A DNA stretch of 64,000 nucleotides. Source: Micromonospora purpureochromogenes. GTDB lineage: Bacteria; Actinomycetota; Actinomycetes; Mycobacteriales; Micromonosporaceae. Position 1 is the stretch's first letter, and the number at the start of each line of letters is the position of its first letter. Positions 1 to 64,000 of this stretch are shown one piece after another. The notes below the pieces were generated by a model. The model made no database searches. It was not told the origin of the DNA and saw only the letters and a program-made list of their open reading frames with translations. Position numbers and translations under genes: made by a program. The DNA is taken from NCBI RefSeq assembly GCF_900091515.1, contig NZ_LT607410.1, forward strand, positions 4,588,001 through 4,652,000, written 5' to 3'.

Positions 1-254
1 GTGCGGCCGGTGTGGTCGCAGGGTTCGAGGGTGACCACGGCCGTGCCGCCGCGGGCGCGCTCACCGGCCTGGGCGAGCGCGACGATCTCGGCGTGCGGTC
101 CGCCCGCGTACGCGTGGAATCCCTCCCCGACGACCGTGCCGTCCGGATCGAGCAGGACGCAGCCGACGACGGGGTTGGGGCTGGTGGTGCCGAGGCCACG
201 GGCCGCCAGCGTGACGGCGCGACGCATCGCCTCGTCGACGGAGACGCCGGCCAT
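1..254 (-). CDS. ribD: Riboflavin biosynthesis protein RibD, N-terminal part (cut by window edge)
   Basis: First 84 or so residues of the bifunctional diaminohydroxyphosphoribosylaminopyrimidine deaminase / 5-amino-6-(5-phosphoribosylamino)uracil reductase, the second and third steps of riboflavin synthesis in the cytoplasm. The visible part is the zinc deaminase domain: the TSPNPVVGCV segment, the zinc-ligand GGPHAEIVAL motif and the start of the second ligand motif LEPCDHTGR. The ATG at 254 follows a purine-rich AGAGGAC stretch. The reductase domain lies outside the window. An FMN riboswitch begins about 150 bases upstream, so the gene is expected to be the first of a flavin-repressed rib operon. 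Identification is firm although the gene is partial. Confidence 0.93.
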   Translation of the reverse strand, partial: MAGVSVDEAMRRAVTLAARGLGTTSPNPVVGCVLLDPDGTVVGEGFHAYAGGPHAEIVALAQAGERARGGTAVVTLEPCDHTGR

Positions 255-404
255 GTCCTCTGCCCTCTCACTCGCCGGGCCGCGCGCGGGCGGTACGGGA
301 GGAGCCGCGGGCAGGCGGCGGCGGATCCGGGAACGGCACGGCCGCCCCCGGGGAGCCCACGCGATGGCTGGATGCAGCGACCCACGCAGGCCCGCCCCGT
401 CCCG

Positions 405-577
405 CGCGCTGTCTCCCATCCGGACTTTCTGGGTGCGGAACGTTCCCCGCTCCCAACCGTCGGCCCCGGATTCTCACCAGGTCCACCGGGCGGCCTGAGC
501 CGTCCGGGTCGCGGGCTTACCACGGTCGGACCGTGGATCACCGCCGGTTCGGAATTTCACCGAGCCCCGCCAGCGCG
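405..577 (-). promoter_or_regulatory. FMN riboswitch (RFN element)
   Basis: Read on the minus strand, the sequence carries the hallmark RFN blocks in order: GGTGAAATTCC near 550-562, ACCGGCGGTGAT near 538-549, a variable arm, GAGAATCC then GGGGCCGACGGTT near 457-476, and AGTCCGGATGGGAGA near 412-427. The closing P1 helix is formed by CGCGCT (572-577) and AGCGCG (405-410). It lies between the GGDEF regulator gene and ribD. FMN binding is known to switch off downstream rib genes, usually at transcription termination or translation initiation. The rest of the 255-640 gap holds no gene that I can see; the ribD promoter must lie just upstream, around 580-640. Confidence 0.93.
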
Positions 578-640
578 TGGTGGGTACATGGGAAGTCTTA
601 CACGTTCCCCCGGCCGGTACGCCACTGCACGCGGGCTACC

Positions 641-1600
641 TCACACCCCGTCGGCGCGCCGCCGGTCCACCGCCACGTACGAACCGGGCTGGCTCTTGGC
701 GACGGTTTTCATCTCCGAGGCGACCGCGATCGCGGCGAGCGGGTCGGTGAAGCGCTTCCGGGCGTCGGAGAGGGAGACCCCGATGGAGAGGGTCACCAGG
801 TGCGCCTTGCGCACGTTGCCCCGGCGGTCCTTCAGCTCGACGTAGCCCCGCTCGGCGTCGGCCGGGTCGTAGAGCTTGTCGGCGGCCTTCTCGAAGTCCT
901 CCACCGCCCGGAAGGTCAACGGCCGGACCTGCTCCGGGGTGCAGACGACGACGAAGTCGTCGCCGCCGACGTGGCCCAGGAAGGCCGGCGGCAGGCCGAT
1001 CGAGACCACCGCCCGGTGCAGGCTGCGGGCCAGCGCGGAGATGAACTCGTCGCCGCGGACGAAGCCGTACCGGTCGTTGACGCTCTTGAACCGGTCGATG
1101 TCGATGTAGCCGACGGCGTAGTCGACGCCGCTGCGTACCCGGTCGCTGATCTCCCGGCGGATCCGGCTGTTGCCGGGCAGCCCGGTCAGCGGGGAGACCT
1201 CCCGGAACTCCTTGTTGCGGCGCAGCGTGGAGCTGACCCGGGCCACCAGCTCGGCGGTGTCGAAGGGCTTGACCAGGTAGTCGTCGGCGCCGGCGCTGAG
1301 GCCGTGCACCTTGTCCACGGTCATCCCCTTGGCCGTCAACATGATCACCGGCAGGGCGGAGGTCATCGGGTCGGCGCGCAGCCGACGGGTCAGCTCCAGC
1401 CCGTCGATCCGCGGCATCATCAGGTCCACCACGGCCAGGTCGGGCCGGTGCCGCTCGATCATCTCGAGCGCCTCCTGGCCGTCGCCGGCGTGGAGCACCT
1501 CGAAGCCGTGCAGCCGCAGGTTGAACTCGACGAAGCGGGCGATGTCCTCGTCGTCGTCGACGACCAGGATGACGTCGGGTCGGTCGCCGGCCGGGTCCAC
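641..1600 (-). CDS. Response regulator with C-terminal GGDEF domain (probable diguanylate cyclase)
   Basis: Protein of 319 residues. Residues 9-127 form a CheY-like receiver with the acidic pocket DDDED (15-19), the phosphorylation site Asp59 in VVDLMMP and the conserved Lys111 in LVKPFD. Residues 133-319 form a GGDEF domain with SPLTGLPGN, the metal-binding YIDIDRFKSVND and the signature GGDDF (212-216), an accepted variant. The usual RxxD inhibitory site before the signature is absent (LPPA at that place), so product inhibition at that site is not expected. Such proteins make cyclic di-GMP from two GTP when phosphorylated. The GTG start lies one base after the rpe stop codon, so translation is probably coupled. 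No cognate histidine kinase is nearby. BldD, a c-di-GMP receptor, is encoded at 27.5 kb. Confidence 0.85.
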   Translation of the reverse strand: MDPAGDRPDVILVVDDDEDIARFVEFNLRLHGFEVLHAGDGQEALEMIERHRPDLAVVDLMMPRIDGLELTRRLRADPMTSALPVIMLTAKGMTVDKVHGLSAGADDYLVKPFDTAELVARVSSTLRRNKEFREVSPLTGLPGNSRIRREISDRVRSGVDYAVGYIDIDRFKSVNDRYGFVRGDEFISALARSLHRAVVSIGLPPAFLGHVGGDDFVVVCTPEQVRPLTFRAVEDFEKAADKLYDPADAERGYVELKDRRGNVRKAHLVTLSIGVSLSDARKRFTDPLAAIAVASEMKTVAKSQPGSYVAVDRRRADGV

Positions 1601-1601
1601 G

Positions 1602-2282
1602 TCAGGCTCCGGGAGCCGCGCGCTCCGCGAGCCCCCGCAGGCGGCGCACCGCCTCGGCCGGGTCGGCCGCGCCGTAGACGGCGGTGCCGGCGACGAAGGC
1701 GTCCGCACCGGCCGCCGCGGCCTGCTCGATGGTGTCGGCGGCGATCCCGCCGTCGACCTCGATGCGCAGCTCCAGGTGGCCGGCGTCGACGTGCCGACGG
1801 GCCGCGCGGACCTTCTCCAGCAGCTGCGGGATGAACCGCTGCCCACCGAAGCCGGCCTTGATCGTCATGATCAGCAGGGTGTCGAAGCTGGGCAGCAGCT
1901 CCAGGTACGGCTCGATCGGGGTGTCCCGGTCGATGGCCAGCCCGGCCTTGGCGCCGGCCGAGCGGAGGTCCTTGGCCAGCGCGACCGGGTCGTCGCAGGC
2001 CTCGGCGTGGAAGGTGACGTTGTACGCCCCGGCGTCGGCGTAACCGGGGGCCCAGCGACGCGGGTCCTCGATCATGAGGTGCACGTCGAACGGGATCCGG
2101 GTCACCGCCCGCAGGCTCTGCACCACGGGCAGGCCGATGGTCAGGTTGGGCACGAAGTGGTTGTCCATCACGTCGACGTGCAGCCAGTCCGCGGCGTTCT
2201 CCACGGCACGGACCTCGTCGGCGAGGCGGGCGAAATCGGCGGCGAGGATGCTGGGCGCGACGATCGGCGGCGGTACGGTCAC
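1602..2282 (-). CDS. rpe: Ribulose-phosphate 3-epimerase
   Basis: Interconverts ribulose 5-phosphate and xylulose 5-phosphate in the pentose phosphate pathway. The 226-residue protein is the usual length and has the family blocks [12 protein letters not shown] near the N terminus, [28 protein letters not shown], the [10 protein letters not shown] loop and IEVDGGI with the second catalytic Asp. The start is the GTG at 2282. No Shine-Dalgarno is visible; instead TACACT, a good -10 hexamer, ends six bases before the GTG, which suggests a leaderless mRNA. The GGDEF regulator follows directly. The gene is divergent from the lipoprotein pair, with about 260 bases between them. Confidence 0.95.
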
Positions 2283-2540
2283 GGGGTCAGTGTACGAATG
2301 CGGCCACCCGCCGCGGGCATCGCGGCCCCACGGGAACGCCCTGTGACCCAGGAGTGACCGCTGGTGCAAGATTGGGCTCCACGGAACGCAAAACCGGGCG
2401 GACGGCCAGCCGCGACTGGCCGACCGACGGAAAGGCGGCAACACTCCATCAGAGACGGTCAGTCGTGCTGCACGTCCCGCGGAACCGCAACTCCGCGTGG
2501 GCCGCAACGACCGACCGTCATCTCCCGGAAAGGGCGGACG

Positions 2541-3428
2541 ATGCGACGGTGGCTCGTGGCGCTGGCGCTGGCCGGCGCGGCGACGATGGCGATGAGCGGC
2601 TGCGTCCCGCAGCACCGGCCCGACGGCGACCTGGCCGACGACTGGCCGGACCTGCCCGTACCGCGGATGTTCGTGCCCGCCACGGACGCCTGCCTGCCCC
2701 GGATCACGGCGGTGGTCCAGGCGGGCACGTACGACACGGTGGACTGCGCCCGCAGCCACCTGGCCGAGGCGATCCACGTCGGGACCTTCACCGGCGGCGC
2801 GGCGGCCGGGCCGCGCCCCGAGCCTGGCTCCCCGGCGCTGCGCCCCGCCCGCGCCGAGTGCGACCAGCGGGCCCGCGAGGTGCTCGGGGGCGACTGGCAC
2901 TCGGCCCGGCTCACCATGAACATCGCGCTGCCCTCCGTGCCGGCGTGGAACGGCGGCGCCCGCTGGTTCCGCTGCGACCTGAGCGAGACCGACAGCATCG
3001 ACAACACCCGCCCGGTCAACCGCATCGGCAGCCTGCGCGGCGCGATGATCGGCGACAACCCGCTCACCCACCGCTGCTTCGACCCCAAGCTGATCGGCGA
3101 CAACCTCAACTACATGGCGCCGGTGCTCTGCTCCGAGCCGCACCGGGCCGAGTTCGTCGGGGTCTACCTCGAACGGAACATGACCTGGGCCGAGTTCGGC
3201 CGGGCCAACCAGGAGGTGCACCGGCGCTGCATGTCCCTGATCGCCAACTTCGCCGCCGTGCCGAACAACGCCGACCTGCCGTACCGGGCCGGGTCGATCT
3301 TCTACCCGCCGTCGCAGCGGGAGTGGGAGGAGGGCGACCGCGGCATCCGCTGCTTCCTGTGGAGCGACGACCGGAAGCTGACCCGCTCGATGCGCGGCGC
3401 CGGCCCGAAGGGACTCCCCGCCATCTGA
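2541..3428 (+). CDS. Septum-formation-family lipoprotein, copy 1
   Basis: Predicted lipoprotein of 295 residues. The signal peptide starts [12 protein letters not shown] and ends in the lipobox MSGC with Cys21 as lipidation site, so the mature protein is anchored on the outer face of the membrane. The body has several conserved cysteines and the blocks [36 protein letters not shown] and RAGSIFYPP. This layout resembles the actinobacterial septum-formation family (PF13845-like), whose function is poorly defined. The start ATG at 2541 follows GGAAAGGGCGG. It is followed after 79 bases by a paralogue of almost the same length. No enzyme motif is visible. Confidence 0.8.
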
Positions 3429-3507
3429 GGCCGGGTGCCGTAAGCTGCCGCACCGTGACACCCGCGCGACGGGCGCCACGGTCACGGTCGGCGAGAGGTC
3501 GGGTGCG

Positions 3508-4398
3508 ATGCGGCGGTGGTGGACGGCGGTCGCCGTGGGCGGCGCGGCGTTGCTGGCGCTGACCGGGTGCGGCGCCCCCGCCGGGGTGGACGCGGACCTC
3601 GCCGACGACTGGCCGGCCCTCGCCGCGCCGCAGGGCTTCGTCCCCGCCGCCGGGGTCTGCCACGAAGGGGTGCAGGACGTCGGCTACCTCAGCGGCTACC
3701 ACCCGGTCGACTGCGGCCGGTCGCACCGGGCCGAGACGATGCACGTGGGCACCGTCACCGGCGCCGACGCCCGGCGCGCCACTCCCCCGGCCGGCGGCAC
3801 CGGCGCGATGCTCGCCGCCCGCACCGAGTGTGACCGGGAGGTCCGGCGGGCGGTCGGCGCCGACTGGCGATCCGGCCGGCTCGGCCTCGCCGTCGTCTTC
3901 CCCTCACCGGCGGCCTGGACGGGTGGGGCCCGCTGGTTCCGCTGCGACCTGACCGAGGTCGAGAGCGTCGACGAGGCGCGGGCCACCCCCCGTACCGGCA
4001 GCCTGAGGGGCGCTCTGACCCGCGACACCGACCTGCGGCTGCGCTGCTTCGAACCGAAGGTCGACGGCGACGACGTCGAGGCGATGAAGCCGGTCGCCTG
4101 CACCGCCCGGCACCATGCCGAGTTCGTCGGCGTCTGGCCGGCCACCGGCCTCAGCTACGCCCAGGTCACCAAGGGCGACGGGCGGGTCCACAAGGGATGC
4201 CTCGGCGTGCTGGCGAAGTACACCGGGGTGCCGAACGACGGCAACCTGCGGTTCCGCGCCGGCTCGATCTTCTACCATCCGCTGGAGCGGGAGTGGCGCG
4301 ACGGCAACCGCGGGGTGCAGTGCTTCGGATGGGTCAGCGACCGCACCCTGACCCGCTCGCTCAAGGGCATCGGCACCCGGGGTCTGCCGGTCCGCTGA
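3508..4398 (+). CDS. Septum-formation-family lipoprotein, copy 2
   Basis: Lipoprotein of 296 residues, a tandem paralogue of the gene at 2541-3428. It shares the same start (MRRW), a lipobox LTGC with Cys21, [48 protein letters not shown] and the closing [13 protein letters not shown]. The cysteine positions match copy 1. The 79-base gap contains a TAAGCT hexamer and an inverted repeat ACCGTGAC (3452-3459) / GTCACGGT (3481-3488), so the second gene may have its own control. GAGAGG precedes the ATG. Expected to be membrane-anchored outside the cell; function unknown. Confidence 0.8.
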
Positions 4399-4404
4399 GC
4401 CGGC

Positions 4405-4436
4405 GGCGGGGCGGCCCTGTCGTGCTCCGCCCCGCC
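4405..4436. terminator. Hairpin between convergent genes (lipoprotein 2 and rsmB)
   Basis: Perfect 10-bp stem GGCGGGGCGG (4405-4414) / CCGCCCCGCC (4427-4436) with a 12-base loop, six bases after the lipoprotein stop and 25 bases from the rsmB stop. A GC hairpin without a T run in a convergent gap is typical of actinomycete bidirectional terminators. Confidence 0.6.
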
Positions 4437-4461
4437 CCCGTTCCGCTCCGCTGTCCGCCGC

Positions 4462-6075
4462 TCAGCCGCGGCGCAGCACCGCGAGGAACATCGCGTCCGT
4501 GCCGTGGCGGTGCGGCCAGAGCTGCACCGTCGGGCCGTCGCCGAGCCCCGGCATGCCGGGCGGCAGCAGCGTACGGGCGTCGACGAAGTCCGCCGGCACC
4601 TCGGCCCGCCGGGCCGCCTCGGTCACCGTCACGTGCGTCTCCACCACGTGCGGGGAGCAGGTGACGTACGCGACCAGGCCGCCGGGACGGGCCGCGCGCA
4701 GGGCCGCGGTGAGCAGTTCGCGCTGCAACCGGGTCAGCGGCGGCAGGTCCGACGGCTGGCGCCGCCAGCGCGACTCCGGCCGGCGGCGCAGCGAGCCCAG
4801 GCCGGTGCACGGAGCGTCCACCAGCACCCGGTCGAAGTGCCCCTCGGGCAGCTCCGGGTCCGCGCCGACCGTGCGACCGTCGGTGTGCAGCACGCTCACC
4901 GGCAGGCCCCGGGTGGCCTGCTCGACCAGCCGGGCGCGGTGCTCGGAGACCTCCACGGCGGTCAGCCGGGCGCCACGCTGCGCGGCGAGCGCGCCGAGCA
5001 GGCCGGACTTGCCGCCGGGGCCGGCGCACAGGTCGAGCCAGCGCTCGTCCGGGCCGTCCAGCGGCGCGACGGCCAGCGCGTTCGCCACCAGCTGCGAGCC
5101 CTCGTCCTGCACGTGCGCGCGTCCCTGCGCCAGCGCGGGCAGGTCACCCGGCGCGCCGCCGGAGAGGTAGACCGCGTACGGCGAGAAGGCGCCTGGGGCG
5201 CCGCCCACCTCGTCGGCCAGTTCCACCGGGTCGGCCAGGCCGGGCCGGGCGCACAGGTGCACCGGGGGTCGCTCGTTGTCCTCGATCAGCAGCCGGGCGG
5301 TCTCCCCCAGGTCCCCGCCCAGCGCCTCGGCGAAGGCCCGCACGATCCACTGCGGATGGCTGTACGCCAGCGCCAGGTGGCCGACCGGGTCGGTCTCCAT
5401 CGGCGGGGCGAGCTTGGCCACCCAGGCGTCGGCGTCCCGGCCGGCGATCTCCCGCAGCACCGCGTTGGCGAAGCCGGCGGCGCCCGGCGCGACCGAGCGG
5501 ACCAGGTCGACGGTCGAGGAGACCGCCGCGTGCGCCGGCACCCGGGTGTGCAGCAGCTGGTACGCCCCGAGCCGCAGGGCGTCGCGGGCCGGCGGGTCGA
5601 TCCGCTCGACCTCCCGCCCGGCGGCGTCGGCGATGATCGCGTCCAGGGTGCCGGTGTGCCGCAGCGTGCCGTAGGTCAGCTCGGTGGCGAAGGCGGCGTC
5701 CCGGCCGACCAGCCCCTCCTCGCGCAGGATCGACGGGAGCACCAGGTTGGCGTACGCGTCGTCCCGGTGCACCGCCGCGACGGCCTGGTAGGCGGCGTAC
5801 CGGGGCAGGTCGACGGCCGGGCGGGCGGGACGGCCGCCGCGCCGGTCGAAGCCGGGGCGGCCGCCGGTCGGGCGGTCGCCGCGGTAACCGCCGCTCGCCG
5901 GGCGGTCACCTCGGTAACCGCCGCCGGTCGGACGGTCGCCGCGCGGCGCGTCGGAGCGCCGGGGCGCGGACCGGTCGAACCGGTCACCGCGGGAGCCGTC
6001 GGCGCGACCGGCGGACCGGTCGCCGCGGGGACTGTCGGAACGGGAGCTGTCGGGACGGTCCGCGGGGGTGCTCAC
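4462..6075 (-). CDS. rsmB: 16S rRNA m5C967 methyltransferase RsmB, with Arg/Gly/Asp-rich N-terminal extension
   Basis: SAM-dependent enzyme expected to methylate C967 of 16S rRNA (537 residues). Residues 1 to about 95 form a disordered RGD-rich tail with imperfect [10 protein letters not shown] repeats, resembling RNA-binding RGG tails. Next comes a NusB-like RNA-binding domain ([16 protein letters not shown] onward) and a C-terminal methyltransferase domain with [12 protein letters not shown], the catalytic-loop [11 protein letters not shown] and the second cysteine in VTCSP. The start is GTG at 6075, overlapping the fmt stop by four bases (GTGA), so translation is coupled to fmt. The long tail is the unusual part; homologues usually start near the NusB domain. 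Confidence 0.93.
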
Positions 6076-6998
6076 GCGAGCACCTCGCCGGCGCCGACCC
6101 GGACGCCGCGCGCCCAGTCGGTCGCCGGCATGGCCTTCTTGCCCGCCGCGCGCACCTCACCGAGCTGCACCGGCACGGTCGCGGTGCCGGCCAGCACCCG
6201 GGACTTCTCCACCAGCAGCTCTCCCGGCTTCAACTCGGGGCCGTTGCCGACCGGGGTCACCGGGCCGAGCTTGACCCGGTCACCCCGGAACGTCGTCCAC
6301 GGCCCGGGGGCCGGCGTGCAGGCCCGGATCCGCCGGTCGACGGCGAAGGCGGGATCGGTCCAGCGCACCCGGGCGTCCTCCACGGTCAGCTTCGGGGCCA
6401 GGGACACCCCGTCGGCCGGCTGCGGCTCGGCCCGGGCCGTCCCGGCCTCGATCGCGTCGAGGACGGCCACCAGCAGGCCCGCGCCGGAGTGCGCGAGACG
6501 CTCCAGCAGGTCGCCGGAGGTGTCGGTCGGCCGGATCTCGTCGGTGAGCGTGCCGTAGACCGGGCCGGTGTCCAGGCCCTGTTCGAGCTGGAAGACGCTG
6601 GCGCCGGTCAGCTCGTCGCCGTGCAGCACGGCCTGCTGCACCGGGGCCGCGCCGCGCCAGGCGGGCAGCAGCGAGAAGTGCAGGTTGATCCAGCCGTGCC
6701 GGGGGATCTCCAGAGCCGCCGGCGGCACCAGCGCGCCGTACGCGACCACGGGCACGCAGTCCGGCGCCAGCTCGCGCAGCCGGTCGAGGAACTCCGGCTC
6801 GCGGGGCTTCGCCGGGGTCAGCACCTCGATCCCGTGCTCGTCGGCCCAGGCGCCGACCGGCGAGCGGACCAGGCCGCGACCGCGCCCCGCCGGAGCGTCG
6901 GGGCGGGTGACCACGGCCAGCAGCTCGTGCCCGGAGGCGGCGACCGCGTCCAGGGCGGGAACGGCGACGGCCGGTGTACCGGCGAAGATCAGACGCAT
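6072..6998 (-). CDS. fmt: Methionyl-tRNA formyltransferase
   Basis: Transfers a formyl group from 10-formyl-tetrahydrofolate to initiator Met-tRNA. The protein has 308 residues, the usual size. It opens with [16 protein letters not shown], carries the folate-site signature [17 protein letters not shown] with the catalytic Asn and His, and has the DTG loop (GLDTGPVY). The C-terminal OB-like domain follows. The ATG at 6998 was preferred to upstream in-frame starts because it matches the family N terminus. It follows def after five bases and overlaps rsmB by four, giving a def-fmt-rsmB unit for formylation, deformylation and rRNA methylation. Confidence 0.96.
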
Positions 6999-7003
6999 CC
7001 GCC

Positions 7004-7564
7004 TCACCGCCCCAGACCGAAGGGGCTGCCGGCGGCGTGCGGGTTGAGCTTCACCGTGGGCGGGGCGGCCGGGTCGTACCACTCGGCCTGGCGGATGGCC
7101 TTCATGGCCTCCTTGCGCCCGGCCGGGTCCAGCCGGTCGACGAAGAGCACCCCGTCGAGGTGGTCGGTCTCGTGCTGCACGCAGCGGGCCATCAGCCCGG
7201 TGCCGACGATCTGCATCGGGTCGCCGTAGCCGTTGAAGCCCTTGGCGATGACGTTCTGCCGGCGCTTGGTGTCGAAGTAGAGCCCGGGGATGGACAGGCA
7301 GCCCTCCGGGCCGTCCTGTTCCTCCTCGTCGGGAAACTCCAGCACCGGGTTCACCAGGTGCCCGAGCACGTCGTCCACGTCGAAGGTGAACACCCGCAGG
7401 CCCACACCGAGCTGGGGCGCGGCCAGGCCGGCGCCGCTCTGCTCCCGCATCGTGTCGGTGAGGTCGGCGATGAGCCTACGGAGCTCGGTGTCGAAGTCGA
7501 CGACCGGATCGGCCGGCGTGCGCAGCACCGGGTCCCCGAACAGACGGATGGGCTGGACGGTCAC
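7004..7564 (-). CDS. def: Peptide deformylase
   Basis: Metalloenzyme that removes the N-formyl group from nascent proteins. It has 186 residues and the three family motifs: [20 protein letters not shown] with the metal-binding Cys, and QHETDHLDG with the two His ligands and catalytic Glu. The C-terminal tail after the catalytic helix is the extended actinobacterial kind. The start is GTG at 7564. It is the first gene of def-fmt-rsmB. The P450 gene ends 43 bases upstream, a short gap in which I see no clear terminator. Confidence 0.96.
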
Positions 7565-7607
7565 GCGGTGTGGCTCCTTCGGCTGTACGGACGAGTGCCG
7601 TACCAGT

Positions 7608-8879
7608 CTACGGAGTGCCGGGGGCCGCCCCGGCCGGCGTACCGCGATGCGCCGCCGCCGACTCCGTGTCGATGATCACCGGCAGGGTCTCGTAGCCGCG
7701 CAGGGTGAGCCGGGTCCGGTGCCGGGGCCGGCCGGCCAGGGCGAGGCCGGGCAGCCGGCGCAGCAGCAGCGGGAAGGCGACCTGCGCCTCCAGCCGGGCC
7801 AGCCCGGCGCCCAGGCAGTAGTGCGGCCCGGCCCCGAACGACAGTGGGTGGACCGGCGGACGCCACGGGTCGAACCGCTGTGGCTCGGGGTAGCGCCGGG
7901 GGTCCCGGTTGGCCGCGCCGAGCAGCAGCAACGTCCAACTGCCCGCCGGCAGCTCGACCCCGCCGCAGCTCACCGGGGCCTCGTTGATCCGGGTGGTGAG
8001 CTGCACCGGCGAGTCGTAGCGCAGCAGCTCCTCGACGTACCCGGGGGCGAAGTCGGGATGCTCCCGCAGCGCGTCGGCCGCGCGCGGGTGCTCCAACAGC
8101 ACCACGAGGCCGTTGCCGAGCAGGTTGGTGGTGGTCTCGAAGCCGGCGACCAGCAGCACCACCAGATTGGCCAGCAGCTCCTCGCCGGAGAGCCGGTCGC
8201 CGTCGGCGTCGTGCACCTGGACCAGGGCGGTGGTCAGGTCGTCGGCGGGCGCGGCGCGGCGGGCCCGGACCAGCGCGGCGAAGTAGTCGCGGAGTTCGGT
8301 GGCGCCCCGGTCGGCGACGGCCAGCTCCTCGGTGGTGATCTCCGGCTCCAGCACCCCGGTCAGGTCGGCGGCCCAGCGCCGGAACAGCGGCCGGTCGGCC
8401 GCCGGCACGCCGAGCAGCGCGCAGATCACCCCCACCGGCAGCGGGTACGCGAACTCGGCCAGGAAGTCGACGGGCTCACCGTCGCGGGCCCGCTCCAGCA
8501 TCGCGTCGGCCAGCTCGTCGGCCTGCGCCTCGACCACGTCGCGCATGGCGGCGATCCGGCGCGGGGTGAAGGCGCCGGCCGCGAGCCGCCGCATCCGGCT
8601 GTGGTCGGGCGGGTTGGTGCGCAGCATCGACCGGGAGATCGACGCGACGGCCGGGCTGTCCCGCCAGCCGGGGAGGAACTGGTCGCGCAGCGCGTCGTCC
8701 ATCACCCCGAACCGGGAGTCGCGCAGGATCTCGTCCGCCTCGGCGTACCCGGTGACCACGTAGAACACCGGCCCGGCCTGGACCACCGGCCCGTACCGGC
8801 GCAGCCGCTCGTACGTGGGGTACGGGTCGATGCGCCCCTGCGGCGACATGAGCAGGGCGAGTTCCTCGGCTGCGTCCAT
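7608..8879 (-). CDS. Cytochrome P450
   Basis: Soluble class I bacterial P450 of 423 residues. It shows the I-helix oxygen-activation motif AGFETTTN, the K-helix ExxR in VEELLRYDS, and the heme-binding loop FGAGPHYCLGAG whose Cys is the proximal iron ligand. The ATG at 8879 has GGGAGG seven bases upstream, so this start was chosen over in-frame starts further up. Substrate cannot be told from sequence. No ferredoxin, ferredoxin reductase or biosynthetic cluster is adjacent. It lies with the kinase-ParB gene between def and priA, so it is probably an accessory insertion into the core. Confidence 0.93.
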   Translation of the reverse strand: MDAAEELALLMSPQGRIDPYPTYERLRRYGPVVQAGPVFYVVTGYAEADEILRDSRFGVMDDALRDQFLPGWRDSPAVASISRSMLRTNPPDHSRMRRLAAGAFTPRRIAAMRDVVEAQADELADAMLERARDGEPVDFLAEFAYPLPVGVICALLGVPAADRPLFRRWAADLTGVLEPEITTEELAVADRGATELRDYFAALVRARRAAPADDLTTALVQVHDADGDRLSGEELLANLVVLLVAGFETTTNLLGNGLVVLLEHPRAADALREHPDFAPGYVEELLRYDSPVQLTTRINEAPVSCGGVELPAGSWTLLLLGAANRDPRRYPEPQRFDPWRPPVHPLSFGAGPHYCLGAGLARLEAQVAFPLLLRRLPGLALAGRPRHRTRLTLRGYETLPVIIDTESAAAHRGTPAGAAPGTP

Positions 8880-9020
8880 GACCGGCCTCCCGCGTCGATG
8901 CGTCGGAGGCTCCATCATGCGCGTCCGGGCCTCGCCCGGCGACCCCGCGCGACCGACCGCCACGGCGGGCGGTCGCGGCGGCGGGCGGCGGGGCCGGCCC
9001 GCCGGCGATCGTGGCGAGGC

Positions 9021-10004
9021 TCAGGCGCCGGCGCCGGGCTCCCCCGCCAGCACCGCGGCGCCACCGAGCAGGGCGTGCTCGGGCAGCGGGAGCTGGATGC
9101 CGTGCGCGGCCTCCCAGTCGTAGACGGTGCTCGGCCGGACCTGGGCGGCGAAGAAGTCGACCGCGCTCATCCCGCCGACGACCGGCTCGTCCACCTCGGC
9201 GACCAGCTGGGCGGGGACCAGGTTGAAGCCGTTCTGCAGGGCCGCGCTGAGCCGGCGGTGCCCGTCGACGACGAAGAAGTACTCGCCGGTGTACCCGATC
9301 CGCAGCGGCTCCAGGGCCTCGTCGCCGGCCCCGGCCACGTCGCCGACGAACTCCGAGTCCCAGAGCCCGCGCAGGGTGGTGATGTCCTCGGTCGGGTAGA
9401 CCCGGGCCGGGTCGAGCAGCAGCAGCGGCGGGGCGTCGCGCAGCACCTCGGCGCCGAGCCGGCCCTCGTACGCGTCGACGATGTGCTCGATCACCTCGGG
9501 CGCCGAGGCCCGGGTGGTGTCGCAGACCAGGTCGTAGTTGCGCAGCCGGGCCTTGTCCACGCCGTAGCGGAGGATGAACCGGTTCCGCTCGCTCTCGCTG
9601 CGCTCGAGGAGCTTGGCCTTGGCCTCCTCCAGCGAGGTGTAGCTCTCGGCCGGGCCGGAGGGACGCAGCAGCACCCGGCGGGCCGCCTCGCGCGGCTCGG
9701 TGATCATGTGCACCTTGAGCGCGTCGGTGAAGAAGTGCCAGGCCAGCCGGGAGTCCATGACCAGCGACTCGCCGGAGGCGGCGATGTCCCGCTGGAGCTG
9801 GTCGACGTAGCCGTCGACGGCCTGGTCCAGCTCGGCGTGCAGGTTGAGCTGGAGGGCGGTCATCTGCCGCTCCTGCGCCATCTGCCGGTAGAGGTCGCCG
9901 ACGCTGACCCGGCGCAGCCCCAGCCGCTTGGCGATCTCGACGGAGACGGTGCTCTTGCCGCTGCCGAGGTCCCCGTTGAAGACGATCGATTGACGAACGG
10001 TCAC
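9021..10004 (-). CDS. Cytidylate-kinase-like P-loop protein fused to a ParB-like domain
   Basis: Protein of 327 residues with two parts. Residues 3 to about 190 look like a cytidylate kinase-type P-loop NTPase: Walker A GDLGSGKST with Lys17, RRVSVGDLYRQMA, a DSRLAWHF segment and an Arg-rich LID-like region (TEPREAARRVLLRPSG). Residues 202 to about 275 resemble a ParB/sulfiredoxin-fold domain, with the core YFFVVDGHRRLSAAL (Asp-Gly-His-Arg at 246-249) followed by NGF and VPAQLV. The GTG at 10004 has AGGGGTGG upstream. The kinase half could phosphorylate a nucleotide or small molecule; ParB-like folds can bind CTP or act as nucleases or protein kinases. The real substrate is unknown. The two-domain reading is my inference. 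Confidence 0.7.
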   Translation of the reverse strand: MTVRQSIVFNGDLGSGKSTVSVEIAKRLGLRRVSVGDLYRQMAQERQMTALQLNLHAELDQAVDGYVDQLQRDIAASGESLVMDSRLAWHFFTDALKVHMITEPREAARRVLLRPSGPAESYTSLEEAKAKLLERSESERNRFILRYGVDKARLRNYDLVCDTTRASAPEVIEHIVDAYEGRLGAEVLRDAPPLLLLDPARVYPTEDITTLRGLWDSEFVGDVAGAGDEALEPLRIGYTGEYFFVVDGHRRLSAALQNGFNLVPAQLVAEVDEPVVGGMSAVDFFAAQVRPSTVYDWEAAHGIQLPLPEHALLGGAAVLAGEPGAGA

Positions 10005-10168
10005 GACTGGTCCACCCCTGATCACCGGCTGATTGACATCATCGATATGGCGTCGGATCGACGCGCTCCGCCATCGTCGCGCCATCCGTGCGCCCGGGCA
10101 TGACGGGCGATGTTATCACTCCCCCGCCAGCGGTTTGCCGGACGAGGTGTGCGACGGTACCCGCTCCG

Positions 10169-10187
10169 GGCCGGGTCGCGCCCGGCC
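10169..10187 (-). terminator. Weak hairpin after priA
   Basis: Seven-bp stem GGCCGGG / CCCGGCC with loop TCGCG, 21 bases after the priA stop. Short but well placed; the rest of the gap between priA and the kinase gene (10005-10208) shows no gene. Confidence 0.35.
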
Positions 10188-10208
10188 GGTGCCGCGGATC
10201 ACGGCCGG

Positions 10209-12605
10209 TCAGAAGAGGCTGAGCGGGTCGACCTGGAGCCGTACCGGGTCGGCGGCCTTGCGGGCGCTGCGCACCCCGGCGGCGATGTGCAGCGCCTCGG
10301 CGAGGGCGGCGGCCCGGGCCCGGGGCACCCGCACCAGCATCCGCTCCCGGTCGCCGTCGGCCGGGACCGGGCCGAGCACCTCCGCCCCGTCGGGCAGCCG
10401 GGCCTCGGCCAGCAGGTCGGCCACCGCGACGGCCGGGCCGGTCACGCTGGCCATCTTCGTCGCCGGCGGAAAGCCCAGCTCCCGCCGCTCGGCCAGCTCC
10501 CGGGCGGCGAACCAGGCCGGGTCCCAGCGCAGCAGCGCCTGCACCGGCGCCAGCGCGCCGTCGGCGACCACCACCACGCGCCCGCCCGCCGACGCCGGCC
10601 GGGCCAGCGCGGCCGCGCTCAGCCAGCGGCGCAGCGTCTCCTCGCCGGCGCGCAGGTCGGCCCGGGTGAGCAGGGCCCAGGAGTCCAGCAGCAGCACCGC
10701 GCCGTAGCCCCCCTCGGCCAGCGGCTCCGCGCCCGGGGTGGCGATCACCAGGCCGGCGCCGCCGGGCACGGTGGCGAGCACGTCCTCCCGGCCAGAGGTG
10801 CGTACCGGCACGCCGGGAAAGGCGCGGCCCAGCTCCTCGGCGGTGCGCCGGGCGCCGGTGACCGCCGCGCGCAGCCGCCGACCGCCGCACTCCGGGCAGG
10901 CGTACGCGGCGGCGACCCGGCCGCACCAGCGGCAGGCGGGGGCACCCTCGGCGGAGGGCAGCGCCAGCGGGCCGGCGCAGTGCGGGCAGCGGGCCGGGAG
11001 GCGGCAGTCCGCGCAGGAGATCGAGGGCAGGTAGCCCCGGCGCGGCACCTGCACCAGCACCGGCGCGTCCGCGCGCAGGGTGTCCCGGGCGGTGGTCCAG
11101 GCCAGGCTGGGCAGCCGGGCCGTCGCCGCGCCGGGGTCGCGGGCCAGCTGCGGGTCGTCGCCGGTCGGCGCGATGCTCGGGGTACGCGCCCGCACGGTCG
11201 CCCGGTCGGCGACCACCTCGCGGGCCCAGCCGGTCTCCACCAGCAGCTGCGCCTCGGCGGTCCGGGTGTACCCGCCGACCAGCGCGGCGGCCCCGGCGAG
11301 CTGGGCCCGGGTGAGCAGCACGTCCCGGGCGTGCGGGTATGGGGCCCGGGGCTCGGCGTGCAGGTCGTCACCGTCATCCCAGATCGCCACCAGGCCGAGC
11401 CGGTCGACCGGGGCGAACATCGCCGCCCGGGTGCCGATCACCACGGGCGCTACGCCGCGCCGGGCGGTGAGGAAGGCCCGGTAGCGGCGGGCCGGGCCGA
11501 GGGCGGCGGAGAGGCAGACGTGCCGGCCCGCGCCGAGCGCGCCGGTCAGCGCGGCGTCCAGCCGGTCCAGGTCCCGGGCGTCGGCGACCACGACGACGGC
11601 GCCCCGACCCCCGGCCACGGTCGCGGCGACGGCGTCGGCGTACCGGGCGGCCCAGTCCTCCCCGGCCAGCGCCGACCAGACGGCGCGGGGCGGGCGGCCG
11701 TCGGCGAGCGCGCGCAGGAACGCCGGTCCGGCCGGATAGTCCCGCCAGCCGCGCGGATCGACGGCGGGCGGGACCGGTGCGCCGGTCGGCTCAGTCGGCT
11801 CCAGCGCGGCGGCGACCCCGGCCGGCCCGGTCGCGTCCGCTGCGGCGGCGACCCCGGCGGACGGGGACGCGGCGGCGGCCCCGGCGGACGGGGACGCGGC
11901 GACGGCGACCCCGGCAGATGGAGGCACGGCGACGGCGGCCCCGGCGGACGGAGGCGAGGCGACGGCGGCCCCGGCGGACGGAGGCGAGGCGACGGCGGCC
12001 CCGGCGGACGGAGGCGAGGCGACGGCGGCCCCGGCGGACGGAGGCGAGGCGACGGCGGCCCCGGCGGACGGAGGCGAGGCGACGGCGACCCCGGCGGACG
12101 GAGGCGCGGCGACGGCGACCCCGGCGGACGGAGGCGAGGCGACGGCGGCCCCGGCGGACGGAGGCGAGGCGACGGCGGCCCCGGCGGACGGGGGCGCGGT
12201 GTCGGTGGTCGGGGCCGTGCTGACCTCGTCGGGCGTCGTGGCGGTCCCGGCGGCGGTCGGGGCGGCGTCGGCGGTCGGCGGCTGCGCGCGCAGGTCCTTC
12301 TCGACCCGGGCGTGGCGGGGCGGGACGGCGAGCCGGAGCACGTCGGCGAGGCTGCCGGCATACCGGTCGGCGACGGCCCGGGCCAGCCGGGCGATCTCCG
12401 GCGCCAGCACCGGCTCCGGCGAGACCACCTTCTCCAGGTACGCCAGCCGGCCGGTGTGCCCGGAGTCGTCGGCGCGGTCCAGCAGCCAGCCGTCGACCAG
12501 TTGCCCGGCGAAGCGGACCTTCACCCGCACCCCGGGCACGGCGTCGGCGTCCAACTCGGCGGGGACCAGGTAGTCGAACGGGCGGTCGAGGTGCGGCAGC
12601 GGCAC
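10209..12605 (-). CDS. priA: Primosome assembly protein PriA (actinobacterial type, degenerate helicase)
   Basis: Replication-restart protein of at least 798 residues. The N terminus (LPHLDRPFDYLVP, then RVKVRFAGQLVDGWL) is the PriA 3'-DNA-binding domain. The zinc module has four CxxC pairs between CADC and CPEC, as in all PriA. As in other actinobacteria the helicase motifs are eroded: no Walker A Lys is visible and the DEEH box reads WDDGDDLH, so it is probably a loading factor, not a helicase. Residues of about 138-252 are a tandem decapeptide array (see the repeat entry) that separates the two halves. The GTG at 12605 has no clear ribosome-binding site and lies inside the conserved VARVCVDVPLPH block, whose codons continue upstream without ATG, GTG or TTG; a CTG at 12674 overlapping the metK stop is a candidate true start. 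Confidence 0.9.
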   Translation of the reverse strand: MPLPHLDRPFDYLVPAELDADAVPGVRVKVRFAGQLVDGWLLDRADDSGHTGRLAYLEKVVSPEPVLAPEIARLARAVADRYAGSLADVLRLAVPPRHARVEKDLRAQPPTADAAPTAAGTATTPDEVSTAPTTDTAPPSAGAAVASPPSAGAAVASPPSAGVAVAAPPSAGVAVASPPSAGAAVASPPSAGAAVASPPSAGAAVASPPSAGAAVASPPSAGAAVAVPPSAGVAVAASPSAGAAAASPSAGVAAAADATGPAGVAAALEPTEPTGAPVPPAVDPRGWRDYPAGPAFLRALADGRPPRAVWSALAGEDWAARYADAVAATVAGGRGAVVVVADARDLDRLDAALTGALGAGRHVCLSAALGPARRYRAFLTARRGVAPVVIGTRAAMFAPVDRLGLVAIWDDGDDLHAEPRAPYPHARDVLLTRAQLAGAAALVGGYTRTAEAQLLVETGWAREVVADRATVRARTPSIAPTGDDPQLARDPGAATARLPSLAWTTARDTLRADAPVLVQVPRRGYLPSISCADCRLPARCPHCAGPLALPSAEGAPACRWCGRVAAAYACPECGGRRLRAAVTGARRTAEELGRAFPGVPVRTSGREDVLATVPGGAGLVIATPGAEPLAEGGYGAVLLLDSWALLTRADLRAGEETLRRWLSAAALARPASAGGRVVVVADGALAPVQALLRWDPAWFAARELAERRELGFPPATKMASVTGPAVAVADLLAEARLPDGAEVLGPVPADGDRERMLVRVPRARAAALAEALHIAAGVRSARKAADPVRLQVDPLSLF
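11851..12204. repeat. 30-bp minisatellite inside priA (about 12 copies)
   Basis: A 30-bp unit (plus strand CCGGCGGACGGAGGCGAGG, then CGACGGCGGCC) repeats about twelve times with few substitutions. The period is a multiple of three, so copy-number changes keep the priA frame. On the coding strand each unit gives the decapeptide PPSAGAAVAS or a near variant (GVAVAA). Low substitution between units suggests recent slippage expansion. Confidence 0.95.
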
Positions 12606-12670
12606 GTCGACGCAGACACGAGCGACCGGCGACCCCTCGGCGGGTCGCCGGTCGCTGCGCCTGGTGCCGG

Positions 12671-13861
12671 TCAGGCTCCCGCTACCGACTTGAGGTCGGC
12701 GGCCCGGTCCGTGCTCTCCCAGGTCAGGTCCGGCAGCTCGCGGCCGAAGTGGCCGTACGCGGCGGTCTGCTGGTAGATCGGGCGGAGCAGGTTGAGGTCC
12801 CGGATGATGGCGGCCGGGCGGAGGTCGAAGACCTCGGTGACAGCCTTCTCGATCGAGGCGACCGGCACGGTCTCGGTGCCGAAGGTCTCGATGAACAGGC
12901 TGACCGGGTGGGCCTTGCCGATCGCGTAGGCGACCTGCGCCTCGCAGCGCTCGGCGAGGCCGGCGGCCACCACGTTCTTGGCCACCCAGCGCATCGCGTA
13001 CGCGGCCGACCGGTCCACCTTCGACGGGTCCTTGCCGGAGAACGCGCCGCCGCCGTGCCGGGCGTACCCGCCGTAGGTGTCAACGATGATCTTGCGGCCG
13101 GTCAGGCCGGCGTCGCCCATCGGACCACCGATCTCGAACCGGCCCGTGGGGTTGACCAGCAGCCGGTAGCCCTCGGTGTCCAGGCCGAGGCTCTCCAGCT
13201 CGGGGGCGATGACGTGGTCGCGCACGTCCGGGGTGAGCAGCGAGTCCAGCGAGATGTCCGCGGCGTGCTGGCTGGACACGACCACGGTGTTGAGCCGGAC
13301 CGGACGCAGGCCCTCGTACTCGATGGTGACCTGGGTCTTGCCGTCGGGCCGCAGGTAGGGGATGGTGCCGTCCTTGCGCACGGCGGCCAGCCGGCGGGCC
13401 AGCCGGTGCGCCAGCGCGATCGGCAGCGGCATCAGCTCGGGGGTCTCCGAGCAGGCGAAGCCGAACATCATGCCCTGGTCGCCGGCGCCCTGCGCGTCCA
13501 GCGCGCTCTCCGACTCACCGGTACGCAACTCGAAGGCGTTGTCGACACCCTGGGCGATGTCGGCGGACTGGCCGCCGATCGAGACGCTGACGCCGCAGGA
13601 GGCGCCGTCGAAGCCCTTCTTCGACGAGTCGTACCCGATCCCGAGGATGGTCTCCCGGACGATCGTCGGGATGTCGGCGTACGCCTTGGTCGTCACCTCG
13701 CCCGCGACGTGCACCTGCCCGGTGGTGATCAGGGTCTCCACCGCGACACGGCTGTGCGGGTCCTTGGCCAGCAGGGCGTCCAGGATGCCGTCGCTGATCT
13801 GGTCGGCGATCTTGTCCGGGTGGCCCTCCGTGACCGATTCGGACGTGAAAAGACGTGTCAC
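12671..13861 (-). CDS. metK: S-adenosylmethionine synthetase
   Basis: Makes SAM from methionine and ATP in the cytoplasm. The protein has 396 residues, the family length. It begins [17 protein letters not shown] and contains the signatures [12 protein letters not shown] and the P-loop-like [19 protein letters not shown]. The GTG at 13861 was chosen because AGGAG lies five bases upstream and the next residues match the family start. A 100-base gap separates it from coaBC; I found no SAM riboswitch there. priA follows closely, so metK and priA are probably co-transcribed. metK before priA is the usual actinomycete order. Confidence 0.97.
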
Positions 13862-13961
13862 GGCACTCCTAAGCACTTGAGTCTCTCTGGAAAAGGTCGC
13901 TCCGCGGCAGTTTAGTCACCCGATTCCAGGGTGCCGCAGCCAACGCGAGAGTGACCAGCGT

Positions 13962-15170
13962 TCAGGACAACGCGGCCAGCCGGGTCACCACAAGGTCCCA
14001 GACCCCGTCGGCCAGGTCTTCCTTGGACTGCTCGGGAAGCGTGGTCACGCTGCCGTCCGCGCCCACCACGGTCGCCGCGTTGGTCTCGGCCCCGAAGACC
14101 TTGTCCACGCCCACCTCGTTGATGACGATCAGGTCGGCCCGCTTGCGGGCGAGCTTGGCCCGGCCGTTGGCCTCGGCGTCGCCGGTCTCGGCGGCGAAGA
14201 CCACCAGCAGCTGCTCCGGGCGGCGCTGCCGCCCCAGCTCGGCGGCGATGTCGGGGTTGGTGACCAGCGCGATGGTCGGCGCGCTGCCGTCCTCCGACTT
14301 CTTGATCTTGCCGGGGGCGTAGGTCGCCGGCCGGAAGTCGGCGGGCGCGGCCGCCATCACCACCACGTCGGCGTCGGCGGCGGCTTCCAGGGTGGCCTTG
14401 CGCAGCTCCTCGGTGGTGCCGACCCTGACCAGGTCGACCCCGGCCGGGTCGGGCAGGGCGACGTTCGCCGCGATCAGGGTGACGCGGGCGCCTCGGGCGA
14501 CGGCCGCGCGGGCGAAGGCGTACCCCTGCTTGCCCGAGGAGCGGTTGCCGAGGAAGCGGACCGGGTCCAGCGGTTCGCGGGTGCCGCCGGCGGTCACCAC
14601 GACGTGCCGGCCGGCCAGGTCGGCGGGGGCGTCCAGGCCCCGGGCCAGGGCCCGGCGGGCGACGGCGAAGATCTCGGCCGGGTCGGGCAGCCGCCCCTTG
14701 CCGGTGTCGGCGCCGGTGAGCCGGCCGACCGCCGGTTCGATCACCCGCACGCCGCGCGAGCGCAGCGTCGCGACGTTGGCGACGGTGGCCGGGTGCTCCC
14801 ACATCTCGGTGTGCATCGCCGGGGCGAGCACCACCGGGCAGCGCGCGGTGAGCAGCGTGTTGGTGAGCAGGTCGTCGGCGAGGCCGTGGGCCGCCTTGGC
14901 GAGCAGATCGGCCGTCGCCGGCACGACCACCACCAGGTCGGCCCGCTGGCCGAGCCGGACGTGCGGCACCTCGTGCACGTCGGACCAGACGTCGTCGGCG
15001 ACCGGCTGGCCGGAGAGCGCCGCCCAGGTCGGCGCCCCGACGAAACGGAGCGCCGACGCGGTCGGCACGACCCGGACCCGGTGGCCCGACTCGGTGAAGA
15101 GCCGCAGCAGCTCACACGCCTTGTAGGCGGCGATGCCGCCGCCGACCCCGAGGACGATCTCGGCGGGCAT
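13962..15170 (-). CDS. coaBC: Bifunctional phosphopantothenoylcysteine decarboxylase / phosphopantothenate-cysteine ligase
   Basis: Carries two successive steps of coenzyme A synthesis. The N-terminal CoaC flavoprotein domain (about 1-180) shows the FMN-binding start LGVGGGIAAYK, the catalytic His in HEVPHVRLG, and PAMHTEMW. The C-terminal CoaB domain shows VVVTAGGTREPLDPVRFLGN, the SSGKQGYAFA loop, AAAPADFRP and the catalytic KIKK segment, ending in an INEVG-type region. At 402 residues it has normal length and both halves look intact. The start ATG at 15170 lies 14 bases after the rpoZ stop, in the standard gmk-rpoZ-coaBC-metK order. Confidence 0.97.
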   Translation of the reverse strand: MPAEIVLGVGGGIAAYKACELLRLFTESGHRVRVVPTASALRFVGAPTWAALSGQPVADDVWSDVHEVPHVRLGQRADLVVVVPATADLLAKAAHGLADDLLTNTLLTARCPVVLAPAMHTEMWEHPATVANVATLRSRGVRVIEPAVGRLTGADTGKGRLPDPAEIFAVARRALARGLDAPADLAGRHVVVTAGGTREPLDPVRFLGNRSSGKQGYAFARAAVARGARVTLIAANVALPDPAGVDLVRVGTTEELRKATLEAAADADVVVMAAAPADFRPATYAPGKIKKSEDGSAPTIALVTNPDIAAELGRQRRPEQLLVVFAAETGDAEANGRAKLARKRADLIVINEVGVDKVFGAETNAATVVGADGSVTTLPEQSKEDLADGVWDLVVTRLAALS

Positions 15171-15184
15171 CGGCGGAGCGGGTG

Positions 15185-15448
15185 TTACGGCTGGTCGGTC
15201 GGCTCGGCGGTGAGCAGGCCCGCGTTGATCTCACGCATCGCGATCGAGAGCGGCTTCTCCTGCGGGGTGGTCTCCACGAGCGGGCCGACGTACTCCAGCA
15301 GGCCCTCACCGAGCTGGCTGTAGTAGGCGTTGACCTGGCGGGCACGCTTGGCGGCGAAGATCACCAGCGCGTACTTCGAGGTGGTCTTCTCGAGGAGCTC
15401 GTCGATCGGCGGGTTGGTGATGCCCTCGGGGTTGGCGATGGATCCCAC
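15185..15448 (-). CDS. rpoZ: RNA polymerase omega subunit
   Basis: Small subunit (87 residues) that helps assemble and stabilise RNA polymerase around the beta-prime subunit. Family features are [31 protein letters not shown] and [19 protein letters not shown]. The GTG at 15448 follows AGAGGG by about six bases. The C-terminal tail after LLTAEP is short. The gene sits between gmk and coaBC, its usual place in actinomycetes. Confidence 0.96.
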
Positions 15449-15495
15449 GAAATACCCTCTGCGTCTGAAGTGTCCGCGCGAGCGCGGCTGGTCGC

Positions 15496-16029
15496 TCAAC
15501 CGCGCAGTCGCGGCTGGGCGGGAGCCAGATAGGAAGAACCGAGCAAGCCTACCAGTTCGGCCACGACCCGCTCGGTGAGGTCGTGGACCACGGTGTGTCC
15601 GACGGCGGCGAGGACCGCCGGGTCCGGACGGTGGCCCGGGGGCGTCAGCAGGACCAGCCGGACGTCCGGCAGGGCCTCCCGGACGGCGAGCGCGCCGGGC
15701 AGGTCGAGCGGGAGCAGCACCGGCCGGCCGTCGGCCAGCCGGGACCGCAGCGGCTCGCGGGGCGTGCCCCGGCGGTGCCCGCCGATCCGCGACCACTCCA
15801 GCAGCTCGCCCGCCGCGACCATCCGGTCGAAGCCGACCGGGTCCACGAAGCGCCGGTCGACGCCGTCGACCTCGTCGGGGCGACGGGGCCGGGTGGTCAC
15901 CGGCACCGGCACCCACACGGACGGAGAACGCGCCCGGACCAGCTCGACGACACTCTCCCGCGCGGCGCCCGAGGGCCCCGCCAGGACAGTGAGCCGAGCC
16001 GCCGGGCGCGCCTCGTCATCCGTGCTCAC
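15496..16029 (-). CDS. gmk: Guanylate kinase homologue with degraded active-site motifs
   Basis: Occupies the gmk position (mihF-gmk-rpoZ) and has the family skeleton: [32 protein letters not shown]. Key residues are lost. The P-loop reads GPSGAARES, with Arg24 in place of the Walker A Lys and Ala for Gly. The GMP-binding tyrosines are replaced: D-Y-x-F is DRRF (58-61) and NYYG is HRRG (85-88). The Arg-rich LID segment that normally follows the LTPP block is missing, and the protein is short (177 residues, about 190-200 expected). The reading frame itself is open. It probably cannot make GDP from GMP, so an active Gmk should be encoded elsewhere. Start GTG at 16029. It may have a regulatory or structural role, or be decaying. 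Confidence 0.8.
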
Positions 16030-16054
16030 CGCTTGTTTCTACACGTTGCGGCGT

Positions 16055-16372
16055 TCAGTTGGCGGCGAACTCTCCAAGCAGAGCCTTGCGCTGCTGCTCG
16101 CCCAGCCCGCGCAGGCGACGGCTGTCGGCGATCTTGAGCTTCTCCATGATCTGGGTAGCCCGGATCTTGCCGATGCCCGGCATCGCCTGCAGGACGGCCG
16201 AAACCTTCAGCTTGCCGACGACGTCGTCGGACTCGGCCCGCTCGAGGACGGCGGCGAGGGTGGTCTTGCCCTGCTTGAGCTGCTCCTTCAGCTCAGCACG
16301 GGCCTTGCGGATCTCCGCGGCCTTCTCCAGCGCGGCAGCGCGCTGCTCGGGGGTCAGTGACGGGAGCGGCAC
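16055..16372 (-). CDS. mihF: Integration host factor, actinobacterial type (MihF)
   Basis: Small nucleoid protein (105 residues) of the mIHF family, unrelated to the enterobacterial IHF heterodimer. It has a basic, helical N-terminal half (KARAELKEQLKQGKTTLAA) and the helix-two-turn-helix DNA-binding region with PGIGKIRATQIMEKL. It bends DNA and affects transcription and, in streptomycetes, development and antibiotic production. Start ATG at 16372. It leads the mihF-gmk-rpoZ-coaBC-metK run; the 171-base gap to pyrF presumably holds its promoter, though I could not assign one with confidence. Confidence 0.95.
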   Translation of the reverse strand: MPLPSLTPEQRAAALEKAAEIRKARAELKEQLKQGKTTLAAVLERAESDDVVGKLKVSAVLQAMPGIGKIRATQIMEKLKIADSRRLRGLGEQQRKALLGEFAAN

Positions 16373-16543
16373 CAGTTCTCCTCAGGTCCCTATCGCGACG
16401 GGCGGGGCGCACCGCCGCTGTCGTGAAACGTGGTGTCGCTGGCAACCAAAGGGGTCCGTGGTTCCCAGCGCGGGGAAAACTAGCGGTCGCGGGCGGTTTC
16501 GGCAACGTGGGCACGCCCAAGATCGCCGAAAGTGACCGAGCCG

Positions 16544-17377
16544 TCAGTCAGCCAGAACGTCCCGACAGTCCGCCAGCACGCGTTCCACGGCGGCCCGCAG
16601 AGCGGCCTCGTCCGGCCCGGCGTTCAGCACCTCGCGGGAGTACGACGGCAGCACCGACGACAGGCTGGAGCCGAAGACCGTCCGCAGGTCCGCGGCCGTC
16701 GCGCCCTGGGCGCCGAGCCCCGGGGCGAGCAGCGGCCCGTTCACCTTGGACAGGTCGTGCCCGGTGTCGCCGATCGTCGCGCCGACCACCAGCCCGAAGC
16801 TGCCGATCGGCTCCGCACCCCTGTTGAGCTGGGAAATCTCGTCGATGACGGTCTGCGCGACGGTGCGCCCGTCGGCCGTACGGGCCCGCTGGACCGCGGC
16901 TCCCTCCGGGTTCGAGGTGAGCGCCAGCACGAAGACGCCGCCGCCGTGGGTGGCCGCCAGCTCGAACATCGGGGCCAGCGATCCGACCCCCAGGTAGGGG
17001 CTCGCGGTGATCGCGTCGACGTGCAGCGGGCCGGACGGGTCGAGGTAGGCCGAGGCGTACGCGGCGACGGTCGAGCCGATGTCCCCGCGCTTCACGTCCA
17101 GCAGAACGAGCGCGCCACAATCTCGTAACTGTCGGATAGTTGACTCAAGAATTCCGACACCTCGGGCACCGAACCGCTCGAAAAAGGCCGACTGGGGCTT
17201 GACCACCGCGACTCGGTCCGCAAGCGCTCCCACGACGGTCCGCGCGAACCGGTCCAACCCGTCGACGTCGTCCGGCAACCCCCAGCGGGCCAGCAGCCCG
17301 GGATGCGGGTCGATGCCCACACAGAGCGGCCCCCGCTCGGCGACGGCGCGGTGCAGCCGGGTCCCGAAACTCTCCAT
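16544..17377 (-). CDS. pyrF: Orotidine 5'-phosphate decarboxylase
   Basis: Last step of UMP synthesis. It is the actinobacterial/long type of 277 residues, with LCVGIDPHPGLL, VVKPQSAFFERFG, the catalytic LLDVKRGDIGST and the phosphate-loop region LAPGLGAQGATA. The ATG at 17377 has AGAGG upstream at good spacing, which favours it over the ATG/GTG a few codons earlier. It is the last gene of the pyrimidine operon and lies 66 bases after bioA. Confidence 0.96.
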   Translation of the reverse strand: MESFGTRLHRAVAERGPLCVGIDPHPGLLARWGLPDDVDGLDRFARTVVGALADRVAVVKPQSAFFERFGARGVGILESTIRQLRDCGALVLLDVKRGDIGSTVAAYASAYLDPSGPLHVDAITASPYLGVGSLAPMFELAATHGGGVFVLALTSNPEGAAVQRARTADGRTVAQTVIDEISQLNRGAEPIGSFGLVVGATIGDTGHDLSKVNGPLLAPGLGAQGATAADLRTVFGSSLSSVLPSYSREVLNAGPDEAALRAAVERVLADCRDVLAD

Positions 17378-17443
17378 CGGCGTTCCTCTCCTCACGCTCG
17401 CGCTCGGTGGCCGGCCCGCGCCGGCCCCGTCCTGCCCGCCGGC

Positions 17444-18718
17444 TCAGCCGGCCTTCACCGACGCGGCGATCCCGGCCGTGATCCGGGCCAGGTCGGCGTC
17501 GTCGGTCACGTACGGCGGCATGGTGTAGACCAGGTCGCGGAACGGGCGCAGCCAGACGCCCTGCGCCACGGCGGCGGCGGTCGCCGCCGCGACGTCCACC
17601 TCGTGGTCGAGCTGCACCACGCCGATCGCGCCCAGCACCCGCACGTCGGCCACCCCGGGCGCGCCGCGCAACGGCTCCAGGCCGGCCCGCAGGCCCGCGC
17701 CCACCCGGGCGACCTCGGCGGCCCAGTCACCGGCTTGCAACAGCTCCAGGGACGCGTTGGCGACCGCGCAGGCCAGCGGGTTGCCCATGAAGGTGGGGCC
17801 GTGCGCCAGCACCCCGTCGGCGGAGATGCCCCGGGCCACCCGCGGGGTGCACAGCGCGGCGGCCAGGGTGAGGTACCCGCCGGTCAGCGCCTTGCCGACG
17901 CAGAGCACGTCCGGGCTCACCCCGGCGTGCTCGGCGGCGAACATGGCGCCGGTACGGCCGAAGCCGGTGGCGATCTCGTCGAAGACCAGCAGCACCCCGT
18001 GCGCCCGGGTCACCTCGCGGAGCACCCGCAGGTACTCCGGGTGGTGGAAGCGCATCCCGCCCGCGCCCTGCACCACCGGCTCGACGATGACCGCGGCCAG
18101 CTCGTCGGCGTGCCGTTCCACCGCGTCGGTCAGCGCCGCCACGTACGCCGGGTCGGGCGGGTCGTCGAAGCCACCGGGCGGGACCGGCGCGAAGACCTGC
18201 CGGGGCAGCACGTCGCCCCAGAGGTGGTGCATGCCGCCCTCCGGGTCGCAGACGCTCATCGGGTGGAACGTGTCGCCGTGGTAGCCGCCCCGCCAGGTAC
18301 CCAGCCGGCGGCGCTCCGGCCGGCCGGTGGCCCGCTGGTACTGCAGGCACATCTTGATCGCCACCTCGACGCTGACCGAGCCGGAGTCGGCCAGGAACAC
18401 GTGTTCCAGCCCGGCCGGGGCCAGTTCGACCAGCGTCCGCGCCAGCCGCACGGCGGGCTCGTGGGTGAGCCCGCCGAACATCACGTGGCTCATCCGGCCG
18501 AGCTGGTCGGTGACCGCCGCGTCGAGCACCGGGTGCCGGTAGCCGTGGATCGCCGCCCACCAGGACGACATGCCGTCGACCAGTTCCCGGCCGTCGGCCA
18601 GCCGCAGCCGGACGCCCTGGGCGCTCTGGACCACGTACGGCGGGTGGGCCGGGGGCAGCGCCGCGTACGGGTGCCAGACGTGGGCCCGGTCGGCGGCCAG
18701 GATCTCCTCGGGGGTCAC
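17444..18718 (-). CDS. bioA: Adenosylmethionine-8-amino-7-oxononanoate aminotransferase
   Basis: PLP-dependent aminotransferase of biotin synthesis that uses SAM as amino donor to convert KAPA to DAPA. The 424-residue protein shows the BioA signatures [23 protein letters not shown], the [11 protein letters not shown] segment, [13 protein letters not shown] and the PLP Lys in [11 protein letters not shown]. The start is GTG at 18718. It sits between pyrD and pyrF with gaps of 43 and 66 bases on the same strand, so it is probably transcribed with the pyrimidine operon. No other bio gene (bioF, bioD, bioB) is in the window. Confidence 0.94.
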
Positions 18719-18761
18719 ACGCTCTCCTTCGTACCGTCGAGGGTTGCCCGGCCGGGAGGTG

Positions 18762-19799
18762 TCACCCGGCCGGCACCGGCGCGGTGGCGCCCGCCGACGC
18801 GCGGGCCGCGGCCCGGACCAGGCCGGGACCCCGGTAGATGAAGCCGGTGTAGAGCTGGATCAGGCTGGCGCCGGCGTCGAACATCCGGGCGGCGTCGTCC
18901 GGGTCGAGGATGCCGCCGACGCCGACCACCGGCAGCCGGCCGCCGGTCTCCCGGTGCACGAACGCGACCACCTCGCGGGCCCGGGTGGCCAGCGGGCGGC
19001 CGGAGAGCCCGCCGGTCTCCGCGCCCCGGTCCGCGTCGGCCGGGGCGAGCCCGTCGCGGGCGAGGGTGGTGTTGGTGGCGATCACCCCGGCGGCGCCGCG
19101 GGCCAGGCAGACCTCCAGCAGTTCGGCGATGGCCGGCTCGGTCAGGTCCGGGGCGATCTTCACCAGCACCGGCTTCTCCCCCACCAGCGCCGCCAGCAGC
19201 GCGTCCAGGTGGGACCGGTCCTGCAACGAGCGCAGGCCGGGGGTGTTCGGCGAGGAGACGTTGACCGCGAAGTAGTCGCCGTGCGCCCGCAGCGCCCGGT
19301 ACGAGGCCAGGTAGTCCTCGACCGCGTCGCCCAGCGGGGTCACCTTGGACTTGCCGAGCGAGATGCCCAGCGGCGCCCCGATCGGGCGGGGCAGCGCCGC
19401 CAGCCGGGCCGCCAGGGCCTCGGCGCCGGCGTTGTTGAAGCCCATCCGGTTGACCACGGCCTCGCTGTCGCGCAGCCGGAACAGCCGGGGCCGGGGGTTG
19501 CCCGGCTGGGCGTGCGCGGTGACCGTGCCGACCTCGACGAAGCCGAAGCCCAGCGCCGGCCAGGCCGGCAGCGCCACGCCGTTCTTGTCCATCCCGGCGG
19601 CCAGCCCCACCGGGTTGGGGAACTCCACCCCGAACACCGTGCGCGGCGCCCGCACCAGGTACCGCGCCCGCACCGCCGCCAGCGCCGCCGGCCGCCCCGA
19701 GAGCGCCGCCAACCGCCGCAACGTCCACTCGTGCGCCGCCTCGGCGTCCCCGCCCCCTACCCGGAACAGCTGCGGCCGCACCACCTTCTCGAAGATCAC
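18762..19799 (-). CDS. pyrD: Dihydroorotate dehydrogenase (quinone), class 2
   Basis: FMN enzyme that oxidises dihydroorotate to orotate with menaquinone as acceptor, attached to the membrane by its N-terminal amphipathic helices. The 345-residue length and the N-terminal extension ([11 protein letters not shown]... TLRRLAAL) mark class 2. Signatures include [53 protein letters not shown] with the catalytic Ser, IATNTT and the FMN-phosphate loop VVGVGGI. Start GTG at 19799. A perfect hairpin lies between carB and this gene. Confidence 0.96.
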
Positions 19800-19822
19800 G
19801 CCCCGGCTCCCCCCGGCTCGGT

Positions 19823-19877
19823 GATCATGAAGTTGTCGCCACGCGCGTCGGCGGGTCGGGGCGACAACTTCATGATC
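19823..19877. repeat. Perfect inverted repeat between carB and pyrD
   Basis: Two 18-base arms, GATCATGAAGTTGTCGCC (19823-19840) and its exact complement (19860-19877), with a 19-base GC-rich loop. The arms contain AT-rich ATCATGAAGTT, unlike the surrounding GC-rich DNA. The element fills most of the 97-base gap. It could act as an attenuator between carB and pyrD or be a copy of a dispersed palindromic element. Confidence 0.9.
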
Positions 19878-19896
19878 GACGCGGGGATGGAGGGGG

Positions 19897-23281
<3,385 letters not shown>

Positions 23282-23289
<8 letters not shown>

Positions 23290-24427
23290 TCTTCCCGCCT
23301 TCGATGAGCTCGGCGAAGCGGTCGAACAGGTAGTCCGCGTCGTGCGGGCCGGCCGCCGCCTCCGGGTGGTACTGGACGGTGAAGGCGGGCACGTCCCTGG
23401 CCCGCAGCCCCTCGACCACGTTGTCATTGAGGCAGACGTGCGACACCTGGACGCCCCCGAACTCGGTGTCGATCACCTGGTCGGGGACCACCGCGCCCTG
23501 CCCGGCGCCGGGCACCTGCACGGCGAAGCCGTGGTTGTGGCTGGTCACCTCGACCTTGCCGGTGGCCCGGTCGAGCACCGGCTGGTTGATGCCGCGGTGG
23601 CCGTAGCCGAGCTTGTAGGTGCCGAAGCCCAGCGCCCGGCCGAGGATCTGGCTGCCGAAGCAGATGCCGAACAGCGGCACCTCGCGGCGCAGCACCTCGC
23701 GGGCCAGCGCGACCGGCCCCTCGGCGGTGGCCGGGTCGCCCGGACCGGGCGAGAGGAAGACCGCGTCCGCGCCGGTGGCCAGCAGGTCGTCGATGGTGGA
23801 GCCGGCCGGCAGCACGTGGGTGGTGACCCCGCGCGCGGCGAGCCGCCGCGGCACGTTGCGCTTGATGCCCAGGTCGAGCGCGGCCACGGTGAACCGGTGC
23901 GGGCCGACCGCCTCGACGACGTACGGCTCGGCGGTGGTCACCTCGGCGGAGAGGTCCGCGCCGACCATCTGCGGCGACTGGCGGACCCGGGCCAGCAGGG
24001 CGCGCGGGTCGTCGTCGACGCTGGAGATGCCGACCCGCATGGCGCCGCGCTCGCGCAGGTGCCGGGTCAGCGCCCGGGTGTCCACGCCGGCGATGCCGAC
24101 CACGCCCTCGGCGGCGAGCCGGTCCTCCAGCCCGCCGGTGGCGCGCCAGTTCGAGCCGATCCGGGCCGGGTCGCGCACCACGTACCCGGCGACCCAGATC
24201 CGGCTCGACTCGTCGTCCTCGGCGTTGACGCCGGTGTTGCCGATGTGCGGCGCGGTCTGCACCACCACCTGGCGGTGGTACGAGGGGTCGGTCAGGGTCT
24301 CCTGGTAGCCGGTCATGCCGGTGTTGAAGACCGCCTCGCCGAAGGTCTCCCCGACGCTGCCGTACGCCTCGCCGTGGAACGTGCGCCCGTCCTCGAGTAC
24401 GAGGATCGCGGGCCTGCGCTTAGCCAT
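23282..24427 (-). CDS. carA: Carbamoyl-phosphate synthase, small (glutaminase) subunit
   Basis: Glutamine amidotransferase subunit that hydrolyses glutamine and passes ammonia to CarB. The 381-residue protein has the N-terminal CarA domain ([17 protein letters not shown]) and a class I amidotransferase domain with FLSPGPGDP, the nucleophile Cys in [10 protein letters not shown] and the catalytic His/Glu in [13 protein letters not shown]. The start ATG shares one base with the pyrC stop (TAATG), and the gene overlaps carB, so pyrC-carA-carB translation is tightly coupled. Confidence 0.97.
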
Positions 24428-25704
24428 TAGTTGGCAGCCTTTCCGTCCAGGACCGTCGGCTCGCCGCGCAGGAAGGTCGCCACGATGCGACCCGGCAGCG
24501 TCATGCGGGCGTACGGGGTGTTACGACTGCGGCTGGCCAGCTCCGCGGGCTCGATCACCCGACGGGCGGCCGGGTCGACCAGGGTGAGGTTGGCCGGCAC
24601 GCCGGGCGCCGGGTCGATGCCGTGCCCGTCGAGCCCGGCGATCCGGGCCGGGGTACGCGACATCCGCTCGGCGATCAGGTCCCACCGCGGCCCGAACACC
24701 TCCAGGGCGATCGAGAGCGCCGTCTCCAGGCCGAGCATGCCCGGCCGGGCGTACGCCCACTCGCACTCCTTGTCCTCCACCGCGTGCGGGGCGTGGTCGG
24801 TGGCGACGACGTCGATGACGCCCTCGGCCAGCGCGGCCCGCAGCGCGGCGATGTCGGTGGCGGTGCGCAGCGGCGGGTTGACCTTGTAGACCGGGTCGTA
24901 CGTCTCGGCGTGCGCGTCGGTGAGCAGCAGGTGGTGCGGGGTCACCTCGGCGGTGACCCGCACCCCGCGCGCCTTGGCCTGGCGCAGCACCTCGACGCTG
25001 CCGGCGGTGGAGACGTGGCAGACGTGCAGCCGGCTGCCGACGTGCTCGGCCAGCAGCACGTCCCGGGCGATGATCGCCTCCTCGGCGACCGCCGGCCAGC
25101 CGGTCAGCCCGAGCCGGGTGGAGACCTCACCCTCGTGCATCTGCGCGCCCTCGGTGAGCCGGGGCTCCTCGGCGTGCTGGGCGATGACCCCGTCGAACGC
25201 CTTGACGTACTCCAGGGCCCGGCGCATCAGCTTGGGGTCGGCGACGCAGAACCCGTCGTCGGAGAAGATCCGGACCCGGGCGGCGGAGTCGGCCATCGCG
25301 CCCAGCTCGGCCAGCCGCTCGCCGGCCAGGCCGACGGTGACCGCGCCGATCGGCTGCACGTCGACCAGCCCGGCCTCGCGGCCCAGCCGCCAGACCTGCT
25401 CGACCACGCCGGCGGTGTCGGCGACCGGGGAGGTGTTGGCCATCGCGCAGACGGCGGTGTAGCCGCCGAGCGCGGCCGCGCGGGAACCGGACTCGACCGT
25501 CTCGGCGTCCTCCCGGCCCGGCTCGCGCAGGTGGGTGTGCAGGTCGACCAGGCCGGGCAGGGCCACCAGCCCGGTGCCGTCGACGACGGTGGCCTCCGGC
25601 GCGGTCAGCCCGGCGCCGGTCTCGGCGACGACGCCGTCGCGGATCAGCAGGTCGGTCGGCGCGGCGCCGACGACGCTCACGTTGCGGATCAGGTACGAGC
25701 TCAC
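24427..25704 (-). CDS. pyrC: Dihydroorotase
   Basis: Zinc amidohydrolase that cyclises carbamoyl aspartate to dihydroorotate. The 425-residue protein is a type I (long) dihydroorotase with the metal-binding [11 protein letters not shown], further His ligands in VIAQHAEEP and [10 protein letters not shown], and the catalytic Asp in VVATDHAPH. Start GTG at 25704 overlaps the pyrB stop by four bases (GTGA). Upstream in-frame codons read through pyrB sequence, so the shorter start was chosen on family length and the overlap. Confidence 0.96.
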
Positions 25705-26627
25705 AGGTTGTTCCCTCCGAGCAGCAGGTAAAGGACGGCCATCCGCACGGAGACCCCGTTGGCGACCTGTTCGACGATGGTGGAGCGGGACGAGTCGGCG
25801 ACCTCGGGCGTGATCTCCATGCCCCGGTTCATCGGGCCCGGGTGCATGACGATCGCGTGCTCGGGCAGCCGGCGCATGCGCGGGCCGTCCAGGCCGTAGC
25901 GGCGGGCGTACTCGCGGGCGGAGGGGAAGTAGGAGTCGTTCATCCGCTCCCGCTGCACCCGCAGCATCATCACCACGTCCGACTGCGGCAACACCGCGTC
26001 CAGGTCGTAGGAGACGTCGGTGCCGGGCGCGAGCGCCTGGCCGATGTGCACCGGGATCAGCGTCGGCGGGCCGACCAGGGTGACCTTGGCGCCGAGGGTG
26101 GAGAGCAGCAGCACGTTGGAGCGGGCCACCCGGGAGTGCAGCACGTCCCCGACCACCGCGACGTGCAGGCCGGCGAGCCGGCCCAGCCGGGAGCGCATCG
26201 TGTACGCGTCGAGCAGCGCCTGGGTGGGGTGCTCGTGGGTGCCGTCGCCGGCGTTGACCACCGACCCGTCCACCCAGTTGGCCAGCCGGTGCGGCGCGCC
26301 CGAGGCGGGGTGCCGGACGACCACCGCGTCGGCCCCCATCGCCTGGAGGGTGAGCGCGGTGTCCTTCAGGCTCTCCCCCTTGGCCACGCTGGAGCCCTTG
26401 GCCGAGAAGTTGATCACGTCGGCGCTGAGCCGCTTGGCGGCCGCCTCGAAGGAGATCCGGGTCCGGGTGGAGTCCTCGTAGAAGAGGTTCACCACGGTCC
26501 GGCCGCGCAGCGCGGGGAGCTTCTTGACCTCCCGGCCGGCGACGGTGGCCATCTCGGCGGCGGTGTCGAGGATCTGGGTGGCGGTGGCCGCGTCCAGGTC
26601 GGCCCCGGATAGCAGGTGCCGGATCAC
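25701..26627 (-). CDS. pyrB: Aspartate carbamoyltransferase catalytic subunit
   Basis: Condenses carbamoyl phosphate and aspartate, the committed pyrimidine step. The protein has 308 residues and the carbamoyl-phosphate motif [13 protein letters not shown], the KGESLKDTA loop, [25 protein letters not shown] and MHPGPMNRG. No pyrI regulatory subunit is present, as is normal in actinobacteria. Start GTG at 26627. The 55-base gap to pyrR is almost entirely the 46-bp repeat element that includes the pyrR stop codon. Confidence 0.97.
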
Positions 26628-26640
26628 TGTGCCTGCCTTT

Positions 26641-26686
26641 CGTTCGCGACTGCGGGGCTCCGCTTCGCTGCACTCCTCGCGCTCAC
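26641..26686 (-). repeat. 46-bp repeat copy 1, including the pyrR stop codon
   Basis: On the minus strand it reads GTGAGCGCGAGGAGTGCAGC, then GAAGCGGAGCCCCGCAG and TCGCGAACG. The TGA at its second base is the pyrR stop. A second copy with one difference lies at 35039-35084, where it ends aroC. It can fold with GCGG/CCGC in the centre and CGCGA/TCGCG outside. It resembles a short dispersed element. Confidence 0.9.
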
Positions 26687-27267
26687 AGGTGGGCACCCCC
26701 GAAGAGCTTGACCTCGTCGGCACCGTCGGTCTCGGCGAGGGCGACCTTGACGCTCTCGGTGAGCGCGGTCGGGATGTTCTTGCCGACGTAGTCGGCGCGG
26801 ATCGGCAGCTCGCGGTGGCCGCGGTCGACCAGGACGGCGAGCTGCACGATGGCCGGCCGGCCGACGTCGTTGAGCGCGTCGAGCGCGGCCCGGACGGTGC
26901 GGCCGGAGAAGAGCACGTCGTCGACGAGGATGACCCGCTTGCCGTCGATGCCGCCCGGCGGGAGCTGGGTCGGGCCGACCGCGCGGGTGGCGTGCCGGCG
27001 CAGGTCGTCGCGGTAGAGAGTGATGTCGAGCACCCCGACCGGGACGTCGACGTCCTCGAAGGTGCTGATCCGGGCGGCGAGGCGCCTTGCGAGTGGAGCT
27101 CCGCGAGTGGGTATGCCGAGCAGGACGGTGTCGGCGGCGCCCTGGGTCTTCTCCAGGATCTGGTGGGCGATCCGGTCGACGACGCGCTGGACGTCGGCAC
27201 TGGCGAGGATCACCTTCACCGAGGGTTGTCGCGGCAGCGACGACTGGGCAGCCGGTGGGCAGGCCAC
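26683..27267 (-). CDS. pyrR: Bifunctional pyr operon regulator / uracil phosphoribosyltransferase PyrR
   Basis: RNA-binding regulator that senses UMP/UTP and represses the pyr operon, with some uracil phosphoribosyltransferase activity. The 194-residue protein has the PRPP-binding motif [35 protein letters not shown] and the basic RNA-binding surface of the family. The GTG at 27267 has a near-perfect AAGGAGG six bases upstream, so an upstream in-frame GTG/ATG was rejected. It leads pyrR-pyrB-pyrC-carA-carB-pyrD-bioA-pyrF. A candidate PyrR-binding loop lies directly upstream of the Shine-Dalgarno. Confidence 0.95.
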
Positions 27268-27270
27268 GGC

Positions 27271-27300
27271 GGACCTCCTTCCCCGCCTCACGGGACGGGT
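27271..27300 (-). promoter_or_regulatory. Candidate PyrR-binding loop next to the pyrR ribosome-binding site
   Basis: The minus-strand leader reads CCCGTCC, loop CGTGA, GGCGGGG, then AAGGAGG. The stem pairs CCCG-U-CC with GG-CGGG, with a single bulged U and a purine-containing loop, like PyrR-binding hairpins in actinobacteria. It ends only a few bases before the Shine-Dalgarno (27271-27280), so PyrR binding would be expected to block translation rather than terminate transcription. Assigned by eye. Confidence 0.55.
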
Positions 27301-27472
27301 CGTTAAAGGACGTCTGGGGACCTCGGTCGGATCGCGAACGGCCCGGACCGGGGCTTCATGCCACGTTACCAGCGGTCACCGGAACGACCCTCGGCACCCA
27401 CTGATCCCCGGATCAGGGCGGCGAAATGGGGATAAGTCCCCTCGCGCTCTCCAACTGTAAGGACACGACCAC

Positions 27473-27501
27473 TTGACCACGTGTCGCAATCCCCGTACCG
27501 T
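27473..27501 (+). promoter_or_regulatory. Candidate bldD promoter
   Basis: TTGACC (27473-27478), a 17-base spacer and TACCGT (27496-27501, matching TAnnnT) form a good vegetative-type promoter 55 bases before the bldD ATG. The 288-base gap from 27268 to 27555 holds this promoter and the pyrR leader, and no gene that I can see. Confidence 0.55.
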
Positions 27502-27514
27502 CACGCTCCGTAGC
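27500..27514 (+). promoter_or_regulatory. Candidate BldD operator (autoregulation)
   Basis: The 15 bases GTCACGCTCCGTAGC match seven of nine fixed positions of the published BldD box nTnACnCWGnGTnAn. The site lies just after the -10 hexamer. A weaker partial match (TTGACCACGTGT) overlaps the -35. BldD represses its own gene in streptomycetes, so autoregulation is plausible. Confidence 0.4.
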
Positions 27515-27555
27515 GATCGCTGGGAGAACCCCAAAGCAGCACTGGGAGTGTCCGA

Positions 27556-28044
27556 ATGCCCTCTGAATACGCCAAGTCGCTGGGCGCCCGCCTGCGCTCC
27601 ATCCGCCAGCAGCAGGGCCTGTCCCTGCAAGGTGTGGAGGAGAAGTCGAACGGGCGGTGGAAGGCCGTGGTGGTCGGCTCGTACGAGCGCGGCGACCGGG
27701 CCGTCACCGTGTCCCGCCTGGCGGAGCTGGCCGACTTCTACCGCGTTCCCGTCTCGGAGCTGCTGCCCGACGGCAGCGGGGTGCGGCACGAGCCCACCAG
27801 CAAGATCGTCCTGGACCTGGAGCGGCTCTACGACGAGGCCTCCGAGGACCTCGCCTACGTCGCCCGGTACGCCCGCGCCATCCAGCAGCAGCGTGGCGAC
27901 TACAACGGCCGGGTGCTCTCCATCCGCGCCGACGACCTGCGCGCCCTCGCCATCGTGTACGACGCCTCGCCGTCGGGCCTGATCGAGCGGCTCACCGAGC
28001 ACGGGGTGCTGGTCGCCGACCCGCGGGCGTTCTTCGCGTCCTGA
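27556..28044 (+). CDS. bldD: Developmental master regulator BldD
   Basis: DNA-binding repressor of sporulation genes during vegetative growth, active as a dimer bridged by a cyclic di-GMP tetramer. The 162-residue protein has an XRE-type helix-turn-helix (about 8-70, LGARLRSIRQQQGLSLQGVE through SELLPDG) and a C-terminal domain with the c-di-GMP signature RGD-x8-RxxD, here RGDYNGRVLSIRADD (113-127). The signature is intact. It is the only plus-strand core gene in this stretch and converges with nusB across a strong hairpin. A GGDEF protein that could supply its ligand is encoded at 0.6-1.6 kb. Confidence 0.96.
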   Translation: MPSEYAKSLGARLRSIRQQQGLSLQGVEEKSNGRWKAVVVGSYERGDRAVTVSRLAELADFYRVPVSELLPDGSGVRHEPTSKIVLDLERLYDEASEDLAYVARYARAIQQQRGDYNGRVLSIRADDLRALAIVYDASPSGLIERLTEHGVLVADPRAFFAS

Positions 28045-28054
28045 TCCACTGTTC

Positions 28055-28094
28055 GCAGCAAGGGCCCGTGCCGTCCGGCACGGGCCCTTGCTGC
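28055..28094. terminator. Strong bidirectional terminator between bldD and nusB
   Basis: Perfect 18-bp stem GCAGCAAGGGCCCGTGCC (28055-28072) / its complement (28077-28094) with a four-base loop GTCC. It starts 10 bases after the bldD stop and lies 50 bases beyond the nusB stop, so it can serve both genes. Confidence 0.88.
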
Positions 28095-28144
28095 GTGGAA
28101 CGGGTGATCGGGTGCGGTCGGCGGCGGAGCGCCGGCGACCCGGA

Positions 28145-28579
28145 TCAGCGGGTGGCGTACTCGGCGATCCGGCCGAGGATGCCGTTGAGGAAGCGCGGCG
28201 AGTCGTCGGTCGACATCTGCCGGGCCAGCTCCACCGCCTCGCTGATCGCCACCGCGTCGTCGATCTCGTCGACGTAGAGCAGCTCGTAGACCGCGATGCG
28301 GGCGAGGTTGCGGTCGACCACCGGCATCCGCTCCAGCGTCCACCCCTCGGCGTAGCTGGCGATCACCTCGTCGATCCGGTCGAGGTGGGCGGCGACCCCC
28401 TCGACCAGGCCGACCGCGTAACCCAGGTGCTCCGGCCGGGGCTTCTCGATCCGCTCGACGTAGCCGGCGAGCACCTCGACCGGGGGACGGTCACGCAGGT
28501 CGGCCTCGTAGAGCACGTCCAGCGCCCGCTTGCGCGCCTTGCGGCGCGACGGCATCTGCTGCTTGGGACCCTCGGCCAT
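28145..28579 (-). CDS. nusB: Transcription antitermination factor NusB
   Basis: All-helical RNA-binding protein (144 residues) that with NusE binds boxA RNA and supports antitermination in rRNA operons. Recognisable blocks are RRKARKRALDVLYEADLR, RMPVVDRNLARIAVYELLY and the C-terminal DDSPRFLNGILGRIAE. Start ATG at 28579 shares one base with the efp stop (TGATG), so efp and nusB are translationally coupled. Confidence 0.96.
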   Translation of the reverse strand: MAEGPKQQMPSRRKARKRALDVLYEADLRDRPPVEVLAGYVERIEKPRPEHLGYAVGLVEGVAAHLDRIDEVIASYAEGWTLERMPVVDRNLARIAVYELLYVDEIDDAVAISEAVELARQMSTDDSPRFLNGILGRIAEYATR

Positions 28580-29136
28580 CAGGCTCGGCCGAGGTAACGG
28601 CCGTCGCGGGTGTCGACCTTGATCTTCTCGCCGGTGGTGATGAAGAGCGGGACCGGCACGGTCGCGCCGGTCTCGACGGTGGCCGGCTTGTTGCCGCCGG
28701 TCGACCGGTCGCCCTGCAGGCCCGGCTCGGTGTAGGTGACCTCGAGCACGACCGAGGTCGGCAGCTCGATGTAGAGCGGGACACCCTCGTGGGTGGCGAC
28801 GGTCGCCTCGGCCTCGGGGAGGAGGTAGTTGGCCGCCTCGCCGACGGTGCCGCCGGGGACGGTGATCTGGTCGAACGTCTCCAGATCCATGAAGACGTAG
28901 TCCTCGCCGTCGGCGTACAGGTACTGCATGGTGCGCTTGTCGACGGTCGCGGTCTCGACCTTGGTGCCCGCGTTGAAGGTCTTGTCGACGACCTTGCCGG
29001 ACAGCACGTTCTTCAGCGTCGTGCGGACGAACGCCCCACCCTTACCGGGCTTGACGTGCTGGAACTCGACGACGGCCCAGAGCTCCCCGTCGAGGTTGAG
29101 TACCAGGCCGTTCTTGAGGTCGTTGGTGGATGCCAT
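28579..29136 (-). CDS. efp: Elongation factor P
   Basis: Ribosome-associated factor that relieves stalling at polyproline stretches, relevant here because the window encodes several proline-rich proteins. The 185-residue protein has the three-domain EF-P pattern: [17 protein letters not shown], the tip loop [10 protein letters not shown] (the Lys/Pro loop that contacts the P-site tRNA), then [15 protein letters not shown] and the C-terminal GRYLGRA. Start ATG at 29136. It leads efp-nusB. The promoter must lie in the 29137-29200 area. Confidence 0.97.
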
Positions 29137-29648
29137 TTCCTGCCTTGATCATCAATTGGCGGACAGACCTGGCAAGTCTACTAGTTGTGTCCAACCGGCG
29201 ACTCCGCCTCCGGCCGGCCCCTTCTCGGCCCGACCGACGCCGCCCTCCCGGTCACCGTGCGTCGCCGGCAGGGCCACCCCCGGAGACCCCCACCCCCTCC
29301 TTTGCTCTGCTGCCCCGGACGCAACAGTCACCGAACGTGTCCACGCCCGGAGGCCGGGTCGACCCCGCGACGATCCATCTGAGCAGCTCACGCCCGGTGT
29401 TGCCGGGAAGGCAGCAGAACAAAGGCGCCAGGGAAGGGCGGCGGCGGCGAGCCGCACATCACCGAGCGTGGATTGGCTCGCCGACCACTCACGGTAACCG
29501 TCGACGGCCGGGCACGCCGTGCGCGGCGTGCCCGGCCGTCGACGGCGATCGTGCCGCCGGTCACGCTGCGACCCGGCAACGTGACGGTGGCGGGGTGCGG
29601 CGCCGGTTGCCGGGGACGGCCGGGCGGGCGCCCTGCGGCGGGGACCGC
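29137..29648. other. Gene-free gap between efp and aroQ
   Basis: About 510 bases without a convincing gene on either strand. The efp-proximal part is relatively AT-rich (CTACTAGTTGTG near 29177-29190) and probably holds the efp promoter. The aroQ-proximal part holds a long hairpin at 29498-29545. Short open frames here have no recognisable family and no good ribosome-binding site. Confidence 0.6.
29498..29545 (-). terminator. Long hairpin downstream of the aro genes
   Basis: Perfect 21-bp arms (29498-29518 and 29525-29545), 22 bp if the next G-C is counted, around the loop GTGCGC. The arms read CCGTCGACGGCCGGGCACG and CC, and the complement. It lies about 100 bases beyond the aroQ stop and is likely a terminator for the aroB-aroQ transcript. 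No T run, as is common in this group. Confidence 0.7.
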
Positions 29649-30116
29649 TCAGCCGGTCGCGCCGAGGCGGGTGGCCAGGTGGCGCAGGGCGAGCCGGTAG
29701 CCGTCGACGCCCAGGCCGCAGATCACCCCGGTCGCCACGGCGGAGACCACGGAGTGGTGCCGGAACTCCTCCCGGGCGTGGATGTTGGAGATGTGCACCT
29801 CCACCAGCGGCCCGCGCAGCATCGCGCAGGCGTCCCGGACCGCGATCGAGTAGTGCGACCAGGCGGCCGGGTTGAGCACCACCGCCGCGTGCTCGTCGGC
29901 CGCCTCGTGCAGCCAGCCCAGCAGCTCATGCTCGGCGTCCGTCTGCCGGACGACCACGTCCAGCCCCAACTCGCGGCCGGTGTCGACACAGAGCGTCACC
30001 AGGTCGGCGTAGCTGGTCACGCCGTACACGTCGACCTGCCGGGTGCCGAGCCGGCCCAGGTTCGGGCCGTTCAGCACGTACACCCGCGCGGTGCCACCCT
30101 CGTTCGCCCCACTCAC
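29649..30116 (-). CDS. aroQ: 3-Dehydroquinate dehydratase, type II
   Basis: Third step of the shikimate pathway. The 155-residue protein is a type II enzyme (dodecameric family) with [16 protein letters not shown], the flexible-loop Tyr/Arg region, [31 protein letters not shown] and [18 protein letters not shown] with the catalytic His. Start GTG at 30116 overlaps the aroB stop by four bases, so aroB and aroQ are coupled. Confidence 0.96.
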
Positions 30117-31189
30117 CCGCTGATCTCCCGGTAGGCGGCGTGCAGCAGCTCGTCGTCCGGCCCCTCCAGGATCGCCGGCCGGGCCAGGCCGTCGAGCACC
30201 ACGAAGCGCAGGGTACTGCCCCGGGCCTTCTTGTCGACCCGCATCGCGGCCAGCAGGTCGGGCCAGGCGTCGGCCGGGTAGCTGGTGGGCAGGCCGAGCG
30301 CGGCCATGACCGTGCGGTGCCGTTCGGCGGTGGCGGCGTCGAGCCGGCCGGCCAGCCGGGCCAGGGCGCCGGCGAAGACGGTGCCCACCGCGACGGCGTG
30401 CCCGTGCCGCCAGCGGTAGCCCTCCACCTTCTCGATCGCGTGCGCCAGGGTGTGGCCGTAGTTCAGCACCTCGCGCACCCCGGACTCGCGCAGGTCACCG
30501 GAGACCACGTCGGCCTTCACCCGGATCGCCCGCTCGATCAGCTCGCGGGCCACCGGGCCGGTCGGGTCGACGGCGGCGGCCGGGTCCCGCTCGACCAGGT
30601 CGAGGATCACCGGGTCGGCGATGAAGCCGCACTTGACCACCTCGGCCATCCCGGCGGCCAGGTCGGCCGGGGGCAGGCTGTCCAGCGTCGCCAGGTCGCA
30701 GAGCACGCCGGCCGGTGGGTGGAACGCGCCGACCAGGTTCTTGCCGGCGGCGGTGTTCACGCCGGTCTTGCCACCGACCGCCGCGTCGACCATGCCGAGC
30801 AGCGAGGTCGCCACCGGCACCCAGCGCACTCCGCGCAGCCAGCAGGCGGCCACGAAGCCGGCCAGGTCGGTCACCGCGCCCCCGCCCACCCCGACGACCG
30901 CGTCGGTCCGGGTGAACCCGGCCGCGCCGAGCCGCTCCCAGCAGTCGGCGGCCACCTCGATCCGCTTGCCCGCCTCGGCGTCGGGCACCTCGATCGGCAG
31001 CGGGGTCACGCCGACCGCGCGCAGCCGCTCGGCCAGCGTGTCGGCCAGGTCCTTGAGCGGCGGCGCGAACAGCAGCGCGACCCGCTCGGCGCCGGGCAGC
31101 AGCCGCGGCGGCGGATCGAGCAGGTCTCGTCCCACGAGCACGTCGTACGGCCGCTCGCCGCCGACCGGAATCCGGGTCACCTCGTCCAT
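30113..31189 (-). CDS. aroB: 3-Dehydroquinate synthase
   Basis: Second step of the shikimate pathway, converting DAHP to 3-dehydroquinate with NAD and a divalent metal. The 358-residue protein has the NAD-binding [33 protein letters not shown], the FHPP segment, [10 protein letters not shown] and the metal-binding [11 protein letters not shown] and RHGHAVAVG. The ATG at 31189 matches the family start ([11 protein letters not shown]) but lacks a clear Shine-Dalgarno. In related genomes aroK precedes aroB directly; here 3.3 kb of other genes lie between them. Confidence 0.95.
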
Positions 31190-31336
31190 CGCAGGGGAGC
31201 CTAGTGCAGCCGGCAGCGTCGCGAAGGCGCTCGTCCACCTGGTGGCAAGCGACATTGCCGGCGACCGGGTACGTTCAGCTCGTAAGGGCCGGACGTAGGG
31301 CGAAGCGGACCGGGCCCACGACGGCGGAGGTTCCCC

Positions 31337-31858
31337 ATGGCCACCACGACCATCGACGGCGCCGACATCCGGCTGCCCGCCACCATCCTCGGCGTCGGGC
31401 TCGGCGGCTTCGCCGACGGCATCGTCCTGCACCAGGTGCTCCAGTGGCACCACCTGCTCAGCAGCACCGACACGGACAACGTCGGGATCCGGGCGTATCC
31501 GGTGGACACCGTCTCCGGCCTTGAGATGAACACTCTCTGGGACGGCATCTTCCACGTGGTCACCTGGGTGGCGGTGCTCACCGGGCTGGCCCTGCTCTAC
31601 GCCCGGGTGACCCGGTCCCGCGGCCGACTCTGGCGCTCCCCGGCGCTGTGGGGCTGGGCGCTGCTGGGCTGGGGCCTGTTCAACCTGGTCGAGGGGCTCG
31701 TCGACCACCACCTGCTGGGCATCCACCACGTGCACGGCGGCCCCCACCAGACGGCCTGGGACGTCGGCTTCCTGCTGTTCGGCGCGGCGCTGATCGCGGT
31801 GGGCTGGGCGGTGCAGCGCCGCGCCGGCTCGGTGGACACCTGCGCCGACCGGCGATGA
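31337..31858 (+). CDS. DUF2243 membrane protein
   Basis: Integral membrane protein of 173 residues with four predicted transmembrane segments. Conserved blocks are [55 protein letters not shown] and [15 protein letters not shown] text ([13 protein letters not shown]). Several His residues near the membrane ([21 protein letters not shown]) suggest metal or heme contacts. Matches the DUF2243 family as I recall it. Its stop overlaps the start of the CtaG-like gene (ATGA), so the two proteins probably act together, perhaps in oxidase assembly or copper handling. Confidence 0.72.
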
Positions 31859-32622
31859 CCGGGCAGCACGGCGACGGAGTCGGCCCGCTGCTGCTCGTAC
31901 CGCTGCTGGTCTTCTGGGTCTACCTGGCCGCGGCGCTGCGTCAGCGCGAACCGGGGCGCGGCGGCTGGAGCCACTGGCGTACCGCGAGCTTCGGTGCGGG
32001 CGCCGCGCTGCTCGCGGTGGCCGCGGTGCTGCCCGGCCACGACCTGGTCGTTCACATGTGTCGGCACCTGCTGGTCGGGATGCTGGCGCCGCTCGGGCTG
32101 GTGCTCGGCGCGCCCGGCACCCTCGCGCTGCGCACGGTGCGCCGCGACGTCGGGCGGGCGGCGCTGCGGGTGCTGCGCCACCCGGTCCCGCGGCTGGCCA
32201 CCCACCCGATCACCGGCCTGCTGCTCACCGCCGGCGGGCTCTACCTGCTGCACCTGACCCCGCTCTACCGGGCCACCCTGGCCCATCCGGGGCTGCACGG
32301 CCTGGTGCTGCTGCACTTCCTGGCCAGCGGATACCTCTTCACCTGGGCGATCGCCGGCTCCGACCCGGGGCCGCACCGCCCCGGGGTACCGCTACGGCTG
32401 GTCGTGCTGGGGCTGTCGGTGGCCGCGCACGCCACCCTGGCCCAGCTCATGTACGCCGGCCTGGTCGACACCGCCGCGCCGGTGGCGCAGCTGCGGACGG
32501 CGGCGACGCTGATGTACTACGGCGGCGACCTGGCCGAGATCCTGCTCGCCCTCGCCCTGCTGGTCACCTGGCGGCCGGTGGCCCGGCGCGCCCCGTCCGA
32601 GCCGACGCCGTCGCCGGCCTGA
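31855..32622 (+). CDS. Cytochrome c oxidase assembly protein, CtaG (Caa3) family
   Basis: Membrane protein of 255 residues with about seven hydrophobic segments. It has the His-rich family features in [54 protein letters not shown] and [12 protein letters not shown]. CtaG-type proteins are linked to copper insertion into terminal oxidases. The ATG overlaps the DUF2243 gene by four bases, making a two-gene unit lying divergent from aroB. No oxidase subunit gene is nearby. Confidence 0.75.
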
Positions 32623-32665
32623 ACCGGGACCCCGGCCGCCGGTCCTGCCGGCGCCACCACTCCCG

Positions 32666-32694
32666 CCCGCGCCACCGGTCCCGGTCGGCGCGGG
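32666..32694. terminator. Hairpin between the CtaG gene and the WYL regulator gene
   Basis: Eight-bp stem CCCGCGCC (32666-32673) / GGCGCGGG (32687-32694) followed on the plus strand by CTTTGCC. It lies in the convergent 92-base gap and probably ends both transcripts. Confidence 0.5.
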
Positions 32695-32714
32695 CTTTGC
32701 CGGGTCCTGGTTCG

Positions 32715-33695
32715 TCAGCCGGATGGTGGGGCGGGGCCGGGCCGGTCGGCCCAGCCGGCCAGCCGGGTCGCATGGGCGCGGACGGCGTCGCGCAGCGCGT
32801 CCGGGCGGAGCACGGTGAACGGCCAGCCGAGCCCGGCGAGCAGCTGCGCCATCCCGTCGAGGTGCTCGGCGCGGGTCCGGAGCAGCACCCCGCCGGCGAC
32901 CTCGGCGAGATCGCCGACGCTGGGCGGGATGCGGCGTCGGGCGGCGACCAGATCGGTCTCCAGCAGCACCTCGACGGAGTGCGCGTACGGCACGCCGGCC
33001 AGCGAGCGGGTCACCTGGGCCACCGGGTCGAAGTCGTCCGGCGCGGTGAACCTCTCCGGGCCGGTGCTGACCGCGCCGATCCGGTCCAGCCGGAAGGTGC
33101 GTACCTCGTGCCGGAGGTGGTCGTATCCGGTGACATACCAGCGGCCGGCGTGGAAGACCAGCCCGTACGGGTCGAGCTGCCGCCGCGACGGGTCACCCCG
33201 CCAGGAGCGGTAGTCCAGCGTCACCCGGCGCCGCTGCCGAGTGGCTGAGCCGAGGGTCAGCAGCGTGCCGGTGGCCGGGCGCAGCGCCGGGTCGGCGCGG
33301 CGCAGCGTGAAGCCGAGGTGGTCCTGGACGGCGGCGAGCCGCTCCGCGAGGGGGGCCGGTAGGACCCGCCGGATCTTGGCCAGGGCGGTGGCGGTGGCCG
33401 GCGCCTCGGTGCCCAGCCCCAACCGTTCCGCCGCGACCAGGCCGAGCAGCACCGCGACCGCCTCGTCGTCGGTGAGCATCAGCGGCGGCAGCTTGTAGCC
33501 CGGGCGCAGCCGGTAGCCGCCGTACCGGCCGCGTTCGGCGGTGACCGGGATGCCGAGGTCGAGCAGGGTGGCGGCGTACCGGCGCACGGTGCGCTCGTCG
33601 ACGCGCAGCCGGTCGGCCAGGTCGACGCCGGTGAGCCGGTGGTGGCTCTGGAGCAGTTCGAGCATCGCGAGCACCCGACCGGCGGGATGTGACAC
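32715..33695 (-). CDS. WYL-domain transcriptional regulator
   Basis: Regulator of 326 residues. An N-terminal DeoR-like winged helix-turn-helix (about 6-60: RVLAMLELLQSHHRLTGVDLA, VDERTVRRYAATL) is followed by the WYL domain (about 140-220: TLDYRSWRGDPSRRQLDPYGL, GRWYVTGYDHL, TFRLDRI). WYL domains bind ligands such as nucleic acids or small molecules. The GTG at 33695 has GAGG upstream; a longer start would run into the control region of the divergent hydrolase. It probably controls that hydrolase gene, a frequent arrangement. Confidence 0.86.
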   Translation of the reverse strand: MSHPAGRVLAMLELLQSHHRLTGVDLADRLRVDERTVRRYAATLLDLGIPVTAERGRYGGYRLRPGYKLPPLMLTDDEAVAVLLGLVAAERLGLGTEAPATATALAKIRRVLPAPLAERLAAVQDHLGFTLRRADPALRPATGTLLTLGSATRQRRRVTLDYRSWRGDPSRRQLDPYGLVFHAGRWYVTGYDHLRHEVRTFRLDRIGAVSTGPERFTAPDDFDPVAQVTRSLAGVPYAHSVEVLLETDLVAARRRIPPSVGDLAEVAGGVLLRTRAEHLDGMAQLLAGLGWPFTVLRPDALRDAVRAHATRLAGWADRPGPAPPSG

Positions 33696-33777
33696 GGGCC
33701 ACCTCGCAATACCGGGCGTGAACTGTCCGGATTCCAGCCTACGGTGTCCGTGGACATCGAGACGAGGGAGATCCGAG

Positions 33778-34506
33778 ATGGCGACGTTCGTGCTGGTGCC
33801 GGGGTTCTGGCTGGGCGGCTGGGCGTGGCGGGAGGTGACCGCCGACCTGCGCCGGCGCGGCCACGACGTGTACGCGGTGACGCTGACCGGGGTGGCCGAC
33901 CGGGCCCACCTGGCCGGGCCGGAGGTGGGCCCGGAGACGCACACCAGCGACCTCACCGCGCTGATCGAGGCGGAGGAACTGCGCGACGTGGTGCTGGTCG
34001 GGCACTCCGGCGGCGGGATGCCGGTGACCCAGGCGGCCGACCGGATGCCGGACCGGATCGCCCGGGTGGTCTACGTGGAGAGCGGGCCGCTGCCCGACGG
34101 GGTGTCCCAGTTCGACGCCAACCCGCCGGAGGAGCAGGAGCGGCTGCGCGCGCGGATCGGCGACGGGCACCTGCTGCCGCCGCCGGCCTGGGAGCCGGCC
34201 GAGGACCCGCAGAACCTGGCCGGTCTGGACGACGGCGCGCTGGCCCTGCTGCGGCGCCGGTCCACCGGGCACCCGCTGGGGGCGGCGACCGACCCGGTGC
34301 GGCGTACCGGTGGCCGGCCGGTGCCGACCGCGCTGGTGGCGTGCACCTTCCCGGTGGAGGTGGTCACCGCGATGATCGCCGAGGGTCACCCGTTCTTCGC
34401 CGGTCTCGCCGGCGCCGAGCTGCACGGGCTGCCGACCGGTCACTGGCCGATGCTGAGCGAGCCGAAGGCCCTGGCCGACCTGCTCGAGACCATCGCCCGG
34501 GGCTGA
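33778..34506 (+). CDS. Alpha/beta hydrolase (esterase-like)
   Basis: Cytoplasmic hydrolase of 242 residues with the alpha/beta fold: FVLVPGFWLGGWAW with the oxyanion region, the nucleophile elbow GHSGGGMPV (Ser in GHSGG) and a late His in LPTGHWPML. The layout resembles the EstC/hydroxynitrile-lyase-like group of small hydrolases. The ATG at 33778 follows GAGGGAG. It is divergent from the WYL regulator with 82 bases between them. Natural substrate not inferable. Confidence 0.8.
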   Translation: MATFVLVPGFWLGGWAWREVTADLRRRGHDVYAVTLTGVADRAHLAGPEVGPETHTSDLTALIEAEELRDVVLVGHSGGGMPVTQAADRMPDRIARVVYVESGPLPDGVSQFDANPPEEQERLRARIGDGHLLPPPAWEPAEDPQNLAGLDDGALALLRRRSTGHPLGAATDPVRRTGGRPVPTALVACTFPVEVVTAMIAEGHPFFAGLAGAELHGLPTGHWPMLSEPKALADLLETIARG

Positions 34507-34518
34507 CCGCCGGCCGGG

Positions 34519-35025
34519 TCAGGGCTTGAGCAGGGCGACGATCTCGGCGGCCAGCTCCGGCGGGGTGCGCCCGTCGGTGACCACGGTCGCGGTCGCCACC
34601 TCGGCGTAGAGCGGGCGGCGCTGGTCCATCAGGTGCTTGAGGGTGGCCCGCGGGTTGATCGCGAGCAGCGGCCGGCCGGCGCCGAGCCCGACCCGCTTCA
34701 CCGCGTCGGGCAGCTCCACCGACAGGTGCACCACGGTGTGCCCGACCAGCGCGGCGCGGTTCTCCTCGGCGAGGACCGCGCCGCCGCCGAGGGCGAGCAC
34801 CCCGCCGTGCGAGGCCAGCGCCGCCGCCACCGCCGCCCGTTCGAGGGTACGGAAGTGCGCCTCCCCCTCGTCGATGAAGATCTCCGGGATCGGCTTGCCG
34901 GCCAGACGCTCGATGTCGGCGTCGGTGTCCCGGAACTCGACCCCGAGCAGTGCCGCCAGCTCCACGCCGACGGTGGTCTTGCCGGAGCCGGGCGCCCCGA
35001 CCAGCACGCAGACCGGCTTCGTCAC
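34519..35025 (-). CDS. aroK: Shikimate kinase
   Basis: Phosphorylates shikimate at the 3-hydroxyl. The 168-residue protein has Walker [12 protein letters not shown], the shikimate-binding [31 protein letters not shown] and the LID Arg in GAGRPLLA. Start GTG at 35025 is preceded by AAGGAG. It follows aroC after 55 bases that consist mostly of the second copy of the 46-bp repeat. Its stop is 12 bases from the end of the convergent hydrolase gene. Confidence 0.96.
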
Positions 35026-35038
35026 CGGATCTCCTTGT

Positions 35039-35084
35039 CGTTCGCGACTGCGGGGCTCCGCTCCGCTGCACTCCTCGCGCTCAC
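35039..35084 (-). repeat. 46-bp repeat copy 2, including the aroC stop codon
   Basis: Same element as 26641-26686 with a single base change (TCC for TTC on the plus strand). Its GTGAGCG end supplies the TGA of aroC, and it is followed by the aroK ribosome-binding site. The placement relative to the flanking genes is the same as in the pyrR-pyrB copy. Confidence 0.9.
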
Positions 35085-36259
35085 CGGATCACCAGCGCGT
35101 CGAGGTACCCGGCGAGGTTGCGGCGGATCTCCGCCACCGAGTCGCCGCCGAACTTCTCGGTGGCCGCCTCGGCCAGCACCAGCGCCACCATCGCCTCGGC
35201 GACCACGGCGGCGGCCGGCACGGCGCAGACGTCCGAGCGCTGGTTGATGGCGGTGGCCGGCTCGCCGGTGGTCACGTCGACCGTGGCGAGGGCCCGGTTC
35301 AGCGAGGAGATCGGCTTCATCGCGGCCTTCACCCGCAGCGGCTCACCGGTGGTGATGCCGCCCTCCAGGCCGCCGGCCCGGTCCGTGACCCGGCGGACGC
35401 CGGTCGCGGTCGGCATGATCTCGTCGTGCGCCTCGGAGCCGCGGGAGCGGGCCTGCTGCCAGCCGTCGCCGATCTCCACGCCCTTGATCGCCTGGATGGA
35501 CATCAGCGCGGTGGCCAGCCGGGCGTCGAGCTTGCGGTCCCACTGCACGTGGCTGCCCAGGCCCGGCGGCACCCCGTACGCCAGCACCTCGACCACGCCG
35601 CCGAGCGTGTCGGCGGCCTTCTTCGCGGCGTCGACCTCGGCCACCATCCGGGCGCTGGCCTCCGGGTCGAGGCAGCGCAGCGGGTCGGCGTCGATCCGCT
35701 CGGCGTCCTCCGGCCGGGGCCGCAGACCCGGCTTGGCGGCGACCGGGCCGAGCTCCACCACGTGCGAGACGATCTCGATGCCGAGGGCCTGCTTCACCAG
35801 CGCCTTCGCCACCGTGCCGACGGCCACCCGGGCGGCGGTCTCCCGCGCGCTGGCCCGCTCCAGGATCGGCCGCGCGTCGGTGTGGCCGTACTTCTGCATG
35901 CCGGCCAGGTCGGCGTGGCCCGGCCGGGGGCGGGTCAGCGGGGCGTTGCGGGCCTGCCGGGCCAGCTCGTCGGGGTCCACCGGGTCGGCGGCCATCACGG
36001 TCTGCCACTTCGGCCACTCGGAGTTGCCGACCCGGATGGCGACCGGGCTGCCCAGCGTGACGCCGTGCCGCAGGCCACCGATGACCTCGACCTCGTCCCG
36101 CTCGAACGACATCCGGGCGCCCCGGCCGTAGCCGAGCCGGCGCCGGGCCAGCTCGTCGGAGATCTCCCGGGTGGTCACCTCGATCCCGGCGGGCACCCCC
36201 TCGAGCATCGCGACGAGGGCGGGTCCGTGGGATTCACCTGCAGTCAGCCAGCGCAACAC
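35081..36259 (-). CDS. aroC: Chorismate synthase
   Basis: Last step of the shikimate pathway, making chorismate from EPSP with reduced FMN. The 392-residue protein shows [74 protein letters not shown] and the C-terminal HTH-like [19 protein letters not shown]. The GTG at 36259 gives the expected [12 protein letters not shown] start. The operon once shared with aroE is broken by the exopolysaccharide island, so aroC now follows the methyltransferase gene with a 100-base gap. Confidence 0.97.
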
Positions 36260-36359
36260 AGCGCTCAGTCTGTCACGGTCGGTCGCCGCCCCGACGTGCC
36301 GCCCGGCGCGTCCCGCCCTGCGGACGCGGACGTCCGCCGGGCGGGTCACCGGCGGCCGG

Positions 36360-37067
36360 TCAGGCCGTCCGGACCGCGATGATCGACTTGGTCAGGCCGA
36401 GCATCCGCTCGGCCCGGATGGTCGAGTCGGGAAAGAGGTAGCGCATCTCGGCCCGACCGATCAGCTCGGTGGTGAGCACCTGCTTCATGGCCTGCTCCCA
36501 GGACTTGCCCGGGGTGTAGGCCAGCGGCCACCTGCGGGCCACCGCCACCCGGGCCGGCACCGGCAGGAACTGCATGCCGGGCGCCACCCAGTGCGGCTCC
36601 ACCGGGAAGTACCGGTACGGGGTCTGCACCCAGTGCCGGGGAGCGAGCGTCCGGATCGCCTCGGCCATCCGGCGGCGCCGCTCGTGCCCGCCCACGTGCT
36701 CCAGCACGCTGTTGCTGAACACCAGGTCGTAGCGGCGGCTCAGGATGGCCGGGGGGAGCTCGCAGGCGTCGACGTGGTCGGCCTCCACCCAGTCGGGCAG
36801 CTCCGCCGGCAGCGGCTCCAGGTTGACCACGTGCACGTGCTTCGGGCGTACCGGCACCTTTGACCAGCTGTCGACCCGGCCGCCGAGGTCCAGCACGGAC
36901 ATCTGGGCGAGGTCGGGGAACGTCTCCGACAGCCAGAGCGCCCGCTTCGCCCGGCGCTTCGCACCGTACGAGTCCGGGGAGTCGACCAGACGGAAGCGCA
37001 GCGCGTTCAGGGAACTCCGGCGGCGTGCCGCCGGGTTGTCGTCGTTGGTCCGGGTCCCGCTCGCCAC
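36360..37067 (-). CDS. Class I SAM-dependent methyltransferase of the polysaccharide cluster
   Basis: Protein of 235 residues with a Rossmann methyltransferase core: the glycine-rich [13 protein letters not shown] (motif I), an acidic end of strand 2 near [22 protein letters not shown], and [15 protein letters not shown] (motif IV/post). It resembles methyltransferase type 11 proteins in surface-polysaccharide loci. The GTG at 37067 follows the sulfotransferase stop by two bases, with GGGGAG upstream, so it is the last gene of the tight run from 43881. It may methylate a sugar of the exported polymer. Target unknown. Confidence 0.8.
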
Positions 37068-37069
37068 GG

Positions 37070-37960
37070 TCAGCTCCCCCAGTCGAAGGTCATGCCCAGC
37101 CGGCTGGCCAGGGCCTCGTTGTACGGCGCGTAGTACCGGGTCAGCTCGTCGCGGACCGCCGGGTCCATCGCGCTGCTGCGCCGGTCGTTGAAGACCTCGT
37201 ACCGGTCGAGCTGGTGGGCCGGCAGGCCGAGGAAGTCCAGCACCCGGGCGTAGGTGGCGGCGGGCTCGCGGTACAGCGTCTCGCTGGGCAGGATCAGCAA
37301 CTGCCCGCGGTCGAAGCGGTCCAGCCACGGCTCCAGGTGCTCCAGGTAGCGGCCCCGGGCCCGGTACGTGTACCAGTCGTAGGCGGTGCTGACGGACGTC
37401 GGGTCGGCGATCAGCTTCTCCCGCTCCCCCGCCGTCCGCTCCTCCTCCCGGGCCAGCGCCTCGGCGAAGTCGAGCGGCTCCACGCCCTCGGTCCGCCGCT
37501 CCTTCCAGTGCGAGTACGCCCGCTCCACCGGGTCGCGCAGCAGCACGATCAGCTTCACGTCGGGGATCAGGTCCGCCACCCGCCCCGGCGCCAGCGGGTG
37601 GAACATGTAGAGCGGCGCGGCCTCCCCCACCCGGGTCGGGCCGCCGTACCGGCGTTCCAGCGCCCGCCGCTGCCGCCGGGTCGGGAAGTGCGAGCGGTAC
37701 CACGTCTCGCCCCGGGCGAAGGTGTCCTCGAAGTAGTGCGAGGTCTTGGTGTTCCAGGCCGGGAAGAGCCGGGGCACCAGCGGATGCTTCAGCAGGTAGC
37801 GCCAGAGCGAGGTGGTGCCGCCGCGCTTGGTGCCGATGATGAGGAAGTCCGGCAGCGGGCGCCGGTCGCTGGTGCGCTCCCCGTAGCGGACCAGCGAGGT
37901 GCGCACCCCGGTCCGCACCTGGGCGGGCACCAGCGCCTTGACCCTGTCCCGCATCGTCAT
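37070..37960 (-). CDS. Sulfotransferase
   Basis: PAPS-dependent sulfotransferase of 296 residues. The 5'-phosphosulfate loop is IIGTKRGGTTSLWRYLLKHP (42-61 region) and the 3'-phosphate site is LIVLLRDPVERAYSHW with the conserved Arg and Ser. Further family blocks are KTSHYFED and GEAAPLYMFHP. It resembles the heparan/N-deacetylase-sulfotransferase-like superfamily, usually acting on carbohydrates. Position inside the polysaccharide gene run suggests sulfation of the exported glycan. Start ATG at 37960 with GGAGGACGAG upstream. Cytoplasmic; no signal or transmembrane segment. Confidence 0.88.
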   Translation of the reverse strand: MTMRDRVKALVPAQVRTGVRTSLVRYGERTSDRRPLPDFLIIGTKRGGTTSLWRYLLKHPLVPRLFPAWNTKTSHYFEDTFARGETWYRSHFPTRRQRRALERRYGGPTRVGEAAPLYMFHPLAPGRVADLIPDVKLIVLLRDPVERAYSHWKERRTEGVEPLDFAEALAREEERTAGEREKLIADPTSVSTAYDWYTYRARGRYLEHLEPWLDRFDRGQLLILPSETLYREPAATYARVLDFLGLPAHQLDRYEVFNDRRSSAMDPAVRDELTRYYAPYNEALASRLGMTFDWGS

Positions 37961-37973
37961 CTCGTCCTCCTCG

Positions 37974-39539
37974 TCAGCTCGGCCCGCGGCCGAGCAGGGT
38001 CGGCGCCGTCGCCCGCGCCCGTCGGCGTACCCCCGGATGCAGCAGCAGCGCGACGCCGAGCAGCACCGCGACCCCGAGGGTGAGGAACAGGCCGGCCACG
38101 CCCCGGCCGGCGACGGCCGCGCCGGCCGCGGCCAGCACGGCGGTGGCGGTGCCGGCGGCGGCCGCGGCGCGCAGCACCGAGCGGGTGATCAGCGGCTCGC
38201 CGATTACCCGGCGGGCGGTCACCGTCGCGATGACGTTCTCCGCCACGATGCCGACCGTCCAGGCCCACGCCGCGCCGAGCGCCCCGTGCGGCGGGATCAG
38301 CAGCACGGCCAGCGCCACGTTGAGCAGCAGGCCGGTGGCGGCGGCCAGCAGGTGCCGTCCGCTGCTGCCGCTCATCAGCAGCAACGTCTGTACGATCCCG
38401 GTCCCGGAGTTGACCATCATCGCCCCGGCGAGCACGACCATGGCGGCGGCGCCGGCGGTGAACTCCGCGCCGAACAGGCGCAGGAAACCGGGCGCGAAGA
38501 CCGCCAGCAGCAGGTAGCCGGGCCAGGAGAGCGCGATGATCACCGCGGTGATCCGCCGGTAGACCAGGGCCGCCTCGCCGGTGCGCCCCTGCCCGAGCAG
38601 CCGGGACAGCTGGGGTGCCACGGCCACCCGCAGGCCCTGCATGATGAGCAGGCCCGCGAGGGCGTAGCGGCCGACCGCGCCGATGATGCCGGCCTCGGCC
38701 TGGCCGGCGAGCGCAGCGGTGAGCAGCACCGTCAGCCACATGCTGCTGGCGTCGATGGTCGCCGAGGCGGCCCGGGGCAGCGCGAAGCCCCACAGCGTCC
38801 GCCAGTCCTCGGCGACCGGGCGCAGCGCGGCGCCGGCCCTCAGGCCCAGCGGCCGGGCCAGCAGCGCCACGCAGACCAGCACGGCCACGGCGATCGGGGC
38901 GAGCCAGCCGGCGAAGGCCACCGTCACCCCCGCGCCGGTCAGCAGCGCCGCCGACACCAGGGCCGGGCGAGCCGCCGGCACGAAGACGTACTGCACCGCC
39001 ACCAGGGCGGCGACCGGGCGCACCGCCCGCACGGCGGCCAGCAGCACCGTGGTCGCCACCACGAACGGCAGGCCGGCGAAGGCCAGCCGGAGCAGGCCGG
39101 CGCCCTCGCGCGTGCCCGGGTCGAACAGCACCGGCGCGAGCGCCCCGGAGAGGGCCACGCCGGTCAGCGCCACGACCGCGGTGAACAGCAGCGCGGGGAG
39201 CAGGGCGACGGGCAGCAGCCGGGCGGCGTCACCGTCGCGACCCGTCCGGCGCCGGGGCAGGGCCCAGACCAGCGCGGTGTCGGCACCGGCGCAGCAGAGC
39301 ACGCCCATGATCGCCACCACGCCGATCGCGGTGAACATCGCACCGGAGCCGGCCGGGCCCAGACCACGGACGATCACCACGGTCAGCACGAAGCCCAGCA
39401 GGCCGTTGACCGCCGCGCCGGCCAGCCCGACCATCCCGCTGCGCGTGCTGCGGCGTACCTCCCGCTCGCCGGCCGCCCCCCCGGCGTCCGCGACGGCCGT
39501 GGCGGCCGCGCCGGTCGGCCGCGTACCCGGATCGGTCAT
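37974..39539 (-). CDS. Polysaccharide flippase (Wzx/MATE-like)
   Basis: Integral membrane protein of 521 residues with about 12-14 hydrophobic segments. The first, GMVGLAGAAVNGLLGFVLTVVI-like text, and LGPAGSGAMFTAIG are typical of the oligosaccharide flippase superfamily (polysaccharide biosynthesis protein). It should move lipid-linked repeat units across the membrane. The ATG at 39539 overlaps the polymerase stop by four bases (ATGA), and the sulfotransferase starts 13 bases after its stop, so flippase, polymerase and sulfotransferase are made together. Confidence 0.87.
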   Translation of the reverse strand: MTDPGTRPTGAAATAVADAGGAAGEREVRRSTRSGMVGLAGAAVNGLLGFVLTVVIVRGLGPAGSGAMFTAIGVVAIMGVLCCAGADTALVWALPRRRTGRDGDAARLLPVALLPALLFTAVVALTGVALSGALAPVLFDPGTREGAGLLRLAFAGLPFVVATTVLLAAVRAVRPVAALVAVQYVFVPAARPALVSAALLTGAGVTVAFAGWLAPIAVAVLVCVALLARPLGLRAGAALRPVAEDWRTLWGFALPRAASATIDASSMWLTVLLTAALAGQAEAGIIGAVGRYALAGLLIMQGLRVAVAPQLSRLLGQGRTGEAALVYRRITAVIIALSWPGYLLLAVFAPGFLRLFGAEFTAGAAAMVVLAGAMMVNSGTGIVQTLLLMSGSSGRHLLAAATGLLLNVALAVLLIPPHGALGAAWAWTVGIVAENVIATVTARRVIGEPLITRSVLRAAAAAGTATAVLAAAGAAVAGRGVAGLFLTLGVAVLLGVALLLHPGVRRRARATAPTLLGRGPS

Positions 39540-41320
39540 GCCGTCCCTCCCTGGCGTGGCGCGTCCGCTACCGGCCGGTCCGGCTCGGACGCCGGCGGCC
39601 GGGCCGCCTCGGCCGCCGCCGGCACGGCCGGGGCCGGCGCGGGAGGCGGGATGGTCGCGGCCCGGGGCGCGGGCACGGCGGTCCCGGCCGGCGTGGTCGG
39701 CGTTGCCGGGGCAGGGGGCGGGGTGGTGGCGGCCCGGGGCGCAGGGACGACAGTCGTCGCTTCCGCCGCCGTCGACGGCGGGGCGGTCGACGCAGGCGGG
39801 GCGGTCGCGGATCGCGGCGCGGGCACGACCGGCGCGGCGCTCGCGGCCGGGACCGGCGCGGACGGCGGGGACGACGCGGACGGCGGGGACGACGCGGACG
39901 GCGCGGACGGCGGGGCCGGCATGCGCAGCGGGACCGCGGCCACCCCGGTCGCCGGCGGCGGCGCGGGCGGGGGCACCGGTGGCGCGGGCACCGCGGCGCG
40001 GCCGATCCCCCGGGTACGCCAGGGCGCCAGCGGCGCCGGTCGGGCCATGGTGGACGGGCCGGTCGGCGCCCGGTTGACCGGCCCGCCCACCGCCGCCAAC
40101 CCGGCCCCGACGGCGAAGAAGATCACCGACAGGTTCGGGTCGATGTAGGCGTAGACCGGGATGACCACCAGCGCGATCACCGGGACGGTGCTCAGCCAGT
40201 GCCCGGCCGGCGAGACCGCGGCGGCCAGCCGCCGGGCCACCAGCACCAGCCAGCCGAGGAAGACCACCAGCGCCGGGATGCCGTGGCTGTAGAGGATCTG
40301 CCAGATCAGGCCCTGGGTGCCCAGCGGCTCCTCGGCGAGGGTGGTGTCCACGCTCTTCGGCGCGCCGTACCCGAGCAGCGGCGAGCGCTCGACCGCCTGC
40401 CAGGTCCGCACGTAGAGGTCCATCCGGTCGACGTTGGTGTCGGTGCTGCTGACCCGGGCGTCGATCATCTCCTGCACCGGCACGACCAGGCTGACCACCC
40501 AGACCAGCACGACCAGCCCGCCGATCGAGACGATCAGCCGGGCGTTGCCCCGGACCAGGGCGCGCAGGCCCAGGTAGAGCAGGCCGGCGCCGAGGCCGAG
40601 GAACATGCCCCGGTTGAGCGTCATGAACGCCGGCACCACCGACAACGGCAGCGACACCCACAGCGCCACCCGGAACCGCCCGGTACGCACCGAGGTCAGG
40701 TACGCCAGCACGCAGGGCACCAGCAGCGCGTACGCGGTCCCCCAGTTGTTGGTGTACGGGTACGGCGTCGCGGTGCGGTAGATCGGCGTGCGCGACTGCG
40801 GGTTGAACTCGTTGGCCCGGACGTGGGTCAGCGCCTGGATGAACCGCTCCCCCGAGATGCCGTGCGGCAGGGCCATCTCCACCGGGGTGGTCAGGGCGAA
40901 GGTCGGCATCAGCACGGCCAGCCAGCCCAGCGCCACCACGCCCAGCCAGTACCAGCCCAGCGGGCGCAGCACCCGGTCCCACCGGGCGCCCTCGCGGACC
41001 AGGGTGTGCACGTACACGCAGACCACCAGCGCGGTCGCCAGGAAGCCGAAGCGCAGCCCGAAGGTGAGGTAGGCGGTGGCCCGGTCCAGCCGGGTGGCGC
41101 TGAGCAGCACCAGGATGAGGAAGACCAGCCAGGCGGCGCTGCCGGGGGGCAGCGCGACCCGGCCGCGGGTGACCAGCAGGGCGAGCAGCACGACCCCGAA
41201 GACCGACCAGCCGAGGTAGAACGCGCCCAGCGCCCACCAGAGCGGCACCAGGGCGAACATGGCCGTCAGCGGCCAGACGGGCAGTGGCGGCGCGGTCGCC
41301 CCGGGCCGCCGGTCAGACAC
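39536..41320 (-). CDS. O-antigen polymerase/ligase-like membrane protein with long Pro/Ala tail
   Basis: Protein of 594 residues. Residues 1 to about 425 are a multi-spanning membrane domain with the Wzy/WaaL-like features YPYTNNWGTAYALLVP, FMTLNRGMFLGLGAGLLYLG and a large loop containing SPLLGYGAPKSVDTT and GTQGLIWQILYSHG. It probably polymerises or transfers exported glycan units. Residues of about 425-594 form a disordered Pro/Ala/Ser tail with repeats such as VVPAPRAATTPPPAP. Start GTG at 41320 overlaps the glycosyltransferase stop by eight bases. The tail is unusual for this family. Confidence 0.85.
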   Translation of the reverse strand: MSDRRPGATAPPLPVWPLTAMFALVPLWWALGAFYLGWSVFGVVLLALLVTRGRVALPPGSAAWLVFLILVLLSATRLDRATAYLTFGLRFGFLATALVVCVYVHTLVREGARWDRVLRPLGWYWLGVVALGWLAVLMPTFALTTPVEMALPHGISGERFIQALTHVRANEFNPQSRTPIYRTATPYPYTNNWGTAYALLVPCVLAYLTSVRTGRFRVALWVSLPLSVVPAFMTLNRGMFLGLGAGLLYLGLRALVRGNARLIVSIGGLVVLVWVVSLVVPVQEMIDARVSSTDTNVDRMDLYVRTWQAVERSPLLGYGAPKSVDTTLAEEPLGTQGLIWQILYSHGIPALVVFLGWLVLVARRLAAAVSPAGHWLSTVPVIALVVIPVYAYIDPNLSVIFFAVGAGLAAVGGPVNRAPTGPSTMARPAPLAPWRTRGIGRAAVPAPPVPPPAPPPATGVAAVPLRMPAPPSAPSASSPPSASSPPSAPVPAASAAPVVPAPRSATAPPASTAPPSTAAEATTVVPAPRAATTPPPAPATPTTPAGTAVPAPRAATIPPPAPAPAVPAAAEAARPPASEPDRPVADAPRQGGTA

Positions 41321-42254
41321 CCCGGCCCCGGCGCTGGGCCAGCCGGAGCACCCGCTCCCCGGAGAGCAGGCCGAGCACCACCGGCACGGTCACCAGCACC
41401 CGCTTCTCACGGGGGTTGAGCCGGACCACCCGGCCCAGCTCGCGCAGCGCCTCCCGGCGCCGCCGCCCGGAGGCGAGCGCGAAGGCGATCTGGCCGTGCA
41501 ACCGGGCCAGCCCGGTCCGGCTGCCGGCCAGCTCCGGGTGCTTGGCGAGCAGGTAGCGGGTGGCCTCGACGATCATCGCCCAGCGGCCGAAGAAGAACGA
41601 GCCGCCGTGCCAGTCCACCACCACCAGCACCTCCGGCACGATCACCACCGGACCGTGCGCGGTCACCCGCAGCAGCCACTCGTAGTCCTCGCCGTAGCCG
41701 CCCGGCAGTTCCTCGTCGACCGGGCCGACCGCGTTCCAGGTGGACCGCCGGACCAGGATGGTGCTGGAGTGCACCTCCATCACCCGGTCCTCGACGAAGT
41801 CGGACAGGCCGACCTCGGCCCGGTCCAGGCGCCGCTCCTTGGCGATGCCCGGGCCCTCCAGCCGGATGCCGCAGCTCGCGGCGGCGGCGTCGGGGCGGGC
41901 CGCCAGCAGCTCCACCTGCCGGGTGAGCTTGGTCGGCAGCCAGAAGTCGTCGTCGTCGCAGAACGCGATGAGGTCGCTGGTCGCCTCGTCCGCGCCGGTG
42001 TTGCGGCCGCCGGGCAGCCCGCGCCGGTGCGTGTTGGTGACGTACCGCAGGGTGCGCCCGGCCGGCACGGCCAGGTCGAGCGGGCGGATCTCGGTGTGGT
42101 CGTACACCACCAGGCACTCGACCGGCCCCGGGTAGTCCTGGTCGAGCACCGCCCGCACGGCCCGCTCCAGCAGCCCCGGCCGGTCCCGGGTGGCCACCAC
42201 CACGGTCACCGGGGGGTACGCCGTCGCGGCGCCCGGCTGGTCGCGGTCAGTCAC
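41313..42254 (-). CDS. Family 2 glycosyltransferase
   Basis: GT-A fold glycosyltransferase of 313 residues. Visible motifs are TVVVATRDRPGLLERAV, the nucleotide-sugar/metal site FCDDDDFWLP (DXD) and the acceptor-side GYGEDYEWLLRV (ED). The C-terminal third is helical and basic (ASGRRRREALREL), possibly membrane-associated. It should add a sugar to the lipid-linked repeat unit. Start GTG at 42254 overlaps the Wzz-like gene by eight bases. Confidence 0.88.
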   Translation of the reverse strand: MTDRDQPGAATAYPPVTVVVATRDRPGLLERAVRAVLDQDYPGPVECLVVYDHTEIRPLDLAVPAGRTLRYVTNTHRRGLPGGRNTGADEATSDLIAFCDDDDFWLPTKLTRQVELLAARPDAAAASCGIRLEGPGIAKERRLDRAEVGLSDFVEDRVMEVHSSTILVRRSTWNAVGPVDEELPGGYGEDYEWLLRVTAHGPVVIVPEVLVVVDWHGGSFFFGRWAMIVEATRYLLAKHPELAGSRTGLARLHGQIAFALASGRRRREALRELGRVVRLNPREKRVLVTVPVVLGLLSGERVLRLAQRRGRGV

Positions 42255-43881
42255 GGCCGTCTCCCGTCAGCACGAATCCGACCGGCTCCACCCCGACGGA
42301 GCGCAGCCGGTCCACCAGCTGGGTCAGCTGACCCGTCCGGGTCCGGTCCCGGGCCGCGACCAGCAGCGCCCGGCCCTCCCGGGCGGCCCGGACCCCGCGC
42401 TCGTCGTGCAGCGCGGGCGGCGCGTCCAGCACGGTGAGCCCCTCCGAGGCGGCGCCGTCCAGGTCGACGAGGCGGACCTTGCCGGTGCCGATGCGCAACT
42501 CCTGCCCGTCGGTCGCCGCGCCGTCGGCAGCCGGCCGGGCGGTCGGGATGACCTCCGTCTTGTCCTCTCCAGTGGTGGTGGAGCGGTACACCGCGCCGTT
42601 CTTCGCCTCGGCGGAGGTGGGGAACGGTCGGGGCTTGCGGACCGCCGGGATCACGGCGGTGTCCTCGGGCCCGGCGGCCGTCGTCGCCGGTGTGGTGGCG
42701 GGCACCGGGCGGGGACGGGGCAGCGGACGGGAGCGGGCCGGCTCCACCGGCGGGTTGCGGCGCTGCGCGTCCAGCATCAGCGGTCGGATCCGGTCCAGGC
42801 TCTCCGGCGTGACACCGAGGCGTACGTCGTGGCCGGCGGCGGCCAGCACCGCGGCCAGCCCCGCGGTGACCTGCTCGCGGCCCTCGTCGGTCGCCGAGGA
42901 GAGCACCACCAGCGGGGTCCGCTGCGGCCCGTCGACCCAGCGGCCCAGAGCCAGCACGAGGTAGCGCAGGTCCGACTCGTCCGGCTGCCCGCCCCGGCGG
43001 CACCGCACCGTGCCGAGCAGCGGCGCGTTGATCGTCGCGGCGGCCTCGGCGGCGGTGCGCACCCGGCGGTCCAGGGACTCCCGGACGAAGGCCACCAGCC
43101 CACCGAGGAGCAGCCCGCCGAGCAGGCCGGCGACCAGGAGCAGCGGCGCCGTGTCCCGGCTGGAGGGCACCGGGGTACGGGCGGCGCTGGTCACCGAGCC
43201 GGGGCTCAGGTCGGCGGAGGCCACCTTGGACCGCTGCTCGGCGAGGGTGGCGAGCTGGTCGTTGAGCGCCCGCAGCTGGTCCAGCAGGGCGCTGGTGCGC
43301 GGGGACGGGTTGCTGGAGCTCTGGTTGGCCGGCAGCGACCGTTGCGTCGTCGTGCGCTGGGCGGTGACCAGGTCGATCGTGTCGTCGTACGACTTGAGCA
43401 CCCCGGCGCGCTGGTTCTCGTACATGCCCTTGCGCAGTTCCAGGTACGACTCGGCGGCGCCGTTCGCGCCGTTCACCGCCTCGCGCTCGCTGTGCCCGGC
43501 GTAGCTGAAGCGCATCACCTGCCCACCGACCGGGGTCTCCACCTCCAGGGCGTCGGCCACCTCCTTGGTGTCCCGCCCGGTGATGCGGGCGACCTTGTCG
43601 ATGACGTCGTTGCTGGTGGCGATCCCGCTCTCGGCCGTCATGTTCACCGCGCGGTCGGCGCCACCGGACGGCACCGAGAACGGGTCGGTCACCACCGGCC
43701 GGACCACCACGGCCGTGGTCGCGGTGTACGTGGCCGGCAGCACGAACAGGTAGGCCAGCACGGCCGCCAGCACCAGCGCCGCGGAGGCGAGCACGATCCG
43801 CCACCGCCGCAGCGGGATGCGGGCCAGCTCGACGAGGCCGACCGGGCGTTGCCGGGCGGAAGCGACGTCGGTCACGTCCAT
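42247..43881 (-). CDS. Wzz/BY-kinase-like chain-length protein with degenerate kinase domain
   Basis: Protein of 544 residues. It has a first transmembrane segment (about 30-50, VLASAALVLAAVLAYLFVLP), a periplasmic-type Wzz domain with coiled coil, and a second transmembrane segment (about 250-272, LLLVAGLLGGLLLGGLVAF). The cytoplasmic part is laid out like a bacterial tyrosine kinase, but Walker A is lost (SSATDEGREQVTAGLAAVLA where SATPGEGKTT is expected), Walker A' is absent, and only a Walker B-like TVLDAPPAL remains. A 100-residue Pro/Thr-rich stretch interrupts it, and there is no C-terminal tyrosine cluster. It probably sets chain length without kinase activity. First gene of the overlapping run down to 36360. 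Confidence 0.8.
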   Translation of the reverse strand: MDVTDVASARQRPVGLVELARIPLRRWRIVLASAALVLAAVLAYLFVLPATYTATTAVVVRPVVTDPFSVPSGGADRAVNMTAESGIATSNDVIDKVARITGRDTKEVADALEVETPVGGQVMRFSYAGHSEREAVNGANGAAESYLELRKGMYENQRAGVLKSYDDTIDLVTAQRTTTQRSLPANQSSSNPSPRTSALLDQLRALNDQLATLAEQRSKVASADLSPGSVTSAARTPVPSSRDTAPLLLVAGLLGGLLLGGLVAFVRESLDRRVRTAAEAAATINAPLLGTVRCRRGGQPDESDLRYLVLALGRWVDGPQRTPLVVLSSATDEGREQVTAGLAAVLAAAGHDVRLGVTPESLDRIRPLMLDAQRRNPPVEPARSRPLPRPRPVPATTPATTAAGPEDTAVIPAVRKPRPFPTSAEAKNGAVYRSTTTGEDKTEVIPTARPAADGAATDGQELRIGTGKVRLVDLDGAASEGLTVLDAPPALHDERGVRAAREGRALLVAARDRTRTGQLTQLVDRLRSVGVEPVGFVLTGDGRD

Positions 43882-44015
43882 CAGGTCAGGTCCTTGCGCG
43901 ATGAGGAAGGGGCGGCCGGCACCGGCCGGGTGACGACCGCGCCGGGGCGGGTGGGTCGTCTCATTGTCGCCGACCGTTCACCCGCGGTCGACAGCCGACC
44001 GGCCCCCTGCGGTAC

Positions 44016-44056
44016 GGGCGGTCCGCCGGTGTCGCGGGGACACCGGCGAACCGCCC
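44016..44056 (-). terminator. Terminator hairpin after the propeller-protein gene
   Basis: Eighteen-base arms (44016-44033 and 44039-44056) with a single mismatch and a five-base loop, 16 bases past the stop of the secreted propeller protein. On the plus strand the arms read GGGCGGTCCGCCGGTGTC and the near-complement. The gap 43882-44071 holds this and the promoter area of the Wzz-like gene. Confidence 0.72.
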
Positions 44057-44071
44057 GGAACCCGGATCGGG

Positions 44072-46030
44072 TCAGGAGGTGGCGAAGAACAGCGTCCGGC
44101 TGGACCAGTTCACGCCGGCCGAGGCGGGCGCGAGCTGGACCGAGGCGGTGCCGTCGACGGCCGTCTCGTCGAACGGGACGGCCCGCAGCGAACCGTCGGC
44201 GTTGCCGTACACGATCTTGCCGTTCACCCAGGCCATGCCCCGGACGTTGCCCCAGGCGAGGTTCAGGCTGGGCAGCGTGAACTCGGTGCAGCCGACGATG
44301 TAGCCGTCCGGCTCCAGGTAGCGGTAGAACAGGTTGTTGGTACCGGCCTTCGTGTAGTACATCCGGCCGTCGAGGTAGAACGCCCCGCTCATGGTGGCGG
44401 GCTTGAACCAGTTGTTGTAGCCGCTGCTGATCCAGGGCGCGCCCACCGAGCCGCCCGAGAAGATCGACACGTCCAGGTAGCTGCCGTTCGGCGCGGTCGC
44501 GTCGGTCTTGGACCAGTAGAGCTTGTTGCCGACGGAGAACGCCGCGCCCGCCGCGGTGAGGTTCGGCTGGCTGCTGGCCACCGGGGTGCCCAGCGTGGTG
44601 CCGTCGAACGGCACCTTGGTGGCCTGGCCGTTGGCGGTGCCCACGTAGAGGTAGCCCGAGGCGGCCGACGGCGCGTTGACCGCCGGGATCGTCCGGCCAC
44701 CGGCCAGCGGGAACAGCCCCATCCGGCCGTGGTACTCGTTGCCGAGCCCGTCGTTGTCGAAGCCGGCGAGCAGGCCGTTGCTGCCGCGCCACAGCTCCCA
44801 CAGGATCGGACCCCACTCGGTCGTGCCGGCCGGCGCGCCCGAGCGGGTCGGGTTCCACACCAGCGGCATGCCGTTGATCGGGTCGAGCGCGCCCAGGCCG
44901 TACCGGTTGATGGCGCCCGCGCCCGCGGAGTCGTCACCGTTGGCGTTGCTCAGCCACCGGAAGTGACCGCCGACGTACACCACGTTGTCGGCCGCCTCGA
45001 TCGAGGTCACCGAGTCGTGGCCGGTGTCGTCCACCCAGGTGCCGTCGATGGCCGCGCCCCGGGTGGCGGTCTCGAACCGGGCGATCGTGTCGCAGTACGC
45101 CCCGGTGGCCCGGCCACCGTCCGCGGCGATCACGAAATAGCTGCCGTCGTCGGAGAAGTCGACGTCGCGGGCATAGAACGGGAAGCCGGCGCCGCACTGC
45201 GCCACGTACCGCTGGGTGCTCCAGGCGGCGACGGCCGGGGTACCGGTCAGGTTCTCGACGACCACCACCTGGTTGCGCGCCTGGCCGTTGACCTGGGTGA
45301 AGTTGCCGACCGCGACCAGGGTCCCGCCGTTCGGCGCGACGGCGAGGCCCCACACCAGCTCGGAGCTGGACCGGGCGACGCTGGCGTCGACCTGGAAGGT
45401 CGGGTCGATGGCGCCGGTGGTGGCGTCCAGCCGGGCCAGCAGCGAGTGCTGGGTGCCGTTGACCCAGTGGAACGCCCCGGCGAGGTAGAGCTTGTTGCCC
45501 AGCACGACGGTGCGCCGGACGAGCCCGCCGTCGCTGCGGCCGACCCAGGAGGCGACGGTGGCGCCGGTGGTCGGATCCAGCTCGACCAGGTTCTTGCGGG
45601 CCACGCCGTTGACCGTGCCGAACGCGCCACCGACGATGAGCTTGCCGTCCGGGCTGGCCGCCAGCGCGTGCACCGCGCCGTCCAGCGCCGGCGCGAAGCC
45701 CGCCTTCAGCGCCCCGCTCACCCGGTCGTACGCGAACAGGTAGTTGCGGGCCGTCCAGCTCGCGTCGCCGGCCGCCTTGATCGAGGTGAACGAGCCACCG
45801 ACGTAGACGGTGCTGCCGATCTCGGCGAAGGCCTTCACGTCGCCGTTCTGCGCGTGCGGGATGTTGTCGGCCGGGTTCGCCGAGGTGAGCGTCATGGGCA
45901 CCGGCGGCAGGCCGTCCGCCCGGGCGGGCGCCGCCAGCAGGCCGACGGCCAGCACCGGCGCGGCGAGCGCGGCGAGCCACCGCCGCAGCGCCGGCACCCG
46001 GCGCGATCGAGACGACGTTCTGAGAAGCAC
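44072..46030 (-). CDS. Secreted beta-propeller-like protein of the polysaccharide cluster
   Basis: Predicted secreted protein of 652 residues. It has a basic start (LLRTSSRSRRVPALRR), a hydrophobic core (WLAALAAPVLAVGLLA) and an AxA cleavage site near APARADG. The mature part consists of repeated blades of the type VYVGGSFTSIKAAGD, LIVGGAFGTVNGVARKN, LYLAGAFHWVNGTQHS and VAVGNFTQVNGQARN, as in delta-60/NHL-like propellers. The GTG at 46030 was chosen because it follows GGGGGCG and leaves a normal signal peptide; an ATG at 46093 is possible but has no clear ribosome-binding site. It may bind the polymer outside the cell; no catalytic motif is evident. Confidence 0.8.
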   Translation of the reverse strand: MLLRTSSRSRRVPALRRWLAALAAPVLAVGLLAAPARADGLPPVPMTLTSANPADNIPHAQNGDVKAFAEIGSTVYVGGSFTSIKAAGDASWTARNYLFAYDRVSGALKAGFAPALDGAVHALAASPDGKLIVGGAFGTVNGVARKNLVELDPTTGATVASWVGRSDGGLVRRTVVLGNKLYLAGAFHWVNGTQHSLLARLDATTGAIDPTFQVDASVARSSSELVWGLAVAPNGGTLVAVGNFTQVNGQARNQVVVVENLTGTPAVAAWSTQRYVAQCGAGFPFYARDVDFSDDGSYFVIAADGGRATGAYCDTIARFETATRGAAIDGTWVDDTGHDSVTSIEAADNVVYVGGHFRWLSNANGDDSAGAGAINRYGLGALDPINGMPLVWNPTRSGAPAGTTEWGPILWELWRGSNGLLAGFDNDGLGNEYHGRMGLFPLAGGRTIPAVNAPSAASGYLYVGTANGQATKVPFDGTTLGTPVASSQPNLTAAGAAFSVGNKLYWSKTDATAPNGSYLDVSIFSGGSVGAPWISSGYNNWFKPATMSGAFYLDGRMYYTKAGTNNLFYRYLEPDGYIVGCTEFTLPSLNLAWGNVRGMAWVNGKIVYGNADGSLRAVPFDETAVDGTASVQLAPASAGVNWSSRTLFFATS

Positions 46031-46214
46031 GGGCGCCCCCAATGATGAAGTGAGATCCTGCGTAGCTTGCTGCGTTCCGATTTGTCGCACCATCAACCGA
46101 CCGGTCCGCTCCGACGGCGGCTCGGTCCGGTCCCGTCGTCCGGGTCGCGGCGCCACGGGCCACGGTGGACACCGGTCGCGCCTCGACCGGTGGACGTGCC
46201 GGCCGGGCCGGGCG

Positions 46215-47156
46215 TCACGTCGTCCACCGGAACGGTGCCGGCGCGCCGCTCGCGCCGACCGTCCACGATGCCGCCTCGGCCAGGTCGTCGACGGTGATCT
46301 CGTCGGCCTCCCGGGCCAGCACCAGCCCCCGGCGGTCCAGTTCCCGGGCCATCGCGACCTGGTGGTCGTCGACGTGCTCGCCGTACCGGCGGCGGCGGGG
46401 CACGTAGACGGCACGGTGCCCGGCGCGCATCGCGGCCAGCGCCGAGCCGACCCCGGCATGCGTGACGACGACGTCCGCCTCCCGCATGGCCTGCTGCATC
46501 TCGGCGTACGGCACCTCGCGGCGGGCGCCGGCGGGCATCCCCGGGACGACCGTCGAGCCGACCTGCCAGAGGACCTCCGCCTCCGATGGGAGGACGTCGA
46601 CCAGGCGACGCAGCAACCGGGGGAACCCGAAGCGGTCGTGGGTGCCGAGGGCGACCACGATCCGCGACACCGGCCGGGACGTCACCCGCCGGGTGGCGAG
46701 GTAGGTGTCGAAGATGGAGCCGCCGTAGGCCCACCGGCCGGCCGCCCAGCCCGGGTACTGGGTGTAGAGCCGGGTGCGGGGCACCCGGGCGACCAGCCGT
46801 CCGGTGAGCGAGGGCCCCTCGGTGCGGGTGGCGCTCTCGATGTAGTGGCAGGCCAGGCCGTGACGGACGGCGGGCAGGAAGAACGACATGGCCACGCTGG
46901 CGCCGGTGCTGATCACCTGCCGGAACCGCCCGCCGCCGAGCACCCGGCGGGCCGCCAGCAGGTCACGCAGCGCGCCCACCGCGTCCCGGGTGGTGGCCGG
47001 TGGGACGTGGATGACCTCCTGGCCGTCGAGCAGCGACCGGCTCTGCGGCGAGTCGAAGGTGGCCCAGACGCAGTCGTCCTGCACGCCGAGCCGGGGGGCC
47101 AGGTCGTGCAGCTCGGCGAGGTGTCCACCGGTGGAGGCGACGAGAAGGGTGGTCAC
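46215..47156 (-). CDS. Glycosyltransferase, PssD/PssE (Alg14/Alg13)-like fusion
   Basis: Protein of 313 residues. The N-terminal half (TTLLVASTGGHLAELHDLAP, VISTGASVAMSFFLPA, CHYIESATRTEGPSLTGRL) resembles Alg14/PssD, and the C-terminal half (RIVVALGTHDRFGFPRLLR, MQQAMREADVVVTHAGVGS, GHRAVYVPRRRRYGEHVDDHQ) resembles Alg13/PssE and the MurG nucleotide-binding domain. Together they make one GT-B enzyme that adds a sugar, often glucuronic acid, to lipid-linked intermediates in exopolysaccharide synthesis. Start GTG at 47156. Confidence 0.87.
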   Translation of the reverse strand: MTTLLVASTGGHLAELHDLAPRLGVQDDCVWATFDSPQSRSLLDGQEVIHVPPATTRDAVGALRDLLAARRVLGGGRFRQVISTGASVAMSFFLPAVRHGLACHYIESATRTEGPSLTGRLVARVPRTRLYTQYPGWAAGRWAYGGSIFDTYLATRRVTSRPVSRIVVALGTHDRFGFPRLLRRLVDVLPSEAEVLWQVGSTVVPGMPAGARREVPYAEMQQAMREADVVVTHAGVGSALAAMRAGHRAVYVPRRRRYGEHVDDHQVAMARELDRRGLVLAREADEITVDDLAEAASWTVGASGAPAPFRWTT

Positions 47157-47238
47157 GTCGGTGCCAGCTTCCGTGGTGAGGGGTGGTGGATCGGGCGTTC
47201 CGGCCGCCGCGGTACGGGTGCGGCGTCCGGGCTCATGC

Positions 47239-48078
47239 TCAGGTGGCGGTCGTGACGCGGTCGCGGGTCGCCGGGGTGCTCACACCGGACGGTGCCGGCG
47301 GGCGGAGCCGGCCGTCGGCGACGAGCACCGCCAGCGCCATCACCGCGAACAGCAGGGCGGCGAAGATCCAGCCGCCGAGCACGTCGGTCAGCCAGTGCTT
47401 CTCGGCGTAGATCCGCGTGTAGCCCTCAACGCTGACCAGCGTCACCACCAGGGTCACCAGGGCCACCCGGACGCCGCGCGGCAGGCGCCAGGTCACCATT
47501 GCCAGCACCGCGATGGTGCCGAAGGTCAGCATGATCCGCGCGCACCCGCCCGACGGGTAGGTTCCCAGGTCGGTCGGAGGGTGGCCCCGATCGACCATGG
47601 TCGCCAGAATGGCCTGGACGTACTGCTCGACGACGAACTGCAGGGGCAGCACGACCAGCGGAACCCACCACCGGCGGCGCCGCCACAGGACGACGAAGAC
47701 CAGCGTCGCCACGCCGGTGACCCACTTGAGCGGGTAGCGGTCACCGAGCGCGGTGTAGAAGGAGTTCAACTCCGCCCAGGTGTCGACCCGTCGGGCGTGC
47801 ACGTAGTCGAAGACCGGATGGTCGACGTGCGGTTCGAGGCGGGACAGCACCTCCCCCAGCGGCCAGCAGATCGCCACCACCGCGGCGCCGCCGGCGAGCA
47901 GCACGACCAGCGCGGCCCCGGTCCGGCCGAACGCGTCGGTCAGCCCGGCCAGCGCCACCCGCAGCCGGTGCGCCGCCCGACCGTCGCGGACCACCGGGGC
48001 CCAGCGGTTCGCCGCCACCGGCGTCAGCACCGCGGGCACCAGCACCGCCAGCAGCCCCAGCGCGTAGATGAGCGTCAT
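47239..48078 (-). CDS. PAP2-family membrane phosphatase-like protein
   Basis: Membrane protein of 279 residues with about six hydrophobic segments. Motif 3 of the PAP2 family is present (RIYAEKHWLTDVLGG, Arg-x5-His-x3-Asp). Motif 2, normally PSGH, reads YPSGGCARI, so the conserved His is missing, and motif 1 is only loosely recognisable (VDRGHPPTDLG). In polysaccharide loci such proteins recycle undecaprenyl or polyprenyl pyrophosphate. Whether this one is active is uncertain. Start ATG at 48078. Confidence 0.75.
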   Translation of the reverse strand: MTLIYALGLLAVLVPAVLTPVAANRWAPVVRDGRAAHRLRVALAGLTDAFGRTGAALVVLLAGGAAVVAICWPLGEVLSRLEPHVDHPVFDYVHARRVDTWAELNSFYTALGDRYPLKWVTGVATLVFVVLWRRRRWWVPLVVLPLQFVVEQYVQAILATMVDRGHPPTDLGTYPSGGCARIMLTFGTIAVLAMVTWRLPRGVRVALVTLVVTLVSVEGYTRIYAEKHWLTDVLGGWIFAALLFAVMALAVLVADGRLRPPAPSGVSTPATRDRVTTAT

Positions 48079-48380
48079 CCTCGGTCGCCGCCGTTCCGCC
48101 GGCCGGTCGACCGGCCGAGCACCGTCCGTCGGGCGGCCCCGCGCCCGACGTCACCCGCCGTTGCCATCCGTCCCCCTGCCACGCCGGCCCACCGCCGGCC
48201 GCCCCACACCGGAGCCCGGCGGCGCCCCCACGCCGGGCAGGATCGACCACGCCGTCGCCGGCAGGTGGTGATCGAGTGGTGACCCTAGTGGACCGGCTCC
48301 GATGAGTGGTAGTGAGCAGAACGCTCACGCGGCTTTTTACCGGGTTTGCCGGTCGCCTCCCCGACAGTCGCGCGCCCCGA
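48079..48380. other. Gene-free gap upstream of the PAP2 gene, with a palindrome
   Basis: About 300 bases without a convincing gene. At 48312-48328 there is the palindrome GTGAGC AGAAC GCTCAC, followed on the plus strand by GCGGCTTTTT. Read on the minus strand it lies upstream of TAGGGT (a TAnnnT hexamer) that could be the PAP2 promoter, so it might be an operator; as a plus-strand hairpin plus T run it also looks like an intrinsic terminator, but no plus-strand gene precedes it. Confidence 0.4.
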
Positions 48381-49622
48381 TCAGCCGGTCCCGCCGGACA
48401 GCCGCTCGGCGAGGACGTGCAGCAGCGCGGGATGCAGCCGGTCGCTCCAGCCGCCGCCCCCGGCGGCCAGCTCGGCCGTGCGCAGCCACAGCTCGACGAG
48501 GTACGCGTCGGCGACGAGCCGGCGGCGGGTCGCGTCCAGCCCGAACGCCGCACCGTGCCGCTGCAGCACCGCGACCATCTCGGCGGCGGCCGCCGGCACC
48601 GGCCGGCCGCCCAGCGACAGCGCGCTCTGGAACCCCTGGTGGGCCAGGTCGAACCCGACCGGGCGGTGCGCGCCGCTGTTCTCCCAGTCCCAGGCGACCA
48701 ACCGGCCGCCGTGGCGGCCGAGGTTCCAGGGCACCCAGTCGCCGTGCCAGTGACCGAACTCCAGCGTGGTGTCGCCGTCGCGGGCGACGAGCGCGGCGAC
48801 CGCGTCGACGACCGGACCGCCGGCGCGTTCGGCGCGCGCGCCGAGGTCGGCCAGGAACGCCGAACCGCGCAGCGGCCGGGGCGGGGTCGCCGGGCCACCC
48901 CGGCGGGCCACCGCCAGCATCGCGGCCACCTCGGGGCGCTCCGGGTGCGGCAGCCTGCGGACCCGGGCGGGCATCGGCTCGACCAGGGTCACCGCCAGGT
49001 CGCCCCAGCGCAGCTCGCGCAGCAACCGGGGCACGTCCGGGAAGTCGCCGCCGTCGCGGGGCAGCGCGCGCAGCGCGACGGCCTCCACCGCCACCATCGC
49101 CCGGGTCGCGTCGTTCCAGCCGATCTTCGCGTACCCGCGGGCCGCGCCCCGGTCGTCGAAGAGTTGCAGGGTCGGCTTGTGGTGCGGGTCCGGCGGCCGG
49201 ATGCCGATCGCCGCGTGCAGCCGGCGGCCGGCCAGCCGGCCCAGGTGCGCGGCCAGCAGCAGCTCGGTCTCCTCGACCCCGTCCGGCACGGCGACCGTCA
49301 GCACCGGCATCCGGGCCAGCCCGGTGGCGCCGACCCCGGCGAGCACGCCGACGGCGAGCCGGTTGGCCCGTACCCGGGGTGGCCGCAGCGCGTTGTACGC
49401 CAGCGTCGAGGCGGCCCCGACCCGCCGGGAGGCCAGCGGCAGCAGGAACTTCGCCCGCGCCACCGACGGCACCACCGCGTAGCGGGCGGCGACGCGGTGC
49501 CCGGGTGGCGGCGGGGCGGCGGAGACGTCCAGCCACAACCGGGGGTCGCCGAAGATCGCCCGGCTCACCCAGCCGATGCCGTCGGAGCGTTCGCGGGGAT
49601 CGTCCGCCCGGTGCGCCGCCAT
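48381..49622 (-). CDS. Aminoglycoside phosphotransferase (APH)-family kinase
   Basis: Protein of 413 residues. The C-terminal half has the APH/choline-kinase catalytic loop FGHWHGDWVPWNLG (Asp and Asn of the HxDxxxxN type) and the metal site VAWDWENSG. Earlier blocks include YAKIGWNDATRAMVAVEAVAL with the ATP-binding Lys/Glu pattern. The ATG at 49622 has GGGAG five bases upstream. In this context it could phosphorylate a sugar, lipid head group or small molecule rather than an antibiotic. The N-terminal 80 residues are not recognised. Confidence 0.8.
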   Translation of the reverse strand: MAAHRADDPRERSDGIGWVSRAIFGDPRLWLDVSAAPPPPGHRVAARYAVVPSVARAKFLLPLASRRVGAASTLAYNALRPPRVRANRLAVGVLAGVGATGLARMPVLTVAVPDGVEETELLLAAHLGRLAGRRLHAAIGIRPPDPHHKPTLQLFDDRGAARGYAKIGWNDATRAMVAVEAVALRALPRDGGDFPDVPRLLRELRWGDLAVTLVEPMPARVRRLPHPERPEVAAMLAVARRGGPATPPRPLRGSAFLADLGARAERAGGPVVDAVAALVARDGDTTLEFGHWHGDWVPWNLGRHGGRLVAWDWENSGAHRPVGFDLAHQGFQSALSLGGRPVPAAAAEMVAVLQRHGAAFGLDATRRRLVADAYLVELWLRTAELAAGGGGWSDRLHPALLHVLAERLSGGTG

Positions 49623-49693
49623 GCCGTCTCCCGTCCGCCCGGGCCGGCCGCCGGTCCGCGCTGGCGGACACGATAGGGCCCGGGGGCAAGGAA

Positions 49694-49724
49694 CCGCCCG
49701 ACGGGCTGCGGGCCCGCCGGGCGG
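49694..49724 (-). terminator. Hairpin after the GH16 gene
   Basis: Thirteen-base arms CCGCCCGACGGGC (49694-49706) and GCCCGCCGGGCGG (49712-49724) with one mismatch, 20 bases beyond the GH16 stop on the minus strand. Likely terminator that separates it from the APH-type kinase gene. Confidence 0.6.
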
Positions 49725-49744
49725 CGTGGTGCCGGTGGCCGCGC

Positions 49745-51262
49745 TCAGCGCTGCCAGACGCGGACGTGGTCGACCCGGAAGTCGGCCGGGAAGCGGGTCG
49801 CCGCGTCCGGGTCGCCCAACCAGCCGCCCACCTGGAAGTTCAACCGCAGGTTGTACGGCTTGTGGAAGACCTCGTCGAACCAGGGCGTGGTGGCCCGGTC
49901 GCGCTGCCAGACCAGCCGGCCGTCGACGTACCAGCGGATCGCGTCCGGCTCCCACTCGGTGGTGTACGTGTGGAAGCCGTCACCCGGGTAGCCGATCGGG
50001 AACGGGTACCGCTGGTCCTGCTTGACCGGGGTGTAGTCGTAGAAGATGCCCAGGGTGGCGGCCTGGTAGAACCCGTCGCCGCCGGGCAGCTCCACCACGT
50101 CGATCTCGCCGTGGCCGCCGTCGTCCGGGCGCAGCCAGAACGCCGGCCACAGGCCGTTGGAGTCGGTGGGCCCGTTGGGCGACTGGGCGCGCACTTCGAA
50201 CCGGCCGTACCGGAACGACGCCAGGCCGATGGTGTCCAGGTAGCTCTGCGTGTACTCGCGGGTCTGCGAGCTGCACACCGCGGTCTCCCGCTGGGCGCGC
50301 AGGGTCAGCACGCCGCCGGCGACGAAGGTGTTGTCCGGATCGTCCACGTTGCAGCCCCGGTCGATGTCGCGTCCCTCGTCGTCGCGCAGGTTCCACTTCG
50401 ACCGGTCGACGATGGCGCCGTCGAACTCGTCGGACCAGACCAGCCGCCAGCCGGGCACCTGGTCGCCAGGACGGGTGGTCGGCGACGGGGCGGGCGCGGT
50501 GGTGCTCGGCGGCGGGATCGGGGCGGTCCGGCTCGCGGTGGGCGACGCGGTTCGGCTCGGCGACGGCGCGGGGGCGGCGGTGGTGGTCGTCGCGATCGGG
50601 CTCGGCGCCGCGGTCGTCCGGGTCGGCGCGGGCCGGCCGCCGCGTCCGTAGCGCAGCACCAGCTGCGGCCGGATGGCCACCTTGACGTTCTCCCGGGACG
50701 CCCAGTAGATCCGGGTGTTCCAGGTCTCCTGGGTCAGGGCGAAGACGAACCGGCCGTTGCCGGTGACCGAGGCCGACACGTCCCACTCGTTGAAGCCCTG
50801 GCCGACCCGCTCGACGCCGGACAGCGCCGGCCCGAGTTCCGGCCGCAGCGACCAGGCGCCGGTGCCGGCGGCGGAGCCGAAGGCCCGGTGGGCGTGCACC
50901 CGGGAGGAGAACGGCTGCCAGGCGTACACCCGCAGGGTGGCGCGGACGTCGACCGCGTCGGCCGGCAGGTCGCGCACCGCGAACTCGACCAGCGCGTCCC
51001 GCTCGCCGGTGCGGTTGCCGTCGCAGAGCCGGGGGCAGCTGGCCAGGGTGGTCTTGACGCCGTTGTCCCCGTCCTGCGGGACCTGGGTGGCGGTGGTGTC
51101 CGCCGCCGCGGCCACGGCGAGCGGGGGCACCTCCGCCGCCACCAGCGGCATCATCGTGGCCACCACGCCGGCCACCATGCCGGCGCTCAGGACACCCAGG
51201 ACCGCGGCCTTGCGGCGCGCGCCGAGGCGGGATGCAGCGCGGTGGAGTCCGTGCCGGCTCAA
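49745..51262 (-). CDS. Secreted GH16-family glycanase with N-terminal DNRLRE/CBM96-like domain
   Basis: Predicted secreted enzyme of 505 residues. A signal peptide (RRKAAVLGVLSAGMVAGVVA) is followed by a beta-sandwich domain (about 55-205, DGDNGVKTTL to IRPQLVLRYG) similar to DNRLRE/CBM96 modules, a Thr/Pro/Ser linker (about 210-265), and the GH16 domain (about 268-505). The catalytic ExDxxE motif is GEIDVVELPG, preceded by LWPAFWLRPD and followed by WEPDAIRWYVDG. The only plausible start is TTG at 51262, with GGGGAG six bases upstream. GH16 enzymes cut beta-1,3/1,4 glucans or galactans; here it may trim or release the island's own polymer. Confidence 0.9.
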   Translation of the reverse strand: MSRHGLHRAASRLGARRKAAVLGVLSAGMVAGVVATMMPLVAAEVPPLAVAAAADTTATQVPQDGDNGVKTTLASCPRLCDGNRTGERDALVEFAVRDLPADAVDVRATLRVYAWQPFSSRVHAHRAFGSAAGTGAWSLRPELGPALSGVERVGQGFNEWDVSASVTGNGRFVFALTQETWNTRIYWASRENVKVAIRPQLVLRYGRGGRPAPTRTTAAPSPIATTTTAAPAPSPSRTASPTASRTAPIPPPSTTAPAPSPTTRPGDQVPGWRLVWSDEFDGAIVDRSKWNLRDDEGRDIDRGCNVDDPDNTFVAGGVLTLRAQRETAVCSSQTREYTQSYLDTIGLASFRYGRFEVRAQSPNGPTDSNGLWPAFWLRPDDGGHGEIDVVELPGGDGFYQAATLGIFYDYTPVKQDQRYPFPIGYPGDGFHTYTTEWEPDAIRWYVDGRLVWQRDRATTPWFDEVFHKPYNLRLNFQVGGWLGDPDAATRFPADFRVDHVRVWQR

Positions 51263-51364
51263 GGGACACTCCCCGTGTGGGCGACGATTACCGGCAGCAG
51301 CGTATCGACGCCTGACGCTCGTCGTCCGTCGGACGTCCGGTTGCCGTGCCGAATTAACCGGCAG

Positions 51365-52192
51365 CTAAGAAAGCCCGGTCCGGTGCGCGGCCAGCGCCCG
51401 GGCCATCGCCGCCCGGGGGGCGGGCACGCCGGTGAACTGCTCGAACTGGCCGACCGCCTGGGCGAGCAGCAGGTCCAGCCCGGAGACCACCCGGGCACCG
51501 GCGGCCAGCGCCGACGCGGCCAGCGGGGTCGGCCAGGGATCGTAGAGGGCGTCGAACAGCACCGTCGAGGGCCGCCAGCGGATCTCGCCGGCCAGCGGGT
51601 CGGCGACCCCCTTCGGCACGGTGGAGACGACCACGTCGGCCCCGGCGTGCGCGGCGGCGTCCGCCCAGCCGGCGCCGGTCAGGGCCACCCCCACCGCGCC
51701 GGCGACCGGTCGCAGCTCGTCGACCGCCGCCGCCCGGCGGGCCACCACGGTCACCGAGGCCGCGCCGAGCCGGGCCGCCGCGGCCAGCGCCGCGCGGGCG
51801 GTGCCGCCGGCGCCGAGCACGGTGACCGTGCCGCCCGGGGCCACCCCGGCCGAGGTCAGCACCTCGACCATGCCGCTGACGTCGGTGTTGTCGGCGTACC
51901 AGGAGCCGTCGGGACGGCGTACCAGGGTGTTGGCGGCACCGACGGCGGCGGCGACCGGCGAGACCGCGTCGGCCACCGCGAGCGCCGCCTCCTTGCCGGG
52001 CATGGTCACCGACAACCCGGCCCACTCGGGGCCGAGGCCGGCGACCAGGGCCGGCAGCTCCGCGGCCGCGCACTCCACCCGGGTGTACGACCACCCGGTG
52101 AGCCCGGCGGCGGCGTAGCCGGCGTTGTGGATCACCGGGGAGAGCGAGTGCGCGATCGGCTTGCCGAGCACGGCGGCTCTGTGCACCGTCAC
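51365..52192 (-). CDS. aroE: Shikimate dehydrogenase
   Basis: NADP-dependent reduction of 3-dehydroshikimate. The 275-residue protein has the substrate-binding AVLGKPIAHSLSPVIHNAGY, LSVTMPGKEAAL with the catalytic Lys, NTDVSGM with the catalytic Asp, the dinucleotide-binding VTVLGAGGTARAAL, ARRAA and GLDLLLAQA. The start GTG at 52192 follows GGGGGAG; a second GTG two codons later is possible. It is separated from aroC by the exopolysaccharide island and from mltG by a 348-base gap with a transposon remnant. Confidence 0.95.
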   Translation of the reverse strand: MTVHRAAVLGKPIAHSLSPVIHNAGYAAAGLTGWSYTRVECAAAELPALVAGLGPEWAGLSVTMPGKEAALAVADAVSPVAAAVGAANTLVRRPDGSWYADNTDVSGMVEVLTSAGVAPGGTVTVLGAGGTARAALAAAARLGAASVTVVARRAAAVDELRPVAGAVGVALTGAGWADAAAHAGADVVVSTVPKGVADPLAGEIRWRPSTVLFDALYDPWPTPLAASALAAGARVVSGLDLLLAQAVGQFEQFTGVPAPRAAMARALAAHRTGLS

Positions 52193-52230
52193 CGCACTCC
52201 CCCTTCGCGGACCACGATCGGACCAGGGCA

Positions 52231-52405
52231 GCTTGACTTCCTCCACCGCCGCGAATGGCGGGGATTCCCTCCGCGCTGCGCGCGGAACACGCAACGCCCA
52301 GGTGAGTTCCTGCTTCACCGCGATCAGCCGGAGCGTGCTCCGGTCTTACGTCCGCTCCACAGGCGTTTTCCGTCTCCGCATGCCCTGCGGCGACGTCTGG
52401 TGCGG
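52231..52405 (-). mobile_element. Remnant of the 3' end of a TnpB-type (IS200/IS605-like) element
   Basis: On the minus strand one frame encodes AAGHAETENACGADVRPE, closely like the tail that follows the zinc finger of many actinobacterial TnpB proteins, and another frame has AVKQELTW, also typical of those tails, so at least one frameshift has occurred. The segment ends with GGAATCCCCGCC, ATTCGC, GGCGG, TGGAGGAAGTCAAG (52231-52270), the imperfect hairpin and TCAA end seen at right ends of these elements, which also forms the 3' part of the omega RNA. No transposase or TnpB catalytic domain remains. Assigned from memory of the family; not checked by search. Confidence 0.6.
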
Positions 52406-52438
52406 CGGGCTCCAGCTTGGTTATCGCTGGAGCCCGCC
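52404..52438 (-). terminator. Hairpin downstream of mltG
   Basis: Perfect 13-bp stem GGCGGGCTCCAGC (52404-52416) / complement (52426-52438) around TTGGTTATC. It lies 100 bases after the mltG stop. A shorter hairpin, CCTTCA/TGAAGG (52495-52509), lies closer to the stop. The 52193-52540 gap otherwise holds the transposon remnant and the aroE upstream region. Confidence 0.6.
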
Positions 52439-52540
52439 GAGACTCTACCACGGTCAATGGCACGCTCGGGGCCTGGCGGCCCCTCCCGTGCGGGCCTTCA
52501 CCCTGAAGGGCGGAGCACTGGCCGGCATCTTGGTAGCGAC

Positions 52541-53743
52541 TCAGAGCACCCCGTTCTGCTTCGCCTTCTCGATGTTGCGCTCGTGCTCGGCGTTGGTCGA
52601 GGCGAAGGCCGAGTGCCCCTGCTTGTCGATCGCGACGAAGAAGAGCCAGCCGCCCTCCGGCGGGTCCATCGCCCCCTGCAACGCCTGCTTGCCCGGATTG
52701 TTGATCGGGGTCGGGGTCAGGCCGGGGTGGGCGTGCGTGCTGTACGGGTTCTTCGGGTCGCGGATCTCCGCGGTGGTCATGTCCTTCGACGCCTTGGTCT
52801 TCCGGCCGGTGAGCTGCCAGTAGTAGTTCACCGACACGTCGAACTCCAGGCAGCTGCACGGGAACTTGCCCGTGTAGGCGCGGTTGTACGCGACCCGGGC
52901 GATCTTGCCTAGGTCGTCGGCGTTGCCGGCCTCCGCCTGGGCCATGGAGGCGACGATCAACGCCTCGTACGGGCTGATCCCGCCCCGCTTCTCCTGCACC
53001 TGCTCGGCGAACTTCATCGCCTCGGTGACGCTGAGGAAGTTGTCGACCATGTCCTTGAGGATGCCCTCGGCGGTCGCGTTCGGCGCGATCTCGTAGGTGT
53101 CCGGGTAGAGGAAGCCCTCGATCGACTTGGTGACCTTCTTGCCGTCCCTGCGGACGAACCAGAAGTCCGGCACGCCGAGCGCCTCCGGGTCCTTGGCGGC
53201 GGCCTCGAACTCCTTGACCGGGATCTTGGTCTTGTCGGAGAGCAGCTTGTAGGTGTCCTTGGCGGTGCGGCCCTCGGGGATGGTCACCTGGTTGGTGACC
53301 TTGTTCTTCCGGTCGAGCAGCATGGCCAGCGCCTTCTCGGCGCTCATCTGCTTGCGCACCTTGTACAGGCCGGGCTGGATGTTCTTGCTGAGCGCGTTCG
53401 CCTCGGCCGCCTCGATGAAGGCCTTGGTGCTCTTCACCACGTCGGCGGCGACGAGGGTGTCGCCGATCTCGGCGATCAGCGCGCCCTGCTTCACCTCGAC
53501 CATCGCCTGCCCGGTGCCGGAGCCGTCGTAGTCGGGGGTGACGAAGTAGTTCTGGACCCGGTCGAAGCCGTAGAAGGCGCCACCGCCGATGCCACCCAAC
53601 AGGACGAGCGCCATCAACAGGGCGAAGATGGTCTTCCCCCGGCCACCGGACCTGCCCTTGCGTCGCTCGACGAAGCCGCGTCGGTGCCGGCCCTTCTCAC
53701 CCCTCTCCGGCTCGTCGAACCCGAGGTCCAGATCGTCGATCAT
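52541..53743 (-). CDS. mltG: Endolytic murein transglycosylase MltG (YceG-like)
   Basis: Inner-membrane enzyme that cuts nascent peptidoglycan strands and ends their elongation. The 400-residue protein has a cytoplasmic basic head (RHRRGFVERRKGRSGGRGK), one transmembrane segment (about 37-59, TIFALLMALVLLGGIGGGAF), a LysM-like subdomain and the YceG catalytic domain with EGFLYPDTYEI, the catalytic Glu in ASMAQAEAGNADD and NPYSTHAHPGLTPTPINNPG. Start ATG at 53743 overlaps the ruvX stop (ATGA). The conserved alaS-ruvX-mltG-aroE order is kept. Confidence 0.95.
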   Translation of the reverse strand: MIDDLDLGFDEPERGEKGRHRRGFVERRKGRSGGRGKTIFALLMALVLLGGIGGGAFYGFDRVQNYFVTPDYDGSGTGQAMVEVKQGALIAEIGDTLVAADVVKSTKAFIEAAEANALSKNIQPGLYKVRKQMSAEKALAMLLDRKNKVTNQVTIPEGRTAKDTYKLLSDKTKIPVKEFEAAAKDPEALGVPDFWFVRRDGKKVTKSIEGFLYPDTYEIAPNATAEGILKDMVDNFLSVTEAMKFAEQVQEKRGGISPYEALIVASMAQAEAGNADDLGKIARVAYNRAYTGKFPCSCLEFDVSVNYYWQLTGRKTKASKDMTTAEIRDPKNPYSTHAHPGLTPTPINNPGKQALQGAMDPPEGGWLFFVAIDKQGHSAFASTNAEHERNIEKAKQNGVL

Positions 53744-54201
53744 TCCGTCCGCCTCCGCTGCGCTTCCAGCCAGCTCTGCAGGATCTCGACCGCGGCGGCC
53801 TGGTCCACCACCGCGCGTTGGCGCTTTCCCCGGACGCCTCGCTCCGCCAGCCTACGAGACGCGACGACGGTCGACATCCTCTCGTCCGTGAGCGTCACCG
53901 GAACCGGCGCTATTACATCGGCCAAACGGTCCGCGTACGCCGTCACGTGGTGCGCCGCCGGACCGAGCTTACCGGCGAGGTTGACCGGAAGGCCGAGGAC
54001 GACCTCCACCGCCTCGTGCTCGGCGACCAGCTGCGCCAGTTGCGTCATGTCGCTGGGCACCGCGTCGGGCGCCGCCGTCAGGTCCCGGGCGAGGGTGACC
54101 AGCGGGGTGGCCAGGATGCCGTGCGGGTCCGACCGGGCCACCCCGACCCGGACCTGCCCCACGTCCACGCCGAGCCGGACGCCCCGGGTCAACTCACCCA
54201 C
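53740..54201 (-). CDS. ruvX: Holliday junction resolvase-like protein RuvX (YqgF)
   Basis: RNase H-fold nuclease linked to 16S rRNA maturation and recombination. With a start at the GTG at 54201 it has 153 residues, the usual length. Motifs are RLGVDVGQVRVGVARSDPHG with the catalytic Asp, VVLGLPVNLAGKLG, TLTDERMSTV with Glu and VDQAAAVEILQSWLE with the last Asp. An in-frame ATG at 54267 would add 22 residues, but those codons cover a strong hairpin (54229-54257), so the shorter start was preferred. It is coupled to mltG by a four-base overlap. Confidence 0.92.
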   Translation of the reverse strand: MGELTRGVRLGVDVGQVRVGVARSDPHGILATPLVTLARDLTAAPDAVPSDMTQLAQLVAEHEAVEVVLGLPVNLAGKLGPAAHHVTAYADRLADVIAPVPVTLTDERMSTVVASRRLAERGVRGKRQRAVVDQAAAVEILQSWLEAQRRRTE

Positions 54202-54228
54202 GGCGGACCACTTCCCCGGCGGAACGGG

Positions 54229-54257
54229 CCAGGGCGGACCGGGTCGGTCCGCCCTGG
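54229..54257 (-). terminator. Hairpin between alaS and ruvX
   Basis: Perfect 12-bp stem CCAGGGCGGACC (54229-54240) / GGTCCGCCCTGG (54246-54257), loop GGGTC, 20 bases after the alaS stop. It could attenuate read-through into ruvX-mltG. Confidence 0.55.
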
Positions 54258-54276
54258 GTCGTTCCATGGTGCATGA

Positions 54277-56955
54277 TCACGCCTCGGCGATCGCCTTCTC
54301 GACCGTGAGCAGCAGGTTCGGCGCTTCCGCCGCCGGCAGGCCGCCACCCTGGGCGACGTCCGGGCTGCCCCCGCCGCGGCCGGAGAACGCCGCCTTGACC
54401 AGGTCGTTGGCCGCGAGCCCACGACCCCGGGCCGCCGCGTTCACGGCCACCACCAGGGACGCCTTTCCGCTGGCGCGGGCTGCCACGGCCACCACCGCCG
54501 GCCGGGCCGGGTCGATCCTGCCGCGGATCTCCTGGGCCAGGGTCCGCACGTCGTTGCCGGCCGCGCCCTCCGGCGCCTCGGTGCCGACGTACGCCACGCC
54601 TCGGACGTCCTTCGCCTGCCCGGCGAGCGCCGCGGCGCCGCCCAGCACCAGCTGGGCCCGGAGCTTCTCCAGCTCCTTCTCGGCGTCGCGCAGCTGCGTC
54701 ACGGTCTGCTCGACCCGGTCGGCCACCTGGTCGCCGGGCACCCGGAACAACTCCGCCAGCCGGGAGACCAGCAGGTGCTCGCGGGCCAGGAAGCCGAACG
54801 CGTCCATGCCGACCAGCGCCTCGATCCGGCGCACGCCCGAGCCCACCGACGCCTCGGAGAGGATCTTGACGAGGCCGAGCTGCGCCGAGCGGGCCACGTG
54901 GGTGCCGCCGCACAGCTCCCGGGCGTAGTCGCCGACCTCGACGACCCGGACCCGCTCGCCGTACTTCTCGCCGAAGAGCGCCATCGCGCCGATCCGGCGC
55001 GCCTCCTCCTGCGTGGTGATGAAGGCGTGCACCTCCAGGTCCGCCAGGAGCACCTCGTTGACCTGCTGCTCCACGTCGTGCAGCACGCTCGGCGCCACGC
55101 CGGTCGGAGTGTTGAAGTCGAACCGCAGCCGGCCCGGCGCGTTCAGCGAACCCGCCTGGGTCGCCGACTCGCCGAGGAAGTTGCGCATCGTCTGGTGCAC
55201 CAGGTGCGTCGCGGTGTGCGAGCGGGAGATCGCCCGCCGCCGGCTCACGTCGATCTCCGCGTACCCGGTCTCCCCGGCGCGCACCTCGCCGCGCAGCACC
55301 CTGGCCCGGTGCACGATCAGCCCCGGCACCGGCTGCTGCACGTCGAAGACCTCGACCTGGCCGCCACCGACGGTGATCAGGCCCTGGTCCGGCTGCTGGC
55401 CACCGCCCTCCGCGTAGAACGGGGTGGTGTCCAGCACCAGCTCGATGGTGTCGCCCTCGACCGCCGCGCCCACCTGGGCACCGTCGGCGAGCACCGCGCG
55501 GACCCGGGACTCCCGGTTCAGCTCGGTGTAGCCGGTGAACTCGACCGCCCCGCCCGCGTCCAGCACCGACCGGTACGCCGACACGTCGGCGTGCCCGGTC
55601 TTGCGGGCCTGCGCGTCGGCCTTGGCCCGGTTGCGCTGGTCGGCCATCAGCCGGCGGAAGCCGTCGGCGTCCACCTGCAGGCCCTGCTCGGCGGCGATCT
55701 CCAGGGTCAGGTCGATCGGGAAGCCGTAGGTGTCGTGCAGCTGGAACGCCTTGTCGCCGGAGAGGGCCGGCTTGCCGGCCGACTTCGTCTCGGCGATGGC
55801 GGTGTCCAGGATCGTGGTGCCGGCGCGCAGCGTGGCCAGGAAAGCGTCCTCCTCGGCGTACGCGTACTGGGAGATCCGGTCGAACTCCTCCGCCAGCTCC
55901 GGGTACGACGGGGACATGCAGTCCCGGGCCACCGGCAGCAGCTCGGGCAGCGCCCGGTCCTGGTAGCCCAGCAGGCGTACCGCCCGGATCGCCCGGCGCA
56001 TGATCCGCCGCAGCACGTACCCACGACCCTCGTTGGTCGGGGTCACCCCGTCGCCGATCAGCATCAGCGCGGTCCGCACGTGGTCGGCGACCACCCGCAG
56101 GCGTACGTCGTCGGGGTGCGACTCGCTGGCCACGTGCCCGGACCGGGCGCCGTACCGCTTGCCGGTCAACTCGGCCGCCCGGTCGAGGATCGGCCGCACC
56201 TCGTCGATCTCGTAGAGGTTGTCGACGCCCTGGAGGATGGAGGCCATCCGCTCCAGGCCCATGCCGGTGTCGATGTTCTTCGCCGGCAGGTCGCCCAGGA
56301 TCGGGAAGCTCTCCTTGCCGGTGCCCGGGCCCCGCTCGTACTGCATGAAGACGAGGTTCCAGAACTCCATGTAGCGGTCCTCGTCGACCGCCGGGCCGCC
56401 CTCGCGGCCGTACTCCGGACCGCGGTCGTAGAACAGCTCCGAGCAGGGGCCGCACGGGCCGGGAATGCCCATCGACCAGAAGTTGTCGGCCTTGCCCCGC
56501 CGGACGATCCGCTCGGCCGGCACGCCCACCGACCGCCAGATCTGGAACGCCTCGTCGTCGTCGAGGTAGACCGTCGGCCAGATCCGCTCCGGGTCCAGCC
56601 CGTAGCCGCCCTCGGCGACCGGCTTGGTGACCAGCTCCCAGGCGAACGGGATCGCCCCGTCCTTGAAGTAGTCACCGAAGGAGAAGTTGCCGTTCATCTG
56701 GAAGAACGTGCCGTGCCGGCTGGTCTTGCCGACCTCGTCGATGTCCGGGGTGCGGATGCACTTCTGCACGCTGACCGCCCGCCGGTACGGCGGGGTCTGC
56801 TGCCCGAGGAAGTAGGGGACGAACTGCACCATGCCGGCGTTGACGAACAGCAGGTTCGGGTCGCTGATGGCGGGCAGCGGAGCGGACGGCACCACGGTGT
56901 GGCCGTTCGCCTCGAAATGGGCGAGGTACCGCCGCTTGATCTCCGCCGTCTTCAT
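54277..56955 (-). CDS. alaS: Alanyl-tRNA synthetase
   Basis: Class II synthetase that charges tRNA-Ala. The 892-residue protein has the catalytic core ([49 protein letters not shown]), the tRNA-recognition domain, the editing domain with zinc ligands HTATHLVH and CGGTHVARS, and the C-terminal DHHA1/oligomerisation domain ending with the Gly-rich [16 protein letters not shown]. Start ATG at 56955 is preceded by GGAGG, and its first bases overlap the stop of the small upstream gene. Confidence 0.97.
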
Positions 56956-57257
56956 CGCTGGTGTTCCTCCGGAAAGATTTCTCGGTCGCCGATGCGCGGG
57001 TCCTCCCGCAGCTCGGCGAACTGGTCGTCGAACGCCTCGCCCCGGGCGAACGCCTCGTGGATCTCCTGCTCGCGCTCGGCCATCCCGACCCGTACGTCCT
57101 CCACGAAGCTACGCAGCGACTCGACCAGGCTGCCAGCGGATTCGGACAGTCCGCTCGCGATTCCGGCCGGGGTGTACGCCTGCGCGGTGCGGGTCGCCTT
57201 GCGGACCACCACCACGCCCACGGCCAGGCCGACGCCCAGCCAGAACAGTCGCCTCAT
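56952..57257 (-). CDS. Small membrane protein upstream of alaS (DUF6167-like)
   Basis: Protein of 101 residues with one N-terminal transmembrane segment ([20 protein letters not shown]) and a cytoplasmic, acidic helical tail. The body has [30 protein letters not shown] and ends in PEEHQR. Proteins of this shape lie directly upstream of alaS in many actinomycetes; I believe they are catalogued as DUF6167. The stop overlaps the alaS ATG. Function unknown. Confidence 0.8.
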
Positions 57258-57289
57258 GCTCTCATCCCTCCGGCTCGTCGCCGACCGGC

Positions 57290-57751
57290 TCAGCGGTTGC
57301 CGCGCCGCGCGGCACGGCGCTGCTGCTTGATGGTGTCGCGCACCTCACGCTCGGTCTCGGCGTGCCGGCGGGCCGAGGCGGCCCGGCGCACGCCGTACCC
57401 GAAGGCGGCCACCTTGACCAGCGGGTTGGCCGCGGCGGCGGAGACGACGGTCGCCAGGTTCGCCACGTTGGCGGTGACGTTCTGGGCGTGGCTGGTCATG
57501 GTGTCGACCTTGGCGAGCTGGAGGTTCACCCCGTCCAGCGAGGTCTGCACCTGCTCCAGGGCGGTGTTGGCGTTCTTCACCGTGGTGTTCACGTCCCCCA
57601 GCAGCGGGGTGGTCTGCTCGTTGATGTCGTTGATCATCCGGGTCGTGGCGTCCACGGTGTGCCGCAGGCGCAGGATCGGCACCGCCAGCACGAGCACCAG
57701 CATCAGGAACGCGCCGGCCGCGATCAGCGCAGCGATCTGTCCACCATCCAC
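57290..57751 (-). CDS. DUF948 membrane protein
   Basis: Protein of 153 residues with an N-terminal transmembrane segment (IAALIAAGAFLMLVLVLAVP) and a long coiled-coil-like region with regular hydrophobic spacing (HTVDATTRMINDINEQTTP, NTTVKNANTALEQVQTSLDG). It ends in a basic tail (IKQQRRAARRGNR). This matches the DUF948 family. The GTG at 57751 has AGGAGG six bases upstream. It heads the run DUF948, DUF6167-like, alaS, ruvX, mltG. The region just upstream (57772-57795) has the near-palindromic TTCCGGAACGAACGTCCGGAA, a possible operator. Confidence 0.82.
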   Translation of the reverse strand: MDGGQIAALIAAGAFLMLVLVLAVPILRLRHTVDATTRMINDINEQTTPLLGDVNTTVKNANTALEQVQTSLDGVNLQLAKVDTMTSHAQNVTANVANLATVVSAAAANPLVKVAAFGYGVRRAASARRHAETEREVRDTIKQQRRAARRGNR

Positions 57752-57899
57752 GCATGTCCTCCTCAAGCAGAGTTCCGGAACGAACGTCCGGAACGCGCGA
57801 CCGTCTCCGGGCCCGCCGTCGCTCCGCGCCCCAGGAGGGGCCGGCGGGAGCGGGCGGGCACGCCAGCCCCAGACCCTACCGTCCGTGATGAAAACCGGC

Positions 57900-60800
57900 T
57901 CAGGACGGTGAGCGTGTCAGTTCCTCGAGCGGATCCTCGGTGAACGTCGGGAAGGGATCCTCACCGGTCAGCGACGGGTCCGTGCTCGGCTGCGGCCGGG
58001 TCCGTTCGTCGTCGATCGCGTTGCGGACCTTCACCGACACCAACGAGCCGGCACACGTCCCCGCAGCGGGCGACGCCTCGGTGGACGGCGGGACCGTCGA
58101 CTCCCCGGCGGCCGGCGGCGCCGCGCAGGTCGGTTCGCGTACCCACAGGTCGAGGGTGAGCTCGTCCCGGCGCCAGCAGGTGTACCGGCCCTTCTCCTTC
58201 TGCTCCGGGCAGCGGCTGACCTGCCAGGGCTCCCAGCCGTCCTTGCGCAGCGCGGCCTCGTACACCCCGGCGGTCTCCTCCGGCGCGCGCTCCGACTCCA
58301 CGGTGCGTTCCCGCAGCCGGCAGTCCTGCAGGCACCAGCGGCTGCCGCTGACGTTGTCAACCGTCTGCGCCGCCGCCCAGCCGGGCACGTCCAGCTCGTC
58401 GAGGGTGTTGAAGACCGGATCGCGGCTGAGCGTCCGGATGCCGAAGTAGAGCGGGATCGCGCCGAGCAGCACCACGCTGACCAGCACCAGGATGCCCAGG
58501 CGGAGCCGGCGCCGCTCGCGCATCTGCCGGCGCAGCTCGGAGCGGGCGCCCTGCAGCCCGCCGGCGCGCTCCTCCTCGTCGGGTCGGCCCACACCGCCGC
58601 CCGCCTCGGTGGCCGGTCGCGGACCGGCCGGCGGCACCACCGCCGCCGCGCGGACGACACCCACCGGCTCGCCCGGGCGCGGCGGGGCGGACCCGGTGCC
58701 GCCGGGCTCCGGCCGAGCGGGCTGCCGCTGCGGCCCGGTGGACCGGTCGGGGTGCTCGTCGGGGCGCAGGCCGGGGGCGGCCGCGCGGGCCACCGCCGGC
58801 TGGCCCGGGGCCCCGGCACGCGGCCCGGCCTCGGACTGCGGACCGCCCCGACGCGGGTCGTCGCCCGACGGTCGGGCGACGCCCGGACCGGCGCCGTCCG
58901 GGCGCACCGCCGCGCGGGCCGACCCGCCGGGGCGCGTTCCGGGCTGCTGCTCGGGGACGGCGGGACGGGGGCCGGACACCGCGCCGGTGCCGGCCGGGGA
59001 CGCGCCGGGGCGCCCGCCCTGGGTGGGGGCGACCCCCCGGGCAGCGGCCTCCGGGCCGGCGGGACGGGCCCCCCGGCTCGGGTGCGGGCCATCGCCACGG
59101 GGACCCCGGACGGGTGCGGCCCCCTCAGCCCGGGCACCCCCGGTGGAGTGCGGAGCGTCGGCCCGCGGACCCGCCGACGGGTGCGGACCGTCGCCACGCG
59201 GGCGCCGGGCGGAGGTGGGGGCGTCGGGGTCGGGGTGCACTCCGTCCGGCCGGGCGGAGACCGGGCCGGACACGGGCGGGACCGCGCCGGGCCGGGCCGC
59301 TCCCCGCGCCGGACCCGGCTGACCGGGTACGCCCTCGCGGGGTGGGGCGGGGGGCTCGGCACCGGGGCGGGCCCGGCCCGCCGGGGCGGGACCACCACGA
59401 CGGCCGGGAGCCGGCGTTCCCGGAGGCACCGCGCTACGACCGGACGAGGTCGAGCCGTCGAGGGTCGGCAGCGCCGGATCGGTGTGCGAGGTCCGGCCCG
59501 CCTGGCGCAGCCAGTCCGCCGGCCGTTCCGGCCGGTCACCGCGGGGCGTACCGCCGGGCGGGGTGGCCCGACGTCCGGTGCCGGGTTCGTCGGCGCGCGG
59601 CCGGCGTCGGCCTTCGGAGTCCCGTCCGGTGGGCACGGAGCCGGACGGGGTGGCGCCGGCGCCCGAGACGGGGGCGGTCGGCGGGACGGGTGCGGCGTTG
59701 CCGGTCGTCGGCACGGACGGGTCCGGCTCGGCGGCGCGGCGGCGACCGGTGGGCCGCTCCGGGGCCGCGCCCCGGCCGCCTCGGCGCGCGGCGGCACCCG
59801 GGCCCTCGCCGCCGGTCGGCTCCGCCGCGGCGCGGCGACCCCGGCCGACACGCGGCTCGGGGGCCGCCGGATCCGGGCGGGGTGCGCCGCTGACCGGCGT
59901 CGGGGGACGGGGCCCGCCGCTCACCGGCGTCTGGTCGGGGCGTGGGCCGCCGCTGACCGGGTTCGGGTAGGCCGGGTCCGGCGGGAAGGCCGCTCCGCGA
60001 CGAGCCGGGTCGGTGGTGTCGGCCGAGCGGCGGGCGCCCTCGCGGGGCACGGTGCGGCGTCCGGAGGCGGGGCCGGCGGCTCGGGGGTCGGGTGCCGACG
60101 CCTCGGGGTCGGGGGCGGGCCAGCCGGACGGCGACTGTCCGGCGCCGGCGGCCCGGGGCGCCTGGGCGCGGGCTGCCGTGCCGCCACCGGCACCGGAGAC
60201 GGGGGCGCCGGTGGCGTCCGGCTGGGGTCGTTCGGGCCCCCGCTGACCGGGGCGCGCCGTGGCCGCCGGGCCGGGCCAGGCACCCTCGCCGGGGCGAGGA
60301 CGCTGTTCGGGGGCGGCGGGCCAGCCGCCACGTACCGGCGGGGTGGCCTGCGGAACGCCCGCGCGCGCCGCGGGCGGCCCGTCGGCGCGCGCCGGGCGGG
60401 GGCCGTCCGGGCCCGGACCGACGACCGGGCCAACGCGGGCCGGCCCGCCGTCCGGGCGCGGCCCGGCGGACCCGGGACGCGGGGCGGCGGGTGCGGCCGG
60501 CGCGTCGGCGCGCGGGGCGGCGGCACGGCCGGGTTGCTGCGCGTCGGCGCGCGGCGCGGCGGCACGGCCAGGCGGCGGCCCGTCGGGGCGCGGAGCGGCG
60601 GCACGGCCGGGTGGCGGCCCGCCGGCGCGCGGGGCGGCGGCACGGCCGGGTGGCGGCGCGTCGGGCCGCGGCCCGCGGGCGGGCGGCGGGCCGTCCGGGC
60701 TGGGTGCGCCCGGTGCCGGCCGGGGACCGGCGGGCGGCGTGGCCGGGCCACGGCCGCCGGCGGGTGCGGGCGGCGTCGGGCGGGCCGGCTCACCGTCCGG

Positions 60801-60980
60801 GCCGAGTTCGCCCCGCTGCTGCTTGGCGCTACGCAGGTCGTCGATCCAGCCGAACTCCTCGCCGGCCGGCTCCGGCGACGGCTCCTCGGCCCGGCCCCGG
60901 CCCCAGCGGCGTCCCTTGGCGCGAGAGTCACGCCGCTCGTCGGGACCGTCCTGCGGTCGCTCCCCACCTCGCGATGTCAC
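57900..60980 (-). CDS. Very long Pro/Arg/Gly/Ala-rich single-pass membrane protein
   Basis: Protein of 1026 residues. After a charged start ([19 protein letters not shown] and [15 protein letters not shown]) come about 750 residues of low-complexity Pro/Ala/Gly/Arg sequence with short repeats such as [11 protein letters not shown] and PVSGGPRP, then a transmembrane helix (about 825-850, [20 protein letters not shown]) and an outer domain of about 175 residues with six cysteines (WCLQDC, RCPEQ, TCWRR, TCAAP, GTCAG). The tail faces the cytoplasm and is probably disordered. The start GTG at 60980 overlaps the rarA stop by four bases. No known family beyond disorder; related proteins may exist in other Micromonosporaceae. 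Confidence 0.8.
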
Positions 60981-62479
60981 TGCTGACCCTCCCCGACGAC
61001 GGCGTCGCCGTCTTCATCCGCCCCACCGGCGTGCCCCGCACCCGACGGGTGGCGGCCGTTGACCGCCACCGGCGTCGATTCGTCGGGGCGCGGCGCCGGG
61101 GCGGACAGCCCCCGGACGATCCGGCGCAGCAGCGGCAGCCGGGCGGCTACCGACCGCTCCGCACCGTGCCCGCTGGGCCGGTAGTAGTCGGTCCCGACGA
61201 GATCGTCGGGAGCGTACTGCTGAGTGACCACTGCGCGCTGGTCGTCGTGCGGGTAGCGGTATCCCGTGCCGTGCCCGAGTCCCCGCGCGCCGGCGTAGTG
61301 GGCGTCGCGCAGCCCGCGCGGCACCGGGCCGCCCCGGCCGGCCCGCACGTCGGCGATGGCCGCGCCGATGGCGGTGGTGGCCGAGTTCGACTTCGCGGCG
61401 GTGGCCAGGTGGATCACCGCCTGGGCCAGGTTGAGCTGGGCCTCGGGCAGGCCGACGTACTCCACGGCGTGGGCGGCGGCGGTGGCCACGCCCAGCGCGG
61501 TCGGATCGGCCATCCCGACGTCCTCGCTCGCGAAGATCACCAATCGGCGGGCGATGAACCGGGCGTCCTCGCCGGCGACCAGCATCCGGGCCAGCCAGTG
61601 CAGCGCCGCGTCCACGTCCGAGCCGCGCATGCTCTTGATGAAGGCGCTGGTCACGTCGTAGTGGGCGTCGCCGTCCCGGTCGTAGCGGACCGCCGCCACG
61701 TCGACCGCCTGCTCGGTGGTGGCCAGGTCGATCCGGCCGGTACCGGTGGCCACCGCCGAGGCCGCCGCGGCTTCCAGCGCGGTCAGCGCCTTGCGGACGT
61801 CGCCGCCGGCGAGGCGTACCAGGTGGTCCTCGGCCTCGGTGTCGAGGGTGAGCGCGCCGCCCAGGCCGCGCTGGTCGGCGACCGCGCGGCGCAGCAGGCC
61901 GCGCACGGCCGCGTCGTCCAGCGGCTGGAGGGTGAGCAGCACGCAGCGCGACAGCAGCGGGGAGATTACCGAGAAGTACGGGTTCTCCGTGGTCGCCGCG
62001 AGCAGGGTGACCGTCCGGTCCTCCACCGCCGCGAGCAGGGAGTCCTGCTGGGTCTTGCTGAACCGGTGCACCTCGTCGATGAAGAGCACGGTCTGCGGTC
62101 CGCCGGCGCGGCGCTGCCGGCGGGCGGTGTCGATGACCGCCCGGACGTCCTTGACCCCGGCGGAGAGCGCCGACATGGCGACGAACCGGCGGTCGGTGGC
62201 CCGGGCCACCAGGTGCGCGATGGTGGTCTTGCCGCTGCCCGGCGGCCCCCACAGGATGACCGACATCGGGGCCCCGCCGCCGACCAGCTGGCGCAGCGGC
62301 GCACCGGGCGCGAGCAGGTGGTCCTGCCCGACCAGCTCGTCGATGCTGGCGGGGCGCATCCGGACGGGCAGGGGCGAATCCTCCCCGACCGCCGTGAAGC
62401 CGTCGACACCGCTCGGACCCGCGGGGGCGCTGGGCGCCGCGGCGGGTTCACCGAGGGAGAAGAGGGCGTCGGAGTCCAT
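60977..62479 (-). CDS. rarA: Replication-associated recombination protein A (RarA/MgsA)
   Basis: AAA+ ATPase of 500 residues acting at stalled forks. Motifs are [20 protein letters not shown], Walker [15 protein letters not shown], Walker [17 protein letters not shown], sensor [17 protein letters not shown] and the C-terminal tetramerisation region [18 protein letters not shown] and [18 protein letters not shown]. The last 50 residues are a disordered acidic tail. Start ATG at 62479; a GTG one codon earlier is also possible. No clear Shine-Dalgarno is visible. Confidence 0.95.
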
Positions 62480-62554
62480 CACGAAGACAGTACCGGGCTC
62501 GGCCCGCTGCGCCGGAATCGCGCCGCGGGCCGAGCCCGTCCTGATCCGTTGCGG

Positions 62555-62767
62555 TCAGCCGCGACCCGGCCGCCGACCGCGGTACCAGCGACCGCCGCCG
62601 CCACCGCCCGGGCCTCGGCCGACCCCGGCGAGGTAGAGGGAGAGCAGCAGCAGGCCCAGCATCAGCAGGGTGTGCACGTTGAAGAGGTCGGGGGCGCCGA
62701 AGTTGGTGTCCAGCAGATCGATCAGCAACGCGAAGCCGAATACGATCGCGGCGAGAATGGCGAGCAT
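62555..62767 (-). CDS. Small membrane protein with Gly/Arg tail
   Basis: Protein of 70 residues with two hydrophobic segments (ILAAIVFGFALLIDLL and TLLMLGLLLLSLYLAGV) joined by DTNFGAPDLFNVH, and a Gly/Arg tail. The ATG at 62767 is preceded by GGAGG at good spacing, supporting a real gene despite its size. Similar two-helix proteins are widespread in actinomycetes. Function unknown. Confidence 0.72.
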   Translation of the reverse strand: MLAILAAIVFGFALLIDLLDTNFGAPDLFNVHTLLMLGLLLLSLYLAGVGRGPGGGGGGRWYRGRRPGRG

Positions 62768-62882
62768 CGTTGTCCTCCGGTGGGGGTTCCCAGTAGGTCA
62801 GCGCGGGATGTACCCAATCGGTCGGCTCGTCAATCTCCACCGTGGAATGGGCTGCGCCCGGGCCGCGTTCTAGGCTGGGCGG

Positions 62883-63622
62883 GTGATCATGGCCGACCAG
62901 GAGTTGACGGGCCGCGCGGCCCTCCTCGCCGCCACCGACCACCATCCGTACGCGCGGCACGCGCTGTGGCGGGGCGCGGAGCCCCGCGGCTGGCGGCGCG
63001 ACGGCGCGGTGGCCTGGTTGCTGTCGTCCGGGCCGGGCCCGGCGGGCGGCGCGATCGGGGCGCCGGGGCCGGCGATGGACGTCTTCACCGACCTCGCCGC
63101 CGCCGGCGCGGTCGGCGCCGGGCAGTGGCTGCACCTGCCCCGGACCAGCCCGGAAGCCCTCGGCGGCCGGCTGACCGTGGCCCGGCACGACGAGTGGGAC
63201 TTTCTCTGGACCACCACCGCCCCACCACGCCAACCGGATGAGGACCGGGTGGTACGCCTGGCGAGGCCGACCATCCGGCGCTGGGCGCGCTGATCGAGTC
63301 GTCCTTCCCCAGCACCACCTCGCGCCCCGGCGACCCGCGCATCGTCGACTGGTACGGCATCCGTGACGGCGACCGGCTCGTCGCCTGCGGCGCGGACCGC
63401 AGCCGGGGCGACGTCGGCTTCCTGGCCGGGCTGACCGTGGCGCCGGACCGGCGGGGCCGGGGCCTCGGCGCGGCCCTGACCGCCGGGATGGCCCGGGCGC
63501 TGGCCGCCCGCTACGACCACGTGGCGCTCGGCGTCTACACCGACAACGTGGGGGCGATCCGGCTCTACCGGCGGCTCGGCTTCACCGGCACCCTCGCCCG
63601 CAGTTCGGTGCACCTGGCCTGA
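62883..63622 (+). pseudogene. GNAT-family acetyltransferase broken by a one-base frameshift
   Basis: The first frame (GTG at 62883 or ATG at 62889) encodes about 125 residues (LAATDHHPYARHALWRG through PDEDRVVRL) and then runs into a stop at 63291. The matching second half is in another frame: DHPALGALIESSF, VDWYGIRDGDRLVACGA and the acetyl-CoA-binding motif LTVAPDRRGRGLGAALTAG, ending GVYTDNVGAIRLYRRLGF, stop at 63622. Adding one G near 63260-63261 (CTGGCGAGG to CTGGGCGAGG) restores a single open frame of about 246 codons. It is either a recent pseudogene or a base-calling error in a G run. Confidence 0.85.
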
Positions 63623-63670
63623 ACCGGGACGCCGGCGGCCCGCCGCTCCGGTCGGCAGTGGAGACGGCCG

Positions 63671-63780
63671 GCCCGGTCGGCGCCGGAGGCGGTCGGCCCG
63701 GTCGGCGCCGGAGGCGGTCGGCCCGGTCGGCGCCGGAGGCGGTCGGCCCGGTCGGCGCCGGAGGCGGTCGGCCCGGTCGG
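63671..63780. repeat. 25-bp tandem repeat (about 4.4 copies)
   Basis: Unit GCCCGGTCGGCGCCGGAGG plus CGGTCG starts at 63671, 63696, 63721, 63746 and 63771, the last copy being partial. Copies are identical, so expansion is recent. It lies between the broken acetyltransferase gene and the twin palindromes. The long open frames through it are repeat artefacts. Confidence 0.95.
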
Positions 63781-63822
63781 CCTGATACCTCAGAGGTATC
63801 AAGATGCCTCTGAGGTATCAGG
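63781..63822. repeat. Twin palindromes / large hairpin
   Basis: Arms CCTGATACCTCAGAGG (63781-63796) and its exact complement (63807-63822) enclose TATCAAGATG. Within this, TGATACCTCAGAGGTATCA (63783-63801) is itself a perfect 19-base palindrome, and GATGCCTCTGAGGTATC (63803-63819) is a second copy with one mismatch. AT content is far above the surroundings. Could be a terminator, a paired operator or a dispersed element. Confidence 0.9.
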
Positions 63823-63866
63823 CTCGGATGGAGGTCCGCCGCGACCGCAGATGGCGCGACGATCGG

Positions 63867-64000
63867 TCAGCGGACGGGCGCCGCCTCCCCGCCCCCGGGT
63901 CCGGCCGCCGGGACCGCCGCCTGACCGTCGGCCACCGGGCCGAAGTCGCCGGTCGGCCCGACCACACCGGGCTCGGCGGTGGACCCGGCCGCGCTCGATG
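63867..64000 (-). CDS. C-terminal end of an unidentified protein (cut by window edge)
   Basis: Minus-strand frame that enters from the window edge and stops at TGA 63867-63869. The 44 visible residues are low-complexity Gly/Ala/Pro (STAEPGVVGPTGDFG, then a Gly-rich end and PVR). Third-position GC bias fits coding, and it ends 45 bases from the twin palindromes, which could be its terminator. No family can be assigned. Confidence 0.45.
   Translation of the reverse strand, partial: SSAAGSTAEPGVVGPTGDFGPVADGQAAVPAAGPGGGEAAPVR

Follow-up and report, generated by a model that had tools for sequence, protein, structure and literature searches.

The sulfated polysaccharides of bacteria are treated, in the accessible parts of two recent reports, as almost confined to cyanobacteria (PMC13390465, PMC8205485). 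An actinomycete counterpart is wps-1 of Actinoplanes missouriensis (AMIS_7280-7380), described by Tezuka and Ohnishi in June 2026 (PMC13390465). According to the accessible part of that paper, wps-1 is needed for normal sporangia and its predicted product is a sulfated polysaccharide; sporangia are squashed in null mutants of wpsH (sulfotransferase), wpsI (kinase), wzx, wzy and wzz, and severely defective when the sulfate adenylyltransferase/APS kinase gene next to the cluster is mutated. The window analysed here, a 64,000-nucleotide stretch of the Micromonospora purpureochromogenes genome, holds between aroE and aroC a locus whose closest described system is wps-1 and which is a variant of this just-described kind. 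The view of the earlier note that it is an undescribed system is thus superseded by the description of a homologue (PMC13390465, as far as its accessible part goes). A search of the literature on sulfotransferases, Wzx or sulfated polysaccharides in Micromonospora, Micromonosporaceae or Salinispora returned, by title, nothing on the aroE-aroC locus itself. From its gene content, we consider it probable that the run directs Wzx/Wzy-dependent synthesis of a sulfated exopolysaccharide of the cell surface or spore coat. It would be a sister locus of wps-1 and, within the genus, would stand in for an alternative sulfated-polysaccharide locus, wps-1-like and at another fixed site, here labelled W2.

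The slot lies in the gene order that the earlier note had given: mltG (52541-53743), aroE (approximately 51365-52192; Pfam Shikimate_dh_N) as upstream border, aroC (35081-36259; Pfam Chorismate_synt) as downstream border and aroK (34519-35025), all on the minus strand, followed past aroK by aroB, efp and nusB in the Pfam scan. Both borders are amino-acid genes. The interval holds, as claimed, a same-strand run, namely eleven minus-strand genes (36360-51262), the last six of which are packed with gaps of -8, -8, -4, 13 and 2 bases. The identities proposed for them were largely confirmed by Pfam and NCBIfam (GH16 with CBM96, PAP2, GT28, DUF5122, Wzz, GT2, Wzy_C, sulfotransferase and methyltransferase). 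The GC content of the run (0.750) is close to that of the whole window (0.746), so that there is no sign of recent import; together with the frequency of the filled slot across the genus, this rules out a recent foreign island.

The run opens with a secreted GH16 glycanase carrying CBM96 (49745-51262; Pfam Glyco_hydro_16 and CBM96, with an EglC-like NCBIfam match below cut-off), a candidate polymer-trimming enzyme. Next to it is a WpsI homologue (48381-49643) which has no Pfam match at E 0.01; its earlier assignment as an APH-type phosphotransferase is upheld by the AlphaFold model (pLDDT 92.8), which has the choline kinase/APH fold. The WpsI-like active site is intact, as expected of a wps-1-type locus, and no FAM20-type kinase occurs among the kinase-model matches in the VIA-align list. 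The PAP2 membrane phosphatase (47239-48078; Pfam PAP2), a candidate for undecaprenyl-pyrophosphate recycling, marks the A subtype of the locus, since tblastn found it in 7/7 A-type as against 0/27 B-type fetched loci; a PAP2-like gene was also called in the slot of one further B-type genome (G070). The following gene encodes a fused PssD-PssE/WelK-like glycosyltransferase (GT28; 46215-47156), with an NCBIfam WelK score of 104.8 bits against a cut-off of 400. A search with this protein returned generic glycosyltransferases only, and it corresponds to two genes in the B-type loci L065 and L142, with corresponding half-length matches in the other B loci. A glycosaminoglycan-like repeat was rejected, the WelK similarity being too weak to name a sugar. 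The secreted DUF5122 beta-propeller (44072-46054; Pfam DUF5122, N-terminal hydrophobic segment) is a candidate polymer-binding protein; its model is all-beta (pLDDT 85.5) and it has no match in the PDB sequence search.

The tightly packed part begins with a Wzz-like chain-length co-polymerase (42247-43881; Pfam Wzz, two membrane segments), a GT2 glycosyltransferase (41313-42254; Pfam Glycos_transf_2) and a Wzy-like polymerase (39536-41320; Pfam Wzy_C), the last having an Ala/Pro-rich C-terminal tail and, on a crude hydropathy measure, nine membrane segments. The flippase named in the earlier note (37974-39539) matches MatE only below the Pfam threshold (16.3 bits, cut-off 24.9), yet has 12 hydropathy-predicted membrane segments; on these and on homology it is taken as Wzx-like. 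Flippase, polymerase, co-polymerase and glycosyltransferases are thus present in one locus, as in Wzx/Wzy-dependent systems. A heparan-sulfate-type PAPS sulfotransferase homologous to WpsH (37070-37960) and a SAM-dependent methyltransferase (36360-37067; Pfam Methyltransf_23) complete the run. That the polymer might be methylated had been suggested earlier: the gene is indeed there, but as an optional part, found in 9/34 fetched loci, and methylation would likewise be optional.

In a phmmer search of the PDB, the sulfotransferase matched heparan sulfate 3-O-sulfotransferase 3A1 (E 1e-21) and the N-deacetylase/N-sulfotransferase NDST (2.7e-16). Residues G43, R46, G48, T49, T50, S51, E113, R142 and S150 are kept in 60/60 compared sulfotransferases; all of them thus have an intact PAPS loop and an unaltered putative catalytic glutamate, which is what a heparan-sulfate-type enzyme would require, the PAPS-binding and catalytic roles being those that we presume for these residues. 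Between the window and subtype B, the median identity is 74% for the sulfotransferase, 59% for the kinase, 48% for GT2, 42% for GT28 and 41% for Wzz. The optional methyltransferase reaches 81% in the 8/27 B loci carrying one.

The slot is not peculiar to one strain, as the island reading of the earlier note implied. Among 61 genus genomes the aroE-aroC interval is occupied in 36, short in 16 and split over contigs in 9; in 52 genomes a single contig carries mltG together with aroC or part of it, and the same locus fills the slot in 36 of these 52. All 36 occupied intervals hold the aroE-aroC locus type. Genes on the fetched loci were called with a simple codon-composition script. Homologues of Wzz, Wzx, the sulfotransferase, the kinase, GT2, GT28 and the propeller are present in 34/34 fetched occupied intervals, which excludes chance; Wzy was missed by tblastn in a single locus (L066), where the gene caller found it. 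A site for unrelated inserts was likewise rejected, all 34 fetched intervals of 14-20 kb holding the same kind of locus. Of the intervals of other sizes, that of G070 (48.5 kb) contains about 27 kb of other genes in addition, and that of G006 (5.5 kb) has two called genes unlike the locus. Nor does the supposed rarity of such a pathway in actinomycetes hold, since a related sulfotransferase (E<=1e-40) is found in 179/200 family genomes and the aroE-aroC-locus type in 60/200. The same sulfotransferase type occurs in Micromonospora halophytica (among the 120 of 4841 matches listed, with 7997 candidates scored). The aroE-aroC interval is not a universal home for the locus, as 13/13 loci from other genera have no aroC, aroE or mltG match within the 20 kb taken.

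Within the genus, the aroE-aroC locus is present in 43 of the 61 genomes and W2 in 16, and no genome has both; when genomes from the family survey are added (81 in all), the counts are 59, 20 and 0. Neither locus was found in two genomes of either set, and we count these two against our main reading. Occupancy by either locus but never both appears to be a replacement pattern not previously reported. Sulfated loci are not mutually exclusive in general, however, since a third, remoter sulfotransferase-Wzx locus lies beside the aroE-aroC locus or W2 in 14/61 genomes, and in other genera the aroE-aroC-locus type coexists with a wps-1-like one. That the second sulfotransferases of these 14 genomes are really W2 enzymes was rejected: for the 11 that were fetched, identity is 70-92% with the third type (L155) as against 41-44% with W2. 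As for the remaining three, G012 is L155 itself, and those of G024 and G072 are 44% and 46% identical to W2.

We infer the reactions, the product and the role of the locus from these genes. A PF02397 sugar-phosphate transferase encoded elsewhere would prime undecaprenyl phosphate, and the GT28 and GT2 enzymes would extend the repeat. The sulfotransferase, which has no predicted membrane segment, may act in the cytosol, transferring sulfate from PAPS onto the lipid-linked repeat ahead of flipping; the genome's one Sat-APS kinase gene (G000:C1, approximately 1.54 Mb) would account for the PAPS supply. The APH-fold kinase may phosphorylate the repeat or a precursor, and in some strains the methyltransferase may cap it. 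Wzx would then flip the repeat, Wzy polymerise it and Wzz set the length, with the carrier recycled by PAP2, while the secreted propeller could bind and the GH16 enzyme trim the polymer. The earlier proposal of a full sulfated-polymer pathway is sustained for the Wzx/Wzy set with its PAPS-type sulfotransferase, but 'full' is slightly too strong, as none of the eleven genes encodes an initiating phosphoglycosyltransferase; four PF02397 genes lie elsewhere in the genome, and the region around one of them (L213) has no homologue of the aroE-aroC locus.

Alternatively, the locus may make an ordinary Wzx/Wzy surface polysaccharide, with the sulfotransferase acting on a lipid, a natural product or a protein. 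This would fit the breadth of the Pfam Sulfotransfer_1/3 family and the best PDB match, 3rnl, a chain named just 'Sulfotransferase'. We nevertheless regard it as unlikely, since Wzx adjoins the sulfotransferase on the same strand, at most 150 bases apart, in 60/60 loci, and, when the window is compared with subtype B, none of the other proteins common to all occupied slots is as well conserved as this enzyme. Moreover, its clearest characterised PDB relatives are glycan-sulfating enzymes of animals, and in Actinoplanes the wpsH mutant shares the squashed-sporangium phenotype of the wzx, wzy and wzz mutants (PMC13390465, in its accessible part). A cell-wall-linked secondary polymer of the teichuronic type, rather than a free or capsular exopolysaccharide, seems distinctly improbable. 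The genes do not reveal the mode of attachment, and the WelK/PssD-PssE and TuaG-like similarities, all below cut-off, are compatible with uronic-acid polymers; on the other hand, Pfam reports no LCP-type ligase domain among the eleven genes, and Wzz together with the secreted GH16 enzyme and propeller would better suit an extracellular polymer.

The either/or pattern itself might reflect shared ancestry or sampling chance without functional replacement. On a tree of the rpoB-rpoC pair, covering 59/61 genus genomes (all but G075 and G077, which have the aroE-aroC-locus type), the labels cluster, and a sign test on 7 independent pairs gives a borderline result (median p 0.031, range 0.031-0.0625); the coexistence of the third locus with either type, and of the aroE-aroC-locus type with a wps-1-like one in other genera, points the same way. 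Against this, the tree requires at least seven changes of the aroE-aroC locus and six of W2, the six being forced by starred branches, a Pagel-type likelihood test gives an LRT of 30.2 (nominal p 4.5e-6 by chi-square, with some rates at bounds), and co-occurrence is absent from all 81 genomes. We therefore hold such an origin to be somewhat unlikely and retain a sulfated exopolysaccharide locus standing in for W2. It is tempting to go further and to speculate, tentatively, that a sulfated glycan coat is near genus-wide, made by one or other of two loci that are distantly related, occupy separate fixed chromosomal sites and have repeatedly replaced each other like capsule types. Transferases, chain-length protein and hydrolase would be exchanged and the sulfate-adding enzyme retained; selection would then act on sulfate, perhaps with phosphate added by the kinase, and the sugar chain would be the part that varies.

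If the products are sulfated, the trait would be widespread in a large antibiotic-producing family and cultured strains, M. halophytica for one, would allow it to be probed by deleting genes. The alternative use of two sites would offer a natural experiment on why one coat takes the place of another. The kinase, being invariant, points to a further modification step that has so far gone unrecognised.

The animal heparan sulfate 3-O- and N-sulfotransferases share with the window enzyme the family by sequence, the PAPS loop and the aligned glutamate. They are Golgi proteins that act on the polymer, whereas the window enzyme lacks a predicted membrane segment. The xss cluster of Synechocystis 6803, compared by description, is likewise of the Wzx/Wzy type with sulfotransferases, and its product, synechan, is a chemically analysed sulfated exopolysaccharide; it differs in being cyanobacterial and plasmid-borne, with two sulfotransferases of distinct subfamilies and eight glycosyltransferases (PMC8205485, in its accessible part). 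W2 has the same core set, its kinase, sulfotransferase, Wzx, Wzy, Wzz and propeller being homologous at 27-42%, but it lies at its own site beside a NUDIX gene, with a wps-1-like gene order, and has GH26, a malectin-propeller, DUF3048 and a second sulfotransferase. W2 and wps-1 do not share a site, as their flanks differ. Unlike the aroE-aroC locus, wps-1 has a second sulfotransferase (WpsB), GT26 (WpsC), GH26 (WpsE), DUF4262 and an adjacent PAPS synthetase gene; Pfam and NCBIfam detect no second sulfotransferase, GT26 or GH26 among the eleven genes, which instead include GH16, GT28, PAP2 and the propeller. The order is Wzz-Wzy-kinase-sulfotransferase-Wzx in wps-1 and Wzz-GT2-Wzy-Wzx-sulfotransferase-methyltransferase at aroE-aroC, and the aroE-aroC locus does not show the wps-1 order beside a PAPS synthetase gene. 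In the window genome the wps-1 site is empty but the adjoining PAPS synthetase gene is kept, approximately 3 Mb from the locus. It is separated from the DeoR gene by 109 bases that contain no wps gene; it is the only APS-kinase gene of the genome and is 78% identical to the wps-1-adjacent gene over 496 aa. Both loci nevertheless combine Wzx, Wzy, Wzz and a heparan-sulfate-type sulfotransferase with an APH-like kinase, GT2 and a methyltransferase, and the first six are homologous: identities to wps-1 are 42% for the sulfotransferase (WpsH position), 40% for GT2 (WpsA position), 35% over 171 aa for Wzx (WpsG position), 34% for the kinase, 30% for Wzy and 29% for Wzz.

On the minus strand of the window, in a genome of 6.67 Mb on one contig, mltG and aroE are followed by eleven genes (36360-51262) and then by aroC and aroK. 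In transcription order the eleven encode a GH16 glycanase with a CBM96 domain, an APH-fold kinase, a PAP2 protein, a GT28 protein, a DUF5122 propeller protein, Wzz, a GT2 protein, Wzy, Wzx, a sulfotransferase and a methyltransferase. The earlier note had described eleven same-strand genes between aroE and aroC, the last six overlapping or nearly touching, and this was borne out: the spacings from Wzz to the methyltransferase are -8, -8, -4, 13 and 2 bases. The GC content of the run equals that of its surroundings. The Wzy protein has a long, Ala/Pro-rich C-terminal tail (39536-39900), and called Wzy lengths differ among relatives. Genes also separate aroK from aroB (31337-34506); those called there lie on both strands and include a WYL-domain regulator (32715-33674, minus strand) and an alpha/beta hydrolase (33778-34506, plus strand). 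Elsewhere, two tandem plus-strand genes with similar N-termini (2541-3428 and 3508-4398), the first with a Septum_form domain, are probably a duplication.

The aroE-aroC interval was compared across 61 genomes of the genus Micromonospora after aroC and mltG had been located in each. In 52 of them a single contig carried mltG with all or part of aroC, whereas in 9 the two genes were on different contigs. Among the 52, the interval measures 14-20 kb in 35, 48.5 kb in one (G070) and 0.9-5.6 kb in 16. We fetched 34 occupied intervals in addition to those of the window and G070, together with 15 of the 16 short ones, and all 36 occupied intervals contained the locus. The proposed interruption between aroE and aroC is thus real, being found in 36 of 52 genomes, always with this locus, but it is not an island of a single strain. 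We found no report of this slot in the open-licence PubMed Central literature. In G070 the slot (L205-L207) holds a type B locus (see below) with a PAP2-like gene and about 27 kb of further genes, mostly on the opposite strand; a type B locus also occupies the slot (L091) of G066, a genome of 5,183,331 bp.

Two gene arrangements occur among the 34 fetched loci. Subtype A, to which the window belongs, has a fused GT28 gene and PAP2 (7 loci), and subtype B has GT28 in two pieces and GT2 shifted to the aroC end (27 loci). Median identities of B proteins to those of the window are 74% for the sulfotransferase, 59% for the kinase, 56% for Wzx, 55% for the propeller, 54% for Wzy, 48% for GT2, 42% for GT28 and 41% for Wzz. 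The methyltransferase is present in nine loci (1 A, 8 B), its B forms being 81% identical to that of the window. Subtype A requires four changes on the rpoBC tree, yet its sulfotransferases group together with support 83, which suggests transfer of the cassettes from strain to strain.

A second putative sulfated-polysaccharide locus, here called W2, occupies another fixed site. The slot-locus sulfotransferase type was found in 43 of the 61 genomes and the W2 type in 16, both in none and neither in two (G013, G032). The W2 set (L150-L154) comprises a propeller-malectin protein, GH26, Wzx, a sulfotransferase, a kinase, Wzy, DUF3048, Wzz, a second sulfotransferase and a split GT28. All 16 cases were confirmed: five as full loci, eight by a sulfotransferase of 77-100% identity adjoined by W2 Wzx, kinase and Wzy, G009 by 79% identity, and G014 and G071 because their W2 site contains the W2 propeller. 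The same NUDIX gene adjoins all five full loci, with nucleotidyltransferase and CBS genes beyond it in four of the five each. This NUDIX gene was found in 13 of 26 searched genomes lacking W2, and in none of these 13 does a W2 gene lie within 1.5 kb on either side of it; it is absent from the window genome. Twenty further genomes of the genus added 16 of the slot type and 4 with W2 (identity checked), giving 59 slot type, 20 W2, none with both and two with neither among 81.

Shared ancestry might account for such a distribution. On an rpoBC tree of 59 of the 61 genomes (two were dropped), 7 changes are counted for the slot locus and 6 for W2, and in a Pagel-type test dependent evolution of the two fitted better than independent evolution (likelihood-ratio test statistic 30.2, nominal p 4.5e-6). 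In the stricter independent-pairs test (7 pairs), W2 changed in the opposite direction in 5 or 6 pairs and never in the same direction (median p 0.031, range 0.031-0.0625). There is, in these tree-based comparisons, good but not overwhelming support for the either/or pattern being more than shared ancestry. Such a replacement appears unreported in the open-licence PubMed Central literature. A third sulfotransferase locus with its own Wzx type (L155 and relatives, L379-L389) lies elsewhere in 14 of the 61 genomes, all 14 tested for type, and accompanies the slot locus in 12 and W2 in 2. It coexists freely, and the either/or rule is therefore limited to the two main loci. Near L155, in G012, there are further sulfotransferase-like genes.

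The suggestion that such a pathway is rare in actinomycetes did not hold for the family, in which 179 of 200 genomes have a related sulfotransferase at E<=1e-40. The window type itself (at least 69% identity; next best match 48%) occurs in 60 of the 200, 30 of them outside the genus. Thirteen of these 30 loci were fetched: all have Wzz, Wzx, GT2, sulfotransferase and propeller genes, 12 have Wzy, and aroC, aroE and mltG were not found near any of them.

The earlier note did not recognise this exact gene set as a described system. A sister system, wps-1 of Actinoplanes missouriensis, was described in 2026 by Tezuka and Ohnishi (PMC13390465). It comprises GT2, a Gal/GlcNAc-type sulfotransferase, GT26, DUF4262, GH26, a methyltransferase, Wzx, a heparan-sulfate-type sulfotransferase, a kinase, Wzy and Wzz, adjoined by a sulfate adenylyltransferase/APS kinase gene. 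Of the eleven mutants made one gene at a time, seven (A, C, G, H, I, J, K) had squashed sporangia, E and F were otherwise abnormal, and B and D looked normal, whilst the APS kinase mutant had severe defects; a sulfated polysaccharide as the product is the authors' prediction (PMC13390465). We take genome G219 to be the wps-1 strain: it has eleven called genes in wps-1 order at 0.78-0.79 Mb, and Pfam or blastp matched wps-1 for each of the ten among these eleven that were tested, as well as for the APS kinase gene.

The only APS-kinase gene of the window genome encodes a 509-aa Sat-APS kinase, 78% identical over 496 aa to the product of the gene beside wps-1. Its downstream neighbour, 109 bases away, is of DeoR type and shares 76% identity with the gene bordering wps-1 on its other side, so this genome has kept the PAPS synthetase alone and its wps-1 site is empty. 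A wider comparison took the best 80 of 400 PAPS-synthetase loci from named genomes, some of them cut short by contig ends. The synthetase adjoins wps-type sulfotransferase genes in 46 of the 80, and 44 of these 46 come from outside Micromonospora, Verrucosispora and Salinispora. The 80 include 24 loci named as Micromonospora: 16 have DeoR immediately adjacent without a sulfotransferase, one has it farther away, five have neither and two (L362, L370) have wps-type genes, which speaks against a simple rule for the whole genus. The single Verrucosispora locus resembles the 16, and the four Salinispora loci have neither.

The product would, judging from gene content, likely be a sulfated cell-surface polymer, as first proposed; what changes is its setting, that of a genus-wide slot locus and a sister of wps-1. 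Identities between the window and wps-1 proteins are 42% for the sulfotransferase, 40% for GT2, 35% over 171 aa for Wzx, 34% for the kinase, 30% for Wzy and 29% for Wzz, the last against the protein at the Wzz position in G219.
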